A stretch of 64,000 nt of DNA. Origin: Argyresthia goedartella (lineage: Eukaryota; Arthropoda; Insecta; Lepidoptera; Argyresthiidae). Positions 1-64,000 of the stretch are shown here, piece after piece. Numbering within the stretch: the stretch's first letter is position 1; each line of letters opens with the position of its first letter. The stretch is taken from contig OX463829.1 of assembly GCA_949825045.1 (NCBI GenBank), forward strand, positions 6,200,001-6,264,000. The letters run 5' to 3'. The notes under the pieces were generated by a model. The model had not been told where the DNA came from and ran no database searches. It saw nothing but the letters and a program-made list of their open reading frames with translations. The translations under genes and the position numbers were made by a program.

Positions 1-2909
1 ATGTCTTGTACTATATTAATTGTTTTAAGATTACAGTACTCCTCTACACTATAAAAACATTCTTTTATCAGCCACCTTTGTAGTGTAGCCTTAAATTGAG
101 TCAATGACAAAATCTTAATTGATTGTGGGATGTTATTGTATATTTTTATTAGCATTCTGTAACAGCTTCTCTTACAAAATTCTGTTCTGCATGACGGGTT
201 CACAATTTTATCCGGGTATCTTGTGTTGAAAGAGACTAAATCCCTGTTTTTTATAAAAATATTTGGCTGACTATAAGCAAAACACGCCATTTCGAATATG
301 TAGAGACTTGGTAACGATAAGATGTTTAATTTTTTAAATAGAGGCTTGCATGAATCTAGCGGATGTGCATGGCAGATTGCTCTGATGCATCTCTTTTGCA
401 AAATAAAAACTTTGTTAATCTCTCTAGCGTTCCCCCATAGAATAAGGCCATACCTTAACACAGACGCAACATATCCGTGGTATGCCATCAAAGCTGTGTG
501 CATGTCAGAGGTTCGCTGTAATCTGTGCAGAGCGTATACCTGTTTGTTCAGCGTATTACACACTTTCTCAATGTGTTGCAGCCATGAGCAATGCTCATCT
601 ATGACTATACCTAGGAAAGTGGTGTATGGGGTACGATCTATTGATATGTTATTACATTTTACATTGATATTTTGTAGAGCCATTTTATTATTTCTAAATT
701 GAATATATTTGGTTTTTTTTTCATTGACCAATAGATTATTGGCCTCGAGCCACCCAGCGATTTTGCATATACTAGCATTTACCTCTGATTCAAATTTGCT
801 GTCGTCGGTGCATTTAATAATCATTGAAATATCGTCTGCAAATAATACACATTTGTTATTAGTAACATCTGGCAGGTCATTTATGTATAATATGAAGAGT
901 AGCGGCGATAGGACGCTACCTTGGGGAACGCCGTAGGTATTTATCTCAGGAGGAGACCTATGTATTTGTATTTCTTTATCGCGTGATAGTGTGGATAATT
1001 CTACCATTTGTTGGCGGTCAGAGAGATAGCTACTCAGCCATTCCCATGCTAGGCCTCTGATACCCAGCCGTTCACATTTGTCTAATAACAAAGTATGTGG
1101 GACATAGTCGAACGCTTTAGTCATATCAAAGAATATAACGGCCACCGGCTTGCCTTTGTCCACGTACTCTATAATTTCTGTTATTAATTGATAACCTGCT
1201 AGGCTCGTGGTTTTATTTTTTTGGAAACCATTTTGCTCATGCTTTATTATTTTATGTTTGTCTAAAAACTTAATTATTCTCCTTTGCATAGCTTTTTCAT
1301 AAATTTTTGAAAAAATACTTACAAGGGAAATGGGCCGATAGTTGTTTATGTCAGTCACATCACCTTTTTTATGCAGAGGTTTTACGATCGATGGTTTTAG
1401 GGCTTTAGGGAAACAGCCCGTTGCAAAAGATGTGTTGATTAAATAGCTTAAGATATTAGCTATGTCCTGACAGCAATGTTTTAGGATTTTAGTATGAATC
1501 CCGTCATAACCGACCGAGTTTGTCGACTTTAAAGATTTAATTATTGTTATTATTTCTTTCGGGTCACAGGGCTGAATAAACATTGATACTGGATTTCTGG
1601 ATTTTTTATAGTTATTATTGTTATATTGTTGTTTACTTTTTGATTCTTTATCTAAAAAAAAATTGTTGAATGCGGTAGCTATTTTTGCTGGGCTAGTGAT
1701 GATTTGGTCATTAAATATTATTTCTTCTATCTTATTTGGTATGCTGGTGTTACTATTGTCCTTGATTATGTTCCAAATGGCTTTACATTTATTTTTTGAT
1801 TGCGATATGTAGAGTCTGTTTGTTTTAGATTGCGCCAAACTTATACATTTTCTTAGCGCTTTTGAATAGTTTAAGTATATGTTTTTGTCGTTTATGTTTT
1901 TTGTACAGTAGTATTTATATCTTAGTTGTTTATTTTTTTTACACGATAATTTTATACCCGGTGTTACCCATTTTAAGCCATTGATGTTCGCCTTAATTTT
2001 TACCCGTATAGTTGGGAAGCAAAGCGAGTAAAATAAATCGAAGTATTCTTTAAATTTATCAAATGCTCGGTCCGCCTCTTCTATTTCAAGTATTTCTGAC
2101 CAAGATAATGATCTCAAGCACATCTGGAATTTCTCAAGATTTTCATTACTGTAATCCTTCTTTTTTACAAAATAGAAATTACTTAATTTAATATTTTTTC
2201 CAGTAGGGAACGTCACAATTTGGCAGGTATTGTGGTCCGATAGCCCACTTTGTATAGTTTTAGATAGCTCTATGCCCCGTATGTTGCTCGCAATATGGTC
2301 AATACATGTTCTTTGTCTAGTTGGCCCTGTTATATGTAATTGCATGTTATAGTTTTCAAGTACGGATATTAGTTCTTTTGTTTCTATAGTATTTTTTAGT
2401 GTGTTTATATTGAGGTCACCACATAAGATTATGTTTTTTTTGTTTAAACTGCTTAATTTTTGAACAAGACATTTTAGCTGGGTAAAGAACAACTTTATGT
2501 TCGATTTAGGTGTACGGTATAAACATACTATTACGCACTGTATTTGAGATATTTCTATAGCCGTGCATTCGAAAAATCTTTCCATGGCAAACTCTTTAAT
2601 AAAAGTAACTTCTTTTACCGGTATATCAGCTTTTGTGAAAATACAAACTCCTCCTCTCTTTTGTGATTTGCGTGAAAAGAAAGAGCTCAGTTTATATCCC
2701 GCCAAATGGGCATTTTTTTCCGTGCCTTGTTTAAGAAACGTCTCGCTTAGGCAGACGATGTCGTTTGATAGGTTTTGTGCCTTAAGTTCATGGAGAAAGA
2801 TTTCTAGGAGTTCTCGTTTGCGTAATACTCCCGCAATGTTTTGGTGAAAGCACGTTATACTACTTTTTGGTTTACATTGTGGAGGAGAGACGAAAAAAAA
2901 TGTTTTTAT
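1..2909 (-). CDS. CR1-like LINE ORF2 (endonuclease + reverse transcriptase), 3' end beyond window
   Basis: The minus strand is open from about 2909 to the left edge, about 969 codons with no stop. The N-terminal part is an apurinic-type endonuclease (CGDLNIN block, C-terminal SDH). The reverse transcriptase follows, with the FFDMTKAFDYV, GVPQGSVLSPLLF and LFADD blocks. The last part is the CR1-type C-terminal region (YGLILWG, FILQKRCIRAI). The protein would copy LINE RNA into nicked chromosomal DNA. The 3' UTR and tail lie outside the window. The frame overlaps the end of ORF1 and has no ATG ahead of the endonuclease, so how it is initiated is unclear. Clade assignment (CR1 group) comes from the PHD/esterase ORF1 next to it. 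Confidence 0.88.
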   Translation of the reverse strand, partial: MKTFFFVSPPQCKPKSSITCFHQNIAGVLRKRELLEIFLHELKAQNLSNDIVCLSETFLKQGTEKNAHLAGYKLSSFFSRKSQKRGGVCIFTKADIPVKEVTFIKEFAMERFFECTAIEISQIQCVIVCLYRTPKSNIKLFFTQLKCLVQKLSSLNKKNIILCGDLNINTLKNTIETKELISVLENYNMQLHITGPTRQRTCIDHIASNIRGIELSKTIQSGLSDHNTCQIVTFPTGKNIKLSNFYFVKKKDYSNENLEKFQMCLRSLSWSEILEIEEADRAFDKFKEYFDLFYSLCFPTIRVKIKANINGLKWVTPGIKLSCKKNKQLRYKYYCTKNINDKNIYLNYSKALRKCISLAQSKTNRLYISQSKNKCKAIWNIIKDNSNTSIPNKIEEIIFNDQIITSPAKIATAFNNFFLDKESKSKQQYNNNNYKKSRNPVSMFIQPCDPKEIITIIKSLKSTNSVGYDGIHTKILKHCCQDIANILSYLINTSFATGCFPKALKPSIVKPLHKKGDVTDINNYRPISLVSIFSKIYEKAMQRRIIKFLDKHKIIKHEQNGFQKNKTTSLAGYQLITEIIEYVDKGKPVAVIFFDMTKAFDYVPHTLLLDKCERLGIRGLAWEWLSSYLSDRQQMVELSTLSRDKEIQIHRSPPEINTYGVPQGSVLSPLLFILYINDLPDVTNNKCVLFADDISMIIKCTDDSKFESEVNASICKIAGWLEANNLLVNEKKTKYIQFRNNKMALQNINVKCNNISIDRTPYTTFLGIVIDEHCSWLQHIEKVCNTLNKQVYALHRLQRTSDMHTALMAYHGYVASVLRYGLILWGNAREINKVFILQKRCIRAICHAHPLDSCKPLFKKLNILSLPSLYIFEMACFAYSQPNIFIKNRDLVSFNTRYPDKIVNPSCRTEFCKRSCYRMLIKIYNNIPQSIKILSLTQFKATLQRWLIKECFYSVEEYCNLKTINIVQD

Positions 2910-4313
2910 TTAGAATGTTTTGGAAGGGAGTGGTCATTGTTGCTTTGTCAATATTATTTATGGTTAAATTATTTCTAATTGTGTCATATTTCATTGTTGG
3001 TGTCCTTCTTTTTTGTATTTCTATTTTAATATTTTTAATGAATCTCTCATCATAGTCTCTACAGTCTATATCAAAATTAATGGCTTTTGTAGTCTGAATG
3101 AGGTACGATTTTCTATCGTGGTTGTTTGATAGAGTCTCAATAAATTTACTTTTTTTTGAGCTGTTGCAGAATGCTTTCAAAGTGTTATTTAATACAGATT
3201 TGTTTAGGTGAGTACTGTTATTCACGCTCAGCACTAATAAATGACAATTTTTGCAGAGTTTTTGAGCGTAGTTGAGTGCGCTCTTTACCTTTGTTGGGTT
3301 TGAGTCGTTTTCACCCAAACATAGAATCACGGTGTCCTGCTCTTCGAAGTTATGGCTTCTCATGGTGCTGACGACATCCTCCGACTGCGCGTTCGGCTTG
3401 AGAAAGGACGAGACTCTATACTTCTCATATAGTAGATTATGTGCTCTATTTACTCGTATACTCGTCGCTTTGGCCAACCCTCTGCACTGTTGTGAACCAA
3501 AAAATATAATTTTTCGGGGTTTTTCTTTAGGAGAGGTTTCTTGGCAGAGTGGTTTTCTAGAGAAGTTCCCCAACAAACTATTGGTTTCCGGATTCGTTTG
3601 GTCCACGATAGTTTCCGAGTGGTTGTCGTCATCTCAGATGGTATTTGGCTCATATGAAATTCTTCAGTGTCCAGTGTGAAGTCGATTTTCTTTTGTTTAA
3701 TTTTTTGTCTCCTTGCCGATTTTCCTTGTTTTTTTGCTGTTTTTATATTTTCGTTGCAGATTTTTTTAAGTGTGTTTATCCTGAATTCATTTCCCCTTGT
3801 TTTTGACATCAACTGATCATTTTCTAAGGTAAGTCTCTCTACTTCGTCATTTGCACTCTGTAGCTGTATTTTTAGTTCGAGTACTTGTTGTCTAAGGTCT
3901 TCGATTTCGGTTGCACAATGGTAAGTTGACAAGTCAGGCAAACTCGTAGTATCGTAGTCGGAAAAAGACTGGCAGCTTGAGGTGGATTCTGTAGGCGACA
4001 TCACTGGGTTTTTCCTCCTGATTGTAACATATTCTTCTCTTAGTGGTGATGGAGTGCTGCTCGTTGTGGCTCCTTGGGAGAGACATTTAATGCATTTCCA
4101 TTTTTCTTTGCTTTCCTTGGTCTTGAGACAATACAACTTATCGCTTATGTTGCTGCAAATGAGGCAGATTAGATTTTTACACATTGAGCATGTCAGCGCT
4201 TCATTTCGTTTGAGGTCTCTTTTCCCACATTTTTTGCAGGGGTCTTTATATATAGGGATTGTGTTTTTTGGATTCATCTTTAATTCAATGCCTATTACTC
4301 CCTCTATTGTCAA
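2872..4313 (-). pseudogene. CR1-like LINE ORF1 (PHD finger, coiled coil, esterase-like), one frameshift
   Basis: Two overlapping minus-strand frames, 4313-3450 and about 3630-2872, together make one ORF1. The first carries a Cys-rich PHD-type finger (CKKCGKRD... WKCIKC, roughly residues 22-73), a Ser/Thr-rich linker and a coiled coil. The second carries a region like the SGNH esterase of CR1 ORF1 proteins (block beginning KPRKIIFFGS). The switch falls near 3610-3635, so a single small indel broke the gene. In CR1 elements ORF1 is an RNA-binding partner of ORF2. The stop at 2874-2872 overlaps the ORF2 frame. The frameshift could also be a sequencing error, because ORF2 looks undamaged. Confidence 0.8.
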
Positions 4314-4509
4314 TTCCGTGAACTTTTAGATGTAGTCCTTTAGCTATTTGCAAGAGCCCTCTGGCGGCTTTGCTGTGTAGTGTTATTGATTTACAGTAGC
4401 GCAAGCGCTATTCACCAAGACTGTGGTTGCGTTAGTTTAACTGTTACTCATGGGTGTCGCTTTGTGCGAATTTTTATGAGTAAGAAAAAAATGAAAAATA
4501 TTTTGGTGA

Positions 4510-4580
4510 TTTCTCGGACTCGAACCACGGATATCTGACTTAGGAGTCGCCGCTTTTCAGCACACGCCACCGGGCTACTT
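4510..4580 (-). repeat. tRNA-like SINE head or tRNA pseudogene
   Basis: Read on the minus strand this has an A-box-like TAGCCCGGTGGCG and a B-box GGTTCGAGTCC about 50 bases apart, the internal pol III promoter layout of tRNA-derived SINEs. No clean cloverleaf or 3' trailer was confirmed, so a SINE remnant is more likely than a working tRNA. Confidence 0.5.
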
Positions 4581-5557
4581 ATGAGATGGTGCGAAATTTT
4601 TGATACCGTTCCGTTTATCTCGCGCTGCACGGGTGACATCTGTGTCGTATCATGCGCAACTGTGATGGGTTGCTCTGATTTGTGGTCTTGAGGCGTCCTC
4701 CGTATTTGAAATACTAAACGGTTTTCTATATGATGTTTTTGCTTGAAACAACTTAAGCACTGATTATTTTCACATAAGTACAGTAATGTTCGTATCACTG
4801 TTTATCACTTTGTATTATGTACGATATCTCTCACTTGAGCTTTGTTCCATATTGGTGTCTTTTTATTTTATACACTGGTTGTTTGTCTCGTCGATTTTTA
4901 TCCACATTATTCAGTTTTTGCTTTAGATAACACTCATATGAAATTATTGTCACATAGACTGCACGAATTAGTAGAATTTAATGTCAAATTAGTAAAATTG
5001 TATTTTTAAATAAAGTTTAACACGGAGCATTACGAAAAGCTGTGTTTATCGTCGAGCGCCCTCTGGCGGAATGTAGAGCTTCCATACTAAATAGTAATAC
5101 GTGGTTATTGGTGCTGGTTGCACAATTATCAATATGTATCTTACCTACTATAGTTAGACCTAAACAAACAGAAAAAAAATATATACCCCGAACTTATACT
5201 TCAAATATGATTCACTATCACTATACTTCTACTCTCGGCCCCCTCTCAATACAGTCTCTCTTCCTCTTTTTAGAAACTCCTCGGTTAACGCGCTAATCCT
5301 TCATTATCCGGATGTCAGAAGCATGTTTCCGTTTGGCGCGCTAACAGTGGTAGCGCCATTTTACAACTAACAGCGCGCCCAGACAAAATTCTGGTGTTTC
5401 ATCCGGAAGTCAATATACCAACACTCATTGGCGCGCTGTCTGCTCCGACCCATTTCCTACAATTGCATCGCGCGAAAACATAAAACTATGATACAACCTG
5501 TGGATCCGGATGTCAATATACTGAACATCGATTGGCGCTCTAAGAATCACAACTGAT

Positions 5558-5603
5558 CAACGAATACTGTATATATATGCAATAATATATACAGTATTCG
5601 TTA
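5558..5603. repeat. Hairpin with about 18-bp arms
   Basis: ACGAATACTGTATATAT is followed by a short AT spacer and then by its near-perfect reverse complement ending ACAGTATTCGT. This could be the heart of a degraded MITE. Confidence 0.6.
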
Positions 5604-5649
5604 TACAACTAAGGTTAACCAATACTACCTATCTATAGTACGCGATACC

Positions 5650-6793
5650 CCAGTAAGACCTAACGTGTATGAGGCCATAAGACTACTGAGTACGAACATA
5701 CCTACCATATCTACATCTATGTTCTTGGTCCCGTTTACTGTACCTGAACTAAATTGTATCATTAAAAAAATCAAAAAGAAGTATACTAAAGACATCTATG
5801 ACTTCCCATGTGACATCTTATACAAACTACATCTAAGTACACTAACTATATTATGCGATTTATTCAATAAATGCGCCTCCCAGGGCACTTATCCTTCATC
5901 TCTGAAGCGAATAAAAGTGGTTCCCCATATGGAAAGGCAAAGGCAACAAGACGGAAATAAAAAGTTACAGACCTATTTCTCTCGTTCCAGCCTTCTCGAA
6001 GATATTTGAGATGGGCTTGTGTGAGAGGCTTATTAACTTTTTGAATAAAAATTCAGTTCTTTCGGAACACCAATATGCTTATAGGCCGGCCGGTCCACGG
6101 TGGGCTGCGCACGCGTACTGCATCGAGAGGTGCTCGAACTGCTGGAACGAAAACGCCACGTGGCTGCTGTGTTCTGCGACCTGTCACGAGCGTTTGACCT
6201 TATTGATCACTCTCTTATTGGAGCCAAAATGGAACATTATGGAGTACTTGGCCTAACTCTCCAACTATTTATGTCCTTCCTCGATGGCAGGACGCAGATC
6301 ACGGTGATAGACGGTGAAGTTTCTGATCCCGGTCTGGTCGGGGATAGATCAGTGGCGCAGGGGTCCAACGTAGGGAATACCACGTTTGTCAGCCTGATGA
6401 ACGACCTACCCCATATCGTCTCCGGAAAAGCCAAGTCCCTTATGACGCTGATGATGTCTGTTTTATCGTGGATGGTAAAGATGAGGCTGAATTAAAGAAA
6501 CACCTCCAATCAATTACCCTATGTCTAACTGAATGGTTCACAGTGAATGGCATGCTACTAAACCTTGATAAGACCCAGGTACTGAGATTCTCGTTGCGCA
6601 ACGTAGGTGGGGCTCCCCAAAACTCCACTCGTAGTGAACGGTGTCACTCTGCCTGCCACCGACACTGTTCGCTTTGTTGGATTCACTTTTGACGCAGGAT
6701 TGCAGTGGACTCACCACATTGACTCTTTGTGCAAAAAATTAAACAGTGCGTATTATGCACTATCGAGACTCTCATCTACTCTGTCTAGAAAGC
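5650..6793 (+). pseudogene. Decayed LINE reverse transcriptase, 5' part
   Basis: Frame-broken pieces line up with the fingers, palm and thumb of a non-LTR reverse transcriptase. There is a fingers segment at 5665-6000, AVFCDLSRAFDLIDHS at about 6166-6210, a SVAQGSNVG block at about 6350, and a thumb segment at 6468-6600 (WFTVNGMLLNLDKTQ). At least three frame changes are needed to join them. The YADD region is shifted out of frame near 6440. The element breaks off at about 6793 where a second LINE is inserted, and resumes at about 8797. Confidence 0.75.
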
Positions 6794-8796
6794 CAAATAC
6801 CAAATACCAAATACCAAATGTCTTTATTACTGTAGATATTTACATATACTTAGCAATCGTCATTTTTTGCCACTTCTCTACATTGGACCACTGTGGGAGA
6901 AGAAGGGCGTAGAAACTCCCACAGATTGATTTTTAGATCTCTTTTTAATAATTGCTTATGCTTAACTAATTCAAAATATCATAATTAATAAGCAGGAATA
7001 AATAATTACAAAATTATTAACAGCAAGGTCTGTGTTGAGCCAGATTAACCCCATACAGACCCATCATTTAAGTAATCTTGAACATTGTAATATCCCTTTT
7101 TCGACAAAGTCGCTTTAACATGGATTTTAAATTGCTCAAATGGCAATGTCAAGATCTCCAGAGATATCTTGTTGTAGTAGAGAATGCATTGACCTTTGAA
7201 AGAATTGCTAACCTTCGCGAGTCTAAACCGGGGCGCAAGTAGTCTGTGATTATTTCTTAGGTTAACATTACAGCTATCGCTAAGTTTGGGAAATTTTGTA
7301 AGGTTCTTGCGTACGTACATTATATTTTCGAAAATAAATTGACTAGCTACAGTTAGTATGTCAATTTCTTTAAAAAGCTGTCTTAAGGAGTCTGTGCGTT
7401 TTAAATTATAAATTGCTCGAATAGCTCTTTTCTGTAAAATAAAAATAGTTTGAATATCCGCTGCTTTTCCCCACAACAAGATACCATAGGACATGACACT
7501 ATGAAAGTAACTAAAATATACTAGCCTAGATGTAGCCACATCCGTGTTTTGTCTGATGTTCCTAACAGCGTAAGCCGCAGAACTTAATTTACCAGCCAAT
7601 TTTTCTATGTGGGGTCACCACTGCAATTTGCTATCAATGGTTATTCCAAGAAACTTCGTGTCATTTACTGATTCTAACGTATTGCTGTCCAACACCAAAC
7701 TGGTTCCAACTTGCCTGACATTTGGAAGTGAGAATTTGATACATTTGGTTTTACCAGCATTTAACAATAAATTGTTAACTGTGAACCAATTCAAGGTTAA
7801 AGATAATACTCTATTGACATCATCAAAATCTTCTTTTTGTCTTTCAATTTTGAAGACCAGTGAAGTGTCATCAGCAAACAACACTATGTTAGTCAATTTC
7901 ACCACCATAAAAGGCAGATCGTTAATATATACCAGGAATAAGAAAGGGCCTAATATGGAACCTTGTGGAACGCCAATTTTTACCCCCGATCCATCAGATT
8001 TAACGCCGTTGACTTCTAGCCTTTTGAATTCTATTGCTTAGGTACGATCTTAGTAGATCCAACGCTTTATTTCTAACTCCGTAATGAATTAATTTCATTA
8101 GTAACGTGTTATGATCAACACAATCAAATGCCTTCGACAGATCGCAAAAAACACCGATAGCATCCTGTGCGGCTTCCCATGCAGAATAAATATGAGATAT
8201 AAGGGTAATACCTGCATCCGTAGTCGATTTACCCCTAGTGAAACCGTATTGCTTGGCGTGGAGTTGTTTTGTACTGTTGAAGTGTGAGAGCATTTGATTG
8301 AGTATAATCTTTTCAAAAATTTTACTTAGTGCTGGAAGAACCGATATTGGTCTGAAATTTGACGGATCACCCTTGTCTCCCGATTTGAACAGAGGTATAA
8401 GTTTATTGTGTTTCATGAGGTCTGGAAAAGCTCCATCATCAACACATTTATTAAATATATAAGCTAGGTGTGGGGCTATAACAAGTATTATTGAACCAAT
8501 GACTTTGACTGACATACCCCACAGGTCTTCAATATTTTTTAAGTTAAGTAATCTATACGTTTTGACAATATCCTGGGGACATACATGATAAAATTTAAAA
8601 TCTACATTACTGATGCTAGTGCTGTTTTTTAACAAAGTCTCTGCTTGATATGGAGATGAATTTAGACGCTCTGTTGTGAGTAAGGGTGCATTGGTGAAGA
8701 ATGTTTCAAAAGCTCGCGCTACCTCAGCGTTGGATTTAACAACATCATCACCTATCTTTAAGCAGAAATCATTATCCCTTGGTATAACTTTGCCAG
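6794..8796 (-). pseudogene. Decayed CR1-like LINE inserted into the preceding LINE
   Basis: Reading the minus strand from about 8640 to 7045 gives RT pieces in order: FRPISVLPALSKIFEK, GVFCDLSKAFDCVDHN, VLFADDTS, LLNAGKTKCIKFSLPN, LGITIDSKLQW, SYGILLWGKAADIQTIFILQKRA. Frame breaks lie near 8000-8040 and 7600-7615. The 3' UTR ends in a short tandem tail at 6794-6825 (CCAAATA units on the plus strand), a CR1-style tail. A related 3' UTR recurs near 56.6-56.9 kb. The insertion splits a plus-strand LINE. Confidence 0.78.
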
Positions 8797-9595
8797 AGCA
8801 CTTACTAACTTCATACTATGGCTACTTCCATTCGATACTTTTGTATGGTATAGACTTGTGGGGAATGGCTGCTGAACGCGACAGACCATTTCTCATTCAG
8901 AAACGTGCAGTGCGTAGAATTGCCGGAGTACCTAACGAAACCCCGGCTCGGGAACTCTTCATTCTGCTATGAATTCTCACACTCCCCTCTATGTACATCT
9001 TGGAAGTACTGAAGTATGTGAGGCAGAACCCATCGGAATACCCAAGCTTCCAGAACCCAGACCGTAGGTATTCTTCTCGACGGCCCCACGACTTGTATTG
9101 TGCGACCAGTCGTCTTGCTAAAACCAGCAAATCATTGAAAGGTATGGGCCCTACCTTATTTAATAAGCTACCAGTGGAGATAAAATCCATCAACATGCTA
9201 AACATCTTTGTAACGAAGGTTAAAAAGTACCTCCTAAGCAAAGCATACTACTCAGTCTCAGAATTTATTGACGAATAAGTTAATCACTGACTTAATTAAC
9301 TTATGATTGTAATAAAATTGTGACCTTTATTTTTTTTCTGACATGTAATTTTATTAATTTTTACCTGTAGTGGTATTATTCTTATTATTATGCCATTTTT
9401 ACATTATTATTCTTTTTGACATTAATTTACTTTTACTAGTGACTATATTACTATTGTATTATTGTACCATCCTGACATGTTATTCATAATCATTATGCTT
9501 GCTAATTTAATTTATTTTCGTTTATTGTATACTGTTGACATGTAATATCTTATTATCAATAAATTATGAATGAATGAATGAATGAATGAATAATA
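8797..9595 (+). pseudogene. Decayed LINE reverse transcriptase, 3' part, with (GAAT)n tail
   Basis: This continues the plus-strand LINE interrupted at 6793. The C-terminal RT region reads SYYGYFHSILLYGIDLWG, then IQKRAVRRIAGVPNETPARE, and after one in-frame stop at about 8970 continues to a natural stop at 9278 (ends SEFIDE). The 3' UTR ends in a (GAAT)n/(AATG)n microsatellite at about 9567-9592, the expected LINE 3' terminus. Confidence 0.75.
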
Positions 9596-10635
9596 TTGCT
9601 AGCTCTACTAAGATGTGTCAACTATGCGAATCGCTAACATTTGCTTACTTCATAAAAATTTAGCTTTGCCTCAAACTCCCAATGTAGTTCAAGTTAAGAC
9701 CTTTACTCGAATCATTAAATCCAGCCATAGCCCGTAACGCTAGCTCAGGGGGGTTGATGGAGTGGTATCGGGCTTTCAAGTTGTCTTAATCCTACTCTAT
9801 TTGGCTAAACAAGTAAATAGGGTGTTGTCTCGGTCACACAATTTCATACAAAAGACAAGGTCAAAAAATGGCTAGTGGGCGTCAACCAACCTGGTTAGAA
9901 GTAAAGGCGCATTCATGGTGTGCCTACATTTTGTACTCTCAACTAAATATTTTTCTGTTTTGAGCAACTAGAAAGTTATGCGGTGTATTACAAAGATAAA
10001 ATACATGGATGTATTGCTCAAACAAAAAATACCCGATTTCATATTAACCTTTATTTAGCAGCTTTTTTCTAACCTCGTATAATACCTATACATGCATGCA
10101 TATTCTCACGCCACATAAAGGCAGATAATTAAGTACACACAATAATTATACGTTATTTTAGTTAGGTACTTAATCTTAGATCTACTTAATTAAGGCTCGT
10201 CTTCTTTCCACAAGATAATTTCCGCTTATTCCCTCAGCCATCTTCAACTAATAGTCGACTAATTCATTAAAGAAGCGCCAACTCGTCAGATATGCACCTT
10301 TTCACAAATTCCAATAAATAAGCCGGGTCATATGAAAACGTTTACTATTGCACTAACACAGGATAATAAAGCACGACTCGTACTGACAATTTTTTAGCTT
10401 GTTCTTTTAAAAAAATATCGCACTGTGAACACGACCTTAGCATCATGGCTCTACCAATCAGACACCAGTGCATTTCTTTCCCATCAACTTGTTTTGGCAT
10501 ACAGAGTAAACTTTTATAAAATCCATATAAGCACGTGATTAGTCTAAGGAACATGTAGCATTTTACTATCGCTATTCGATATTTAGGATCTCTTTACGCG
10601 TATGATCCCTAAAATTCCTTTTGTTTCTTCTTCAG
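9596..10635. other. Intergenic or intronic sequence, nothing recognised
   Basis: AT-rich DNA without a credible ORF, tRNA or terminal repeat. It may be an intron of the plus-strand gene whose exons begin at 10636, because that exon opens with a splice acceptor and must have upstream exons. Confidence 0.4.
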
Positions 10636-10827
10636 CTGTTGTCATTCACCATGCTTGTGGCCTTATCAGTAGCCGCAGCCATGGTTGGAGAAGAAAAGGA
10701 TGACACACTGATGGGAGTTGAAGAAATGGCTGCCATGACGGGATTCTACGCCATGTCCATAATCCTCGTCTTCATGTTCCTGTTCAAATTTATATTTGAT
10801 ATCGTCTTCGTGTACGGTGTTGTTGTG
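10636..10827 (+). CDS. Host gene A, internal exon: small multi-pass membrane protein
   Basis: This exon is bounded by a pyrimidine-rich acceptor (TTTCTTCTTCAG) and the donor GTAAGA. It encodes 64 residues in one frame (phase 0 to phase 0). The sequence is a hydrophobic helix (LLSFTMLVALSVAAAMV), a short acidic loop (GEEKDDTLMGVEE) and a second hydrophobic helix ending VYGVVV. With exons at 11641-11770 and 17146-17216 it makes the C-terminal part of a roughly four-helix membrane protein. The matching minus-strand exons of gene B (39416-39628, 22223-22352, 21215-21363) share intron phases and one exact exon length, so A and B are tandem paralogues. The general layout resembles insect LAPTM-like or small tetraspanning families, but I do not recognise the family with certainty. 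Upstream exons were not found. Confidence 0.8.
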
Positions 10828-11640
10828 GTAAGATTATCTTTCTTATGGTGTTAATTTGCTTGTGGAAATGATATGATGAATCTGTAATGAACCTGTAGTC
10901 ATATATTCTCAAAGAGGGTTAGCTGCAGTATCACTTAAGGAGTCTACTGCCCCGTCATATAAAAAGTAATCGCTTAATGTGTTGGTAAGCGCAAGTAGTT
11001 GGACCTATTTAGATTAATTTTCTTTCAAGAACTTCAGAGACTTCAGAGAATAATCTCTGAAGTCTCAGGAAGGTTCTTACGGAGACAAAAAAAAACAAAC
11101 GCAAAGGAGACAGCCGAAAAATAAAAACACATGTTCTTTGAATAGATGGTGTTGGAAAATAGCTTTTGGTCTGCTAATAGTCTGCTAGCTAAATACCTGA
11201 TTTACCTATTATTCAATCTATGATTAAAGAGAGGCGCCCATCTTTGATCACCAGTTCCGATAAATATCTCAAGTTTTACCACAGTCCAGCTATAGTCAAG
11301 ACAAGTAGGTATTTAAAAGAAAGTAAACAAACATGACAGTCTGGCGATTCTGCAGTCAAAACCAAACTAATTAAAATTAGTTTGAAAATGATTCTATGGT
11401 TCGTTTTGACGCCTAGGGAATTTTTGTCTAGTGTCACTCTTTCTTTTTTTACTTGATTTTAAATACCTACCTGTCTGAGAGAGAATGAGAAAGAGATGTA
11501 TGCAAGGATTGTAGCAAAAGGAGGTCTTTAGTCTCTGCCCACCCCCCTCTGGGAAAAAACTGTCTTAATTATAGTTACATATACCCTGTTATTATTTACT
11601 GTAATAGTACTATGTCTTTAAACCCTGCTTCTGATTTCAG

Positions 11641-11770
11641 GAGCGTCCCGCTATCATAAAGGCATATTCCATCATGTGGATCGTATTCTTCCTGCTCTCT
11701 TCTTTCACATTCTTCGTGAACGTGATGAAATACAGCGGCTTTACTATCTTCGTTGAGTTACTCTATCTGA
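11641..11770 (+). CDS. Host gene A, next exon (130 bp)
   Basis: The exon follows the acceptor CTGATTTCAG and precedes the donor GTAAGT. It is 130 bp long, enters at phase 0 and leaves at phase 1. It starts ERPAIIKAYS, like NRPSYMKHFY in gene B's equivalent exon, which is also exactly 130 bp. It holds two hydrophobic stretches (IMWIVFFLLSSFTFFVNV and FTIFVELLYL). Confidence 0.85.
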
Positions 11771-12240
11771 GTAAGTTGTCCCTAATGTAACCATCAGCTG
11801 ATTCTTCCTTAGGGCTAGTTACTAGTGCTGATAATCATATATTTTCCGAGATTGGCTTGGAAACACTACTGCGCGTGTGTATATTACATCATGCTCCTTG
11901 GTCTACTGGTTTCACGATGGCTTCTCTCGCAGGAGATGCGGTTTCGGAACATGAGGCTAAATAAACACTCATGCTGGATAAAGTCCAACGAAAATTTGCT
12001 AGACTTTTATATAAAACTGATGAAGCCCGCAACTTTGCAACTTAGGAATTAAAATATGGGGCGGGGGGGAAAACAAAATAACAACTACAGCAAAATTGGC
12101 TAGAGGGGGTCACGGAGGATGGACGTTGATCGAACAAAAATTATGAAGTCGGCGGGATCTCATTGAAACAGTTGACACAGGACTTCGAAGATTATGCCCA
12201 ACAGCGGGTTGAGCGTGATGTTAATGATGATGATCATAAA
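11771..12240 (+). other. Gene A intron, diverged LINE-like scrap
   Basis: Part of this (about 11940-12230) resembles the 3' end of a Lepidoptera-type LINE (stretch around ATAAAACTGATGAAGCC and a terminal GTTAATGATGATGA), but no frame is maintained. No host exon seen. Confidence 0.3.
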
Positions 12241-12560
12241 AATAAGGCTTGTCTTTAAACGATTACCAAAAACGCACCTATTTTACTACCAATAAATTCG
12301 AAATTACTGCCAGAGTGGAAAAATCATCACCAAATTGTGTTTCATGAAATACTGTCGAAATGAAGCTATTTTTCTTTTTAGGTTTTGTTAAGTTTATGTT
12401 TTAAGTATTTTTTGTTGTTCTTACATGTTCAACCTAAAACGACGGATAAAGGAGGCTTCACTTCGCTCACACCCTTTACCCTTCACCTAAGCTACCGCAG
12501 TATTTTGCCCTGATATTTGTTGCAACTTTTGGTGATAATTTATCCATTTTGAAACCCGCG
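12240..12560 (+). repeat. Dispersed repeat family M1, copy 1
   Basis: M1 copies share a core: TTACATGTTCAACCTAA, CGAAGGATAAAGGGGG, CTTCGCTTCGCTCAC, TTTACCCTTCACCTAAGC and TACCGCAGTATTTTGCC. Other copies lie at about 16775-17105, 21950-22100 (reverse), 22436-22589 with 37909-37990 (split by the Maverick), 23515-23640 and 43700-43850. Better-preserved copies end in inverted words like ACTGATTTTCACAGCAAA, suggesting a non-autonomous DNA transposon. This copy carries an uninterrupted GCAGTATTTTGCCCTGATAT, which serves as the empty-site reference for the Maverick insertion. Confidence 0.7.
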
Positions 12561-14520
12561 AGCAAGCAACTCACCTGTACACATAATTAGCCGTGGGAAA
12601 ATCAATCATACCTTAAGTATGTTCCAGCAGCCAGCTCCAATTCGTCTATTTGTCCAGCAGCAGTAGTTTTTCCTGATTCAATGAGGGGTCATCGCCTCCC
12701 TAAACCTCCCGTCTTTCACTGCTTACTGATTACGTTCACGACGCCAGTAGTCAAAGTAAAAATAAACCTATGAAACTTCTGCATATTGTATATCTAGAAA
12801 ACGGGACCCATGTTTCGAAATGTTTGAGTTTTCCAGTGCATTGTTGGCTAAACACTAATCATGTTACAAATTCCAAGGAAGTTTGGAAGGAAAATGAGTA
12901 AGTTTTTCATTCCAAATCAAAGAACAAATGAAATTGTAATTTCGAGTTGTAGTTTTTTTAAATATGTAATATTCGTATAATTTATAACCCAAAATGTTCT
13001 AGTCCTTATCATTTCAAATTTCGAGTTCTAGTCCCAAGAGGCCGTGTCCTAAAGTGCATGACCTCTTTAAGCTTTGAAAGCTGTACAGTACGGTGACTTT
13101 TGAGAAAATATAATTTTAAAGAGTATTTGCTTACGTTTTAAGTGTGTTCAACCTTTTTTGAATATAATTGGTTTGAGTTTTCGAACATGTGTCAAAATAA
13201 AATGAAATTTATCAAAACCACAAAGGAGTATTATATCAACTTCGAAGCAAATCACCGCCAAAATAACTTTCTACCCCCTTTTAAACCCCGTTAGGGGATG
13301 AATTTCAATAAAATACGAAACACGTCTTCCATCAATTCTGTTAAAAGGGGTTTATACAAAATTTGAAGTAGATTGAACCAAGGAATCACGTTGCCCCATT
13401 AGGCCCCCTTAGGGGTTTGGATGCCTACGTCATACAAAGAATACACCTTCCAAGTTTCAGGTCTCTACCACAGAATACTAAATAGTACTACGTACAGAAA
13501 GATCACTCCGCAAAAACATTTAAATAAATAGCTACTCTCGCTGCGCGGCAATAAAGCGCAATCTAGCTCGTACCTGCGCTGCGTACAACAATCCCTAAGC
13601 ACCTACAGAATCGGTAGCCCCGCCCGTGCAAGCTATATTGCGCCGCATCACTACGCCTGAGAGCTCCTTTTACTCTGACGTCACAAGGTCGTGCTGTAAA
13701 CTCCTGTCTCGCTTGATCACAGTAGGGTCACCTACGTGCGATTTGTGTTTGTGAATTTTAGTCCACTCTGTGTAAGAGAGGTGTTATTAGTACTTACCCA
13801 GGCTATTGGCAAATTCTAAGGCTAGGTAGGTACCTACCTCCTTACTGGCGTAATTGTAATTTGTTTTTTACTGGGTCTAAAATGTTTTCTTTTAGGTAAA
13901 CAAAAAGGTATTAAATTAAAAAGTAATCGAATTTTCTTTGTGAACAATCCCTTTAGACACCCTAAAATGTTAGGTACTTAAGTCATTGTTGTTGCAAAAA
14001 TCACAAAAAAGTTGCTTTTGAAGAGCGGCTAGCGCGCGACTGCGAGCTAAGGGAGCGGCAACATAACTGAATTCCCGTCGGGTTTGCCGGTCGAACGTAC
14101 CTAAACTGTTGAGTGAGACCCCCCTGTCTCTACGTTCAGCGGTTTAGGCTGTGCGATGATCAGTCAGTCGTTCAGGACAAAGCATTTTATATTTATATGG
14201 GTATTATCCCTACTTATTCCCGTCTCTGTTTGTTGCGGGGGTGGTGGGGGTAGACACCCTAGAGCAGAGGCGGAAGTTATCGCTGCTAGTCTACTTCTAT
14301 CTGCTCCTGCACAACAAGGTAGACAACCCGGTCGCACTACAAAGTGTTGCTCTTAGGGCGCCGAATCGGTAGGTACGCGACGTCGCGCGCGATTGCGGCC
14401 GCTCTTCTCTACGGGTGTTGTTCGTACACAGCTCGCTCGTCACGCGCCCACTTTTGAGGTACTGACTCTAATCAATGCCTGCGTTGCTCAGCATACAGAG
14501 TTAGAGGTTTTTCTTTGCGG
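12561..14520. other. Gene A intron, unassigned low-copy-looking repeat debris
   Basis: No host exon recognised. Around 13280-13600 are blocks like CCCCATTAGGCCCCCTTAGG and a GC-richer stretch (13540-13720) that look like a decayed dispersed element. Around 14110-14340 is a short GT-rich and CTG-rich piece with one 66-codon frame beginning MISQSFRTKHF that shows no domain and is probably not a gene. Confidence 0.35.
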
Positions 14521-14697
14521 ACGACCCGAATGGCCGAGTCGGCAGTGACGCCAAGGGTCCCGGGTTCGAGTCCCGGTGGGGGCAAATATTTGTTTGATGA
14601 GAACGGATATTTGTACCCTAGTCATGGTTGTTTATCTATTTAAGTATGATATTTATCTCTATAAGTACGTGAATCGTTGTCTAGTACCCAAGATACA
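14520..14697 (+). repeat. tRNA-derived SINE family S2, copy 1, 5' part
   Basis: The tRNA-like head has an A box (GAATGGCCGAGTCGG) and a B box (GGGTTCGAGTCCC), followed by a body (GGCAAATATTTGTTTGATGAG). The body is shared with a second copy at 19373-19530. The copy is interrupted at 14697 by a DNA transposon and resumes at 16151. Confidence 0.8.
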
Positions 14698-16150
14698 CCA
14701 AGTAGCACAAAAGTTCTGTGTAACAGCATTTTTACAGTACACCTTGGACACATTAGCTGCTAAAAATTGCTGTATATCAGCATTATATGCGCATATAATG
14801 CTGATATTACTCTAATTTGGGCACAAATTACATGTCACATTGCTGTACAACTGAATTATAATAGCATTATATTAGCATTAATAAAGGCAACAGCTACTCC
14901 AAGTACTGAACATTGCCTGAATATCAAGGCACGTGGTACTCATTATAGTTAATATGCAGCCATTCTCACACTCATTCGCAAAATTGCTTGATATCATAAA
15001 TGCTTTATCGAAGCTAAAAGAAAATTACCAGTGACATTGTGGTATGCAGAAAAGCATTTTTAAATTTTACTCCGTACAAGACAGTTGGAGTGCAATAAGT
15101 AATATTGTGCGTGTAAATGAAGATGTTTTGGTTGCCATTTTGTGGATAAATAATAAAGTTAATGTTAAGTAAAACTTTGAGTTATTTCAATTATGTCTTA
15201 AATTGTTTCGGGAATGTAGTTTTATTGTGAAATACCATAAATATTTAAGTCAAAATTTTCACGCGCTCTCATAATATTCACAAATACGTGAAAAAAGTTC
15301 AAAATAAAATAGACTATTTGCAATTATTTTTTTAAATATTACTTTTACATGTAAGCGCTGTATACATATTCATTTATTTTTGATATAGTTCAGTTCAAGC
15401 CGATATTTTCTAATATAAACTAAATGGATAAAAGCTAAATGTTTACTATAATACTACACGTTACGTACTTAAAAATGGCGTATAAACGAGTGGTCAATGT
15501 TAACTTAAATTTAATGCTAAATGCTATATAAATGTCCACGCATGGCTTATAATGGTAAATTATAACTCAACCAGCAGTCTTACTGCCGACTTAAATTCTA
15601 TTATTCAGCCCAGGTCTGAATTGACGGGCACGATGTACAGATTTATAGCAGTGCGCTGCTGTGTAACTGCATAAAAGGTCACACTTGGTACAGTATTGGC
15701 CTATATTAATGCTGATATACGAGTATACTCCATCCGTGAGTAATGACATAAAAGTCCACGTTTAAGCAGCATAGAGCATTATATCTTTGTTAATAGACTT
15801 CACATCGTATCTGTTTGCGTTAGAGAGGTTCGCATGTTCTCTCTTAAAATGCAAGTTTTTTAAAGGTACACCTGTGAACCATTATTCAGAAAACTGCACT
15901 ATTTGTGTCCACAAAATGCGCTTTTGCAGCTGATAGTGTACAGCGCTACTAAACGCTGAATAACAGTGAACCTGTGGCGTCTGTGTAGCGCTTAATAGAA
16001 TCGCAGTACCGAATATTGCATTATATTGGGTCTCGATATTACCTATGCAGCTATTGTAGTCCGTGTGAACACTAATAAGTCGTTATAAGTGCTTAAACAA
16101 CCGATGTGGACCTTGTGTGGAATTATATAATGCAGCTTTGTGCTACTTGG
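14698..16150. mobile_element. Non-autonomous DNA transposon (about 1.45 kb) nested in SINE S2
   Basis: The element begins CCAAGTAGCACAAA and ends TTTGTGCTACTTGG, perfect 14-bp inverted termini. Flanking sequence to left and right joins into a continuous SINE S2 body, as seen uninterrupted near 20812-20882, which proves the insertion. It encodes no transposase. Inside are many variants of AGCATTATAT and TGCTGATAT, including a perfect 34-bp palindrome at 14774-14807. The target duplication is not clean; at most 2 bp. Confidence 0.8.
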
Positions 16151-16215
16151 GAGGGAATCCTAGTTTGTGGCTAGATCAATGTGTGTAAATGGTGTCCAAG
16201 GTATTATTATATTTT
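16151..16215 (+). repeat. SINE S2, copy 1, 3' part
   Basis: GGGAATCCTAGTTTG, GGCTAGATCAATGTGTG and GGTGTCCAAGGTATT match the 3' body of the second S2 copy (20822-20882). It completes the SINE interrupted at 14697. Confidence 0.75.
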
Positions 16216-16394
16216 CTTATGCCCCTATACATTTCCAAACTGTGTGTATGGTTTTATGGAGTATACGTGAAATATCTATTTTTGTTTGTGTAATTTATTA
16301 ACGGTCACACGTTTTGGGCCAATGGCTATAAGCGTGACACAGTAATTGTAAATAAATCTTTTAAACCTTTTAAATATTTATAAGTAATTTATCT

Positions 16395-16505
16395 TGAGTA
16401 AATTATACGGACGTTCTATCGGTGATAGAAAACTTCCCGAGGAAAACTTAAATTTCCATGGCTGCGATGGGCTAGCGCCCTGTCAGCAGCCTCTGCCACC
16501 ACGTG
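16395..16505 (+). repeat. SINE family S3 body fragment
   Basis: ATTATACGGACGTTCT, GAAAACTT and GATGGGCTAGC recur, reversed, in the fuller S3 copy at 41630-42062. The tRNA-like head is missing here. Confidence 0.55.
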
Positions 16506-16510
16506 CGACG

Positions 16511-16735
16511 ACCTCTGTGGCGCAGCGGTTGTGGCTCTGCCTACCATGCGAGAGGTCCCGGGTTCGATCCCCGGCTGGGGTTTAAAAAAAAGAACAGGTC
16601 TTGAATGTTTATATGTGTGTGACGTCGCTGTTTCTGGTTCCCACGACACAGGGTATCCTAGTGTGGGGCCAGACCCAATGTATGTGCCTGTATATAAATG
16701 TTTATGTTTATATTATTTTTACGTATGGAAAAGGC
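16511..16735 (+). repeat. tRNA-derived SINE family S1, copy 1
   Basis: The head has GTGGCGCAGCGGTTG (A box) and GGTTCGATCCCCGG (B box). The body includes GGTTCCCACGACACAGGG, TATCCTAGTGTGGGGCC and TGCCTGTATATAAATG. Minus-strand relatives are at 21477-21680, 24705-24853 and 25313-25388. Confidence 0.85.
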
Positions 16736-16774
16736 GTGACGCTTCGATGTTGTTCGTTTTTGTTACAAATGGCT

Positions 16775-17105
16775 TGTGTTTAAACGATTACTAAAAAATA
16801 TGAAAATTTACTACCAAAAAATTCGAAATGACTGCCAAAATGGATGGATATCCACCAAATTTTGTTTAGATAAATGATCACCAAACTTCTTTTTATGTTT
16901 TGTGTACCTAAGTTTATGTTTTAAGTATCTTTTGTTGTTCTTACATGTTCAACCTAACACGAAGGATAAAGGGGGCTTCGCTTCGCTCACCCCCTTTACC
17001 CTTCACCTTAAGCTACCGCAGAATTTTGCCTTGATATTTTCTGCAACTTTTGGTGGTCATTTAGCCATTTTGGGTAGGAAAAAAATATTTTGGTGGTCAT
17101 GATAT
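16775..17105 (+). repeat. Dispersed repeat M1, copy 2
   Basis: It shares the M1 core (CTTCGCTTCGCTCACCCC, CTACCGCAGAATTTTGCC) and the same 5' region as copy 1 (TTTAAACGATTAC, ACTACCAA-AAATTCGAAAT). It lies just upstream of gene A's last exon. Confidence 0.7.
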
Positions 17106-17145
17106 TTGTTGATGTTACTAATTACCCATTTAATTCTGCTTACAG

Positions 17146-17216
17146 GTATCAACGTCTACGCGATACTGCTGAGCAATAGTTTTTACAAAATGCTGAACGA
17201 ACGTGAGGTTCTTTAG
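17146..17216 (+). CDS. Host gene A, last exon with stop codon
   Basis: The exon follows TTTAATTCTGCTTACAG and restores the phase-1 codon left by the 130-bp exon. It encodes INVYAILLSNSFYKMLNER and ends at TAG 17214-17216. It is much shorter than gene B's last exon and lacks the PPPY tail, so the two paralogues differ in their C-terminal sorting or adaptor signals. The intron before it (11771-17145) has absorbed several repeats. Confidence 0.78.
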
Positions 17217-17439
17217 AGCAGTGTTTTTCAAGTCAATGCAGTAAAGCCTCTCTAAGGGGATCGTAAGAATAATGAAGATGGAGAATGATGAAGAACGCTC
17301 TGGGTGCCTAGGCCAAATACAGGGTAATATTTTATTAGCTGACGATATTTTGGGGAATGATAATATGAACAACTTTGGCCAAGACCACTCAGTACATTTT
17401 TTTTTTGTTTGCGACCATATGCGCACGACGATTGCTAGG

Positions 17440-17875
17440 GTTGGTACCCAAAGGGTAAAACGGGACCCTGTAACTAAAACTCCGCTGTTCGTCCGTCTGT
17501 CTGCCCGTCTGTCACCAGGCTGTATCTCATGAACCGTGATAGTTAGGCAGTTAAAAATTTTCACAGATGATGTATTTCTGTTGCCGCTATAACAAAAAAT
17601 ACGAAACAGAATCAAATAAATATTTAAGGGGGCTCCAATAAAACAAACGTGATTTTTTTGCTCGTTTTTGCTCGATATTGATAACGGCAAGAGGTAGACG
17701 CTTGAAATATTCACAGAATATTGATTTAAATTATTCACTTTAAAAGTAAATAAATAAATTAAAATAAAATTAATATTTAAGGGGCCTCCCATACAACAAA
17801 CGTAATTTTTTGCCATTTTTATAGATACTGATACGGAACCTTCTTGCGCTAGTCCGACTCGCATTTGGCCGGTTT
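17440..17875 (+). repeat. Dispersed insect repeat next to gene A 3' end
   Basis: It contains GGGACCCTGTAACTAAAAC, CGTCCGTCTGTCTGCCCG, CTGTATCTCATGAACCGTGAT and, at its end, AGTCCGACTCGCATTTGGCC. The last word recurs in variants near 19225 (reverse) and 42615. It sits just after gene A's stop, so it may be part of its 3' UTR. No ORF is credible. Confidence 0.5.
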
Positions 17876-17992
17876 CTTTTTCATTTGCGATATGTTTCTT
17901 AGGGAAAGTTGTTCATATTGATGAGTACTATCATTCCCCAAAGCATGGCCAGCTAATTAAATGTCGTCCTATATATATATGTCAGATTTCAG

Positions 17993-18225
17993 GTGAATAA
18001 TCCTTTCCTTTCGTATTTTCTCGGAAATGTTCGTTTTTGTCTTACTACCTCACTCGCACTCAGTACCCGTCAAACGGGCAATTTGACATTTGACATTGAT
18101 AAATAAAGTATGCGATTTATTTGATACCTACACGTAATTTAATAATACAGTAATTCATAGACACATCGGCACCATTCGGGTGTTATCGTTGTTCCGAGTT
18201 TTGCCGATAGGAAAGGATTATTCAC
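17993..18225. mobile_element. MITE, 233 bp, 17-bp terminal inverted repeats
   Basis: The left end GTGAATAATCCTTTCCT is repeated in reverse complement at the right end (AGGAAAGGATTATTCAC). There is no coding capacity. A clear target duplication was not seen. Confidence 0.75.
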
Positions 18226-19250
18226 TACATCTGTACAAGTAAAATGAAACAAAACATGGTCATGGGAGCCTAGGGGATTACCAAGCTTGGATCCGGAGGG
18301 AGGTCTGGTAATTTTAGTAATGAATAACTAAGCAAATCTGCCGAGGATTGGGGTGCGCCCCGCCCCTGAAATATCAGTTGTCAAGTCAAGTATTGTCATT
18401 TACCATTACCTTGGCAGTTTTTCTTGGTTATCCAACACTCGAATTGCTGGCCATTTAATCTAGAGCATTTGAGCAGAGCCTATAACTAAGGACCCGGAGC
18501 AAAGGAAATCGTTTATCGCCAAACACCGCACAAAAAAAAATATATGACGTTTAATATGGTTAATTAGTAACTTTGCTGGTGCCATGTTGTGTTTTGAATA
18601 TATTAAATGTTATTGTTGAAAAAAAATTGTCGTTGTACATAACTATATATTAAATGTAAATCAATTATCAGAACTTATAATAAATAAAGTTAATTACACA
18701 AATACATATAGCTTTATACTCGTTTTATGAATAATATTCTTAATATAAGTATTCATTACACCCTCACAAACTTAATTGATACAATTTAATTCCCATATTG
18801 GCCCACAGAATAAAATAAACTTACTCACTTTATCATTCAGTCGGTACAGTCGTTATTTTTTTGAAAACATCCAAAACAGTCATAACTTCATTATGATAGA
18901 TATTTAAAAATATGTCCCCAAAAACTATTTTCATAATTTTACACTAAACAGGTATAAGTTTTTAATACATCGTGCATATTTTGAAATACTATTCTATTAT
19001 AGTATTTTAAAATATGCTATGGATTAGGCCATAAAAGGGGACGGCATTAGGTCTCAACAACGGCTGGTCATAAGAAGGGCCATAAGAAGGGCCTGGAATT
19101 AGGATTAAAGGGTGGCGCTAAGTATTAGGCCTTGAGATAGGCCTCTTATTATTAGGCCGCAGGAGAGCGGCGTGATATAAGGCTACAAGAGAGAAGGTAT
19201 TAGGCCAAATAGCCAGCAAAGTACGAGTCGGACTAGCACACTGAGGGTTC
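18226..19250. other. Intergenic DNA between convergent genes A and B, AT-rich
   Basis: No coding segment seen. There is a hairpin at about 18972-19015 (GCATATTTTGAAATACTA and its complement). A short stretch at 19030-19200 has repeated AGGCC, ATTAGGCC and ATAAGAAGGGCC words. Confidence 0.4.
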
Positions 19251-19254
19251 CGCA

Positions 19255-19370
19255 CAAATAGCATTTTATTGTGATAGAACTACAAATTTTGGTTTTCGGA
19301 TTTTTTTTCTTATCATTTGCTTGATTCTAGTTCAAAGGGAATTCGTTTGCGAGTATCAAGCAAAGTAAGT
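19255..19370 (+). repeat. Direct repeat D, left copy
   Basis: The block from GCACAAATAGCATTTTATTG to CGAGTATCAAGCAAAGTAAG recurs almost unchanged at 20908-21028. The two copies bracket SINE S2 copy 2 and its LTR-type insertion. Confidence 0.7.
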
Positions 19371-19372
19371 CG

Positions 19373-19530
19373 ACGACCCGAATGGCCGAGTCGGTAGTGA
19401 CGCTGCCTACGAAACCAAAGGTCCCGGGTTCGAGTCCCGGTGGGGGCAAATGTTTGTTTGATGAGAATGGATGTTTGTACCCTAGTTATGGTTGTTTATC
19501 TATCTAAGTATAATATTTCTCTATATAAGT
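19373..19530 (+). repeat. SINE S2, copy 2, 5' part
   Basis: It has the same head and body as copy 1 (GAATGGCCGAGTCGG, GGGTTCGAGTCCC, GGCAAATGTTTGTTTGATG). It is broken at 19530 by an LTR-type insertion and resumes at 20796-20885. Confidence 0.8.
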
Positions 19531-20795
19531 TGTAGTGTTATGTTATACTACTTACGTGCTATTTTCTTGAATGTCTTGAAAATTCCATGGCTGCAGCTGC
19601 TTTCGAGAAACTTAAAGAAGCTTTGGTAACTGCTCCTGTCCTTGCTTGCTATATTACGCTGGATACTTGGTGAGCTGTACTGTCTGATATTGGTCTTCAC
19701 CTTTATTTCCATAGGACTGAGTTGTGCAGCTTATTATTGGATATCACCTTTATTTCCATAGGACCCTGTAACGTTTTAAACCATTAGAACACAGTAATAA
19801 ATCATGTTCGCTCTGCATTTTCATGCTATCAGCATTTCTAAATCGATAGCGAAGCGGTTTACCTTTGGTGACCTTGTTTTTGGCTTTCTCCGAAACTCTA
19901 CAATCTCGGGCTTCGTGCGCGCTGGTGCGCTACTATTTTTCCTTTTGTTGTTATATAATTTTGGCTAAGTGAACTGTTTAAATTTTATATTACGAGCCTG
20001 AAACCAACAATTGACATTTGATTTGTTGATTGTTTATCTGGTTGTCATGGCAATGTCCATTCAAACTCGTTAGCGGTCTGATATGTTTACTTTAATACTT
20101 TTACAAAAATACTCTTTCTCTCTTGGCCACTCTCAATAATTACGTTTAATTTAAATAATTTTTAGAACTCTCCAAAAAAGGTATAAAAGCGGAACATTTC
20201 TTCAATTCTGGACAGTCTCACGTCAGTTTCTGAACTGGAAGTACCAGTAAAGGCCTTATCCCGGGGTCGCTCAACCCCGGGATCTTGCGAAGCCTTCAAA
20301 CTCCTTCCAATCTCCAAATTCTCCATCTACAACGGGATCCTGCGAGCCTTCAAACTCCCTCGAAACCTTCAAATCAATCTTCAAACAACGGGATTCTGCG
20401 AGCCGCGTCTACGCCGCTACCATTCCTACAACGAAGATTTCTACAACGGGATTCTGCGAGCCGTGCCAACGCCGCTACTGTTCCTACAACGACGATTTCT
20501 ACAACGGGATCCTGCGAGGCGTAACTACAAGTACGCCGCTACTGTTCCTACAACGACGATTTCAACAACATTTACAACAACAAATACACCTGCACCCAGG
20601 TCTCCGCTTCCTTCTTTCTATCCAGACATCTGTATTTTATAAAACCTGTTTCACATCTCATCCATCCTCATCTTCGCATCATCTTTTTTTATAGACTTCA
20701 CTGTAAATACTATACTTCTAATAAACTGATACTACTAAATTTTATCTTGGTTGTTTGCTGTTAGGTTCTGGTTAGGTTCGGATCCTCACACGACA
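19531..20795 (+). mobile_element. LTR-retrotransposon-derived insertion (Ty3/gypsy-like), internally deleted
   Basis: The insertion begins TGTAGTG and ends CACGACA (the TG...CA signature) and is flanked by the 4-bp direct repeat AAGT (19527-19530, 20796-20799). It splits a SINE. Near 19590-19660 one frame reads AAAFEKLKEALVTAPVLAC, the start of the Ty3/gypsy RNase H/RT connection. A TATAAAAG box lies at about 20180. LTR-like R/U5 sequence with an internal tandem repeat follows. Only fragments of pol remain, so it is a deleted or non-autonomous derivative. Confidence 0.7.
20380..20580 (+). repeat. Tandem repeat, about 60-bp unit, roughly three copies, in LTR-like DNA
   Basis: ACAACGGGATTCTGCGAG alternates with ACGCCGCTACTGTTCC and ACAACGACGATTTC in about three successive units. 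Shorter versions (ACGGGATCCTGCGAG) begin at about 20330. It lies inside the LTR-type insertion. Confidence 0.75.
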
Positions 20796-20885
20796 AAGTA
20801 TATATATCGTTGTCTAGTACCCAAGATACAGGGAATCCTAGTTTGGGGCTAGATCAATGTGTGTAAAAGGTGTCCAAGGTATTAA
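20796..20885 (+). repeat. SINE S2, copy 2, 3' part
   Basis: CGTTGTCTAGTACCCAAG, ATACAGGGAATCCTAG and GGTGTCCAAGGTATT complete the SINE interrupted at 19530. This junction (AGATACAGGGAATCC) is also the empty-site form for the insertion in copy 1. Confidence 0.75.
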
Positions 20886-20907
20886 GCAAACGACCATTGC
20901 CGATTTA

Positions 20908-21028
20908 GGCACAAATAGCATTTTATTGTGATAGAACTACAAATTATGGTTTTTGGATTTTTTTCTTATCATTTGCTTGATTCTAGTTCAAAGGGAATTC
21001 GTTTGCGAGTATCAAGCAAAGTAAGCAA
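20908..21028 (+). repeat. Direct repeat D, right copy
   Basis: Near-identical to 19255-19370. The pair may stem from a local duplication that included the SINE insertion site. Confidence 0.7.
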
Positions 21029-21214
21029 AGGACCATTGCTGATTTAGTAGGTATGAGAGTCTGGGCTAAGTGATAAAATAATCAAATCGGTTTCTTAGTG
21101 AATAAGAACCCCCTAAATATGACTACACATTTCTGTTATTTAATATTATACAAAAAATAAATATAAGCCTATGCATTACTATTAGAGTAATGATAGGCTG
21201 CAAAAAAGGCCTGG

Positions 21215-21363
21215 TTATGCCACTATAGAGTCCTGGTACGGTGGTGGGCGTTGCGGGTGCTGGTAGTAGGGATCCATCTCGTACAACGTGTGAGGCTTGA
21301 CTTGTTGCTCCTCCATCTCAAGGTAAGCACTCCGAACTACCAAGAGGAAGTAGAAAATGGTGG
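21215..21363 (-). CDS. Host gene B, last exon: membrane-protein tail with PPPY motif
   Basis: On the minus strand the acceptor CTTTTCCAG at 21364 opens a 149-bp exon that restores the phase-1 codon from the exon at 22223-22352. It stops at TAA (21217-21215). It encodes the end of a transmembrane helix (ATIFYFLLVVRSAYLEM) and a Pro/Tyr/His-rich tail ending RPPPYQDSIVA. PPPY is the classic ligand for WW domains of Nedd4-type ubiquitin ligases, as in LAPTM-type endosomal proteins, so lysosomal or endosomal sorting is a reasonable inference. Gene A's last exon, its paralogue, lacks this tail. Genes A and B end facing each other about 4 kb apart. Confidence 0.82.
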
Positions 21364-21476
21364 CTGGAAAAGGAAAGTAAAAATACATGAACAGTTATAG
21401 AAATACACGTGTATTTTTATTTGGTTGTGCAAGTGACCAGTATTCGAAGTAGCAAGGTGGGGAACAACTATTTAAA

Positions 21477-21680
21477 CGTAAACACAAACATTTATATACG
21501 GGCACAAATATTGTTTCTGGCCCCACACTAGGATACCCTTTGTCGTGGGAACCAGAAACAGCGACATCGCACAAATAACCATCCAAGACCTGGGGATTTT
21601 TTTTCTATATCCCCGGCCGGGGTCGAACCCGGGACCTCTCGCATGGTAGAGCCACAACCTCAGCGCCACAGAGGGCGTCA
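21477..21680 (-). repeat. SINE S1, copy 2 (reverse)
   Basis: Reverse-complement match to 16511-16735, with B box (GGGTTCGACCCCGG on the minus strand) and body words AACCAGAAACAGCGAC and GGCCCCACACTAGGATA. It lies in the gene B intron near the last exon. Confidence 0.85.
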
Positions 21681-21949
21681 CCTTTACCTCGGTTACCCTG
21701 GAGATAAACTGTCTGTGTGTCTGTCTGTGGCACTGAAGCGCTCAAACAGTTGGACGGATTTAAATGCGTTTTTTATTAGTTTTAGTAATTGGTTAAGTGT
21801 TTCAAAAAGTAACAGCTGAACAAGAAAAAAAATGGTTAAAAAGTTATCAGCTGAACAAGTTAACAAATGAACCCAATTTTAGTATTATAGCTTTAATTTA
21901 ATGTGCCAAGGAATTTTTAATTAGCAGTGGGAAATATTAAAACGCACAT

Positions 21950-22100
21950 AAAAAATACTGATTTGGGCATCAAATATCAAGGCGAAGTGGTGGGTCAGGG
22001 TAGTAAAGGGGGTGAGCGAAGCGAAGGCCCCTTTATCCTTCGAGTTAGTTCGACACGTAAGAGCAAAAGAAACATAAAATTTAAGTCCACACACAATATT
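21950..22100 (-). repeat. Dispersed repeat M1, copy 3 (reverse)
   Basis: Reverse-complement of the M1 core (GGGGGTGAGCGAAGCGAAG, CCTTTATCCTTCG). The outer word AAAAAATACTGATTT is the typical M1 end. Confidence 0.7.
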
Positions 22101-22222
22101 TAAAACATGAAAAGTGTTTTGTTGCGCAGATATGACATATTTGATGTGCGATTAAATTCTACCCATTTATAATATTTATATAATAGTTATACAGCTAATT
22201 TTGGTAGACAGCAACTACTTAC

Positions 22223-22352
22223 CGCAACTCATCAATTGGTACACTGTGGTCACGAAGCCAGTGAACATGAAGCTTATGGTCACAAGGACGAGGGTCATGA
22301 CCAGGTTGACCATACCCGAGATGTAGAAGTGCTTCATGTAGGATGGTCGGTT
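22223..22352 (-). CDS. Host gene B, 130-bp exon
   Basis: The exon lies between the acceptor TTGGTTCCAG and the donor GTAAGTAG (minus strand). It is 130 bp, phase 0 in and phase 1 out, identical in length and phase to gene A's 11641-11770 exon. It starts NRPSYMKHFYISGMVNLVM and holds one to two membrane helices. The 17-kb intron upstream (22353-39415) hosts the Maverick. Confidence 0.85.
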
Positions 22353-22435
22353 CTGGAACCAAATAGACATTGAGTACATTTACTGCATGTAAATATGTAC
22401 AGTAATAAAGAAAGCCTAGTTTAATTAATTAAATC

Positions 22436-22589
22436 GCACATCAAAAATACTGATTTTCACAGCAAAAATACTTTTTATGTTTTAAGTATTTTTGATGTTC
22501 TTACATGTTCAACCTAATACGAAGGATAAAGGGGGCTTCGATTCGCTCACCTCCTTTACCCTTCACCTAAGCTACCGCAGTATTTTGCC
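22436..22589 (+). repeat. Dispersed repeat M1, copy 4, left half (Maverick target)
   Basis: It starts with ACTGATTTTCACAGCAAAAA and runs through the M1 core to GCAGTATTTTGCC. The last six bases, TTTGCC, are the target duplication. The right half resumes at 37909. Removing the Maverick and one TTTGCC restores the M1 order seen at 12497-12525. Confidence 0.85.
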
Positions 22590-22793
22590 AGTAGGGTAAC
22601 ATTGGGGGTTCTGCATCACAAATTCGCGCCGCTCGCTTCGCTCGCTCCGCTCGGTTTGTGCTGCAAAACCCCACAATGTTATCCTACCCTGCAGGTTTTA
22701 AACGGCAACCTGTTTATTCTGAAGTGTGTCTAATTCATACTGCACCTCTTTTCTATTGACTGATGACGACCTGAGCTACAAAATCTTATTGTA
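22590..22793 (+). repeat. Maverick left terminal inverted repeat
   Basis: It pairs with 37699-37908. The first 140 bp differ at about one position (ACCCCAC against ACCCCGC). Farther in there are point changes and an indel of about 8 bp near 22757. A GC-rich patch holds three CGCTCG words in 30 bp. Confidence 0.95.
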
Positions 22794-22924
22794 TGCTATG
22801 CAGTTAACAATTAGTCTGCTTGACAGACATAAAATAATGAAAATTGTGTCCACTAAGTGATCAATAATTTTCATTTCAAGATATAAAAAATAGCAGCAAA
22901 ACCTTCGCGTTTCGAGAGATGTCT

Positions 22925-23045
22925 TTACTTGATACGTGGTACGTGGTACGTGGCACTTGTTGCGACATCTCTCTCAACACTTAGGTTGGTCTGGTATGTG
23001 GCATATGGTACTTGGCACTTGGTATGTGGTACTTGTTCCCTTGCG
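22925..23045. repeat. Imperfect short tandem repeats in Maverick left arm
   Basis: Runs of ACGTGGT and variants GGCACTTGGTATGTGGTAC repeat about ten times. The region is GT-rich and non-coding. Confidence 0.6.
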
Positions 23046-23377
23046 GTTATGTCTAAAGCTGCTTTCGGGTTGCCCAAACCCTAATCACCTCAAGAGACAA
23101 ATTTGCATGGTTGACAATGGGACATGTATAAGAGCAGTAGTAAATCGGGCCAATTTAACTAAAGCATCTCACACAGAACCAGTCTAACTGTAGTTTATCT
23201 TACACTTCTTATATACTAAAAGAATGAAAAACTTTGATAGCGCGATGTAGGACTTGATTCATTTTATACTGGAGAATTAAAGTTTTAAACCTGAATCCAT
23301 ATTATGATGACCCTTGGAACTCTGATGACAAGGTTGTGACGTATTTCATTCACACTGCATTTGTTTACTTAGAGATG

Positions 23378-23706
23378 TCGTAGCCATATCGTCGATTTGG
23401 CCATATCACAATATGGTCAGAAATGGCTTGACCATATCATGAAATGGGTTGCCATATCATGATATGACCTGTTTTAATGAAAACATGTCTTTTTAAAAGC
23501 ATTGTTATTCAGCACTGCATGATGTTTTTTTTGTGTTATACATGTCAAACTAACACGAAGACTATTCGAGGGCTTCGCTGCGCTCACTCCCTCCAGTCTT
23601 CACCTAAGCTACCGCAGTGTGTGCCCTAAAAGATTTAATCGATTTATGATATTTCACGTTTGGCCATATCGTGATATGGCCAATTCGATGATATGCCTAT
23701 ACGACA
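23378..23706. repeat. Cluster of CCATATCATGATATGG-type palindromes
   Basis: GGCCATATC, CACAATATGGTC, GACCATATCATGAAATGG, CCATATCATGATATG and GGCCATATCGTGATATGGCC (a perfect 20-bp palindrome at about 23653-23672) recur on both sides of an M1 fragment (23515-23640). Function unknown. Confidence 0.65.
23515..23640 (+). repeat. Dispersed repeat M1, copy 5 (diverged)
   Basis: It holds TACATGTCAAACTAACACGA, GGGCTTCGCTGCGCTCAC and TCACCTAAGCTACCGCAG. It is more diverged than the other copies and lies inside the Maverick. Confidence 0.6.
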
Positions 23707-23800
23707 GAGATATTCCTTATAAGTGTTCCATGTCATAATCATAACAAACTTATGCATATAAGGAGCTATCACGAATAAGGAAGGCGCTATGCGCTTTATA

Positions 23801-24118
23801 CAGGGTGTTGATTTGTAAAGTTACGCCGAGCTCAGAGGTGGTTAAATACATGATACTAAAGCAAAAATAAATTTTTTTTTTCAGTAAAAATTAAATTAAT
23901 ATTTTTTTGATTTTACAAATATTAAAAAAACATAGAAATGTCGTCCAAAAAGTGTTGCACTGGGTGGATTGAGGTTCAGGGCGCGGGGAAGAGTCTATTA
24001 GCACTCGGGCGCGGTGACTGGGGGGGGTGTATCCACACTTTTAGGTAATTTCAGGAAAATTTTCAGATGGTAAACTATCGGCTCTGAGTCGGGTGTAACT
24101 TTACAAATCAACACCCTG
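23801..24118. mobile_element. TA-flanked MITE (318 bp) inside the Maverick
   Basis: The left end CAGGGTGTTGATTTGTAAAG is matched in reverse complement at the right end, with TA on both sides (23799-23800, 24119-24120). CAGGGTGT ends and a TA duplication point to a Tc1/mariner-type non-autonomous element. It inserted after the Maverick and has no ORF. Confidence 0.85.
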
Positions 24119-24704
24119 TATGAATCCATTGCATTGAGAGCTCAACATAATTCAGTTATCCTAAACAATTGTCTCAAAAACCATGCTCTTAAAAACCCTG
24201 CTTACATTGAAATTTTCACTGCTTGTTTAGAGTGGACGATATTTTTAATGATGCCAATAAACCCATCAATGTATTTAAAGGTACATCTCATAACCATTTA
24301 AAAATTATGTTTCTAATTACACACTTGTCCTTATCCAGTACAACCATTGACCAAATTCAGTCAGCTAAGGCAGCGTTCATACAATGATTGTTAATAGTTG
24401 GAAACAAAATTGATAATAAGTACTTGAAATATACTAAGTATAAGGTTCAAAATCCTATGCCATTAGATTTTTTTAATTTTTTTTATTACACCGGTTAACA
24501 GTATTTTTTCCATTGAAAGTTCGATGTTGATGCACCTTTATAAATCAAAGCTTATAAATATTGATGCAACTAGATGAAAGCCGCTTTTCTAATACTTGCG
24601 TCGATATCTTCGAATGAGCTCGTGTTTTGTGAATTAGTGCTGCTGAAGAACTGAAGACATAAGTATGTAAGTTTGATTTTTTATCACTTATGGATCCCGC
24701 ACTT
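24119..24704. other. Maverick left arm, unassigned
   Basis: AT-rich sequence between the MITE and a SINE. No convincing ORF, but this is where an upstream exon of the 24910-25920 coding segments could lie. Confidence 0.35.
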
Positions 24705-24852
24705 GGATACCTTGTGTCATGGGAACCAGAAACAGCGATAATACAAACATGTTAATCTCTAAGACCTAGGAAGGTTTTTTTGTCCCAACGGAATTAGAAT
24801 CCGAAACCTCTAGCATGGTAGGCAGACGTACAACCGCTGCGCCACCGAGACC

Positions 24853-24890
<38 letters not shown>
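24705..24890 (-). repeat. SINE S1, copy 3 (reverse) with long poly-A tail
   Basis: The minus strand matches S1 (CGGTGGCGCAGCGGTTG and a B-box-like TTCTAATTCC). A 37-base T run at 24854-24890 abuts the tRNA-head side of the SINE, which is unusual because the tail normally follows the body. It may be part of a preceding insertion or of the polypyrimidine tract of the acceptor at 24909. Confidence 0.7.
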
Positions 24891-24909
24891 CATTCTATTA
24901 ATATTTTAG

Positions 24910-25134
24910 GTGGTCCAGCCCATTTGATTCTGACGTAGACGAGGAGATCAGGAGCGAAGTTCAGGAGAAAAAACCTGCTGCGAAGGCGAAAAAAACTTCA
25001 ACCCCTAAAGCGAAAAAAGCGGCGGCAATCCCAACACCAGCACTAACTGATGCCGGTTCTGAGTCGGATGAGGAGCCCATTCCTTGTGCTCAGCCCAAGA
25101 AACGGAAGAGAATTGCTACCTTCCCATTCCGAGG
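24910..25134 (+). pseudogene. Exon-like coding segment, acidic/basic nuclear-type protein, frame-broken
   Basis: It lies between a strong acceptor (poly-T then ATATTTTAG) and a strong donor (GTAAGC). The frame beginning at 24911 gives an acidic start (WSSPFDSDVDEEI), a Lys/Ala/Pro-rich middle (KKPAAKAKKTSTPKAKKAAA) and SESDEEP. After about 25080 the best-looking continuation, with a PKKRKR nuclear-localisation-type motif, is in another frame. Neither frame joins the next open segment (25609) without a stop, except the third frame. It may be an eroded Maverick gene or a captured host exon. I do not recognise it. Confidence 0.4.
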
Positions 25135-25312
25135 TAAGCTTTAATATTATTTTATTTAAACAACCATTTCTCATGTTTTAAACTAAATGTAGCATCTTGT
25201 TTGAATAATATTTTATGCTCGTCTATTTTAATTTTTTAATCATTATTTACTTTTATCTGTAGCACAAACATGTAAACATTCAAGATCTGATGTTTGTTTT
25301 TTATTTAGTTAT

Positions 25313-25388
25313 CCAGCCGGGATTCGAATCCGCGATCCCTCGCATGGTAGGCAGACGCACAACTTCTGCACCGCAAGCCCCGCCCCTA
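25313..25388 (-). repeat. SINE S1, head fragment (reverse)
   Basis: GCCGGGATTCGAATCCGCGA and TCGCATGGTAGGCAGACG match the reversed S1 head. It lies in the presumed intron between the two coding segments. Confidence 0.7.
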
Positions 25389-25608
25389 ATTTTATTTGTA
25401 ATTACTTTGATTAACTTTTGATTAAAGATATACCAAAAATGTTTCGTAAAAACAATTTCCTCTTATCTTAATCCAACTTAACTCACAGTTTTAAAATAAT
25501 TGCTAATAATAATTGATTGACATGCATATTTTACTAGTGAAATTACATTGACAATGTAAAATATATTTTTTTTAAATAATAGCGAATGCCTATTTCACAT
25601 CTTTACAG

Positions 25609-25920
25609 GATGAGCTAGAGCCGATTCGTGCATCAGCGCTCAAGAACTTTCTTTCACGTCGCACCGGCTCGGGGTGTTCATTCCAGTCCGATCCTTCACG
25701 TCGAGGCGAATATTATGTGGAGCTACGGGTGTACAACAGCCGTGAGTTAGAGGGAAGCAAGTTAGGAGATCGGGACAGATGTAAATTGGCTTTGATACAT
25801 ATGAAAACGAATGTAAATGGAGATGCTCCCCTATGGCATTCGATTTCAAAAGTAGTTACTGATAGTAAGGAGCAATTCAAGGGAGTAAGACCAGTCATTT
25901 ATCCTTTGAATATTATGTAA
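25609..25920 (+). CDS. Exon-like segment of an unknown protein, C-terminal 103 residues
   Basis: Open from the acceptor CATCTTTACAG (25608) to TAA at 25918-25920 in the frame starting DELEPIRASALKNF. The protein is charged, with RRTGSGCSFQSDPSRRGEYY, VELRVYNSRELEGSKLGDRD and a C-terminus VIYPLNIM. No motif is recognised. GC content and codon use are higher than in the core Maverick genes, so it may be younger cargo. It lies upstream of the polymerase in the same orientation and probably continues the segment at 24910. Confidence 0.45.
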   Translation, partial: DELEPIRASALKNFLSRRTGSGCSFQSDPSRRGEYYVELRVYNSRELEGSKLGDRDRCKLALIHMKTNVNGDAPLWHSISKVVTDSKEQFKGVRPVIYPLNIM

Positions 25921-26154
25921 TGCAAAGCTGTCGATATCCGAATATCGCAAGCGTAAGAATCAGCCTCCGTCTGTCATTTATCCTTTGTTTTTTTAAATCT
26001 TAATATTTTTAGCAACTTATTAACATAAAAATTCATGTAATCAATACAAGTCATTGTTATAATTTTTTCATCGTTCACATAATTTGATATTTTACTAATC
26101 TTTTACAACAGCAGTATTTGATTAAATAGATAATTCTCTTACCTACAGATAAAA

Positions 26155-29100
26155 ATGGTTTATTGTCAAGAATGTCAAGCATATGTCTCACGATTATCTT
26201 CTCACAAGAAAAGTAGCATTCACAAATCTAACTGTTTGATACGAACTGAGTTAAGCAATGTTAAAATAATAGCAACAGCGTTTAGAAATAGAATAATCAG
26301 TTATAGAGTCAATCCTGAAAAAGAATATCTTGTACCTGATTTTTTTTTGTCAGATAACTATTCTACCGTTAGTAATCTTATAAGCACCCTTCTAAGAAAA
26401 CATCGATCGTTAAAAGTAAACATAGAACTTTTTATTACATATAATCTACCTAAAGATAACACTCAATCTTTAAAATCATTTAACACAAAATATACCATGG
26501 TATTGCAAAGTACTGATATTTCCGTTTTATACCATGATTTATCAAACCTTTTGCTAATGAAGTGCTTAGAGTTTGAACACGCAGAGTCGGGGTGGACTAT
26601 AGAGTCAGTAAGTCATTTGGAGATAAACATTGCGAAATTTAGTCCGTTGAAAGCAGGATCGTACATACCACTTCCGAAAAGTATTCAAAACACAAAGTCT
26701 TGTCTAAATATAAAAAATAATGATGAGTACTGTTTTTTGTGGAGCATTGTAGCACATTTATATCCTGCAAAAAATAATCCCAATAGACTTTCATCTTACC
26801 CTCATTTCTCTAACTTTTTTAACACTTCAGGAATGTCATTTCCCCCCAGCTTTAAATGTATTAAATGGTTTGAAAGACATAATACGGGAGTGAGTGTCAA
26901 TATTTATGGATTAGATGAACATGGTAGTATAACAGGTCCTCTATACAAAACTTTGCGAAGACGTGTTGAGCATGTGAATTTGTTATTTATCAGTTGTAAA
27001 TCGAAAAATCATTTCTGTTTAATTAAAGATATGGGAAAGCTCTTACACAACCAACTCACGAAACACAAATCACGAATTCATCTTTGTGATGAATGCTTCA
27101 TGTACTTTAGTACAGAAGAGAAGTTAGCAAGTCATAATTGTGCAGGGATACAGACTGTTCTTCCTGAGGAAGGCAGCAAAACAGGTTTTTCAAATTATGA
27201 AAGAACACAAAGGATTCCAATAGTGATATATGGTGACTTCGAGAGTTTACTCCGCGAGTATTCAGATAAACATAAATCCACTCATGTAGAGAATGTGCAG
27301 GTACACGAAGCAACTTGTTTCGGTTATTTCATTTGTTGTAAGTCTAATCCAGAGTTAAATGATTATGTTTCCTACAGGGGTTCCAACTGTTCTCAAAAGT
27401 TTTGTGAGTCAATTTGCAAGGATTTGCTTCGTTTACATAAAATATTATCTGTACAAAGAGAAATGACTCCCTTAACAGAAGAAGAAAAATTAAGAGTGGA
27501 AAATACAACTAACTGTCATATATGTAAAAAATCATTTTCTCTCGAAGATACAAAAGTTCTAGATCATGATCACTTTACTGGGAAATTTAGAGGACCTGCA
27601 CACAATTCATGCAATTTAAATTGTAAGACTTGTCCATTCATTCCAATAATTTTCCATAACCTTTCTGGTTACGATTGTCATCTATTTATTGTAGAGCTAT
27701 CTAAAATATGTGGTCGCATTAAACTATTACCAAAAAACAAAGAAAAATATATTTCCTTTACAAAGTTTATCCCACTTGACAGACAACATACTGCTCAGCT
27801 GAAATTTGTTGATTCTTTAAATTTTTTGGATTCAAGTTTAGATAATCTCATTAAAACACTTGAAACCGAAGACTTCATTAACTTAAAGTCATTTTATGAA
27901 GATGAAAAGATGTTTAATTTAGCTCGGAGAAAAGGTGTCTTTTGCTATGACTATGTAGATTCGTGGGATAGATATAATGAGACCACATTACCAGACAGAA
28001 ACAAATTTTATAACAAACTCACTTCTGAGATTATTACCAATGATGATTATAATCATGCTATGAATGTTTGGGAAACATTTGGAATGAAAACTCTTGGAGA
28101 CTATACAGATTTTTACTTGAAATGTGATGTTTTATTACTTTCTGACGTATTTGAAAAATTTAGATTTATGAGTCTTAATCATTACAATCTAGACCCTTGT
28201 CACTATGTTTCTTCACCATCTTTAAGTTGGGATGCTATGCAGCTTTATACAGGTGTTGAGTTAGACTTAATATCAGATGTTGAAATCTATCAAATGTTTG
28301 AAAAAGGTATCAGAGGGGGTTTAGCTCAATGCTCACGACGGTATGCAAAAGCGAATAATAAATATTTATCCGATTATAAACCTAACATATCTTCAAATTA
28401 TTTAATGTATTTTGACTGTGTTAATTTATATGGATATGTGATGATGTCAAAATTACCCACCGGAAATTTTAGATTTTTAAAAGAAAATGAATTGATCAAT
28501 TTTAATGTCATGACGATAAGTTCTCATAGTGATACAGGTTTCATTCTTGAAGTAGATTTACATTATCCTTCTGAAATTCATGACAATCATGCAGATCTAC
28601 CGTTTGCTGCAGAACAATTAAAGGTTCCATTTCCCCTTGGTAAAAATATAAAATTAGTATCCAATTTATTTGATAAATATAAGTATGTGATTCATTATGT
28701 ACATTTACAAAAATGCTTAGAACATGGCTTACAATTACTTAAAATTCATAGAGTTCTTTCATTTGATCAAAGAGCATTTTTAGAACCTTATATAACTCTC
28801 AATACAACTCTAAGACAAAACGCAAAGTCTGAATTCGAAAAAAATTTTTTCAAGAAACAAAATAACTCAATTTTTGGTAAGACTATAGAGAATAAGAGAA
28901 AGCAGGTAGATGTGAAACTGATAAACATTTGGTCTGATTCATCAAATAAAACAAACAAATATATTGGTGCTGAAAAATATATAAGCGCTCCTAATTTTAA
29001 AAATTTGGCCATTATTTCAAAAGATTTGGTAGTCATACAGATGGAGCCCTCAAAAGTCATTCTGGATAAACCAATTTATGTAGGTTTTAGTATATTAGAT

Positions 29101-29658
29101 CTAGCAAAAACACATTTATATAATTTTCATTACTCAGTAATGAAAAAAATTTATGACAAGAACATCCAACTATGTTACACAGATACAGATAGCCTTCTGT
29201 ATCTTATAAATACAGAGGATATTTATGAAGACATGAAAAAACATATTAAATATTTTGATACTAGTAATTTTAAGTGTGACAATGTGTACAATATGCCATG
29301 TTTAAATAAACAAATTCCAGGATATTTTAAAGATGAGATGAGTGGGGATGTTATTTCAGAATTTGTGGGCTTAAGAGCCAAGTTGTATTGTATAGAGACA
29401 AATAAAAACTGTTCAGTTAAGAAAGCCAAGGGTGTGAAAAAATGTGTTGTAAAAAAATTGGATATTAATAAATATAAGGATGCTTTATTTAAAAACATAG
29501 AATTTAAAGATTCAATGTATTTTATACGATCTAAAAATCACTGTGTCTATACACAAAAAGTAAATAAGGTTGTTTTAAATGCAAATGATGATAAAAGACA
29601 GATATTAAATGGAAGTTTTAAAACATTGCCCTGGGGACATTATTCCACTATATTTTAA
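26155..29658 (+). CDS. PolB: Protein-primed family B DNA polymerase with embedded HNH-like module
   Basis: A single 1167-residue ORF. It would replicate the linear element, probably from a terminal protein. An N-terminal CxxC...HxxxxxHxxxC finger comes first (residues 4-27) and a second finger (HLCDECFMYF...HNC) near 310. The exonuclease motifs are Exo I (YGDFESL, about 360), Exo II (FHNLSGYDCHLF, about 501) and Exo III (YLKCDVLLLSDVF, about 655). Between Exo I and II lies a CxxC...LDHDH...RGPAHNSCN block (about 453-492) like endonuclease VII/HNH nucleases. The polymerase motifs are A (FDCVNLYG, about 755), B (NNSIFGKT, about 905) and C (YTDTDS, about 1008). All catalytic acids are present. 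A splice acceptor (TTACCTACAG) ends 6 bases before the ATG, so a spliced leader is possible. AATAAA lies at 29692. Confidence 0.97.
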   Translation: MVYCQECQAYVSRLSSHKKSSIHKSNCLIRTELSNVKIIATAFRNRIISYRVNPEKEYLVPDFFLSDNYSTVSNLISTLLRKHRSLKVNIELFITYNLPKDNTQSLKSFNTKYTMVLQSTDISVLYHDLSNLLLMKCLEFEHAESGWTIESVSHLEINIAKFSPLKAGSYIPLPKSIQNTKSCLNIKNNDEYCFLWSIVAHLYPAKNNPNRLSSYPHFSNFFNTSGMSFPPSFKCIKWFERHNTGVSVNIYGLDEHGSITGPLYKTLRRRVEHVNLLFISCKSKNHFCLIKDMGKLLHNQLTKHKSRIHLCDECFMYFSTEEKLASHNCAGIQTVLPEEGSKTGFSNYERTQRIPIVIYGDFESLLREYSDKHKSTHVENVQVHEATCFGYFICCKSNPELNDYVSYRGSNCSQKFCESICKDLLRLHKILSVQREMTPLTEEEKLRVENTTNCHICKKSFSLEDTKVLDHDHFTGKFRGPAHNSCNLNCKTCPFIPIIFHNLSGYDCHLFIVELSKICGRIKLLPKNKEKYISFTKFIPLDRQHTAQLKFVDSLNFLDSSLDNLIKTLETEDFINLKSFYEDEKMFNLARRKGVFCYDYVDSWDRYNETTLPDRNKFYNKLTSEIITNDDYNHAMNVWETFGMKTLGDYTDFYLKCDVLLLSDVFEKFRFMSLNHYNLDPCHYVSSPSLSWDAMQLYTGVELDLISDVEIYQMFEKGIRGGLAQCSRRYAKANNKYLSDYKPNISSNYLMYFDCVNLYGYVMMSKLPTGNFRFLKENELINFNVMTISSHSDTGFILEVDLHYPSEIHDNHADLPFAAEQLKVPFPLGKNIKLVSNLFDKYKYVIHYVHLQKCLEHGLQLLKIHRVLSFDQRAFLEPYITLNTTLRQNAKSEFEKNFFKKQNNSIFGKTIENKRKQVDVKLINIWSDSSNKTNKYIGAEKYISAPNFKNLAIISKDLVVIQMEPSKVILDKPIYVGFSILDLAKTHLYNFHYSVMKKIYDKNIQLCYTDTDSLLYLINTEDIYEDMKKHIKYFDTSNFKCDNVYNMPCLNKQIPGYFKDEMSGDVISEFVGLRAKLYCIETNKNCSVKKAKGVKKCVVKKLDINKYKDALFKNIEFKDSMYFIRSKNHCVYTQKVNKVVLNANDDKRQILNGSFKTLPWGHYSTIF

Positions 29659-29691
29659 GAAATAACCTGCTGTTGTAAATTAATTAAAAAA

Positions 29692-29697
29692 AATAAA
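29692..29697 (+). terminator. Polyadenylation signal after the polymerase
   Basis: AATAAA 34 bases past the stop codon, just ahead of a hairpin. Confidence 0.55.
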
Positions 29698-29700
29698 CAA

Positions 29701-29760
29701 AATTTAACCATGTTATATCTAAAGTGGAATCATCACTTTAGATATAATGTTGTTAAATTT
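29701..29760. repeat. Hairpin after the polymerase gene
   Basis: AATTTAACCATGTTATATCT continues through AAAGTG, a 7-base loop, and the reverse complement with one mismatched patch. Arms of about 26 bases. Confidence 0.8.
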
Positions 29761-29916
29761 TGCGGTTTAACTTTGTAAAAATAACCAAATGAGGTTTTAT
29801 GTATTTGTAGTTAATATAATTTGCTCCATGTACTGTTGATATTTACTCGCTTATTCCAATAAAATAATATTGTTTAACCTTATTGTTTGTATCATTTATT
29901 GAAACCCTCCAGTTCC

Positions 29917-30034
29917 TTAACAATGTAGAGCTTGTCTTATCTCAAATGACGCACCACCTCATTTCTCATACAAGCAGATGGAGTTTAAAGTGGAGAGGCA
30001 TGTCATTTGAGCTGAGACAAGCTCTACTTTGTAA
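29917..30034. repeat. Second inverted repeat in the 3' intergenic region
   Basis: Left arm GTAGAGCTTGTCTTATCTCA (then AATGAC) and right arm GTCATTTGAGCTGAGACAAG (then CTCTAC) pair over 26 bases with two mismatches around a loop of about 60 bases. It lies between the convergent polymerase and the minus-strand gene. Confidence 0.75.
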
Positions 30035-30228
30035 ATTTTTATCTACTGAAGTTTTTATCTATCCTAGTTAAAATCTCATTAAATAAATTAAACACAAACT
30101 TTTAAATATCAATTTATTCACATTTACATTTACATGGGATATATTTATTAGATAAAATAGTATGAAGTCATCGTATACTAGAATAAGGTGAGATAGCTAA
30201 CATAAATAACAAAAACTACTTATTGATA

Positions 30229-30627
30229 TTAATTATCACTATTATCACATATTTTTTTTGAAATTTTTCTAATTAAATTCTCAGTCTCTTCGAGTACATC
30301 CTCATATAAATTTTTTACCACATATTGCACAACAACATTTCTATTCTTATTTCGTTCGTCTAGTGCCTCGATTTCAATTTTTATAACACATGATCCCGAA
30401 GCATTTTCTTTTTTAATAAAGGAAGCATCATTCAGTTTCCTTTTTTTAGGGGCAATGGTTTTTTCCTTCTTCTTGGATTCCAACCATGCTATCCTCCTAT
30501 TTTCAGCTTTATCTAGCCAAGCGTTTACATCTTGACCTTCACCCCCAACACCGAACTCATCAATCAAACTAGGGTCCACAGCTGGGGGGCTAACATTGTA
30601 GTAGTTGAAGACAGAGTTCTCCGACAT
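30229..30627 (-). CDS. Maverick minus-strand protein of unknown function, 132 residues
   Basis: I chose the ATG at 30627 because the sequence just 5' of it is a good splice acceptor (TTGTTTCAG) and the codons beyond it look non-coding. The protein is hydrophilic. It has an acidic, Pro-rich N-terminus (VSPPAVDPSLIDEFGVG), then NAWLDKAENRRIAWLESKKK, a basic patch (APKKRKLND) suggesting nuclear entry, and a Glu/Lys-rich C-terminus with a possible amphipathic helix. It is the only gene on this strand in the core of the element, convergent with the polymerase and divergent from the ATPase. A DNA-binding or replication role is only a guess. I do not recognise the family. Confidence 0.7.
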   Translation of the reverse strand: MSENSVFNYYNVSPPAVDPSLIDEFGVGGEGQDVNAWLDKAENRRIAWLESKKKEKTIAPKKRKLNDASFIKKENASGSCVIKIEIEALDERNKNRNVVVQYVVKNLYEDVLEETENLIRKISKKICDNSDN

Positions 30628-30629
30628 TT

Positions 30630-30723
30630 CTGAAACAACATTCACATGTTTTTTAAAACTTACTGCAGCAATGATTTGAAGTATAATATTATTTTTAAAC
30701 AGACATGTAAAATAGGTACTCAC
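30630..30723 (-). other. Predicted 94-bp intron in the 5' UTR of the minus-strand gene
   Basis: On the minus strand the donor GTGAGTACC begins at 30723 and the acceptor TTGTTTCAG ends at 30630, two bases before the ATG. The length is typical of small insect introns. Confidence 0.6.
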
Positions 30724-30813
30724 TTGTAAATAATAAAGTTGCTTGAATAGTTTATTAGATCCTTGAGACTGGAAGTAATCCCTCAGAGCTCTAAGACACT
30801 TAGATGTGCACAC

Positions 30814-31179
30814 TGATTAGGTTAAATATACACTGATATAAAATAAACTGCTTGTGATGAGTATAGACTGAGCGAGGGGAAGGGAGGGTTGTTTAGGTTT
30901 TGTTAATATAAAAGGAGATCTGCTGACGTAAGTAAAGATGAAACTTAAAACGGATACATTTTCTAGGAATTTCAGAAACTAATCAAACTTTTATAAGTAT
31001 TCAATAACATAATAATATACATACATACATACATACATACATATGCTTGAACCTTTTCACCTAAGAGGGGTAGGCATAGACTAAAGATCTTCATTTGCTA
31101 TGATCCTGGTATACTATATGAAATCTATTCTTATGCAAACAATAAATACACATGCTATTTAATGTATTAATAGCTCATT
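30814..31179. promoter_or_regulatory. Divergent intergenic region with (CATA)n microsatellite
   Basis: The 366 bases between the minus-strand gene and the ATPase probably hold both promoters. ATAAAATAAA and TAATATAAAAGGAG are TATA-like on opposite sides. A (CATA)n tract runs from about 31017 to 31042. Confidence 0.45.
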
Positions 31180-31884
31180 ATGTCATCAGAAACTAAAATG
31201 AAGTTAATCAAACAACCCGTTTCTTTAAATATTTGTGAAATAAAAGTTGATAAAAATACTAACACTTTTAGACATAGCATTCTTTTACCAAATTCCATTC
31301 GCTGCATAATATGCGGGCCATCGAATTGTGGAAAAACAAATGTAATGATAAGTTTGTTATTAAATGAAAATGGGTTAAAATTTCATAACATTTATCTTTA
31401 TTCGAAAACAGCTTTCCAGCCAAAATATCTATTTTTAGAGGAAGTGATAAGATACATTCCAGAAATTAAATTGTTCCTGTTCCAAGATGAAAAAAATGTT
31501 ATTCCACCCCACGATGCTTTGACAAAATCAATATTTATTTTTGATGATGTAGTCTGTGAAAATCAGAGTGATATACGTAATTATTTTTCCATGGGTCGAC
31601 ATAAAAAAATTGATTGTTTTTATTTATCGCAAACTTACTCAAAAATACCTAAGCAGTTGATTCGAGATAATGCTAATTTATTAGTTATCTTCAAACAAGA
31701 TGATGTAAATTTAAAACATATTTATGATGAGCATGTCAATTCTGATATGAGTTGGCATAGATTTAAATCAATGGCTACTGATATATGGAAAGAAAAATAC
31801 GCATGTTTAATAATTAACAAAGATTGTGAGCTAGATAAGGGAAGGTACAGGAAATATTTTGATATATTTATTAAATTAGAATAA
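31180..31884 (+). CDS. FtsK/HerA-type genome-packaging ATPase
   Basis: 234 residues, the usual size for Polinton and virophage packaging ATPases. Walker A is GPSNCGKTN (residues 46-54), Walker B is SIFIFDDVV (about 118-126), and a conserved polar motif follows (FYLSQTYSKIPKQLIRDNAN). In related viruses this A32-like motor pumps DNA into preformed capsids. The gene starts at an ATG with nothing credible upstream in frame. It heads the plus-strand block of structural genes. The Walker A Lys and Walker B acids are all present. Confidence 0.95.
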   Translation: MSSETKMKLIKQPVSLNICEIKVDKNTNTFRHSILLPNSIRCIICGPSNCGKTNVMISLLLNENGLKFHNIYLYSKTAFQPKYLFLEEVIRYIPEIKLFLFQDEKNVIPPHDALTKSIFIFDDVVCENQSDIRNYFSMGRHKKIDCFYLSQTYSKIPKQLIRDNANLLVIFKQDDVNLKHIYDEHVNSDMSWHRFKSMATDIWKEKYACLIINKDCELDKGRYRKYFDIFIKLE

Positions 31885-31976
31885 AAGGATTATATATTAC
31901 TGTCATTAGAAAAAAAATACCACTATAGTGCAAGCTATAAGAACGAACAGAAGTGTACAATTATTAGTACTTTAAA

Positions 31977-32798
31977 ATGGATGTAGATATAAAAAAACAA
32001 ATAATAAAATCAGTAAGGAATATTAAAAATAAATTAAAAATACTGAAAGAGGAAGAAGATATTTCAGAACGTAAACAACGTAAGATATTAAAACCCATTA
32101 CTGATCCGTTAGAGTCGATAGTCTCGATACATAAAAACGAAGAGAATAAAAACAATCAAATGGAAGCTTCCAATGAGAATAATGATGATTACTTTAGCTC
32201 ATGTACAAGTGACACTAGTATGCATACTGAAGATGAATTAGATGATAGTATTTTCCATGATGAAAGGAATAAAAACATTACTTATGGTATAAGAAACGAA
32301 GGAGGCAAAGTACTAATAGGAAACGTTCCCATCGTAATAAAGAAAACTGAAGATAGTTCAGTGTTTAGTATTAAAGATAAAAGCTATGTCATTACTCCAG
32401 GTCTATCAGAGTTGTTGTTTGAAAATAAACCTAAGATAGATTTGATCACAGAACAAGATAGGTTACTATATAAAGATATTTTAATTGCTACTAATGCACA
32501 TAGAAGAGGATTTATTCCATCAGGACAAATACAAGGTAATTCAGGAATAAAATATTCAAAAATAATTAAGCCTTTATTTCTTGAAACTGAAACAAAAAAA
32601 GTACAACAAGGTGGTAGTTTACCAATATTAAAAAAATATAAATCAAATACTGATTTAGTATACTGGGACAATCCTAATGAACTTATTGATAGGTTAAAAC
32701 TTTTAGTTGCCTCAAAGAGTGCAGGAAATACCAATCATGATAATGAAATAATTTCTATAATAGAGGAATTAAAAGAAGCAGGTATTATTAGAGAATAA
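31977..32798 (+). CDS. Maverick conserved orphan protein, 273 residues
   Basis: The N-terminal third is charged and low-complexity (Lys-rich, then NNDDYFSSCTSDTSMHTEDE). The conserved part begins near residue 100 and includes YVITPGLSELLFEN, LLYKDILIATNAHRRG, a DLVYWDNPNELIDRLKLLVAS block and the Glu-rich terminus IISIIEELKEAGIIRE. I recall this C-terminal block as typical of arthropod Mavericks (possibly the domain called DUF8207), of unknown function. Its place between the packaging ATPase and integrase suggests a virion or assembly role, but nothing in the sequence shows an enzyme. Confidence 0.8.
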   Translation: MDVDIKKQIIKSVRNIKNKLKILKEEEDISERKQRKILKPITDPLESIVSIHKNEENKNNQMEASNENNDDYFSSCTSDTSMHTEDELDDSIFHDERNKNITYGIRNEGGKVLIGNVPIVIKKTEDSSVFSIKDKSYVITPGLSELLFENKPKIDLITEQDRLLYKDILIATNAHRRGFIPSGQIQGNSGIKYSKIIKPLFLETETKKVQQGGSLPILKKYKSNTDLVYWDNPNELIDRLKLLVASKSAGNTNHDNEIISIIEELKEAGIIRE

Positions 32799-32848
32799 AT
32801 AGAGCGTAAACTTTTTCATTAAACTAGTTTATTACTGACGGGCTAGCG

Positions 32849-33139
32849 ATGAACATCGATAAGTTTGGACATCATGTATTTAAACGACAGAAAATGGATA
32901 GTCACTCAGATTATCTGATTTGTAGTATGACTGATGGATCTTTAAATAAGCTCCTTAAAAATATTGTAAATCCAGTAGATGCTGGAGATTGTGTGAACAA
33001 ACAATATGTTGATAAGAATATAGAGAGCTTAGAAATTAAACTCAAATCAATAAACCAAAATCTGGCACAAATTGGATCAGAAATCAACAGTATCAAACAA
33101 AGTATAGAGTCAGTGAAACAGAAAATTAAAAAAAAATGA
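32849..33139 (+). CDS. Small fibre-like coiled-coil protein, 96 residues
   Basis: The N-terminus is basic (NIDKFGHHVFKRQK). The middle has NPVDAGDCVNKQYVD, strikingly like the DAVNKxYVD linker that precedes the trimeric shaft of phage tail fibres. The C-terminal half (LEIKLKSINQNLAQIGSEIN onward) has regular heptad hydrophobics ending in a Lys run, a predicted coiled coil. I infer a trimeric spike or fibre stalk; no receptor-binding head is present. The stop codon overlaps the integrase start (ATGA at 33136-33139). Confidence 0.75.
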   Translation: MNIDKFGHHVFKRQKMDSHSDYLICSMTDGSLNKLLKNIVNPVDAGDCVNKQYVDKNIESLEIKLKSINQNLAQIGSEINSIKQSIESVKQKIKKK

Positions 33140-34074
33140 GTAAAGAAATTGTAGTGAAAGAAATACATAAGCAAGCAAGAAAAAATTTTCCAAGAAGACA
33201 TGTTGTGATGAAAGACATTGATGATTTATGGCAAGCTGATCTAATCGACATGCAATCTATTTCTAGAGAAAATTCTAATTTCAAATACATATTGGCTGTT
33301 ATTGATGTCTTTTCAAAGTATGCTTGGGTATATCCTTTAAAACAAAAGAATATGGAACAAACATTTAAAGCATTCCAACATTTATTTAGTAAAAATCGTA
33401 TTCCTAAAAATTTGCAAACTGATTTAGGAACTGAATTTTACAACAAGAAACTTAAAACATTGTTCAATCATTATAATATAAATCATTACTCAACATATTC
33501 TACTAAGAAAGCTTCTGTAGTAGAAAGATTTATTAGAACCTTTAAAGGTATTATGTATAGATATTTTAGTTTAAAAGGAAACTATGTTTGGTTTAGTCAT
33601 GATATTCTTTCAAAATTAATAGAAATGTATAATGGCAGAATGCATAGAACAATAGGTTTGAAACCCAATCAAGTAAATGCAAGTCATAAAGAACAGATAT
33701 TGCAAAAATATAAAAATAATATACGTTTAGATAAAAGGTTCATACAAAATAAAACTATACTTAAGTTTGGAGATTATGTGCGTATAAGTAAGTATAAAGG
33801 AACTTTTGAAAAAGGGTATACACCAAATTGGTCGACAGAAATATTTAAAATTATAAAAATCCAGAACACAGACCCTGTCACTTATCTCCTAGAAGATGCT
33901 AAAAAAAATCCTATATTAGGATCGTTCTATATTCAAGAATTACAAAAAACTAGACATCCTGATATTTATCTTGTTGAAAAAGTCATAAAAAAGAATGGAA
34001 ATAAGCTATTCGTAAAATGGTTAGGTTTGCCTTCTAATGAAAACTGTTGGATAGATAAATCAAAAGTTTTATAA
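33136..34074 (+). CDS. INT: Retroviral-type integrase with C-terminal chromodomain
   Basis: 312 residues. An RNase H-fold DDE core carries the acids in QADLIDM (about 35), LQTDLGTEF (about 98) and ASVVERF (about 131). The spacing between the second and third acids is about 33 residues, close to the DD35E norm. NINHYSTYST and HRTIGLKPNQV are hallmarks of Maverick integrases. The C-terminus (VEKVIKKNGNKLFVKWLGLP then NENCWI) is a chromodomain, which may steer insertion to certain chromatin. It inserts the element with 6-bp target duplications, as seen here. The ATG overlaps the upstream stop by 4 bases. Confidence 0.96.
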   Translation: MSKEIVVKEIHKQARKNFPRRHVVMKDIDDLWQADLIDMQSISRENSNFKYILAVIDVFSKYAWVYPLKQKNMEQTFKAFQHLFSKNRIPKNLQTDLGTEFYNKKLKTLFNHYNINHYSTYSTKKASVVERFIRTFKGIMYRYFSLKGNYVWFSHDILSKLIEMYNGRMHRTIGLKPNQVNASHKEQILQKYKNNIRLDKRFIQNKTILKFGDYVRISKYKGTFEKGYTPNWSTEIFKIIKIQNTDPVTYLLEDAKKNPILGSFYIQELQKTRHPDIYLVEKVIKKNGNKLFVKWLGLPSNENCWIDKSKVL

Positions 34075-34179
34075 GCAAAATATACAAGTTACATTCTCAT
34101 TCTGATAATACCTCTTCGAAAAGAAACATCTTTTCATACAATTTTTATAAATAGTATTTTACAATTCGTTTAGATTACA

Positions 34180-34665
34180 ATGGTGATGCAAAAATCAAAA
34201 ACAAATCAAAAAAAATGTATTAATAAAAATGACAAAAATAATATCAAAAAAGGCACTGGAATGAAAAAAACTTTTAAAAATATAGTTTCAATTACAAAAA
34301 AGCATATAAAAAAATTTAAACCTCAATGCAAAAAGGCAGCTATCGAACTCGCCATGGCTGTTGTTAAAGAATTGGGTTCAGATTCAGATGAGTCTGTGAT
34401 TACCCCGCGTGTGATACCTATCCCAAAAGTTGGAGGATTCTTGCCATTGATACCGATATTTGCTGGACTGTCTGCTGCTGGTGGTTTGGCTGGAGGGGCA
34501 GCTGGCATTGCTAAAGCAGTTAATGCTATTAAATGCGCTAAGGAACGCTTGAAAGAATTAAAACGACATAACAAGAAAATGGAAACACTGTGTATAGGAA
34601 AAGGATTATGTCTCAAAGAGCGTGGTGATGGTTTGGGAATTTATGTAAATAATAAAAAAAACTAA
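34180..34665 (+). CDS. pX-like hydrophobic/basic virion protein, 161 residues
   Basis: The N-terminal 65 residues are Lys-rich. After an acidic linker (ELGSDSDESVI) comes a Pro-bounded hydrophobic, Gly/Ala-rich stretch (PLIPIFAGLSAAGGLAGG), then a Lys-rich amphipathic helix and a Cys/Gly tail. This layout matches the adenovirus pX/pVI-like proteins reported in adintoviruses and Mavericks, thought to bind DNA or disrupt membranes; that role is inferred. The last codons are AAA AAA AAC TAA, a canonical slippery heptamer ending at the stop. The protease frame follows directly in the -1 frame. Confidence 0.8.
   Translation: MVMQKSKTNQKKCINKNDKNNIKKGTGMKKTFKNIVSITKKHIKKFKPQCKKAAIELAMAVVKELGSDSDESVITPRVIPIPKVGGFLPLIPIFAGLSAAGGLAGGAAGIAKAVNAIKCAKERLKELKRHNKKMETLCIGKGLCLKERGDGLGIYVNNKKN
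34656..34662 (+). promoter_or_regulatory. Candidate -1 ribosomal frameshift site (A AAA AAC)
   Basis: The heptamer is in the proper register: pX-frame codons AAA, AAA, AAC, then TAA. Slipping back one base continues CTA AAT CAT straight into the protease frame, whose last upstream stop is at 34653-34655. I see no strong pseudoknot downstream by eye. The run of eight A bases could also support polymerase slippage or be an indel error. Confidence 0.55.
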
Positions 34666-35033
34666 ATCATAGGCTACCCAAGAGAGCGCTTACTAATATA
34701 GATTTACTTAAATATGGTCAAAACATTCCATTTTTCAGAGGAGTGTTTATGAGGGATGATTTACCTCAGCATCCATTAAAAAAGGAATGTGCTATTATGA
34801 ATCTTGACAATTCTGAGAATGCTGGAACTCATTGGGTAGCCTATGCAAAATTAGATAATTATGTAGAGTATTATGATAGTTATGGTAATTTAAAGCCACC
34901 AGAAGAATTAATCAAATACATAGGACCAAATATATTTTATAATTATGATAACGATCAGAAACGTAACACATACAAATGTGGTCATTTATGTTTAAAGTTT
35001 TTAAATGCCTTTTGGGATCTAAATAAATACTGA
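34662..35033 (+). CDS. PRO: Adenain-like cysteine protease (capsid maturation)
   Basis: The frame from 34662 to TGA 35031-35033 encodes about 123 residues. It includes the conserved N-terminal block (LTNIDLLKYGQ... FFRGVFM), the catalytic His in GTHWVAY, the acid in YYDSYG and the nucleophile in YKCGHLCLKFL. Family members cleave capsid precursor proteins. The first in-frame ATG (34749) lies inside the conserved block, and no ATG precedes the block. Translation therefore needs a -1 frameshift from the pX-like ORF, a non-AUG start, splicing, or the start codon has been lost. All three catalytic residues remain. Confidence 0.88.
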   Translation, partial: LNHRLPKRALTNIDLLKYGQNIPFFRGVFMRDDLPQHPLKKECAIMNLDNSENAGTHWVAYAKLDNYVEYYDSYGNLKPPEELIKYIGPNIFYNYDNDQKRNTYKCGHLCLKFLNAFWDLNKY

Positions 35034-35062
35034 GTACTTTACGTTTGAGTTCAGTTGTTGCA

Positions 35063-35749
35063 ATGTCTGTGACTCTAACAATCGTTGGTAATAAATCTAT
35101 TCTCCAATCTGAATTTACATCTCCTTTGAGTTTAGATGGTAATTATGAGTGTGGTTTATTATTTTTTTCCACATTCAATTCAATTCCTAACATACATGAA
35201 AGCAATAACGTATTTGCATATGGGAATAATGATGTGATAAAAATTCCAAATGGCATTTATGATTTATCTGCTTTAAATGAATATATAAAATCGAAAATGG
35301 AGAATTGTAACATTATGATTCATCCAAATAACAATACTTTAAAATGTTCTTTATTTTGCACTAAACCAATTGATTTTCGCGTGAAAAATAGTATCGGTGC
35401 AATGCTTGGATTCTCGAGTACGATTTTGGAAGCGAATAAATGGCATGATTCAACTCATCCAGTGAACATTATACCAGCGTCTGTGATACGAGTCGAATGT
35501 GATCTAATACAGGGCTCTTTTACAAATGGTTCACCTACACATATAATACATGAATTTGTGCTTAATATTCCATCAGGATATCAAGTTATTGAAGTACCAA
35601 AAAACGTTATTTATTTCCCAATAAAAAATAAATACATTTCATCAGTAACATTAAAAATTTTGGATTTAGAGGGAAACCTAATTAATTTTAACAACGAAAA
35701 AATTCAACTGCGTCTTCATCTAAGGAAAAGAAATGATAGTCTTCAATGA
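35063..35749 (+). CDS. Penton-like minor capsid protein (single jelly roll)
   Basis: 228 residues from the ATG at 35063; an in-frame TTG 18 bases upstream is less likely as a start. The N-terminal FTSPLSLDGNYECGLLFFST with FNSIPNI is a signature of the penton-like proteins of Mavericks and adintoviruses. Alternating beta-strand and loop character continues through YQVIEVPKNVIYFPIKNKYI. Five copies would plug each capsid vertex. It starts 30 bases after the protease stop and its last 17 bases overlap the next small ORF. Confidence 0.88.
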   Translation: MSVTLTIVGNKSILQSEFTSPLSLDGNYECGLLFFSTFNSIPNIHESNNVFAYGNNDVIKIPNGIYDLSALNEYIKSKMENCNIMIHPNNNTLKCSLFCTKPIDFRVKNSIGAMLGFSSTILEANKWHDSTHPVNIIPASVIRVECDLIQGSFTNGSPTHIIHEFVLNIPSGYQVIEVPKNVIYFPIKNKYISSVTLKILDLEGNLINFNNEKIQLRLHLRKRNDSLQ

Positions 35750-35894
35750 TAATCATGATGTCTATAAAATAAACAAAAATAATAAATCTAAAGCCATTAT
35801 CAAGAGCAACGTGAAACAAACCACACGTAAAAAGTTAAAAATAATTACAAAAAGTAATAAGGAATTTCTTCAAACTTTGGGGTTTAAAATATGA
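35733..35894 (+). CDS. 53-residue ORF between penton and major capsid genes
   Basis: ATG at 35733, stop TGA at 35892-35894. It overlaps the penton ORF end by 17 bases and shares ATGA with the capsid start (35891-35894). The product is basic with a C-terminus NKEFLQTLGFKI. I recall a similar short ORF ending FLxxLGxK ahead of the hexon-like gene in other Mavericks, which argues it is real. Function unknown; the length rules out an enzyme. Confidence 0.65.
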   Translation: MIVFNDNHDVYKINKNNKSKAIIKSNVKQTTRKKLKIITKSNKEFLQTLGFKI

Positions 35895-37102
35895 GTATTC
35901 TAAAAATATCAGATTATCCGCAGTTCGATAATTCTATCGAAAGTTATGAAACGCATACCTACAATCCCTACAATAATAGCTTTAATGAAAATGATGAAAT
36001 AAGAATACCAATTCATCAGCAAGATATCTACTTACTACCATCATCAAGTGCGATATACATCGAGGGAAAATTTTGTGTGCAGGCTCGAGATCTGGCTGGA
36101 GTTATCAAAAAAAAAAAAGTTAATCTAACTAATAATGCAATTTCCTTTCTATTTCAAGACATTAGATATGAAATGAATGGTGTAGAAATAGATCGTGTAC
36201 GAAATGTTGGAATAACAACAACTATGAAATCTTTAGTATCTATGAGTAGTGGAGAAAATAAAGTAGCAGCTATATGGGGTTGGAACATAGACGGATTTCA
36301 TGATCAAGATGGTAGTTTTTACGTCTTACTACCATTAAATAAATTATTAGGCTTTGCAGAAGATTATAGAAAAATAATAATAAATTGTAAACATGAACTA
36401 ATTCTCAATAGAACTAGTACAAGTTTAAATAGTGTAGTTACTGACAAAGATGACTCTGTTACAGTAAGTTTACAAAAAGTGCAATGGCGTATGCCTCATA
36501 TCAAGGTATCTGACCAGCAAAAGCTTACTTTAATAAAACACTTAGAGAAAGACAAACCTATACAAATCGCATACAGAAATTGGGATCTATATGAATATCC
36601 ATTATTACCTAAATCTACCAAGCATACATGGTCTGTTAAAACAACTTCACAATTAGAGAAACCACGTTATGTTATATTTGGATTACAAACAAATAGAAAA
36701 AATAATAATGTTAAAGACAGTGCCATTTTCGATCATTGTAATTTGAAAAATGTTACTTTATTCTTAAATTCTTACTATTATCCATACGATGCTCTTAATT
36801 TGAAATTTGATGAAAACAAGTACAATATATTATACGATATGTATGCTAGATTTCGTCAGTCGTTCTATAATCTTCCTGTAGACCCGTTGATTGATCACCT
36901 AACATTTAAAACTAAAGCTCCGTTGTATGTAATTGATTGTTCGCGGCAAAACGAAAATTTAAAAACAGGACCTGTTGATGTACGTTTAGAAATTGAATGT
37001 GAAAAGGATATTCCGGATAACACAAGCGCATATTGCTTAATAATAAACGATCATCTGGTAGAGTACAGACCTTTAAGTAATATAGTACGAAAAATATCAT
37101 GA
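35891..37102 (+). CDS. MCP: Hexon-like major capsid protein (double jelly roll)
   Basis: 403 residues. It starts MSILKISDYPQFDNSIESYE and continues into alternating beta-strand segments. Family-typical motifs include ISFLFQDIRYEMNGVEID near residue 85, a WGWNIDGFHDQDG loop, and NVTLFLNSYYYPYDALNLKF near 290. Two jelly-roll halves and this length match Polinton and adintovirus capsid proteins, which form the icosahedral shell. The frame is intact with no stop. The start overlaps the small ORF upstream and the stop overlaps the next gene (ATGA, 37099-37102). Confidence 0.93.
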   Translation: MSILKISDYPQFDNSIESYETHTYNPYNNSFNENDEIRIPIHQQDIYLLPSSSAIYIEGKFCVQARDLAGVIKKKKVNLTNNAISFLFQDIRYEMNGVEIDRVRNVGITTTMKSLVSMSSGENKVAAIWGWNIDGFHDQDGSFYVLLPLNKLLGFAEDYRKIIINCKHELILNRTSTSLNSVVTDKDDSVTVSLQKVQWRMPHIKVSDQQKLTLIKHLEKDKPIQIAYRNWDLYEYPLLPKSTKHTWSVKTTSQLEKPRYVIFGLQTNRKNNNVKDSAIFDHCNLKNVTLFLNSYYYPYDALNLKFDENKYNILYDMYARFRQSFYNLPVDPLIDHLTFKTKAPLYVIDCSRQNENLKTGPVDVRLEIECEKDIPDNTSAYCLIINDHLVEYRPLSNIVRKIS

Positions 37103-37581
37103 AATCATCAGCTATTGTAGATGTACAAGGATTCAGAAGAGAAAATAATGAATTTATTATTAAAGAAATTGCTATCATTTGTGGTGATCAAGTTCAAGTT
37201 TTATTAATTCTTCCACCTTTTTCATTTCACCACCTTACATACACAGAAAAGATGCAAATCAGATGGATAGAACGAAATAGAAAAATTTTCTGGAATGATG
37301 GCTTCATTACCTATGACAATTTTTTAATGAACACGCAGCCATTCTTGGTTGACAAAACAATTTATTGTAAAGGGGTAGAAAAAGCGACTTGGATTAAGAA
37401 TATATTTAATCATGATGATGTTATAAATTTAGAATACGTTAAATGTCCTAGTTTGTTAAGTTTGCATAAAGAATATAGATTTTGTAATGATATTTTAAAT
37501 TGTATGTATCATCCTTCATTTTGTGCACTAAAAAATGTTACATGTTTAAAAAAATGGTGTACTTTTTTAAAAATAATATAA
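37099..37581 (+). CDS. Maverick 3'-terminal orphan, 160 residues
   Basis: It starts inside the capsid stop (ATGA). It begins AIVDVQGFRRENNEFIIKEI, followed by LPPFSFHHLTYTEK, a Trp-containing block (IRWIERNRKIFWNDG), VINLEYVKCPSLL and a Cys/His-rich end (CNDILNCMYHPSFCALKNV). I recall similar proteins in arthropod and cnidarian Mavericks. The opening beta-strand with an acidic residue followed by FIIKEIAI hints at an RNase H-like/DnaQ-like fold, but the usual DxE pair is not present, so any nuclease call would be speculative. It is the last gene before the right TIR. Confidence 0.75.
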   Translation: MKSSAIVDVQGFRRENNEFIIKEIAIICGDQVQVLLILPPFSFHHLTYTEKMQIRWIERNRKIFWNDGFITYDNFLMNTQPFLVDKTIYCKGVEKATWIKNIFNHDDVINLEYVKCPSLLSLHKEYRFCNDILNCMYHPSFCALKNVTCLKKWCTFLKII

Positions 37582-37698
37582 ACCATCGTTGAAATATCTT
37601 TTTTTTATTTTTCAAATACCTTATTTCCTTTTGTAATTTATAAGAAATATATACGCATAGCGTAGGCGGCGTACCCGTCCTATCAGATAAAAAAAAAC

Positions 37699-37908
37699 AG
37701 TAAGATTCTGTAGCTCAGATCGTCATCAGTCAACATAAGCAATTGAAAAGAGCTGCAGTACGAATCAGACACACTTCAGAATAAACAGGTTGCCGTTTAA
37801 AACCTGCAGGGTAGGATAACATTGCGGGGTTTTGCAGCACAAACCGAGCGGAGCGAGCGAAGCGAGCGGCGCGAATTTGTGATGCAGAACCCCCAATGTT
37901 ACCCTACT
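37699..37908 (-). repeat. Maverick right terminal inverted repeat
   Basis: Reverse complement of 22590-22793. The inner limit is near the A-rich run at 37689-37697, after which the two arms diverge. Confidence 0.95.
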
Positions 37909-37990
37909 TTTGCCCTGATATTTGCTGTGAAAATCAGTATATTTGCTGTGCAAATCTGTATTATTGCTGAGCAGTTTAATATTTCCCAAA
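37909..37990 (+). repeat. Dispersed repeat M1, copy 4, right half
   Basis: It begins with the second TTTGCC of the target duplication and continues CTGATATTTGCTGTGAAAA, the 3' end of M1, closing the element interrupted at 22589. Confidence 0.8.
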
Positions 37991-38154
37991 AAAAATTACT
38001 TTGTCTTTGACGGTGATATTCTATTTTCCGCTTTCGGGGTGCCCACCCTCAACCCTTTGGTGCCTGGAAATTTTACATTAGCCTAACGTTTTTAAATTTT
38101 ATGACCATGGCATGAGGTTCAAAATCGCGATGCCTCAGAACCGGGTCCAGGTGT

Positions 38155-38211
38155 TGACCGGCTAACATGACCGGCTAACATGACCGGCTAACATGACCGG
38201 CTAACATGACG
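38155..38211. repeat. Tandem repeat, 13-bp unit, about four copies
   Basis: GACCGGCTAACAT is repeated four times in succession, then degenerates. Confidence 0.9.
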
Positions 38212-38227
38212 GCCCACAAAAAAAAAT

Positions 38228-38349
38228 GAAAAATAAATATAGTTTAAAAAAACTAAAAACCACGCTTTTAAAGCATTATTTTTAACTTTTTAGTTCGAAG
38301 TGCTTTAAAAGCGTGTTTTTTAGTTTTTTTAAACTATATTTATTTTTCA
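38228..38349. repeat. Long hairpin, about 48-bp arms
   Basis: GAAAAATAAATATAGTTTAA and the following CACGCTTTTAAAGCA are mirrored by TGCTTTTAAAAGCGTG-like sequence and its continuation on the right, around a loop of about 25 bases. A GTTCGAGTGCGCGAGCCGG word follows. Probably a MITE. Confidence 0.8.
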
Positions 38350-38879
38350 ATTTTTAGTTCGAGTGCGCGAGCCGGAAAGTAAGTAGACTGTTTTGTCAAT
38401 CCCCCAAATACGAGAAATTAATTAATCCTGGCGATCCTAATCAGGATAATGAGATAATCTTATGAAATTATTACATTGTCGCTGATTCTTGATAAGTGTA
38501 CAAAGATTGAATTGAATATGTCCGTTTAAAGTGGGTCAAAATCGAGTCCAAAGGAGTCGGTTACATACAAACAAACAAACAAACATACAGGTGAAGCTAA
38601 GAAAAGCGTGATAAAAAGTGCGATGTTCCGTTCGGGCCATGACGGTCAATGTGGGGCGACATTAAAACTTTCCGTTCAGGCCACGTCGTACAATGTTGAC
38701 CGCACGTCAGACCTTGTTCAACCCTCTCTTTTTTATGTTAAAGGAAAATCTTACACAAATCGATCAAGGCCCATGTAAGCTCATTAAGGCTTGTGTTATG
38801 GGTACTAGACGACGATATATGATACAGATAAATACTTATGTATCCAAGACTAAGAAACAAATATTCATGCTCATCACAC

Positions 38880-39015
38880 AAATATTTGCCCTTGGTCTTG
38901 GGTTCGAATCCCGGTTTGGTTCGAAGCCGACGGTCTTGGGTTCGAATCCCGGATTCGAACCCAAGACCGTCGGCTTCGTAGGCAGGGTGGCACTACCCGC
39001 TGGACTAAACCGATC
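38880..39015. repeat. Head-to-head tRNA-like SINE pieces forming a perfect 25-bp inverted repeat
   Basis: The arms at 38923-38947 and 38953-38977 (GAAGCCGACGGTCTTGGGTT and so on) are perfect complements around a 5-base loop. Each arm carries a B-box-like GGTTCGAATCC. A third B-box-like copy is at 38899-38910. Confidence 0.8.
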
Positions 39016-39415
39016 GTAAAAATCATTTGCACCGTGATAATTCGCAAATACGCTGACCCGCGTGGCCCTGCACTTTATCGTGTATAGGCATGGTTTTAAG
39101 TTTTAAGACTGACTAATAAACTAAAGTAAAAAGTGGTGAATTTCCAAATCAAATATGAAAAAAAAACTTTTTTAGCATTTTTTAGGCAATGTAGTGGATA
39201 CCAACATCCCATGTAAACAACAGCAACGTGACCGCGGGGCCCCTTGTGACATTTTTTTGATTTTCCTTTCTCAGAAGTCATGTGGTCATTGTTGTACGAC
39301 GCAGAATAAGTCCGTTTAGCTCACAATTTATCGATGGTTAGAAACTAACGCGATAGATTATAAACTGACAGTTTTCACCATCTCACGGTGACTTCATTAT
39401 ATTGCCAAAACTCAC

Positions 39416-39628
39416 CTTATGAGTCCCAATCACCAACAGCAAACTGATCACATAATAGAACACCGAGATAATGATCTGGATGGAGTACACGATGTACAGC
39501 CGTGTGGCATTCTTGGCAATTTCCTCAGTCGTGTGACCGGTAGGCGGGCTGTCTGTGTGATCAGCTACGAACCTGGTCAGCCAGAAGATGACGAGGGCGG
39601 AGCTGAAAACTGCCATTAGGGCACTAAA
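39416..39628 (-). CDS. Host gene B, upstream exon (71 codons)
   Basis: The exon follows the acceptor TTCCATTCCACAG and ends at the donor GTGAG (minus strand), phase 0 at both sides. It encodes a hydrophobic helix (ALMAVFSSALVIFWLTRF), a polar loop (VADHTDSPPTGHTTEEIAKN) and a second helix ending SLLLVIGTHK. It corresponds to gene A's 10636-10827 exon. An N-terminal exon must lie upstream at higher coordinates; I could not find it. Confidence 0.8.
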
Positions 39629-41400
39629 CTGTGGAATGGAAAACGTTAGCATCACAAAACTGGCGCTATACTCGTATTGGGTTAATTTTGGACCCCTAGC
39701 TTAAAAAAATGGTATAAAAATAACAACTATAATTTTTTTAAATCAGCATTCAAGGGCATCGAAAGTTTGTGGCAAAGCCCAATTATTATACCCCTTTTTT
39801 GCACAAGAGTTTGGTATATATGGATAGAAGACACAAAAATTGACAATGAATGTTACATGTGTTATACGTTGAAGTAAATTGGGAGTATCGTATAATAGCT
39901 ATTTATTTATTTATTTTATTTATTAATACAGATTAATGCACAACATTACAGACTATGTCCGATTCGTTGTACACATAAAATATAAAAATAACATATATAC
40001 CCTTCCATTTAAACCAGATTGAAACATAACAAGTTATGTCATTTCAATAAATGTCAACAATAATAATAATAATTTTAGAGGTAATATATTTACTTCCGAT
40101 TTCCTCGCCAACGCAAGACTTAAGGGTATATGACATATTTATTTGGGGTTGTTACCGCTAGGGGCCGGCCTATTGTTCTCGTAACCGCGAATCTACATTG
40201 ATTACCAAATGGGGCCGAAAGAGATATTACTATTATTAAAATTGAATCGCGTTATTTTCATTCTTCTGTTCCTGGTTGGGGCCAGTGGCTAAGTACAGTC
40301 GGCGACCGACATGATGACTTGAAGGTTTTGTGAAGGAATCGTTTTGACAAGATAGTTATAAAATGAAAGATGCAGAGACGGAATCAGCAATGAGGCAACG
40401 TTTTTATATTTGGATCAAATAGAAATATGCCTACCCTTTCATGATACACTGCCTACCCTTTCATGATACATTTCCCTTTCATGCCTTGGTTTGCTGGAAG
40501 AAATCTCTTTTTAGAGATAAGCTCGCCTTTGTACATATGATTTCTCCTAATGTAACCTTTTCAATTTAATATGTGTGTGTGCAATACAGAATTATGAAAT
40601 TATGAAATATGCATTGGTAACATTATAGGTATAATTTCACAGAAGCACTTCACACACTGCACACTTATATGTCCAAATATGATTGACACCTGCACCTATG
40701 GTTCATTTTCAAGGCTATATGTCCAAACCCTAGTATGAGATAAGAAATTACTTGTTTATTGGTTCATCTAAAAACACGTCCCTTCCTAATTGGAAAATAT
40801 CAAAAGATGGTTAAGTTATATTTGTAAAATAATAGAGGGTAAGTAACCAAAGTCATCAAGCAGGTAAAGCCACTCACGATGACTTATGAAATGAACGACA
40901 TATGTTTGAATGTGTGGACAGAAGTTTCAAGAGCGTTATTACAATACAAACTGATGTTAACTGTTCTTTTTACACTCCTCTTTGGCAAGTGCGAGTTTGT
41001 TTTCATTTAAATAATAATGGTCGAAGAAGGCTTCGGCCCCTAGCGGTAATACTCTTCGGCCCCTAGCGGCAACAACCCTTAATTTTTTACTTCTCCAAAC
41101 ATATTCGGCCGTGCGATCACCCTATTTGTATGGAGAAGTGAAAAGTAAAGTTGCTTTGCACAAATCGGTTTCATAGAGAAAGTTGTTCAGAATGATGTCC
41201 CTAACAACCCCCTAGAATATGACTATACCTTCCTGTTACACCCTTTATTATAAATGCCCATGTTTATGTTGATAATGCACAGGCACCTGAACAGTAATTT
41301 AAATTTAATCTAAATATAATTTAATTTAAATTAATATTTGTACGCCTTTAAGGTAGAGTGTGGCAAGAAAAATATTTATTTAACAACCCTGTAACCCACA
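39629..41400. other. Gene B upstream intron or flank, repeats only
   Basis: It contains (ATTT)n at 39900-39930 and an inverted pair of GGTTGTTACCGCTAGGGG (40145-40163) and CCCCTAGCGGCAACAACCC (41060-41079), which may bound a 0.93-kb DNA element. A tandem copy of the word TTCGGCCCCTAGCGG lies at 41034-41069. The repeated CCTACCCTTTCATGATACA words lie at about 40431-40470. No exon was recognised. Confidence 0.45.
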
Positions 41401-41404
41401 TTCA

Positions 41405-41440
41405 CAAATAAAATATCTTTATCTTTATCTTTATCTTTAT
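41405..41440 (+). repeat. (ATCTTT)n microsatellite, probable LINE 3' tail
   Basis: AATAAAATATCTTT followed by three further TATCTT units is a common form of short LINE 3' tails. Confidence 0.55.
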
Positions 41441-41629
41441 TTATGAATTTTGTAAGCGATATATTTCGCATGAAATCTGGGTTCAAATTGCGAAAAAAAT
41501 ATATTATGAAAGCTAAAACCTACACATAGCTATATACTTATTACATAAACACAGTTCCACATACATATTATACATACTTTTGTTTTGTAATAAATAATTT
41601 ACTCTATCTATTTACACCGGTTTCATAGC

Positions 41630-42062
41630 TGGCCGCAGTTATAGTTTTTCCCAAAATAGCGACGATGGGCTAGCCCCATTTCACGCAAAATGGAGATCCT
41701 ATCGAATAAGTAGCTAAAAGTGGGCAGTATGGGCCTCAGCCAGCCACCCGGTATGGGACTCCATGCCACAATGTTTAACATAATAAAACATAGCGTCACT
41801 CCTTTTCTCATACGGGGTGGCAGAGGCTCAATTGTGCCCACTTTGTGCCAGTTATTCAATACTCCACTGACAGGGGGGGACTAACCCATCACTGCAGTTC
41901 TGGAGTAATTAAAGTTTCCTCACCATGTTTTCCATCACCATAAGAACGTCCGTATAATGTATTTAAGATAAATTAATTATCTCATTGGTACATGGTCAGG
42001 AATCGAACCTGCATCTCCTGTGTGAGAAGCAAGCGTGAAACCCATTAGACCACGGAGCCACA
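41630..42062 (-). repeat. tRNA-derived SINE family S3, near full length (reverse)
   Basis: On the minus strand the head is GCTCCGTGGTCTAATGGG (A box) and GCAGGTTCGATTCCTGACC (B box). The body follows with ATACGGACGTTCTTATGG and a tail with GAGCCTCTGCCACCCCG. Related head pieces are at 54085-54150 and 61628-61693, and a body piece at 16395-16505. Confidence 0.75.
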
Positions 42063-43700
42063 ATATTTGTATGTTGTTTTGGCGTAACGTAGGTATACCT
42101 AAACAAAAACATTTGATTCCTTTTAAATATACCACTGCGGACGCATTTCTGTAACACACCGACCACACCGTCGAAAAACTTGTTAAAATATAATATGAAA
42201 CCTCCTTTATGTTCAAGGCCCAGCCCAAAGAGGATTGGATTGACAGGGACCATAACTTGTACCTTAATTTAAGAACAAATGTTTATGTACTTTATGGAAG
42301 CAATAAACTTAATTTGAAATTGAATTTGGATGCCAGTTCGGTATTGCGAACTTTTTGTTAGTGTAACTTTTCTAAAGTTTTCACTGAATCGGGAAGCTTT
42401 TTTTGAGATTTTAATACTATTTCGGTTTTGTTTCCTACATATTACTTATTTCCTATGTACAGATTTGATAGTTCTTATTTCTGGTTTAGTTGCGTTTTTC
42501 GTTTGGGTGTTTGTTTTGTAAAGTCGGTTAAAACCATAAAAAAATTCCAAGACTGGGTTGAAGACATACATACATAATAGCTCTCTACAAGAGTGTACGG
42601 AACCCTTGGTGCGCGTCTCCGACTCGCCATTGGCCGTTTATTTCCTTTAAGGTACGAAACCCTAAAAACTGCTGAGACTAATCTGTGATTTGATAACTAC
42701 GCTTGATAGAAATAGACATATAGATCCGAGTTTAGGGCAGTTCTAAAACTACATTACATCGAAACTTCTTCGTACTTTAACTCATCTTAAAATATTTTGC
42801 CCCAAATGCCCCAAATATAAATATTGAAGAGCTTATTATTCTTAAAGAAAACACTTGCCAAATCCCAAAAAAACATATGTTATGAAGATATCCTTTTAGT
42901 TTAATCCGATAGTTTGTAAACATGTTAATGGAAACTAGACGAAAAAAACATATGTTAATCACCTAATAGTTGATATTTCTTGGGATCTAAAAATAATATT
43001 GATATAGTTCTTGTATAAAAAAGGTATTCAAATATGTTGAAAATGTTACTTTAAAAATAAGAAATAATCAGTGGTTTTGAAAAATACACAAAAAACACAC
43101 AATGTTCGCAGTGATAAAACTTTATTTTAATAAATGTGTATCCAATATTTCAACCATCACGAATCGAGTTGCTAGTTTCACCGATACACGAGCCTTAAAA
43201 AAACTTTATATACGTACCATTGACAAATATCCTATTATCAACGCCCCAGTCCTCAAAGAAAAGCAGAACAAAAACCGAGTCACACGGGGCAATTCACAAC
43301 CCATTTTTAAATCCTAATCACAGTTTTTTTCTATATTAAAAATAAGTTATCATCCACAAAGTTAGGTGTTCAACTGCACTCTGATTGTTTTATTTAGTTC
43401 AAACCAAATTTCTATGATAGGACTCGGAGGATGCCAGTCAAAACTAACCGTATCAGTTTTTTGCTGCGCCCGTATCGTCTGTTTGTTGATAAAATATTTA
43501 TCAGATAAGCCGGTAGGGCGACAAGAATGTGGGGTAGGGGCGGTGGAGAGAGAGGTAAAAACTCTTGTTCGACAAAGGACAATACCTGCCCTAATATTTC
43601 ACATTTTCCAGCCAAATTCACGTGATATTTTGCACGGCAAATGTAAAATCTCACACATTTTTTAGAGTGATAAGTAAGCAAATTAAAAATGATTTTTTTG
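42063..43700. other. Intergenic, repeat debris
   Basis: A LINE-tail-like ATAAACTTAATTTGAAATTG lies at about 42300. A diverged GTACGGAACCCTTGGTGCG...CCGACTCGCC word lies at about 42596-42630. No credible host exon or RNA gene was found. The 99-codon frame at 43366 shows no domain. Confidence 0.35.
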
Positions 43701-43850
43701 TACAACTTGACATGTTCAACCTAAAACGAAGGATAAAGAGGGCTTCACTTCGCTCACCCCTTTATCTAAGCTACCGCAGCAAATATAAGGGATATTTGCT
43801 GTGCAAATCAGTACTTTGAAGTGCAATTTAATATTTCTAAACTAACTGTT
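43700..43850 (+). repeat. Dispersed repeat M1, copy 6
   Basis: It has ACATGTTCAACCTAAAACGA, AGGGCTTCACTTCGCTCACC, AAGCTACCGCAG and a 3' end with ATTTGCTGTGCAAATCAGTA. It directly precedes an RTE-like LINE fragment. Confidence 0.7.
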
Positions 43851-43862
43851 CACTAGCACACT

Positions 43863-44697
43863 TGAAGAGGTCTTCAAAACCTTGGCAGCATCATGGCAAA
43901 ATAAGGGGATTGTCGTCGGCGTTAGAAGGCTACACAACCTCCGCTTCGCCGACGATATTGTCCTGTTTGCTTCACCGGCTGCGGAACTGGAGACTTTGCT
44001 ACAGGAACTGAGCACGGCAGGCCTTGAGGTTGGACTAATGATGAATTGGTCAAAAACTCAACTGATGACCAACGGCGCAAAGCGTAAGGTAGTTATTGAT
44101 GGGCGGGAGATTCACTATGTCGACGAGTACATCTGCTTGGGCCAGATAGTTTCCTTCGAAAACAGGCAGGACAAGGAAATCGAAAGACGTACTTCGAATG
44201 CCTGGAAGAGCTTCTGGTCCATGAAAGAGCTAATGAAGGTCAGCCTTCCTCTGTCCCTGAAGCGCAAACTCGTCAACATGTGCATCCTGCCCATCCTAAC
44301 CTACGGCGCACAAACTTGGTCGTTGACCGAGCGACAGAAGTCCAAACTCAAGGTTTGCCAGTGAGCGATGGAGCGCAGTATTTTAGGTGAAAAAAGACCG
44401 CGTTAAGAACACCGTACTGCGCTCCATAACTGGCATCGCAGATGTGGGTGTGCAGACCGCCAAACTGAAGTGGAGCTGGGCAGGCCATGTCGAATGCACC
44501 CAGACAGGTGGGTGAGGATAGCCACTGAATGGGTGCCTATAGACGGACACCGGCGCAGAGAAAGGCCCAGAAGGAGATGGCGGGACGACCTGGACACGTT
44601 CGAACTAGAGTGGGTCAATCTAGCTCTGACTAGAGATGTGTGGGCTCGAAATGGGGATGCCTTTGCCCAGCAGTGGGACACAATATAGGCTATGTAA
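43863..44697 (+). pseudogene. RTE-like LINE reverse-transcriptase fragment, 5'-truncated
   Basis: The open stretch 43882-44364 carries LRFADDIVLFA (YADD-type catalytic block), NWSKTQLM, a YICLGQIV block, and SLKRKLVNMCILPILTYGAQ with TWSLTERQ, typical of the RTE clade. After a stop at 44362 and a frame change it continues to WSWAGHVE, then MELGRPCRM... and RPRRRWRDDLDTFE to TAG at about 44686. The endonuclease half is absent. It is a dead, 5'-truncated copy. Confidence 0.8.
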
Positions 44698-44759
44698 AAA
44701 AAAAAAATGTCATGTGAAATTAAAGAGTTGTATAAGACGTCAGGGTGCCAATTGCTTAT

Positions 44760-44885
44760 AGTACATTACTGTCGCGGTCTGTAATGACTGCGTTGCTGGT
44801 CGCACTGTTGGTGGCCAAAAGCGCAGCACAGCACAGCTCAAGGCCTACACAGCGCGATCAGCATTGCAGCCCTTGATGGACAAAC
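44760..44885 (+). repeat. Dispersed repeat R, left part (target of the CR1-like LINE)
   Basis: CATTACTGTCGCGGTCTGTA and GTTGGTGGCC recur at 53929-54075 and 61480-61620. The repeat is interrupted here by the LINE at 44900 and resumes at 50686 (AAGCTTATAGGCCGAGAG, CTAAGCTAAGCTCGAGGCC). Confidence 0.7.
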
Positions 44886-45168
44886 TGGAATAAAAGCCGT
44901 TTTTTTTTGTTGGAGGGCAAAAAAATGGAATTACCCATGTTCAGGAGTCAGACCTCCCTGCTATGTCCGGGTCCCCACATATTGAGCGGGAATCAGCTTG
45001 TTTGTTATACGGAATAAAAACAGCCCCTTTGTGTTTACAGTTATCTGTCTAAAACTTTACTGTTAGCTCACACTAGCTGGAGTCGTGCGGCGGCGATCAG
45101 TTCCAACTTGAAAGAGCTCCAGTTTAAATATATAAAATTAAATTAGTAACAGTGTTTTTTGGTCAAAG

Positions 45169-45520
45169 AAACTTTAAAATAATCAAAATGGTGCATAAAT
45201 ATTACCACGTGATAACGAACATATTGTTTTAATTGTGAACAAACAGTGAATTTAATCTAAAACAGTGGGATGACAGTGCAAATTTGGAGAACAAAGGAAT
45301 ATTTTTGCTATATGATTCTTCGAGACCTTCTCTCGAATTGGACAAAACATTAAAATAATCAAAACAGTGCATACATATTACCACGTTTGAACAAACATTG
45401 ATTTAATTGTGAACAAACAGTAAATATACTCTGAAACAGTGGAATGACAATGCAGATTTGAAGAACAAAGGAATATTTGCTATATGATTCTTCGAGACCA
45501 TCTCCCGTATTGAACAGTAA
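45169..45520 (+). repeat. Two tandem 5' UTR monomers, about 175 bp each
   Basis: TTAAAATAATCAAAA begins both units (about 45173 and 45349). Each runs through TATTACCACGT, GAACAAACAGT and GAACAAAGGAATATTT to ATATGATTCTTCGAGACC. Monomeric 5' UTRs often act as internal promoters in LINEs. Confidence 0.8.
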
Positions 45521-45956
45521 AGGTACCATGCAAAAGACAATACTATAATAAGTGCTCTCAAAACGCCTCTATACGAAATAATGAGTAGAATCCGAAATAA
45601 TTGCCAAATCAATTACCGGAATTAAATTACTAACGCCATCTAGTGATGAGTAGTCTTGGAAACCGTAGCGACATCTATTGGCGAGTAGAAGAAGCACTGA
45701 ACATAAGATCTATATCGTAACATAATCCCACGAAAACTCAACAGAGGGCACTATAGACGTTGTAGAGATCTGGGGCCATGTCATGTGGTAGAGATCTTAA
45801 GACAAAGTAGAGTACCAAAAAGGACTAAATGCAATACCTTCGCATAGTGCTACCAACATAAATTAACATCCTTGCTTCGTAGTCTGCCTTCCTGCTGGAA
45901 ACCACGACCTGCGCTGCGACTGCTGATGGGCATATTTTCGAGGTGTCAATAAGACA

Positions 45957-47339
45957 ATGTATAACTGCAAGACCTGCCTTGGAGCCGTATTTCCCTCTGA
46001 GTTAGTAAAATGTTTGAGCTGTCGAAATACGTATCATCATAACTGTGTCAATATAACGTCCGCGTACTATATGGCAAATAGCAACACTCTAAAAATGGAG
46101 TTTAAATGCCCAACATGTCGCCAAGAGACCATTCGAGATCCTGAAACAACAATACATAATAACTCAGACATCCTACCAAATACTCCGTTATCAACCTCAC
46201 TAGCTAATATAACACATAGGAAGCCCAGACAAATACTCGACAACACAGAAGGTAATGAGTTGCTACTGGCACTGAGCCTTTCTTCTCAAAGTTTGCCTAC
46301 TATAACAGAAAACAACGAGGAGCTACGGGAGGAAAACGATAACCTACGTTTGCAACTCGACGCGGCAAATAGTGAAATTGACAACCTCATTCTGGAGAAT
46401 ACTAGATTAAATAAATCATTAGAGGAACACAAGAAGAGGATCGAGTTTCTTAAGTCTGTTGGAATAACCGGTGGTGGATCGCCCCCACCAATGTTTTTTT
46501 CACCTCAATACAGAAGAATACACCCCAGTAGTATGAGAATGGGATACCCCCGTATGTCACCCGGACAGTTCACTAATGGAGTGATCAAACAAATGGCTTC
46601 GGTCAATCCAGATGCAGATAGCGCTGGTGATGTTAAACCGGCGAAGTCAAGTCAACCAGTTGAAACTGCAGCAGTCACGAGTCAGCCTGAGGTCACCTGC
46701 CAACCACCCAGAGCGTCGACGGAGAATCAAGGCTATCAAAAAAGAAAAATACTATTGTTAGCTGATGAACGGGGTATAGGTATGAACAAAATTCTGAAAA
46801 ACATCTTGGGCAGTCTATACAGTGTTGAGTCTTTTATTAAGCCACAAGCAACCATGAATCAAGTGATGACATCTTGTACCAATCTTTGCAAAGAATATAC
46901 GAATAAAGATTTCGTCATTGTATTGGCAGGGTCAAATGACAGGGACCCTCTGAATTTACAATCTATGCTATACTATGAATTGAGCCAGAGTAGACATACA
47001 AATGTGATATTGTTAAATGTCGACTCAGGAAAATTCCTAAATGAGAGAAAACTCAATAGCACTTTAAAATTTCTGTGCTCTCCTTTTGACCATACAACTT
47101 TTGTAAACACAGGAAAAATGTCTTCGAAACTCTATGTTTGTAGAAACGTATATCAGGAAATTTTAAGGTTGAACTACAGAATAAATTATGACGAGTACAA
47201 AAATTCGGTAGTGCACAGTGTATGTAATAAAGACAAAGCTTTCAGTAACGTAGAGACGCAAACAGATGATGATGATGTACAATGTTTTGCCAATGGGGTC
47301 AGCACTAAATCTACTAATCCCAACCAGGATTTTCGGTAG
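45957..47339 (+). CDS. CR1-like ORF1 protein: PHD/RING-like finger, coiled coil, esterase-like domain
   Basis: 460 residues, intact. The N-terminal CKTCLGAVFPSELVKCLSCR... CPTCRQE is a PHD-type zinc finger (residues 3-57). A coiled coil (about 120-165) is rich in Leu, Glu and Asn (ENDNLRLQLDAANSEIDNLI). A Pro/Met linker follows. The C-terminal domain from about residue 262 (KRKILLLADERGIGMNKIL, later VIVLAGSNDRDPLN) resembles the SGNH esterases of CR1 ORF1. Family knowledge suggests RNP formation with the element RNA. ATG 45957 is the first in frame. The stop overlaps the ORF2 frame by about 20 bases. Confidence 0.9.
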   Translation: MYNCKTCLGAVFPSELVKCLSCRNTYHHNCVNITSAYYMANSNTLKMEFKCPTCRQETIRDPETTIHNNSDILPNTPLSTSLANITHRKPRQILDNTEGNELLLALSLSSQSLPTITENNEELREENDNLRLQLDAANSEIDNLILENTRLNKSLEEHKKRIEFLKSVGITGGGSPPPMFFSPQYRRIHPSSMRMGYPRMSPGQFTNGVIKQMASVNPDADSAGDVKPAKSSQPVETAAVTSQPEVTCQPPRASTENQGYQKRKILLLADERGIGMNKILKNILGSLYSVESFIKPQATMNQVMTSCTNLCKEYTNKDFVIVLAGSNDRDPLNLQSMLYYELSQSRHTNVILLNVDSGKFLNERKLNSTLKFLCSPFDHTTFVNTGKMSSKLYVCRNVYQEILRLNYRINYDEYKNSVVHSVCNKDKAFSNVETQTDDDDVQCFANGVSTKSTNPNQDFR

Positions 47340-50251
47340 GGTGTCACAGGGATTTGCATTTACATGAAAGTACACACTTTACAAATAAGAATATTTCACA
47401 TGTTAATGTTTGTAGCCTAAATGCTTTTAAGCTGTCCTTACTTGAGATCTGGCTCTGTGGGGATATAGGAAAACATGTAGAGATTTTGTGTATAACCGAA
47501 CACCACAGAGTCTATGACGACCTGGCAAGGATAACATTGCAGGGCTTTACATTGGCCGCTAGTTTCTGTCGCAAATACAGAAAGAGTAGGGGTGGGGCTT
47601 GTATATATGTAAGAGACGGCACTCAGTACAGTGAGTTACCTAAAATAAAAGATTTGTCTATCCCAAAAATATTCGAAGTCTGTGGTATTAATCTGAGCGG
47701 AAGTTACATTATTTGTGCTTACAGACCGAAAACAGTTAAGGATGATAATTTTATAAATTATTTAGAAAATGCTTTGGCGCTTGTCTCAAGACATAGAGAT
47801 CGTAATATCATAATTTGCGGTGATTTTAATATTGATATTCTTGTGGACTCTACTGAATCCAAAGAATTTATAAGTCTGCTTCAGTCTCATTGTATGAAGC
47901 CATTTATAACTGAACCAACTCGTATCACCGATCATAGTCGGACCTGCATAGATAATATAATTTCAAATGTAGATTTAAACAAGTCGGGTTTTGTAGAGTT
48001 GGGCTTATCAGACCATACCCTTCAGTATGCTTCCCTTAATATATCAGTAAAAAAGGATAATTCTAAATATTATAAGTTAGTAAGAGATCTAAAGGAAACA
48101 AACCTTCATAAGCTGTCGACGCAGTTACTTCAAATGTCATGGGACGAGGTGTATAATGAAAAAGACTACAATAAATGTTTTGACTATTTTCATGATAAGC
48201 TAACAGAAGCCTTTGAGATCTGTTGCCCGTTAATTAAAGTTAGAGGGGACACAAACAAAAATAATAAAAATTGGTTAACACCGGGAATCAAAAAGTCGTG
48301 TGAAACAAAACGGGATCTATTTATTAAGTCCAAAGTTACTAAATGTGAAACTGATTCCACTCATTACAAAAGGTATTCAACTTTATTAGGCCAGGTAATC
48401 CAACTAGCAAAACAAAAGTATAATGAGAAAATTATAATAAATTCAAACGACAAAGTTAAAGCTACTTGGAAATTGATAAATACGCACATCTCTGGGAAAA
48501 AACATCTAGAGACTAGAGATTACACCGGTTTGACTAATAATACTAATTCGAAAGTGGCATTCAATAACCAGGATGCAGCCAATATTTTTAACACTTACTT
48601 TATAAACACATGTACTAGCAAAAACGTACAATCAAACTTAAAATTGCCTAGATTTAATCAATCCTCTATGTTTGTCAAACCCGTCGATAGTTTTAAATTA
48701 AAAAAAAAGATAGTAAGTCTGAAAAATAAAAAATCATGTGGTTATGATGGGATGTCATCTATGGTTATTAAGTCAATAGCCAAGGCTATACATGACCCCC
48801 TTCTTTTCTTAATTAATAGATCCTTAAGTGAAGGAGTTTTCCCAGACAAACTAAAAAAGGCGCGAGTAAAACCAATACACAAGTCGGATGACAAGCTTGA
48901 TGTTGCTAAATATAGACCAATTTCCTTGCTCTCCATAATTTCAAAACTGTTCGAGAAAATAATGGCTGATCAGTTACGAAAATTCCTGTGCTCTGAAAAA
49001 ATACTAGCAAAAGAACAATTTGGTTTTCAAAAGGATATGTCGACAATAGACGCCATCTTCGAAATGACGGACTTTATAGGAGAAGCACTTGATAATAATG
49101 ATAATATAATAACAGTCCTTCTTGACTTATCAAAGGCCTTCGACCATGTTAATCACGATGCTTTAATAAATATTCTGAATAGATATGGTGTTAGGGGGAT
49201 AGTGAGTGATTGGTTCGTGTCCTATCTTAGCGGCCGGTCTCAATTTGTTGCGTTACCTACTATTGATGAGAGTGGAGTGCTCCGTGAAGTTGAGTCGAAC
49301 TGTGAAGAAATTAAGGTTGGAGTCCCTCAAGGGTCAATACTAGGCCCGATTTTATTCCTATTATACGTCAACGACCTTCCCTTGCATACTTCAAACAAAA
49401 TTATAATGTTCGCTGACGATGTCTCTGTTTTCTTTAAGTTCAGTAGAGGCAATCATGAAAACCTATCAAATACAATAAATAACTCAATAAATGGCATTAT
49501 AGAATGGTTTGACAGTCTTAACCTAAACACAAACGTAGGTAAAACGAAATTGATTCATTTCAGAAACTACAACACCCAAGTACCACAACTCAGCATAAAA
49601 ATAAGGGACGAAGAAATTGAATCTGCTTCTTATGTAAAATTTCTGGGAATCTACACGGACAGTAACCTAAACTGGATGAGACATGTAGACAAATTGGTTG
49701 GCAAATGCAGTAGTTTCTGTTATGCTTTAAGATCCCTTATTAAAATTGCTTCAAAGAAAGCAGCCTTGCAAGCCTACTTTGCCTTCTTTCAGTCAAGAGT
49801 GCTTTACGGTTTGGCTGTTTGGGGAGGTAGCGTCGATATAAATAGAATCTTTATCTTGCAGAAGAGAGCCATCCGCATTTTAAACAACATAGGCTCTAGC
49901 ATGGAGTCTTGTAGAGAGTCTTTTAGAGAGTTGAAAATTCACACAATCACTGCTCTATATGTAATTGAATTGTGCAAACTTACAAGGCGCTATCCACTTA
50001 AGTTTCCCCAAAAAAAACCAGGTTTAAGTGAAAGACTAAATGAAAGAAACAAGGGCTACTTAGAGGTCCCACATTGTCGAACAGCTTCCTATACACGTGC
50101 TACAAAGTTGACTGCCATCAAAGTGTACAACAGCCTACCCTTAAGTATTAAAATACTAACTGGAAAAGGGTTCATCACAGGTCTAAAAGACTATTTGTTA
50201 ACTGTGTCGCCCTATAATTTGGACGAGTTTTATAATTTTAAGAATAATTAG
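47318..50251 (+). CDS. CR1-like ORF2 protein: AP endonuclease and reverse transcriptase
   Basis: Open from 47318 to TAG/TAA near 50251, about 970 codons. The endonuclease starts at about 47390 (ISHVNVCSLNAFKLS), with the EHH, IICGDFNIDILVDS and LSDHTLQY blocks. The RT has KARVKPIHKSDD, YRPISLLSIISKLFEK, VLLDLSKAFDHVNHD, GVPQGSILGPILFLLYVNDL and MFADDVSVFFKF. The C-terminal region (YGLAVWGGS, IFILQKRAIRIL) is of CR1 type. All catalytic Asp residues are kept. There is no ATG before the endonuclease, so reinitiation at a near-cognate codon (for example TTG 47354) or another mechanism must be used. Confidence 0.92.
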   Translation, partial: SQPGFSVGCHRDLHLHESTHFTNKNISHVNVCSLNAFKLSLLEIWLCGDIGKHVEILCITEHHRVYDDLARITLQGFTLAASFCRKYRKSRGGACIYVRDGTQYSELPKIKDLSIPKIFEVCGINLSGSYIICAYRPKTVKDDNFINYLENALALVSRHRDRNIIICGDFNIDILVDSTESKEFISLLQSHCMKPFITEPTRITDHSRTCIDNIISNVDLNKSGFVELGLSDHTLQYASLNISVKKDNSKYYKLVRDLKETNLHKLSTQLLQMSWDEVYNEKDYNKCFDYFHDKLTEAFEICCPLIKVRGDTNKNNKNWLTPGIKKSCETKRDLFIKSKVTKCETDSTHYKRYSTLLGQVIQLAKQKYNEKIIINSNDKVKATWKLINTHISGKKHLETRDYTGLTNNTNSKVAFNNQDAANIFNTYFINTCTSKNVQSNLKLPRFNQSSMFVKPVDSFKLKKKIVSLKNKKSCGYDGMSSMVIKSIAKAIHDPLLFLINRSLSEGVFPDKLKKARVKPIHKSDDKLDVAKYRPISLLSIISKLFEKIMADQLRKFLCSEKILAKEQFGFQKDMSTIDAIFEMTDFIGEALDNNDNIITVLLDLSKAFDHVNHDALINILNRYGVRGIVSDWFVSYLSGRSQFVALPTIDESGVLREVESNCEEIKVGVPQGSILGPILFLLYVNDLPLHTSNKIIMFADDVSVFFKFSRGNHENLSNTINNSINGIIEWFDSLNLNTNVGKTKLIHFRNYNTQVPQLSIKIRDEEIESASYVKFLGIYTDSNLNWMRHVDKLVGKCSSFCYALRSLIKIASKKAALQAYFAFFQSRVLYGLAVWGGSVDINRIFILQKRAIRILNNIGSSMESCRESFRELKIHTITALYVIELCKLTRRYPLKFPQKKPGLSERLNERNKGYLEVPHCRTASYTRATKLTAIKVYNSLPLSIKILTGKGFITGLKDYLLTVSPYNLDEFYNFKNN

Positions 50252-50271
50252 CGAATAGGATTGTGGCGGCT

Positions 50272-50690
50272 GTTTATTTTATCCTGTTTGCCTTGCGTAT
50301 TATAATATAATTGTATTGACCAATTATTGTATAGTGACATATTCTATTAGTGAGTGACATATATGACGATTATTTACCTCTTGTTATTTTTTATTTAATT
50401 CTAACTTGTTTTTTACTTAAATTAATTTTAGTCAAATTTTAATTCGATTTAATGTAATTTAATTCATTGATCTCGAGCCCTGTGACATTGTATTGAATAT
50501 TTATTGCTAATCCTATATGTTATGCATGATATATTATAGTTATTGTGTCTTTAATCAAATTGTATGCTACACTCGCTGAGTAAAATTACATGGAACTAAG
50601 TTTTAAGTTGTACGACCATCTGTACCTATAACAACTGTAATTTATGGCAATAAATGAAATGGAAATGGAAATGGAATAAAAGCCGAGACT
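50272..50690 (+). other. LINE 3' UTR and tail
   Basis: AT-rich 3' UTR ending in GGCAATAAATGAAATGGAAA-type tandem units, then the right target duplication. Confidence 0.7.
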
Positions 50691-51265
50691 GAAGGTCGAG
50701 ACTTTTATAGCGCGGTCGTCAAAGGATGCAATGGTGACCAAGCTTATAGGCCGAGAGCGTAACTAAGCTAAGCTCGAGGCCTTCATAGTGTGGCCAGTAG
50801 TGTGTGGCTTCAATGCGGACCAAGGCTTTTATAGTACTTTACTCAAATAATGCGAGTAATTAAACAAAACCAGCTTTTTATACCTAGTAATCACTTATTT
50901 AATAAAAATGACAATTGTAAATGTACAGTTACTAAAATTTAAGACTGCAATTGTTTTGGCACACAACAAAATATTGGAAAGAAAATTGAGAGTGGCAAGA
51001 AGATCTCCTGCTCTTTTTTTGCCACACATAAGCAAAATCTGGATAAAGCCTTTTTGCACTACCTTTTTGTACCATTTTTTAAACAAAACTCGACAATCAT
51101 AGATTTTCACAGGAAATTGCCGGTCGCTAAAACACGACAGTAATGGATTTTCACAGAAAATTGCCGGCACCTTTTCTGTTTCCTCCAAGTAACGCGGCAA
51201 TGCTGAATTTGCTCAAAGATGGTTGTCAAAATAATGAGCACATTACTTGCTTTGTTTGAGTAATA

Positions 51266-51494
51266 CACTGACGAGCAATGAAAAAGTTCCACCCACAAAA
51301 TGCCGACAATCACCTTAATATCTCCTAAGACATAAAACCAATATAACGTTTACAATATTTACTTTTTAAATTGGTAATATTCTGATGCGCTGTTAAATGT
51401 ACTTCAATTTTGCAGACGGCGACATTAACTATCCTTTCCCGTTTAGGAGTAATTTGGTGCTAAGTCACTGGAACTTTTTCATTGCTCGTCAGTG
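51266..51494. mobile_element. TA-flanked MITE, 229 bp, unit 1
   Basis: The ends CACTGACGAGCAATGAAAAA (then GTTCCA) and their exact complement are flanked by TA on both sides. The 26-bp inverted repeats are perfect. Confidence 0.9.
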
Positions 51495-51573
51495 TAGTAC
51501 ATTACCACGGAGGAAGAAAGGACCAGAGACAAAGGTTCATAGAACCACGCCTTCGTAGGTAACCTACTGCATA

Positions 51574-52844
51574 GGGCGCACTGTAAGTTTCCGGAACTGG
51601 CCACTTACATAAACAATATTTAAAAATTTATTGCAACATTTGAAAATAGAACTCTTTGGCTGTAGAATGCAGTTTGTTTCATCTGACTGCCTTTTGTTTT
51701 TACCTTGTGGCGCCATTTAAAAAATTGTGTGTCTGCATCAACATGGATTAAACTCGGGAAAATTTTCGTAGTATGATTTTCTACGATTTTAAGTGTAATT
51801 TGACAGCTCAACAGAGCATCGCTCGGCTTGAAACAGCTTTTGGCAATGAAGCACCATGCAAGACAACTGTTTATAGCTGGTTTGCAGAATTCAAGCGTAG
51901 TCGTATCAATCTCAGTGACGAATCTCGCGATGGTCGGCCGTCCACCGCTGTGACCAACAAAAACATCGATGCTGTGCGCCGTATGATTGAAACAGACAGG
52001 CATGTGACCTACCATGAAATTCGCGCATCCTTAGAAATAGGCATGAGTCAAATACAATTAATCCTACACAAACATTTGGGTGTGAGAAAGCTGTGCTCGC
52101 GGTGGATCCCACACAACTTGACCGAGGCTCAAAAAACGGACCGCGTCACTTGGTGCAGTGCCATGCTTACCAGATTCAACGAAGGTGCGTCAAATTTGGT
52201 GTGGGACATCTTAACAGGTGACGAAACATGGATTTATTGCTACGATCCCAAAACAAAGCAGCAATCGAGCGTATGGGTCTTTCAAGATGAGCCGAAACCA
52301 ACCAAAGTGGCGCGCGTGAAAAGTGCATCTAAGCGGATGATTGCTTCTTTTTTTAATAAAACTGGACACGTGGCTACTGTTGCTTTAGAGAATCGTCGTA
52401 CAGTGAATAGTGACTGGTACACGACCATTTGTTTGCCGGAAGTTATTGACGAACTCCATAAAAATAACCGTAAACGCCGTATCATCCTGCACCACGACAA
52501 TGCTAGTTCTCACACGGCCAGACAGACAAACGACTTTTTGAAGGCGAAAAATGTAGAACTCATGAGTCATCCTGCATACAGTCCTTGTGACTTTTTTCTG
52601 TTCCCAAAAATTAAGAACCAATTACGCGGTCAACGATTTTCATCACCAGAAGAGGCTGTCGAGGAGTATGAAAAACACGTTTCAGAGGTCACCACAGAGG
52701 AGTGGCACAAAAGTTTTCAAAACTGGTTTCATCGAATGAAAAAGTGCATAGACGCCAAGGGAGATTATTTTGAAAAACAATAAATTAATTTTGTACCTTT
52801 AATAGTATTTTTTCATATTCATTCCGGAAACTTACAGTGCGCCC
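51574..52844 (+). mobile_element. mariner element, unit 1 (1271 bp)
   Basis: Inverted ends GGGCGCACTGTAAGTTTCC (then GGAA) at 51574-51596 and 52822-52844 enclose a mariner transposase gene. The TA target site is clear on the left (51572-51573) but not on the right. Confidence 0.88.
51743..52783 (+). pseudogene. mariner transposase, broken copy
   Basis: Compared with unit 2 it has a stop at codon 3 (TTA changed to TAA at 51749-51751). It also has a 12-bp deletion near 52585 that removes DLAP from YSPDLAPCDFF, so the spacing between the second and third catalytic Asp falls from 34 to 30. From the next ATG (51773) the frame is open for 336 codons, with the HTH region, TGDETW and HHDNASSH motifs. 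Other differences are few (for example R/G and T/K changes). The shortened catalytic loop should inactivate it. Confidence 0.9.
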
Positions 52845-54575
52845 ACGTACAAGCATACTGCGCATGTGTGAGTGAGCACTGGCCGCTGTGTCGCGTACGC
52901 GCCGCCACTGGATAAAACCAGTTTACGCCCGTTCAGCCAGTGCCCCGAAGGAGGGCCTTCACAAACCACGTCTTATTTATTGTCACCTACCTTATCGAAT
53001 TGTTTTATGTGGAATAGTTATTAAAGTATATATATATATAGGTGTACTGTACTGTTTATATGAATAATAATAGAAACAGAAAAGACATTTCATATTTAAC
53101 TATCCCAAGGAGTATACTAGGTAAGTAAATGATTATCAGACTAGGTATACCTATTTAAAATGTAAATTAGATAGCACAAACCGTGTTATTTAGTTAGATT
53201 ATTAGGTAATTGTTATTAGTATTATTTATTACCCTACAAATATTTTGCTGTTTGGTTTCCGCATCGTTTACTTTCGTTAAAACAGTTTACATTCACAAGC
53301 TTAATTGTTTTATGTGAAATAATAAATTAGGTATAGTAAAGTGTATCGCAATTGTAGTTCTGCTACCCCTTTATGGGAATATAGCCGTGAGTATATGAAT
53401 GTTGGGTTGAGGTGTAGTTAAGGGGGCGCCAGATTGTTTTAAGTCAAATTTAAAATTAAAAGTTAAATTTAAAAAAAAAAAATTTTTACTTGCTCTTTGC
53501 CATCATTTTAGGTCATAAACGTTTTCATCTTGCACCTCTCCCTTCTCAAGATAATGCGTCATAATATTTTCATCGACATATCTCTGTGAATAATGGCCCT
53601 AGGGAAAACACACATACGACATAAAATTATGGCCGCAAGGCACCCTACACGATATCACAATATTAGTATGTTGTTGTGCTAATATTGATGTTCCAAGATG
53701 AGTAGTTGAGATTATAAGTGAGTGACCTCATGTGACGAACTGTATTAGATATCTAAGTATTTCAAAGGCATACCGCCCTAAGAATAAGATAATACAATCG
53801 CTCGGTCAAGAAAACCTCGTAACAGTTTGTTAATTTTATTTTTTTCTCTTTTGCCAACCCTACTAATATAGGTATGAATTTTGCAGGCTCCTTAGACTCT
53901 ATCTCTTTGTTCCTATTTATTCCTCTGTGACATTACTGTCGCGGTCTGTAATTACTGCGTCGCTGGTCCCACTGTTGGTGGCCGAAAGCGCAGCACACGC
54001 GGACATCAAAGGCTGCAATTGTGACCAAGCTTATAGGCCGAGAGTGTAGCTAAGCTAAGCTCGAGGCCTTCAGAAAGATGAGCACCGTGATCTAATGGGT
54101 TTCGCACTTGATTTTCACACAGGAGATGCAGGTTCGAATCCAAACCTTTGACTGGTGACTTTGTGTAACGTGTGTAACGTAACTGGTGACGAGGGGTCTG
54201 AGAGGCCCACTGCGGTATCTGGTATAAATCATAGAAATTAAGTGTGGTAGCTAGCCAAAGTATTTAAAAACTGTGTTATCTTATATAAAATGATAAAATA
54301 AAACAAATAACTATACTCTGAATATATTTTTTGTTACCATCTTGCAATTTTAATGTATTTCGTCTTTACAATCAAAAAACTAGAGATGAGATCAGAAATT
54401 ACAAATGCAAAAAATTTAATCTACATGTTTCGACAAAAAACACTTTTTTCTATAATATTGAAGTAATAATAAATAAAAAAAACAACTCCAATCAAAAGTG
54501 TAATTTCACGAAATCGACAATGGTCAAACTTCGCCAATTTTCTTATGCAGTCTGGGCACATTTTTTTTACATACA
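52845..54575. other. Unit 1 non-coding stretch
   Basis: AT-rich, with a (TA)n run near 53025-53040. It includes repeat R (53929-54075) and a tRNA-like SINE head (54085-54150; GTGATCTAATGGGTTT and GATGCAGGTTCGAATCC). No gene seen. The 106-codon frame at 54331 is a shadow over a piggyBac-like remnant. Confidence 0.5.
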
Positions 54576-54695
54576 CTTTTTTTGCATACACGTTTCGGAC
54601 ACGAATCACACTGGTAATTTGATTGGCGCTTTATTCGAGGAAGACAACTAGCGCAGGCTTTCCTGGTGTTTGGCCTGTTCTCGGTTTAAAATACG
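54575..54695 (-). pseudogene. piggyBac-like transposase C-terminal Cys-rich domain, remnant
   Basis: The minus strand reads TRKACASCLPRIKRQSNYQC followed by DSCPKRVCKKS, the CxxC...YQCDxCPK pattern of the piggyBac C-terminal zinc domain that binds subterminal DNA. The rest of the transposase is not recognisable. Confidence 0.55.
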
Positions 54696-54879
54696 AAAAA
54701 TCATTACAGCAAAATTACGTTCAAAAGTTACGTAAGTGGTGATATGGGGTCTGAGAGACCCCTGCCGAACTGCACGTCAATGCAACTTACTGATTTGAGC
54801 CTGTCCGACACAGCTATCCCCTTCTACGATATGGACATAAGTAAACTCGAAGTTACTCGAAGCCCTCACTAAACTATGT

Positions 54880-55516
54880 AATAACAAAAAAAAGTTAATT
54901 ATTTGTGGCGATCTTAATGTAGATTTGCTTGTAGCAACAACAATGAAACAACGATTAATAACTTTATTCAAATCTTTTATTTTATGTCATGTATTTTTAG
55001 AGCCGACTAGTACTTTACACTTACCAGCCAAACTTGCTTAGATAACGTTTTTTGTGACTGTGCATTCACAAGTAAAAGTGTAATTAACTGCTTACCTTCC
55101 GATCACAGTGGTCACAAACAGTCTCATTCCCAATTGCTACGGAGGATAAGACTGGTCCATCATTTTATAGGCCTATTACATCCCATAGACTAGAGACATA
55201 TACGAAAAACTTAGATATAAATTTGCCAGTACCGGATTTTAATGAACAGAACCCAAACAAAATTTACTCAGACTTCTTCAACATTATTCAGACTGAATTC
55301 AATAAAGTTTTCAAATTAAAAAAAGTCAGTGACTACAACGGTAAATCTAAATTTAATGACCAGTGGGGACCCCACATAGTATATTTTAGTTGCTTTCATA
55401 GTGTGATATCCTATGGTATCTTGTTGTGGGGAAAGTAGCGGATATTCAAACTTTTTTTATTTTACAGAAAAGAGTCATTCGAGCAATTTATAATTTAAAA
55501 CGAATAGACTCCTTAA
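54880..55516 (+). pseudogene. CR1-like LINE remnant with internal deletion, unit 1
   Basis: Endonuclease words (LIICGDLNVDLLV, about 54894) and later RT C-terminal words (SVISYGILLWGK, about 55400; FILQKRVIRAIYNLKR, about 55450) lie in different frames. The reverse-transcriptase core is missing. The 3' part is interrupted at TTAA 55513 and resumes at 56188. It is the same subfamily as 6794-8796. Confidence 0.7.
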
Positions 55517-56187
55517 CCCTTCCGCTCGCCACGCCCTGTTCTGATTGTTGGTTTTCGCGTCACGAGCTGTCAGGGAGGCGCACGGAAATTATGCGCCGCT
55601 GTGTCGTAAATGTAGGATTGCTTCTATTGTAAGAGGTCTAAAGCTTTGAAATAAAAAGACAATACATGTGTATTGACTGTTTTATTTGATAGTGTGAAGT
55701 TTAACCCCATCCCATTATGCCTCATATATGTATACGCTGTCTAAAATACAGATGTGAGGAAAAATATACGTTTCATGACACTATACGATTTTTGTTTCTA
55801 TAACTGAGGATAATTATGTATCAAAATTTTGACTGTTATTATCCTAAATATATACCTTATCAATCCGGATATTCTTTTACTATGCCTCCTATACATCATC
55901 ACTATAAAAAAAGAAGTCAAAGTTTTTGTGCAAAATGCGAGATTGCAGGCCAATTCTTGAATGAATTCAGTTTTGTGGTCTGTTGGCACCTCCGATTTGT
56001 GATTGCTAACTACCAAAAAATAAAGGAACGTTCAGAGAATTTTGATAAAGGAAAATTTTCACTGTCCAACCATACCGTCATGCAACAGCCGTAACGGACC
56101 GTGTTGTTCCAAGCACTAATTCGTGCTTCCGCGAGTTAACGGTAAAATCATTTTCAGCTCTATTTTGTGCTTCTGCGAGCGTACAAG
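55517..56187. mobile_element. TTAA-flanked insertion, 671 bp (piggyBac-type, non-autonomous), unit 1
   Basis: It is flanked by TTAA at 55513-55516 and 56188-56191 and interrupts the LINE between codons whose order is known from 7370-7395. The ends CCCTTCCGCTCGC and, reversed, CTTGTACGCTCGC are similar. One 92-codon frame (55816-56094) contains a CxxC and KKRSQSFCAKC but no clear family match. Confidence 0.75.
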
Positions 56188-56790
56188 TTAAGAGAGCTTT
56201 TTAAAGAAATTGCATACTAATAGTAGCTAGTCAATTTATTTTCGAAAATATAATGTATGTACGCAAGAACCTTACAACATTTTCCAAACTTAGCGATAGC
56301 TGTAATGTTAACCTAAGAAATAATCACAGACTATGTGCGCCCCGATTTAGACTCGCGAAGGTTAGCAATTCTTTCAAGGGTCAGTGCATTCTCTACTTCA
56401 ATAAGATACCTCTGGAGATTTTGAAATAGCCATTTGAGCAATTTAAAAAGCATGTTAAAGCGACTTTATCAAAAAAGGGATATTACAATGTTCAAGATTA
56501 CTTAAATGACAGGACTGTATGGGGTTAATCTGGCTCAACATAGACCTTGCTGTTAATAATTTTGTAATTATTTATTCCTGCTTATTAATCATAACAATTA
56601 AATTTTTCATATTTGTATTAGTTAAGCACAACCTATTTTTAAAAGAGATCTAAAAATCAATCTGTTTCGACGTTTCTACGCCCTTCCTCTCCCACAGTGG
56701 TCCAATGTAGAGAAGAGGCAAAAAATGACGTTTGCTAAGTATATATCTTCTTGACTTTGATATCAAGAAGTCAAAGTACTTTATTACTGT
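56188..56790 (+). pseudogene. CR1-like LINE remnant 3' end and 3' UTR, unit 1
   Basis: The region corresponds, reversed, to 6830-7385 (for example TCGCGAAGGTTAGCAATTC, ACTTAAATGACAGGACTGTA, CCACAGTGGTCCAATGTAG). It ends near 56750-56790 with CTTTATTACTGTAGATATT. Confidence 0.75.
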
Positions 56791-56794
56791 AGAT

Positions 56795-56935
56795 ATTTAC
56801 ATATACCAAACGTCATTTTTGCCTCTTCTCTACATTGGACCACTGTGGGAGAGTAGGGTGTAGAAACTCCCACAGATTGATTTTTAGATCTCTTTTAAAA
56901 ATTGGTTGTGCTTAACTAATACAAATATCCCAGTA
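56795..56935 (-). repeat. Inverted second copy of the same LINE 3' UTR
   Basis: AATGTAGAGAAGAGGC-type sequence recurs in reverse (GCCTCTTCTCTACATTGG) next to the plus copy, so the two 3' UTRs face each other tail to tail and can form a large hairpin. Confidence 0.7.
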
Positions 56936-57645
56936 CAAATATGCATGTCCCAGGCCATGATCATAGGTACCCGACATTCTCTTAACTTGTTGCAGCAACA
57001 TCCCATTCCACCTGTCACTTTTAATGGTACCACAATCGTATATAGCGATAAAGTTAAAAACATGGGTCTAATCTTCGACAACCAGTTGTCCTGGTCATCG
57101 CATGTCATTGAGGTAAGTCGCCGAGTATTTTCTACCTTTCACTCTCTCAGGAGACTTCAGTACTTTTTGCCTCGACATACCAAAATCACTCTTGCTCAAT
57201 CTCTCATTCTACCCCTCATCGATTACGCTGATATCTGCTGGGTCAGTGCTAATGAAGAACTACTGAACAAACTCGAACTACTTCAAAATCTCGGGATTCG
57301 GTTTATCTTCGGGCTGCGTAAATACGACCATGTGTAACAACATCGCAGGGAGTTGAAGTGGCTGCCGATTCGTCTTCGTCAAACAACATTTTACGTAATC
57401 CACATTACCCAACTTTCCTACGAGACAGTTTTAAATTTCTTTCTTCCAGCAGACCTTGGAGAACTCACGCAGTTTCCATGCTCACAACTCCACTGCATAA
57501 CACCGCTATCTATGAGAACGGGTTTAGATCCCGGGCCATTCGGTTGTGGAATGCACTCCCCTGCACCATCAGGGACAGTCCTACTCTGAATATCTTTAAA
57601 AGTAGTGTGAAGAAGCATTACCTCTCCCTTTAGAGTTATAGGTAG
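56936..57645 (+). pseudogene. LINE reverse-transcriptase 3' fragment (Jockey/CR1 group)
   Basis: It reads SQAMIIGTRHSLNLL, VKNMGLIFDNQLSWSSHV, then YADICWVSA and LELLQNLGIRFIFGLRKYDHV with a stop at about 57337. A shifted frame continues to TAIYENGFRSRAIRLWNALP, ending KKHYLSL at 57631-57633. It is 5'-truncated and frame-broken. Confidence 0.72.
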
Positions 57646-57689
57646 TATGCATGTAAGTATGTAAGGTGGGCCAAAAGAAGTCATCCGAT

Positions 57690-57850
57690 GTTGTTTGGCT
57701 CTTTTTTTCCAGCGTGGACAGCGCACCATGCAGTCACTTTGAGCGGGTGTAATGGCTCCTCGTGCATCACTCGTGGATTTTCGGTGCCCCAGAAGCGATA
57801 GGTATGTTTGGTCACGTACCCGCTGAGGTGGAAATGAGCAAAATCAAAAA
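57690..57850 (-). pseudogene. Tc1/mariner-superfamily transposase fragment
   Basis: The minus strand reads DFAHFHLSGYVTKHTYRFWG, then TENPRVMHEEPLHPLKVTAW and CAVHAG. This is the block around the first catalytic region of IS630/Tc1-type transposases, where DEAHF is usual. Only about 45 residues remain and the usual acidic pair is changed. Confidence 0.6.
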
Positions 57851-58077
57851 TCTAAATAAAAAATCATTTATTTCCATAGGATGTTGTTACATCACTTAGA
57901 TCCGTCATTAAATTTTTTTGGGTGAGTTCACTAACACAATGGCGGAATCTGTGGAGAAGAGCTCACCGAAGAAACTCCACAGTCGTCGCATCTTTTGCGT
58001 TTCCTTTTTTAAATAAAATATTGTCAAATTACAAAATGAATGCTAATTATATATCGAAACAGCCTGTTACTCAAACA

Positions 58078-58563
58078 ATCTATTCCCATGGACATCTGTC
58101 CTCTAAGTAATCAGATATCCTATAGTAACCTTTTTTATACAATTTCTGTTTTATTATTATTTTAAACTTGTCTAAAGGTAAGTTTTTAATATCAGTAGGG
58201 ACCTTATTGTAATAGCGTATACAATTGCCTTTAAAAGAATTACTAATTTTATGTAGTCGGCTTACATAAGCTACCAACTTGTCTTTATTTCTAGTATTAA
58301 AATTGTGTATATCACTGTACTTCTGAAAATTAGTTATATTTCTTTTTACATACACAAGATTGTCATAGATATATTGAGACATAAATGTCAGAATATTGAT
58401 TTCTTTAAACTTTTCCCTCAGTGACACTCTAGGCCCTAATCTAAAAATTGCACGAACAGCCCGTTTCTGCAGAATAAATATACTATTAGCATTCGCAGCG
58501 TGACCCCACAATAAAATACCATAGGTCATTAGACTATGAAAGTAACTAAAGTAGACTAGTCTA
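58078..58563 (-). pseudogene. CR1-like LINE RT C-terminal fragment cut by the duplication join
   Basis: The minus strand is open from 58563 to the stop at 58080: TYGILLWGHAANANSIFILQ, then AVRAIFRLGPRVSLREKFKE and a C-terminus SDYLEDRCPWE. The upstream part is absent because unit 2 of the tandem duplication begins there. Confidence 0.78.
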
Positions 58564-58781
58564 GCCTTTTTGCACTACCTTTTTGTACCATTTTTTAAAC
58601 AAAACTCGACAATCATAGATTTTCACAGGAAATTGCCCGTCGCTAAAACACTACAGTAATGGATTTTCACAGAAAATTGCCGGCACCTTTTCTGTTTCCT
58701 CCAAGTAACGCGGCAATGCTGAATTTGCTCAAAGATGGTTGTCAAAATAATGAGCACATTACTTGCTTTGTTTGAGTAATA

Positions 58782-59010
58782 CACTGACGAGCAATGAAAA
58801 AGTTCCACCCACAAAATGCCGACAATCACCTTAATATCTCCTAAGACATAAAACCAATATAACGTTTACAATATTTACTTTTTAAATTGGTAATATTCTG
58901 ATGCGCTGTTAAATGTACTTCAATTTTGCAGACGGCGACATTAACTATCCTTTCCCGTTTAGGAGTAATTTGGTGCTAAGTCACTGGAACTTTTTCATTG
59001 CTCGTCAGTG
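58782..59010. mobile_element. TA-flanked MITE, 229 bp, unit 2
   Basis: Same element as 51266-51494, same length, TA on both sides. Confidence 0.9.
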
Positions 59011-59089
59011 TAGTACATTACCACGGAGGAAGAAAGGACCAGAGACAAAGGTTCATAGAACCACGCCTTCGTAGGTAACCTACTACATA

Positions 59090-60372
59090 GGGCGCACTGT
59101 AAGTTTCCGGAACTGGCCACTTACATAAACAATATTTAAAAATTTATTGCAACATTTGAAAATAGAACTCTTTGGCTGTAGAATGCAGTTTGTTTCATCT
59201 GACTGCCTTTTGTTTTTACCTTGTGGCGCCATTTAAAAAATTGTGTGTCTGCATCAACATGGATTTAACTCGGGAAAATTTTCGTAGTATGATTTTCTAC
59301 GATTTTAAGTGTAATTTGACAGCTCAACAGAGCATCGCTCGGCTTGAAACAGCTTTTGGCAATGAAGCACCATGCAAGACAACTGTTTATAGCTGGTTTG
59401 CAGAATTCAAGCGTGGTCGTATCAATCTCAGTGACGAATCTCGCGATGGTCGGCCGTCCACCGCTGTGACCAACAAAAACATCGATGCTGTGCGCCGTAT
59501 GATTGAAAAAGACAGGCATGTGACCTACCATGAAATTCGCGCATCCTTAGAAATAGGCATGAGTCAAATACAATTAATCCTACACAAACATTTGGGTGTG
59601 AGAAAGCTGTGCTCGCGGTGGATCCCACACAACTTGACCGAGGCTCAAAAAACGGACCGCGTCACTTGGTGCAGTGCCATGCTTACCAGATTCAACGAAG
59701 GTGCGTCAAATTTGGTGTGGGACATCTTAACAGGTGACGAAACATGGATTTATTGCTACGATCCCAAAACAAAGCAGCAATCGAGCGTATGGGTCTTTCA
59801 AGATGAGCCGAAACCAACCAAAGTGGCGCGCGTGAAAAGTGCATCTAAGCGGATGATTGCTTCTTTTTTTAATAAAACTGGACACGTGGCTACTGTTGCT
59901 TTAGAGAATCGTCGTACAGTGAATAGTGACTGGTACACGACCATTTGTTTGCCGGAAGTTATTGACGAACTCCGTAAAAATAACCGTAAACGCCGTATCA
60001 TCCTGCACCACGACAATGCTAGTTCTCACACGGTCAGACAGACAAACGACTTTTTGAAGGCGAAAAATGTAGAACTCATGAGTCATCCTGCATACAGTCC
60101 CGACCTGGCACCTTGTGACTTTTTTCTGTTCCCAAAAATTAAGAACCAATTACGCGGTCAACGATTTTCATCACAAGAAGAGGCTGTCGAGGAGTATGAA
60201 AAACTCGTTTCAGAGGTCACCACAGAGGAGTGGCACAAAAGTTTTCAAAACTGGTTTCATCGAATGAAAAAGTGCATAGACGCCAAGGGAGATTATTTTG
60301 AAAAACAATAAATTAATTTTGTACCTTTAATAGTATTTTTTCATATTCATTCCGGAAACTTACAGTGCGCCC
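59090..60372 (+). mobile_element. mariner element, unit 2 (1283 bp)
   Basis: The same inverted ends as the unit 1 copy. It is 12 bp longer because the transposase gene is complete. Confidence 0.9.
59259..60311 (+). CDS. mariner transposase, intact ORF (350 residues)
   Basis: I chose the ATG at 59259 (MDLTRENFRSMIFYDFKCNL) because it gives the usual mariner length of about 345-350 residues. An in-frame start at 59172 would add sequence from the 5' untranslated region. The N-terminal helix-turn-helix region (about 1-110) binds the inverted repeats. The linker has WIPHNLTE, a version of the WVPHEL motif. The catalytic D,D34D triad is complete: TGDETW, HHDNASSH and YSPDLAPCDFFLFP, with 34 residues between the second and third Asp. 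Whether the element is active cannot be told from sequence alone; no disabling change is visible. Confidence 0.93.
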   Translation: MDLTRENFRSMIFYDFKCNLTAQQSIARLETAFGNEAPCKTTVYSWFAEFKRGRINLSDESRDGRPSTAVTNKNIDAVRRMIEKDRHVTYHEIRASLEIGMSQIQLILHKHLGVRKLCSRWIPHNLTEAQKTDRVTWCSAMLTRFNEGASNLVWDILTGDETWIYCYDPKTKQQSSVWVFQDEPKPTKVARVKSASKRMIASFFNKTGHVATVALENRRTVNSDWYTTICLPEVIDELRKNNRKRRIILHHDNASSHTVRQTNDFLKAKNVELMSHPAYSPDLAPCDFFLFPKIKNQLRGQRFSSQEEAVEEYEKLVSEVTTEEWHKSFQNWFHRMKKCIDAKGDYFEKQ

Positions 60373-62120
60373 ACGTACAAGCATACTGCGCATGTGTGAG
60401 TGAGCACTGGCCGCTGTGTCGCGTACGCGCCGCCACTGGATAAAACCAGTTTACGCCCGTTCAGCCAGTGCCCCGAAGGAGGGCCTTCACAAACCACGTC
60501 TTATTTATTGTCACCTACCTTATCGAATTGTTTTATGTGGAATATACTGTAAATAGTTATTAAAGTATATATATATATATAAAGGTGTACTGTACTGTTT
60601 ATATGAATAATAATAGAAACAGAAAAGACATTTCATATTTAACTATCCCAAGGAGTATACTAGGTAAGTAAATGATTATCAGACTAGGTATACCTATTTA
60701 AAATGTAAATTAGGTAGCACAAACCGTGTTATTTAGTTAGATTATTAGGTAATTGTTATTAGTATTATTTATTACCCTACAAATATTTTGCTGTTTGGTT
60801 TCCGCATCGTTTACTTTCGTTAAAACAGTTTACATTCACAAGCTTAATTGTTTTATGTGAAATAATAAATTAGGTATAGTAAAGTGTATCGCAATTGTAG
60901 TTCTGCTACCCCTTTATGGGAATATAGCCGTGAGTATATGAATGTTGGGTTGAGGTGTAGTTAAGGGGGCGCCAGATTGTTTTAAGTCAAATTTAAAATT
61001 AAAAGTTAAATTTAAAAAAAAAAAATTTTTTACTTGCTCTTTGCCATCACTTTAGGTCATAAACGTTTTCATCTTGCACCTCTCCCTTCTCAAGATAATG
61101 CGTCATAATATTTTCATCGACATATCTCTGTGAATAATGGCCCTAGGGAAAACACACATACGACATAAAATTATGGCCGCAAGGCACCCTACACGATATC
61201 ACAATATTAGTATGTTGTTGTGCTAATATTGATGTTCCAAGATGAGTAGTTGAGATTATAAGTGAGTGACCTCATGTGACGAACTGTATTAGATATCTAA
61301 GTATTTCAAAGGCATACCGCCCTAAGAATAAGATAATACAATCGCTCGGTCAAGAAAAGCTCGTAACAGTTTTTTAATTTTATTTTTTTCTCTTTTGCCA
61401 ACCCTACTAATATAGGTATGAATTTTGCAGGCTCCTTAGAATCTATCTCTTTGTTCCTATTTATTCCTCTGTGACATTACTGTCGCGGTCTGTAATTACT
61501 GCGTCGCTGGTCCCACTGTTGGTGGCCGAAAGCGCAGCACACGCGGACATCAAAGGCTGCAATTGTGACCAAGCTTATAGGCCGAGAGTGTAGCTAAGCT
61601 AAGCTCGAGGCCTTCAGAAAGATGAGCACCGTGATCTAATGGGTTTCGCACTTGATTTTCACACAGGAGATGCAGGTTCGAATCCAAACCTTTGACTGGT
61701 GACATTGTGTAACGTGTGTAACGTAACTGGTGACGAGGGGTCTGAGAGGCCCACTGCGGTATCTGGTATAAATCATAGAAATTAAGTGTGGTAGCTAGCC
61801 AAAGTATTTAAAAACTGTGTTATCTTATATAAAATGATAAAATAATTAAATAACTTTACTCTGAATATATTTTTTGTTACCATCTTGCAATTTTAATGTA
61901 TTTCGTCTTTACAATCAAAAAACTAGAGATGAGATCAGAAATTACAAATGCAAAAAATTTAATCTACATGTTTCGACAAAAAACACTTTTTTCTATAATA
62001 TTGAAGTAATAATAAATAAAAAAAACAACTCCAATCAAAAGTGTAATTTCACGAAATCGACAATGGTCAAACTTCGCCAATTTTCTTATGCAGTCTGGGC
62101 ACATTTTTTTTACATACACT
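60373..62120. other. Unit 2 non-coding stretch
   Basis: Counterpart of 52845-54575: AT-rich, (TA)n near 60565, repeat R at 61480-61620 and a SINE head at 61628-61693. No gene seen. Confidence 0.5.
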
Positions 62121-62238
62121 TTTTTTGCATACACGTTTCGGACACGAATCACACTGGTAATTTGATTGGCGCTTTATTCGAGGAAGACAACTAGCGCAGG
62201 CTTTCCTGGTGTTTGGCCTGTTCTCGGTTTAAAATACG
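62118..62238 (-). pseudogene. piggyBac-like Cys-rich remnant, unit 2
   Basis: Same sequence as 54575-54695, with CxxC and YQCDSCPK on the minus strand. Confidence 0.5.
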
Positions 62239-62422
62239 AAAAATCATTACAGCAAAATTACGTTCAAAAGTTACGTAAGTGGTGATATGGGGTCTGAGAG
62301 ACCCCTGCCGAACTGCACGTCAATGCAACTTACTGATTTGAGCCTGTCCGACACAGCTATCCCCTTCTACGATATGGACATAAGTAAGCTCGAAGTTACT
62401 CGAAGCCCTCACTAAACTATGT

Positions 62423-63059
62423 AATAACAAAAAAAAGTTAATTATTTGTGGCGATCTTAATGTAGATTTGCTTGTAGCAACAACAATGAAACAACGATTA
62501 ATAACTTTATTCAAATCTTTTATTTTATGTCATGTATTTTTAGAGCCGACTAGTACTTTACACTTACCAGCCAAACTTGCTTAGATAACGTTTTTTGTGA
62601 CTGTGCATTCACAAGTAAAAGTGTAATTAACTGCTTACCTTCCGATCACAGTGGTCACAAACAGTCTCATTCCCAATTGCTACGGAGGATAAGACTGGTC
62701 CATCATTTTATAGGCCTATTACATCCCATAGACTAGAGACATATACGAAAAACTTAGATATAAATTTGCCAGTACCGGATTTTAATGAACAGAACCCAAA
62801 CAAATTCTACTCAGACTTCTTCAACATTATTCAGACTGAATTCAATAAAGTTTTCAAATTAAAGAAAGTCAGTGACTACAACGGTAAATCTAAATTTAAT
62901 GACCAGTGGGGACCCCACATAGTATATTTTAGTTGCTTTCATAGTGTGATATCCTATGGTATCTTGTTGTGGGGAAAGTAGCGGATATTCAAACTTTTTT
63001 TATTTTACAGAAAAGAGTCATTCGAGCAATTTATAATTTAAAACGAATAGACTCCTTAA
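62423..63059 (+). pseudogene. CR1-like LINE remnant, unit 2
   Basis: Counterpart of 54880-55516, with minor substitutions (for example I/F at the residue after NK near 62805). Confidence 0.65.
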
Positions 63060-63730
63060 CCCTTCCGCTCGCCACGCCCTGTTCTGATTGTTGGTTTTCG
63101 CGTCACGAGCTGTCAGGGCGGCGCACGGAAATTATGCGCCGCTGTGTCGTAAATGTAGGATTGCTTCTATTGTAAGAGGTCTAAAGCTTTGAAATAAAAA
63201 GACAATACATGTGTATTGACTGTTTTATTTGATAGTGTGAAGTTTAACCCCATCCCATTATGCCTCATATATGTATACGCTGTCTAAAATACAGATGTGA
63301 GGAAAAATATACGTTTCATGACACTATACGATTTTTGTTTCTATAGCTGAGGATAATTATGTATCAAAATTTTGACTGTTATTATCCTAAATATATACCT
63401 TATCAATCCGGATATTCTTTTACTATGCCTCCTATACATCATCACTATAAAAAACGAAGTCAAAGTTTTTGTGCAAAATGCGAGATTGCAGGCCAATTCT
63501 TGAATGAATACAGTTTTGTGGTCTGTTGGCACCTCCGATTTGTGATTGCTAACTACCAAAAAATAAAGGAACGTTCAGAGAATTTTGATAAAGGAAAATT
63601 TTCACTGTCCAACCATACCGTCATGCAACAGCCGTAACGGACCGTGTTGTTCCAAGCACTAATTCGTGCATCCGCGAGTTAACGGTAAAATCATTTTCAG
63701 CTCTATTTTGTGCTTCTGCGAGCGTACAAG
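63060..63730. mobile_element. TTAA-flanked insertion, 671 bp, unit 2
   Basis: Same as 55517-56187, flanked by TTAA at 63056-63059 and 63731-63734. The equal length in both units shows the insertion predates the duplication. Confidence 0.75.
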
Positions 63731-64000
63731 TTAAGAGAGCTTTTTAAAGAAATTGCATACTAATAGTAGCTAGTCAATTTATTTTCGAAAATATAATGTA
63801 TGTACGCAAGAACCTTACAACATTTTCCAAACTTAGCGATAGCTGTAATGTTAACCTAAGAAATAATCACAGACTATGTGCGCCCCGATTTAGACTCGCG
63901 AAGGTTAGCAATTCTTTCAAGGGTCAGTGCATTCTCTACTTCAATAAGATACCTCTGGAGATTTTGAAATAGCCATTTGAGCAATTTAAAAAGCATGTTA
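63731..64000 (+). pseudogene. CR1-like LINE remnant 3' end, unit 2, cut by window edge
   Basis: Counterpart of 56188-56457. It runs to the right edge. Confidence 0.65.

What the first reader, a model, noticed from the sequence alone, without database searches (positions are those of the whole stretch)
22590..37908. Structurally complete Maverick/Polinton with capsid, protease, ATPase, integrase and polymerase genes
Both ends, the 6-bp TTTGCC duplication and all core ORFs except the protease start are intact. Near-perfect TIRs and open frames point to a recent insertion that could still produce particles or mobilise. It is nested in an older repeat, giving an exact empty site.
Basis: partly seen in the sequence, partly recalled or inferred. 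Interest (0 to 1): 0.9.

Follow-up and report, generated by a model that had tools for sequence, protein, structure and literature searches.

The report
Nearly intact Maverick/Polinton virus-like transposon
A genome of unidentified, probably animal, origin carries a 15-kb virus-like mobile element whose capsid, packaging, integrase and DNA-copying genes still look readable; it is a good new example of a known kind, with an unexplained way of starting its protease and a block of host-like DNA inside one end.

Summary
22590-37908 is a Polinton/Maverick: terminal inverted repeats, a 6-bp TTTGCC duplication, two uninterrupted copies of the flanking repeat as empty sites, and open frames for a PolB-type polymerase, A32-type ATPase, rve integrase, adenain-like protease and double-jelly-roll capsid protein (Pfam E 2e-118). 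Additions: (1) the outer 98 nt of each end is itself a strong hairpin; (2) 22.8-26.1 kb has no recognisable gene, host-like composition and at least four host-type short repeats; (3) the protease frame has no AUG before its 32nd residue and opens in the -1 frame inside an A-run of the form A_AAA_AAC at the end of the preceding gene. That could be a programmed frameshift, a damaged junction or an assembly error; no downstream RNA structure supports the first. The open frames favour a recent arrival and suggest that most of the 4% mismatch between the end repeats predates insertion. Activity, other copies and host could not be tested: the own-genome search did not complete in 11 tries and the protein database was off. 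New member of a known kind.

The parts
22584..22589 (.). target-site duplication TTTGCC, left copy
   Evidence: once in each of the two uninterrupted M1 copies
22590..22792 (+). left terminal inverted repeat; outer 98 nt fold as a hairpin
22793..26134 (.). left arm: no recognisable gene, host-like 3-mer composition
   Evidence: 18 of 18 stop-to-stop frames of 50 aa or more without a Pfam match above cut-off
23376..23706 (.). palindromic repeat (inverted arms) around an M1-like core 23526-23618, inside the left arm
23799..24120 (.). MITE-like repeat: inverted arms, TA at both edges
24696..24849 (-). tRNA-like SINE-type repeat, also near 16.5 and 21.5 kb (75% and 72%)
25263..25375 (-). second SINE-type repeat, 74% to the one at 16.5 kb
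26155..29658 (+). PolB-type DNA polymerase, 1167 aa, with Endonuclease_7 (HNH-like) patch between ExoI- and ExoII-like motifs
   Evidence: polymerase motifs read by eye, no polymerase family match
30229..30627 (-). accessory ORF on the opposite strand, 132 aa from its first ATG; unknown
   Evidence: only sub-cut-off matches, best E 0.0049
31180..31884 (+). A32-type genome-packaging ATPase, 234 aa; GPSNCGKT and IFIFDD
31977..32798 (+). ORF of 273 aa, no match above cut-off; probably a conserved Polinton protein (recalled)
32849..33139 (+). ORF of 96 aa, coiled-coil-like C-terminus, stop overlaps the integrase ATG (ATGA)
33136..34074 (+). retrovirus-like integrase, 312 aa, D35-D96-E130, C-terminal chromodomain-like patch below cut-off
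34180..34665 (+). basic/hydrophobic core-like protein, 161 aa (role inferred); ends on A_AAA_AAC_TAA
34656..35033 (+). adenain-like cysteine protease frame, H59 D74 Q101 C108, first Met at residue 32
35063..35749 (+). candidate penton (minor capsid), 228 aa, by position only
35891..37102 (+). major capsid protein, 403 aa, double jelly roll over the whole 316-position model
   Evidence: PF21738, E 2.1e-118
37099..37581 (+). ORF of 160 aa, ATG overlaps the capsid stop (ATGA); unknown
37697..37908 (-). right terminal inverted repeat; outer 98 nt fold as a hairpin
37909..37914 (.). target-site duplication TTTGCC, right copy

Best explanation
An integrated Polinton (Maverick; polintovirus/adintovirus-like provirus). 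Its integrase joined a linear double-stranded genome to staggered cuts in an older repeat, leaving a 6-bp duplication (the duplication is shown; the act is inferred). By analogy with its family, PolB copies the linear genome from a protein primer at the terminal repeats, the capsid and candidate penton form an icosahedral shell, the ATPase packages DNA and the protease matures particles (inferred). The coding block 26.1-37.6 kb is probably functional or only recently silenced; the left arm is host-like DNA with host-type short repeats, gained either in this copy or in its lineage (inferred). As it stands the protease is not read from an ordinary AUG ahead of its conserved part; the -1 overlap at the A-run is where either a natural bypass or damage lies (inferred).
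For: TIRs, TSD, empty sites; capsid, ATPase and integrase families above cut-off; PolB motifs ExoI GDFES, ExoII HNLSGYD, ExoIII YLKCDVLLLSDVF, DCVNLYG, NNSIFGKT, YTDTDS in order (motif names recalled); protease residues H59, D74, Q101, C108 (catalytic roles recalled); gene set as described for Polintons (PMC4028283, PMC11071308 passages, PMC8097293). Composition and repeats of the left arm. Terminus AGTAGG is one base from the (AGT)2 motif of vertebrate Mavericks.
Against: No DNA-polymerase family matched PolB in Pfam, PHROGs or NCBIfam; the Peptidase_C5 match is below its cut-off. No relative of the capsid, PolB or integrase came from the viral collection or of the capsid from phages; those scans need exact 8-residue words, so they are weak negatives. 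The one prokaryote hit is 41 residues at 40%. The penton call rests on position; its model is useless (pLDDT 33). No expression or copy data.
Confidence: 0.88

Rival explanations
1. Decaying fossil: core genes happen to be open, but the element is dead because the protease junction is broken, the integrase lacks its N-terminal domain and the left arm has been overrun by host repeats.
For: First Met of the protease frame only at residue 32; no H2C2 pattern in the integrase frame; four or more host-type repeats in the left arm; inner TIR divergence.
Against: No stop in PolB, ATPase, integrase or capsid; P of none is about 1e-4 for eleven frames at 2% divergence. No match to the rest of the window within PolB or 31180-37696; four of four repeats in the left arm by chance is 0.0025, although one further 61-bp match lies in the gap before the ATPase.
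Confidence: 0.35
2. The left arm is captured or pre-existing host DNA that the element now carries as cargo, so copies elsewhere share it (compatible with the best explanation).
For: 3-mer composition groups with host stretches: -0.048 against -0.121 to -0.015 for 13 host stretches and +0.074 to +0.104 for four body stretches; no Pfam match above cut-off in 18 of 18 frames of 50 aa or more.
Against: Repeats may equally have inserted one by one after integration, and they contribute to the composition; host and body stretches were part of their own reference profiles, two body stretches overlap.
Confidence: 0.4
3. The protease is expressed by programmed -1 ribosomal frameshifting on A_AAA_AAC at 34656-34662, giving a core-protein/protease fusion as in retroviral Gag-Pro.
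For: Heptamer in the right phase, directly before the stop, in the ten-base overlap of the two frames; the protease-like residues start before the first Met. Slippery sites have been proposed for adintovirus pentons and a similar relation for hexon-adenain fusions (PMC11071296, passages).
Against: No stimulatory RNA structure downstream (z 0.37); phase-correct slippery heptamers are common here, 55 of 3016 codon positions; such runs are hot spots for mutation and assembly error.
Confidence: 0.28

Closest known systems
Polintons / Mavericks (Polintoviricetes)
   Same: 6-bp duplication, long TIRs, PolB-type polymerase, rve integrase, A32-type ATPase, adenain-like protease, double-jelly-roll capsid, size 15.3 kb
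   Different: 98-nt hairpin in each terminus, not described in what I saw of the searches; protease frame without an early AUG; gene-free host-like left arm
Adintoviruses (family also named Eupolintoviridae)
   Same: PolB, integrase with C-terminal chromodomain-like patch, hexon, protease, ATPase, as in PMC11071296 (passages); insect examples of 13.3-14.6 kb (PMC8363768, passages)
   Different: Alpha/beta assignment, hexon similarity and OTU domain could not be tested without reference sequences
Vertebrate intact Mavericks (134 elements, PMC8097293)
   Same: similar criteria of intactness: intronless core genes, TIRs, 6-bp TSD
   Different: core genes here lie on one strand; vertebrate elements mostly have two facing modules, Xenopus tropicalis excepted
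Bidnaviridae
   Same: Polinton-type PolB and terminal repeats
   Different: parvovirus-like capsid; their repeats do not form hairpins according to PMC4061559 (passages)

Membership tests
Polinton/Maverick | 6-bp target-site duplication | tested here: met
   TTTGCC on both sides, once in each of two empty copies
Polinton/Maverick | long terminal inverted repeats | tested here: met
   203 and 212 nt, 92%
Polinton/Maverick | protein-primed PolB | tested here: inconclusive
   ordered motifs by eye, but no polymerase family match
Polinton/Maverick | rve integrase | tested here: met
   PF00665 E 8.3e-12, above cut-off; D35-D96-E130
Polinton/Maverick | packaging ATPase | tested here: met
   PF04665 E 1.1e-6, above cut-off
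Polinton/Maverick | adenain-like protease | tested here: inconclusive
   PF00770 E 0.0042, below cut-off; H, D, Q, C present; no early AUG
Polinton/Maverick | double-jelly-roll major capsid protein | tested here: met
   PF21738 E 2.1e-118, full model
Polinton/Maverick | single-jelly-roll penton | tested here: inconclusive
   228-aa ORF just before the capsid gene; no family match; model pLDDT 33
Adintovirus | integrase with C-terminal chromodomain | tested here: inconclusive
   PF00385 at residues 280-309, E 0.0016, below cut-off
Adintovirus | hexon recognisable by BLASTp against adintovirus hexons | not testable with these tools
   protein database off
Adintovirus | PolB with N-terminal OTU-like domain | not testable with these tools
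   no homologues to build a profile or model from

The most novel reading that the evidence does not exclude
A live animal polintovirus whose protease is made only as a -1 frameshift fusion to a core protein (a Gag-Pro-like arrangement in a double-stranded DNA virus) and whose linear genome ends in parvovirus-like terminal hairpins.
Probability: 0.15. Interest if true: 0.6.

Novelty: new member of a known kind. Interest (0 to 1): 0.36.

Why it matters
Whether animal Mavericks make particles is open; PMC8097293 states that their particles have not been observed (abstract). A copy with the hallmark genes open and clean empty sites is a sound object for transcript, small-RNA and particle surveys, and the protease junction and the hairpin ends give two specific points to check in other copies. 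It does not by itself show activity.

Tried and rejected
Structure models of the candidate penton and of ORF 37099-37581 from single sequences failed (pLDDT 33 and 37), so no fold search was made. Relatives: capsid, PolB, integrase and a 54-aa PolB piece in the viral collection, a degenerate PolB motif there, the capsid in prokaryote genomes (one weak 41-residue hit, L001, judged chance) and in phages: nothing usable. PDB sequence search gave nothing for the capsid and one hit at E 0.5 for PolB. Rfam: 0 matches in 20-40 kb. Around three repeats of the left arm, direct repeats of 8 bp or more were sought as insertion marks: none for the two SINE-type ones, only two 8-bp candidates for the M1-like one. 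The ATGA overlaps (33136, 37099) were noted but not tested as reinitiation. Codon statistics separate sense from other frames only weakly, and some antisense or left-arm frames score as high as genes; they do not prove the small ORFs.

Fold-back energy: of 393 random 121-nt stretches of the window one, at 38874, folded at least as well as the left TIR; it contains a perfect 28-bp inverted repeat.
Full report
Check of the observation. The terminal inverted repeats are real: 22590-22792 pairs with the complement of 37697-37908, 92.0% over 212 columns, with 8 mismatches and one 9-nt gap. The outer 118 nt differ at one base, position 84. The 6 bases on each side are TTTGCC; of lengths 3 to 14 only 6 matched. 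The flanking repeat (M1) occurs at 12.4 and 16.9 kb, 92% and 94% identical to the left flank. Both copies run through the junction of the joined flanks with a single TTTGCC. To the right their match is short: 19 and 18 of the first 25 bases. More diverged copies at 43.7 kb and, reversed, at 22.0 kb match the right flank further (80-86% over pieces of 37 to 50 bases) but lack the TTTGCC word. So this is one insertion into an older repeat.

Genes. Pfam at or above its curated cut-off: capsid PF21738 (E 2.1e-118, model positions 1-316 of 316), integrase core PF00665 (8.3e-12), packaging ATPase PF04665 (1.1e-6), and Endonuclease_7 PF02945 (4e-7) inside the 1167-aa polymerase frame. Below cut-off: chromodomain in the integrase (0.0016) and Peptidase_C5 in the protease frame (0.0042). 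The polymerase itself matched no polymerase family in Pfam, PHROGs or NCBIfam; I call it PolB from the ordered motifs of exonuclease and polymerase read (motif names recalled). The integrase has D35, D96 and E130, and no H2C2 pattern was found in its frame. The ATPase has GPSNCGKT and IFIFDD. The protease frame has H59, D74, Q101 and C108 (assignment to the adenain catalytic set is recalled). Frames 31977-32798, 34180-34665, 35063-35749, 37099-37581 and the opposite-strand 30229-30627 have no Pfam or NCBIfam match above cut-off and only weak PHROGs matches (E 0.011 or worse). By recall only, several of these resemble unnamed proteins common in arthropod Polintons. Two gene borders are ATGA overlaps, 33136 and 37099.

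Protease start. The frame opens at 34656 and has its first Met at residue 32, after residues that look like the start of such proteases (recalled). It overlaps the end of the preceding frame by ten bases, where the sequence is A_AAA_AAC followed by the stop of the preceding frame. This is the form of a -1 slippery site. It is not strong evidence: phase-correct slippery heptamers stand at 55 of 3016 codon positions in nine frames, and the 97 nt from 34664 fold no better than shuffles (z 0.37; 120 of 200 at least as good). A published survey proposes slippery sites for some adintovirus pentons and a similar relation for hexon-adenain fusions (PMC11071296, passages seen). The search for Polinton with ribosomal frameshifting returned one paper, whose passage concerns a tombus-like virus; the wider search listed ten of 21 papers, none of which I opened for this point.

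Termini. Each outer 98 nt folds into one long hairpin, -29 kcal/mol with DNA parameters (for 121 nt), z -6.05 and -5.09, 0 of 200 shuffles as good at either end. The single base that differs between the ends lies in a bulge. Of 393 random stretches one was as stable. Searches for Polinton with 'terminal hairpin' (5 papers), Polinton with 'palindromic' and 'terminal inverted repeat' (18) and Mavericks with hairpin, inverted repeats and capsid (6) showed no title or abstract start about such ends. Apart from passages of PMC4061559, which says bidnavirus repeats do not form hairpins, I opened none of these for the point, so hairpin ends of Polintons may be known. A role in replication is inference.

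Left arm. 22793-26134 has no Pfam match above cut-off in 18 of 18 stop-to-stop frames of 50 aa or more that overlap it outside the TIR; two gave weak matches (E 0.0096 and 0.054). Its 3-mer composition sides with the host: distance to host minus distance to body -0.048, against -0.121 to -0.015 in 13 host stretches and +0.074 to +0.104 in four body stretches, two of which overlap; the stretches were part of their own references, the left arm was not. It carries a palindromic repeat with an M1-like core, a MITE-like repeat with TA edges, and two SINE-type repeats shared with 16.5 and 21.5 kb. The palindromic arms and the MITE-like repeat have no second copy in the window; that they are host-type is judged from their form. 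Four of four in the left arm by chance has probability 0.0025; one other short match, 31054-31114 to 11.5 kb, lies in a non-coding gap and was not in that count. PolB and 31180-37696 show no match elsewhere in the window. Either repeats inserted where they did no harm while the coding part was selected, or the arm is carried host DNA.

Age. If the TIRs were identical at insertion, 8 mismatches in 203 mean about 2% per arm. Then 9.5 stops are expected in eleven frames of 9,984 nt, P of none 1e-4. The four genes with family or motif support alone give 311 of the 473 units, about 6 stops (summed). Frames chosen because they are open bias this. At 0.25% and 0.5% divergence P of no stop is 0.31 and 0.09; with an assumed indel rate of 15% of substitutions P of no indel is 0.024 and 0.0006. 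So the copy is probably young or its genes were selected until lately, and most of the TIR difference probably existed before insertion.

What it is. A Polinton by the features tested, near the adintoviruses by gene content. PMC8097293 reports 134 intact elements in 17 vertebrate species by similar criteria (passages; section 7); PMC4028283 found full-length capsid genes in 46 of 72 Polintons (parts 1 and 2 of 4). An intact member is therefore not new. Host species, copy number, expression and place within Polintons stay open, since the own-genome search did not complete in 11 tries and the protein database was off.

Noticed in passing
51047-54595 and 58563-62138: Direct duplication with spacing about 7.5 kb, 96-99% identical over five blocks of 300 nt, each copy with a mariner-like transposase frame (51752-52783 and 59166-60311).
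   Followed up: partly
45927-50251: LINE-type retrotransposon with two long open frames: PHD-finger ORF1 (470 aa) and endonuclease-reverse transcriptase ORF2 (977 aa).
   Followed up: partly
16510-16583: ARAGORN calls a tRNA-Gly here; it lies at the head of the SINE-type repeat family and is probably not a tRNA gene.
   Followed up: no
38922-38978: Perfect 28-bp inverted repeat with one base between the arms, containing GGTTCGAATCC-like sequence.
   Followed up: no
29698-29762: 29-bp inverted repeat (90%) just after the PolB stop, between PolB and the convergent opposite-strand ORF; possible 3' end signal.
   Followed up: no
22500-22589 and 22590-22690: Both the target repeat and the element's terminal hairpin contain a GCTTCGCT-type stretch; may be chance or a target preference.
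   Followed up: no
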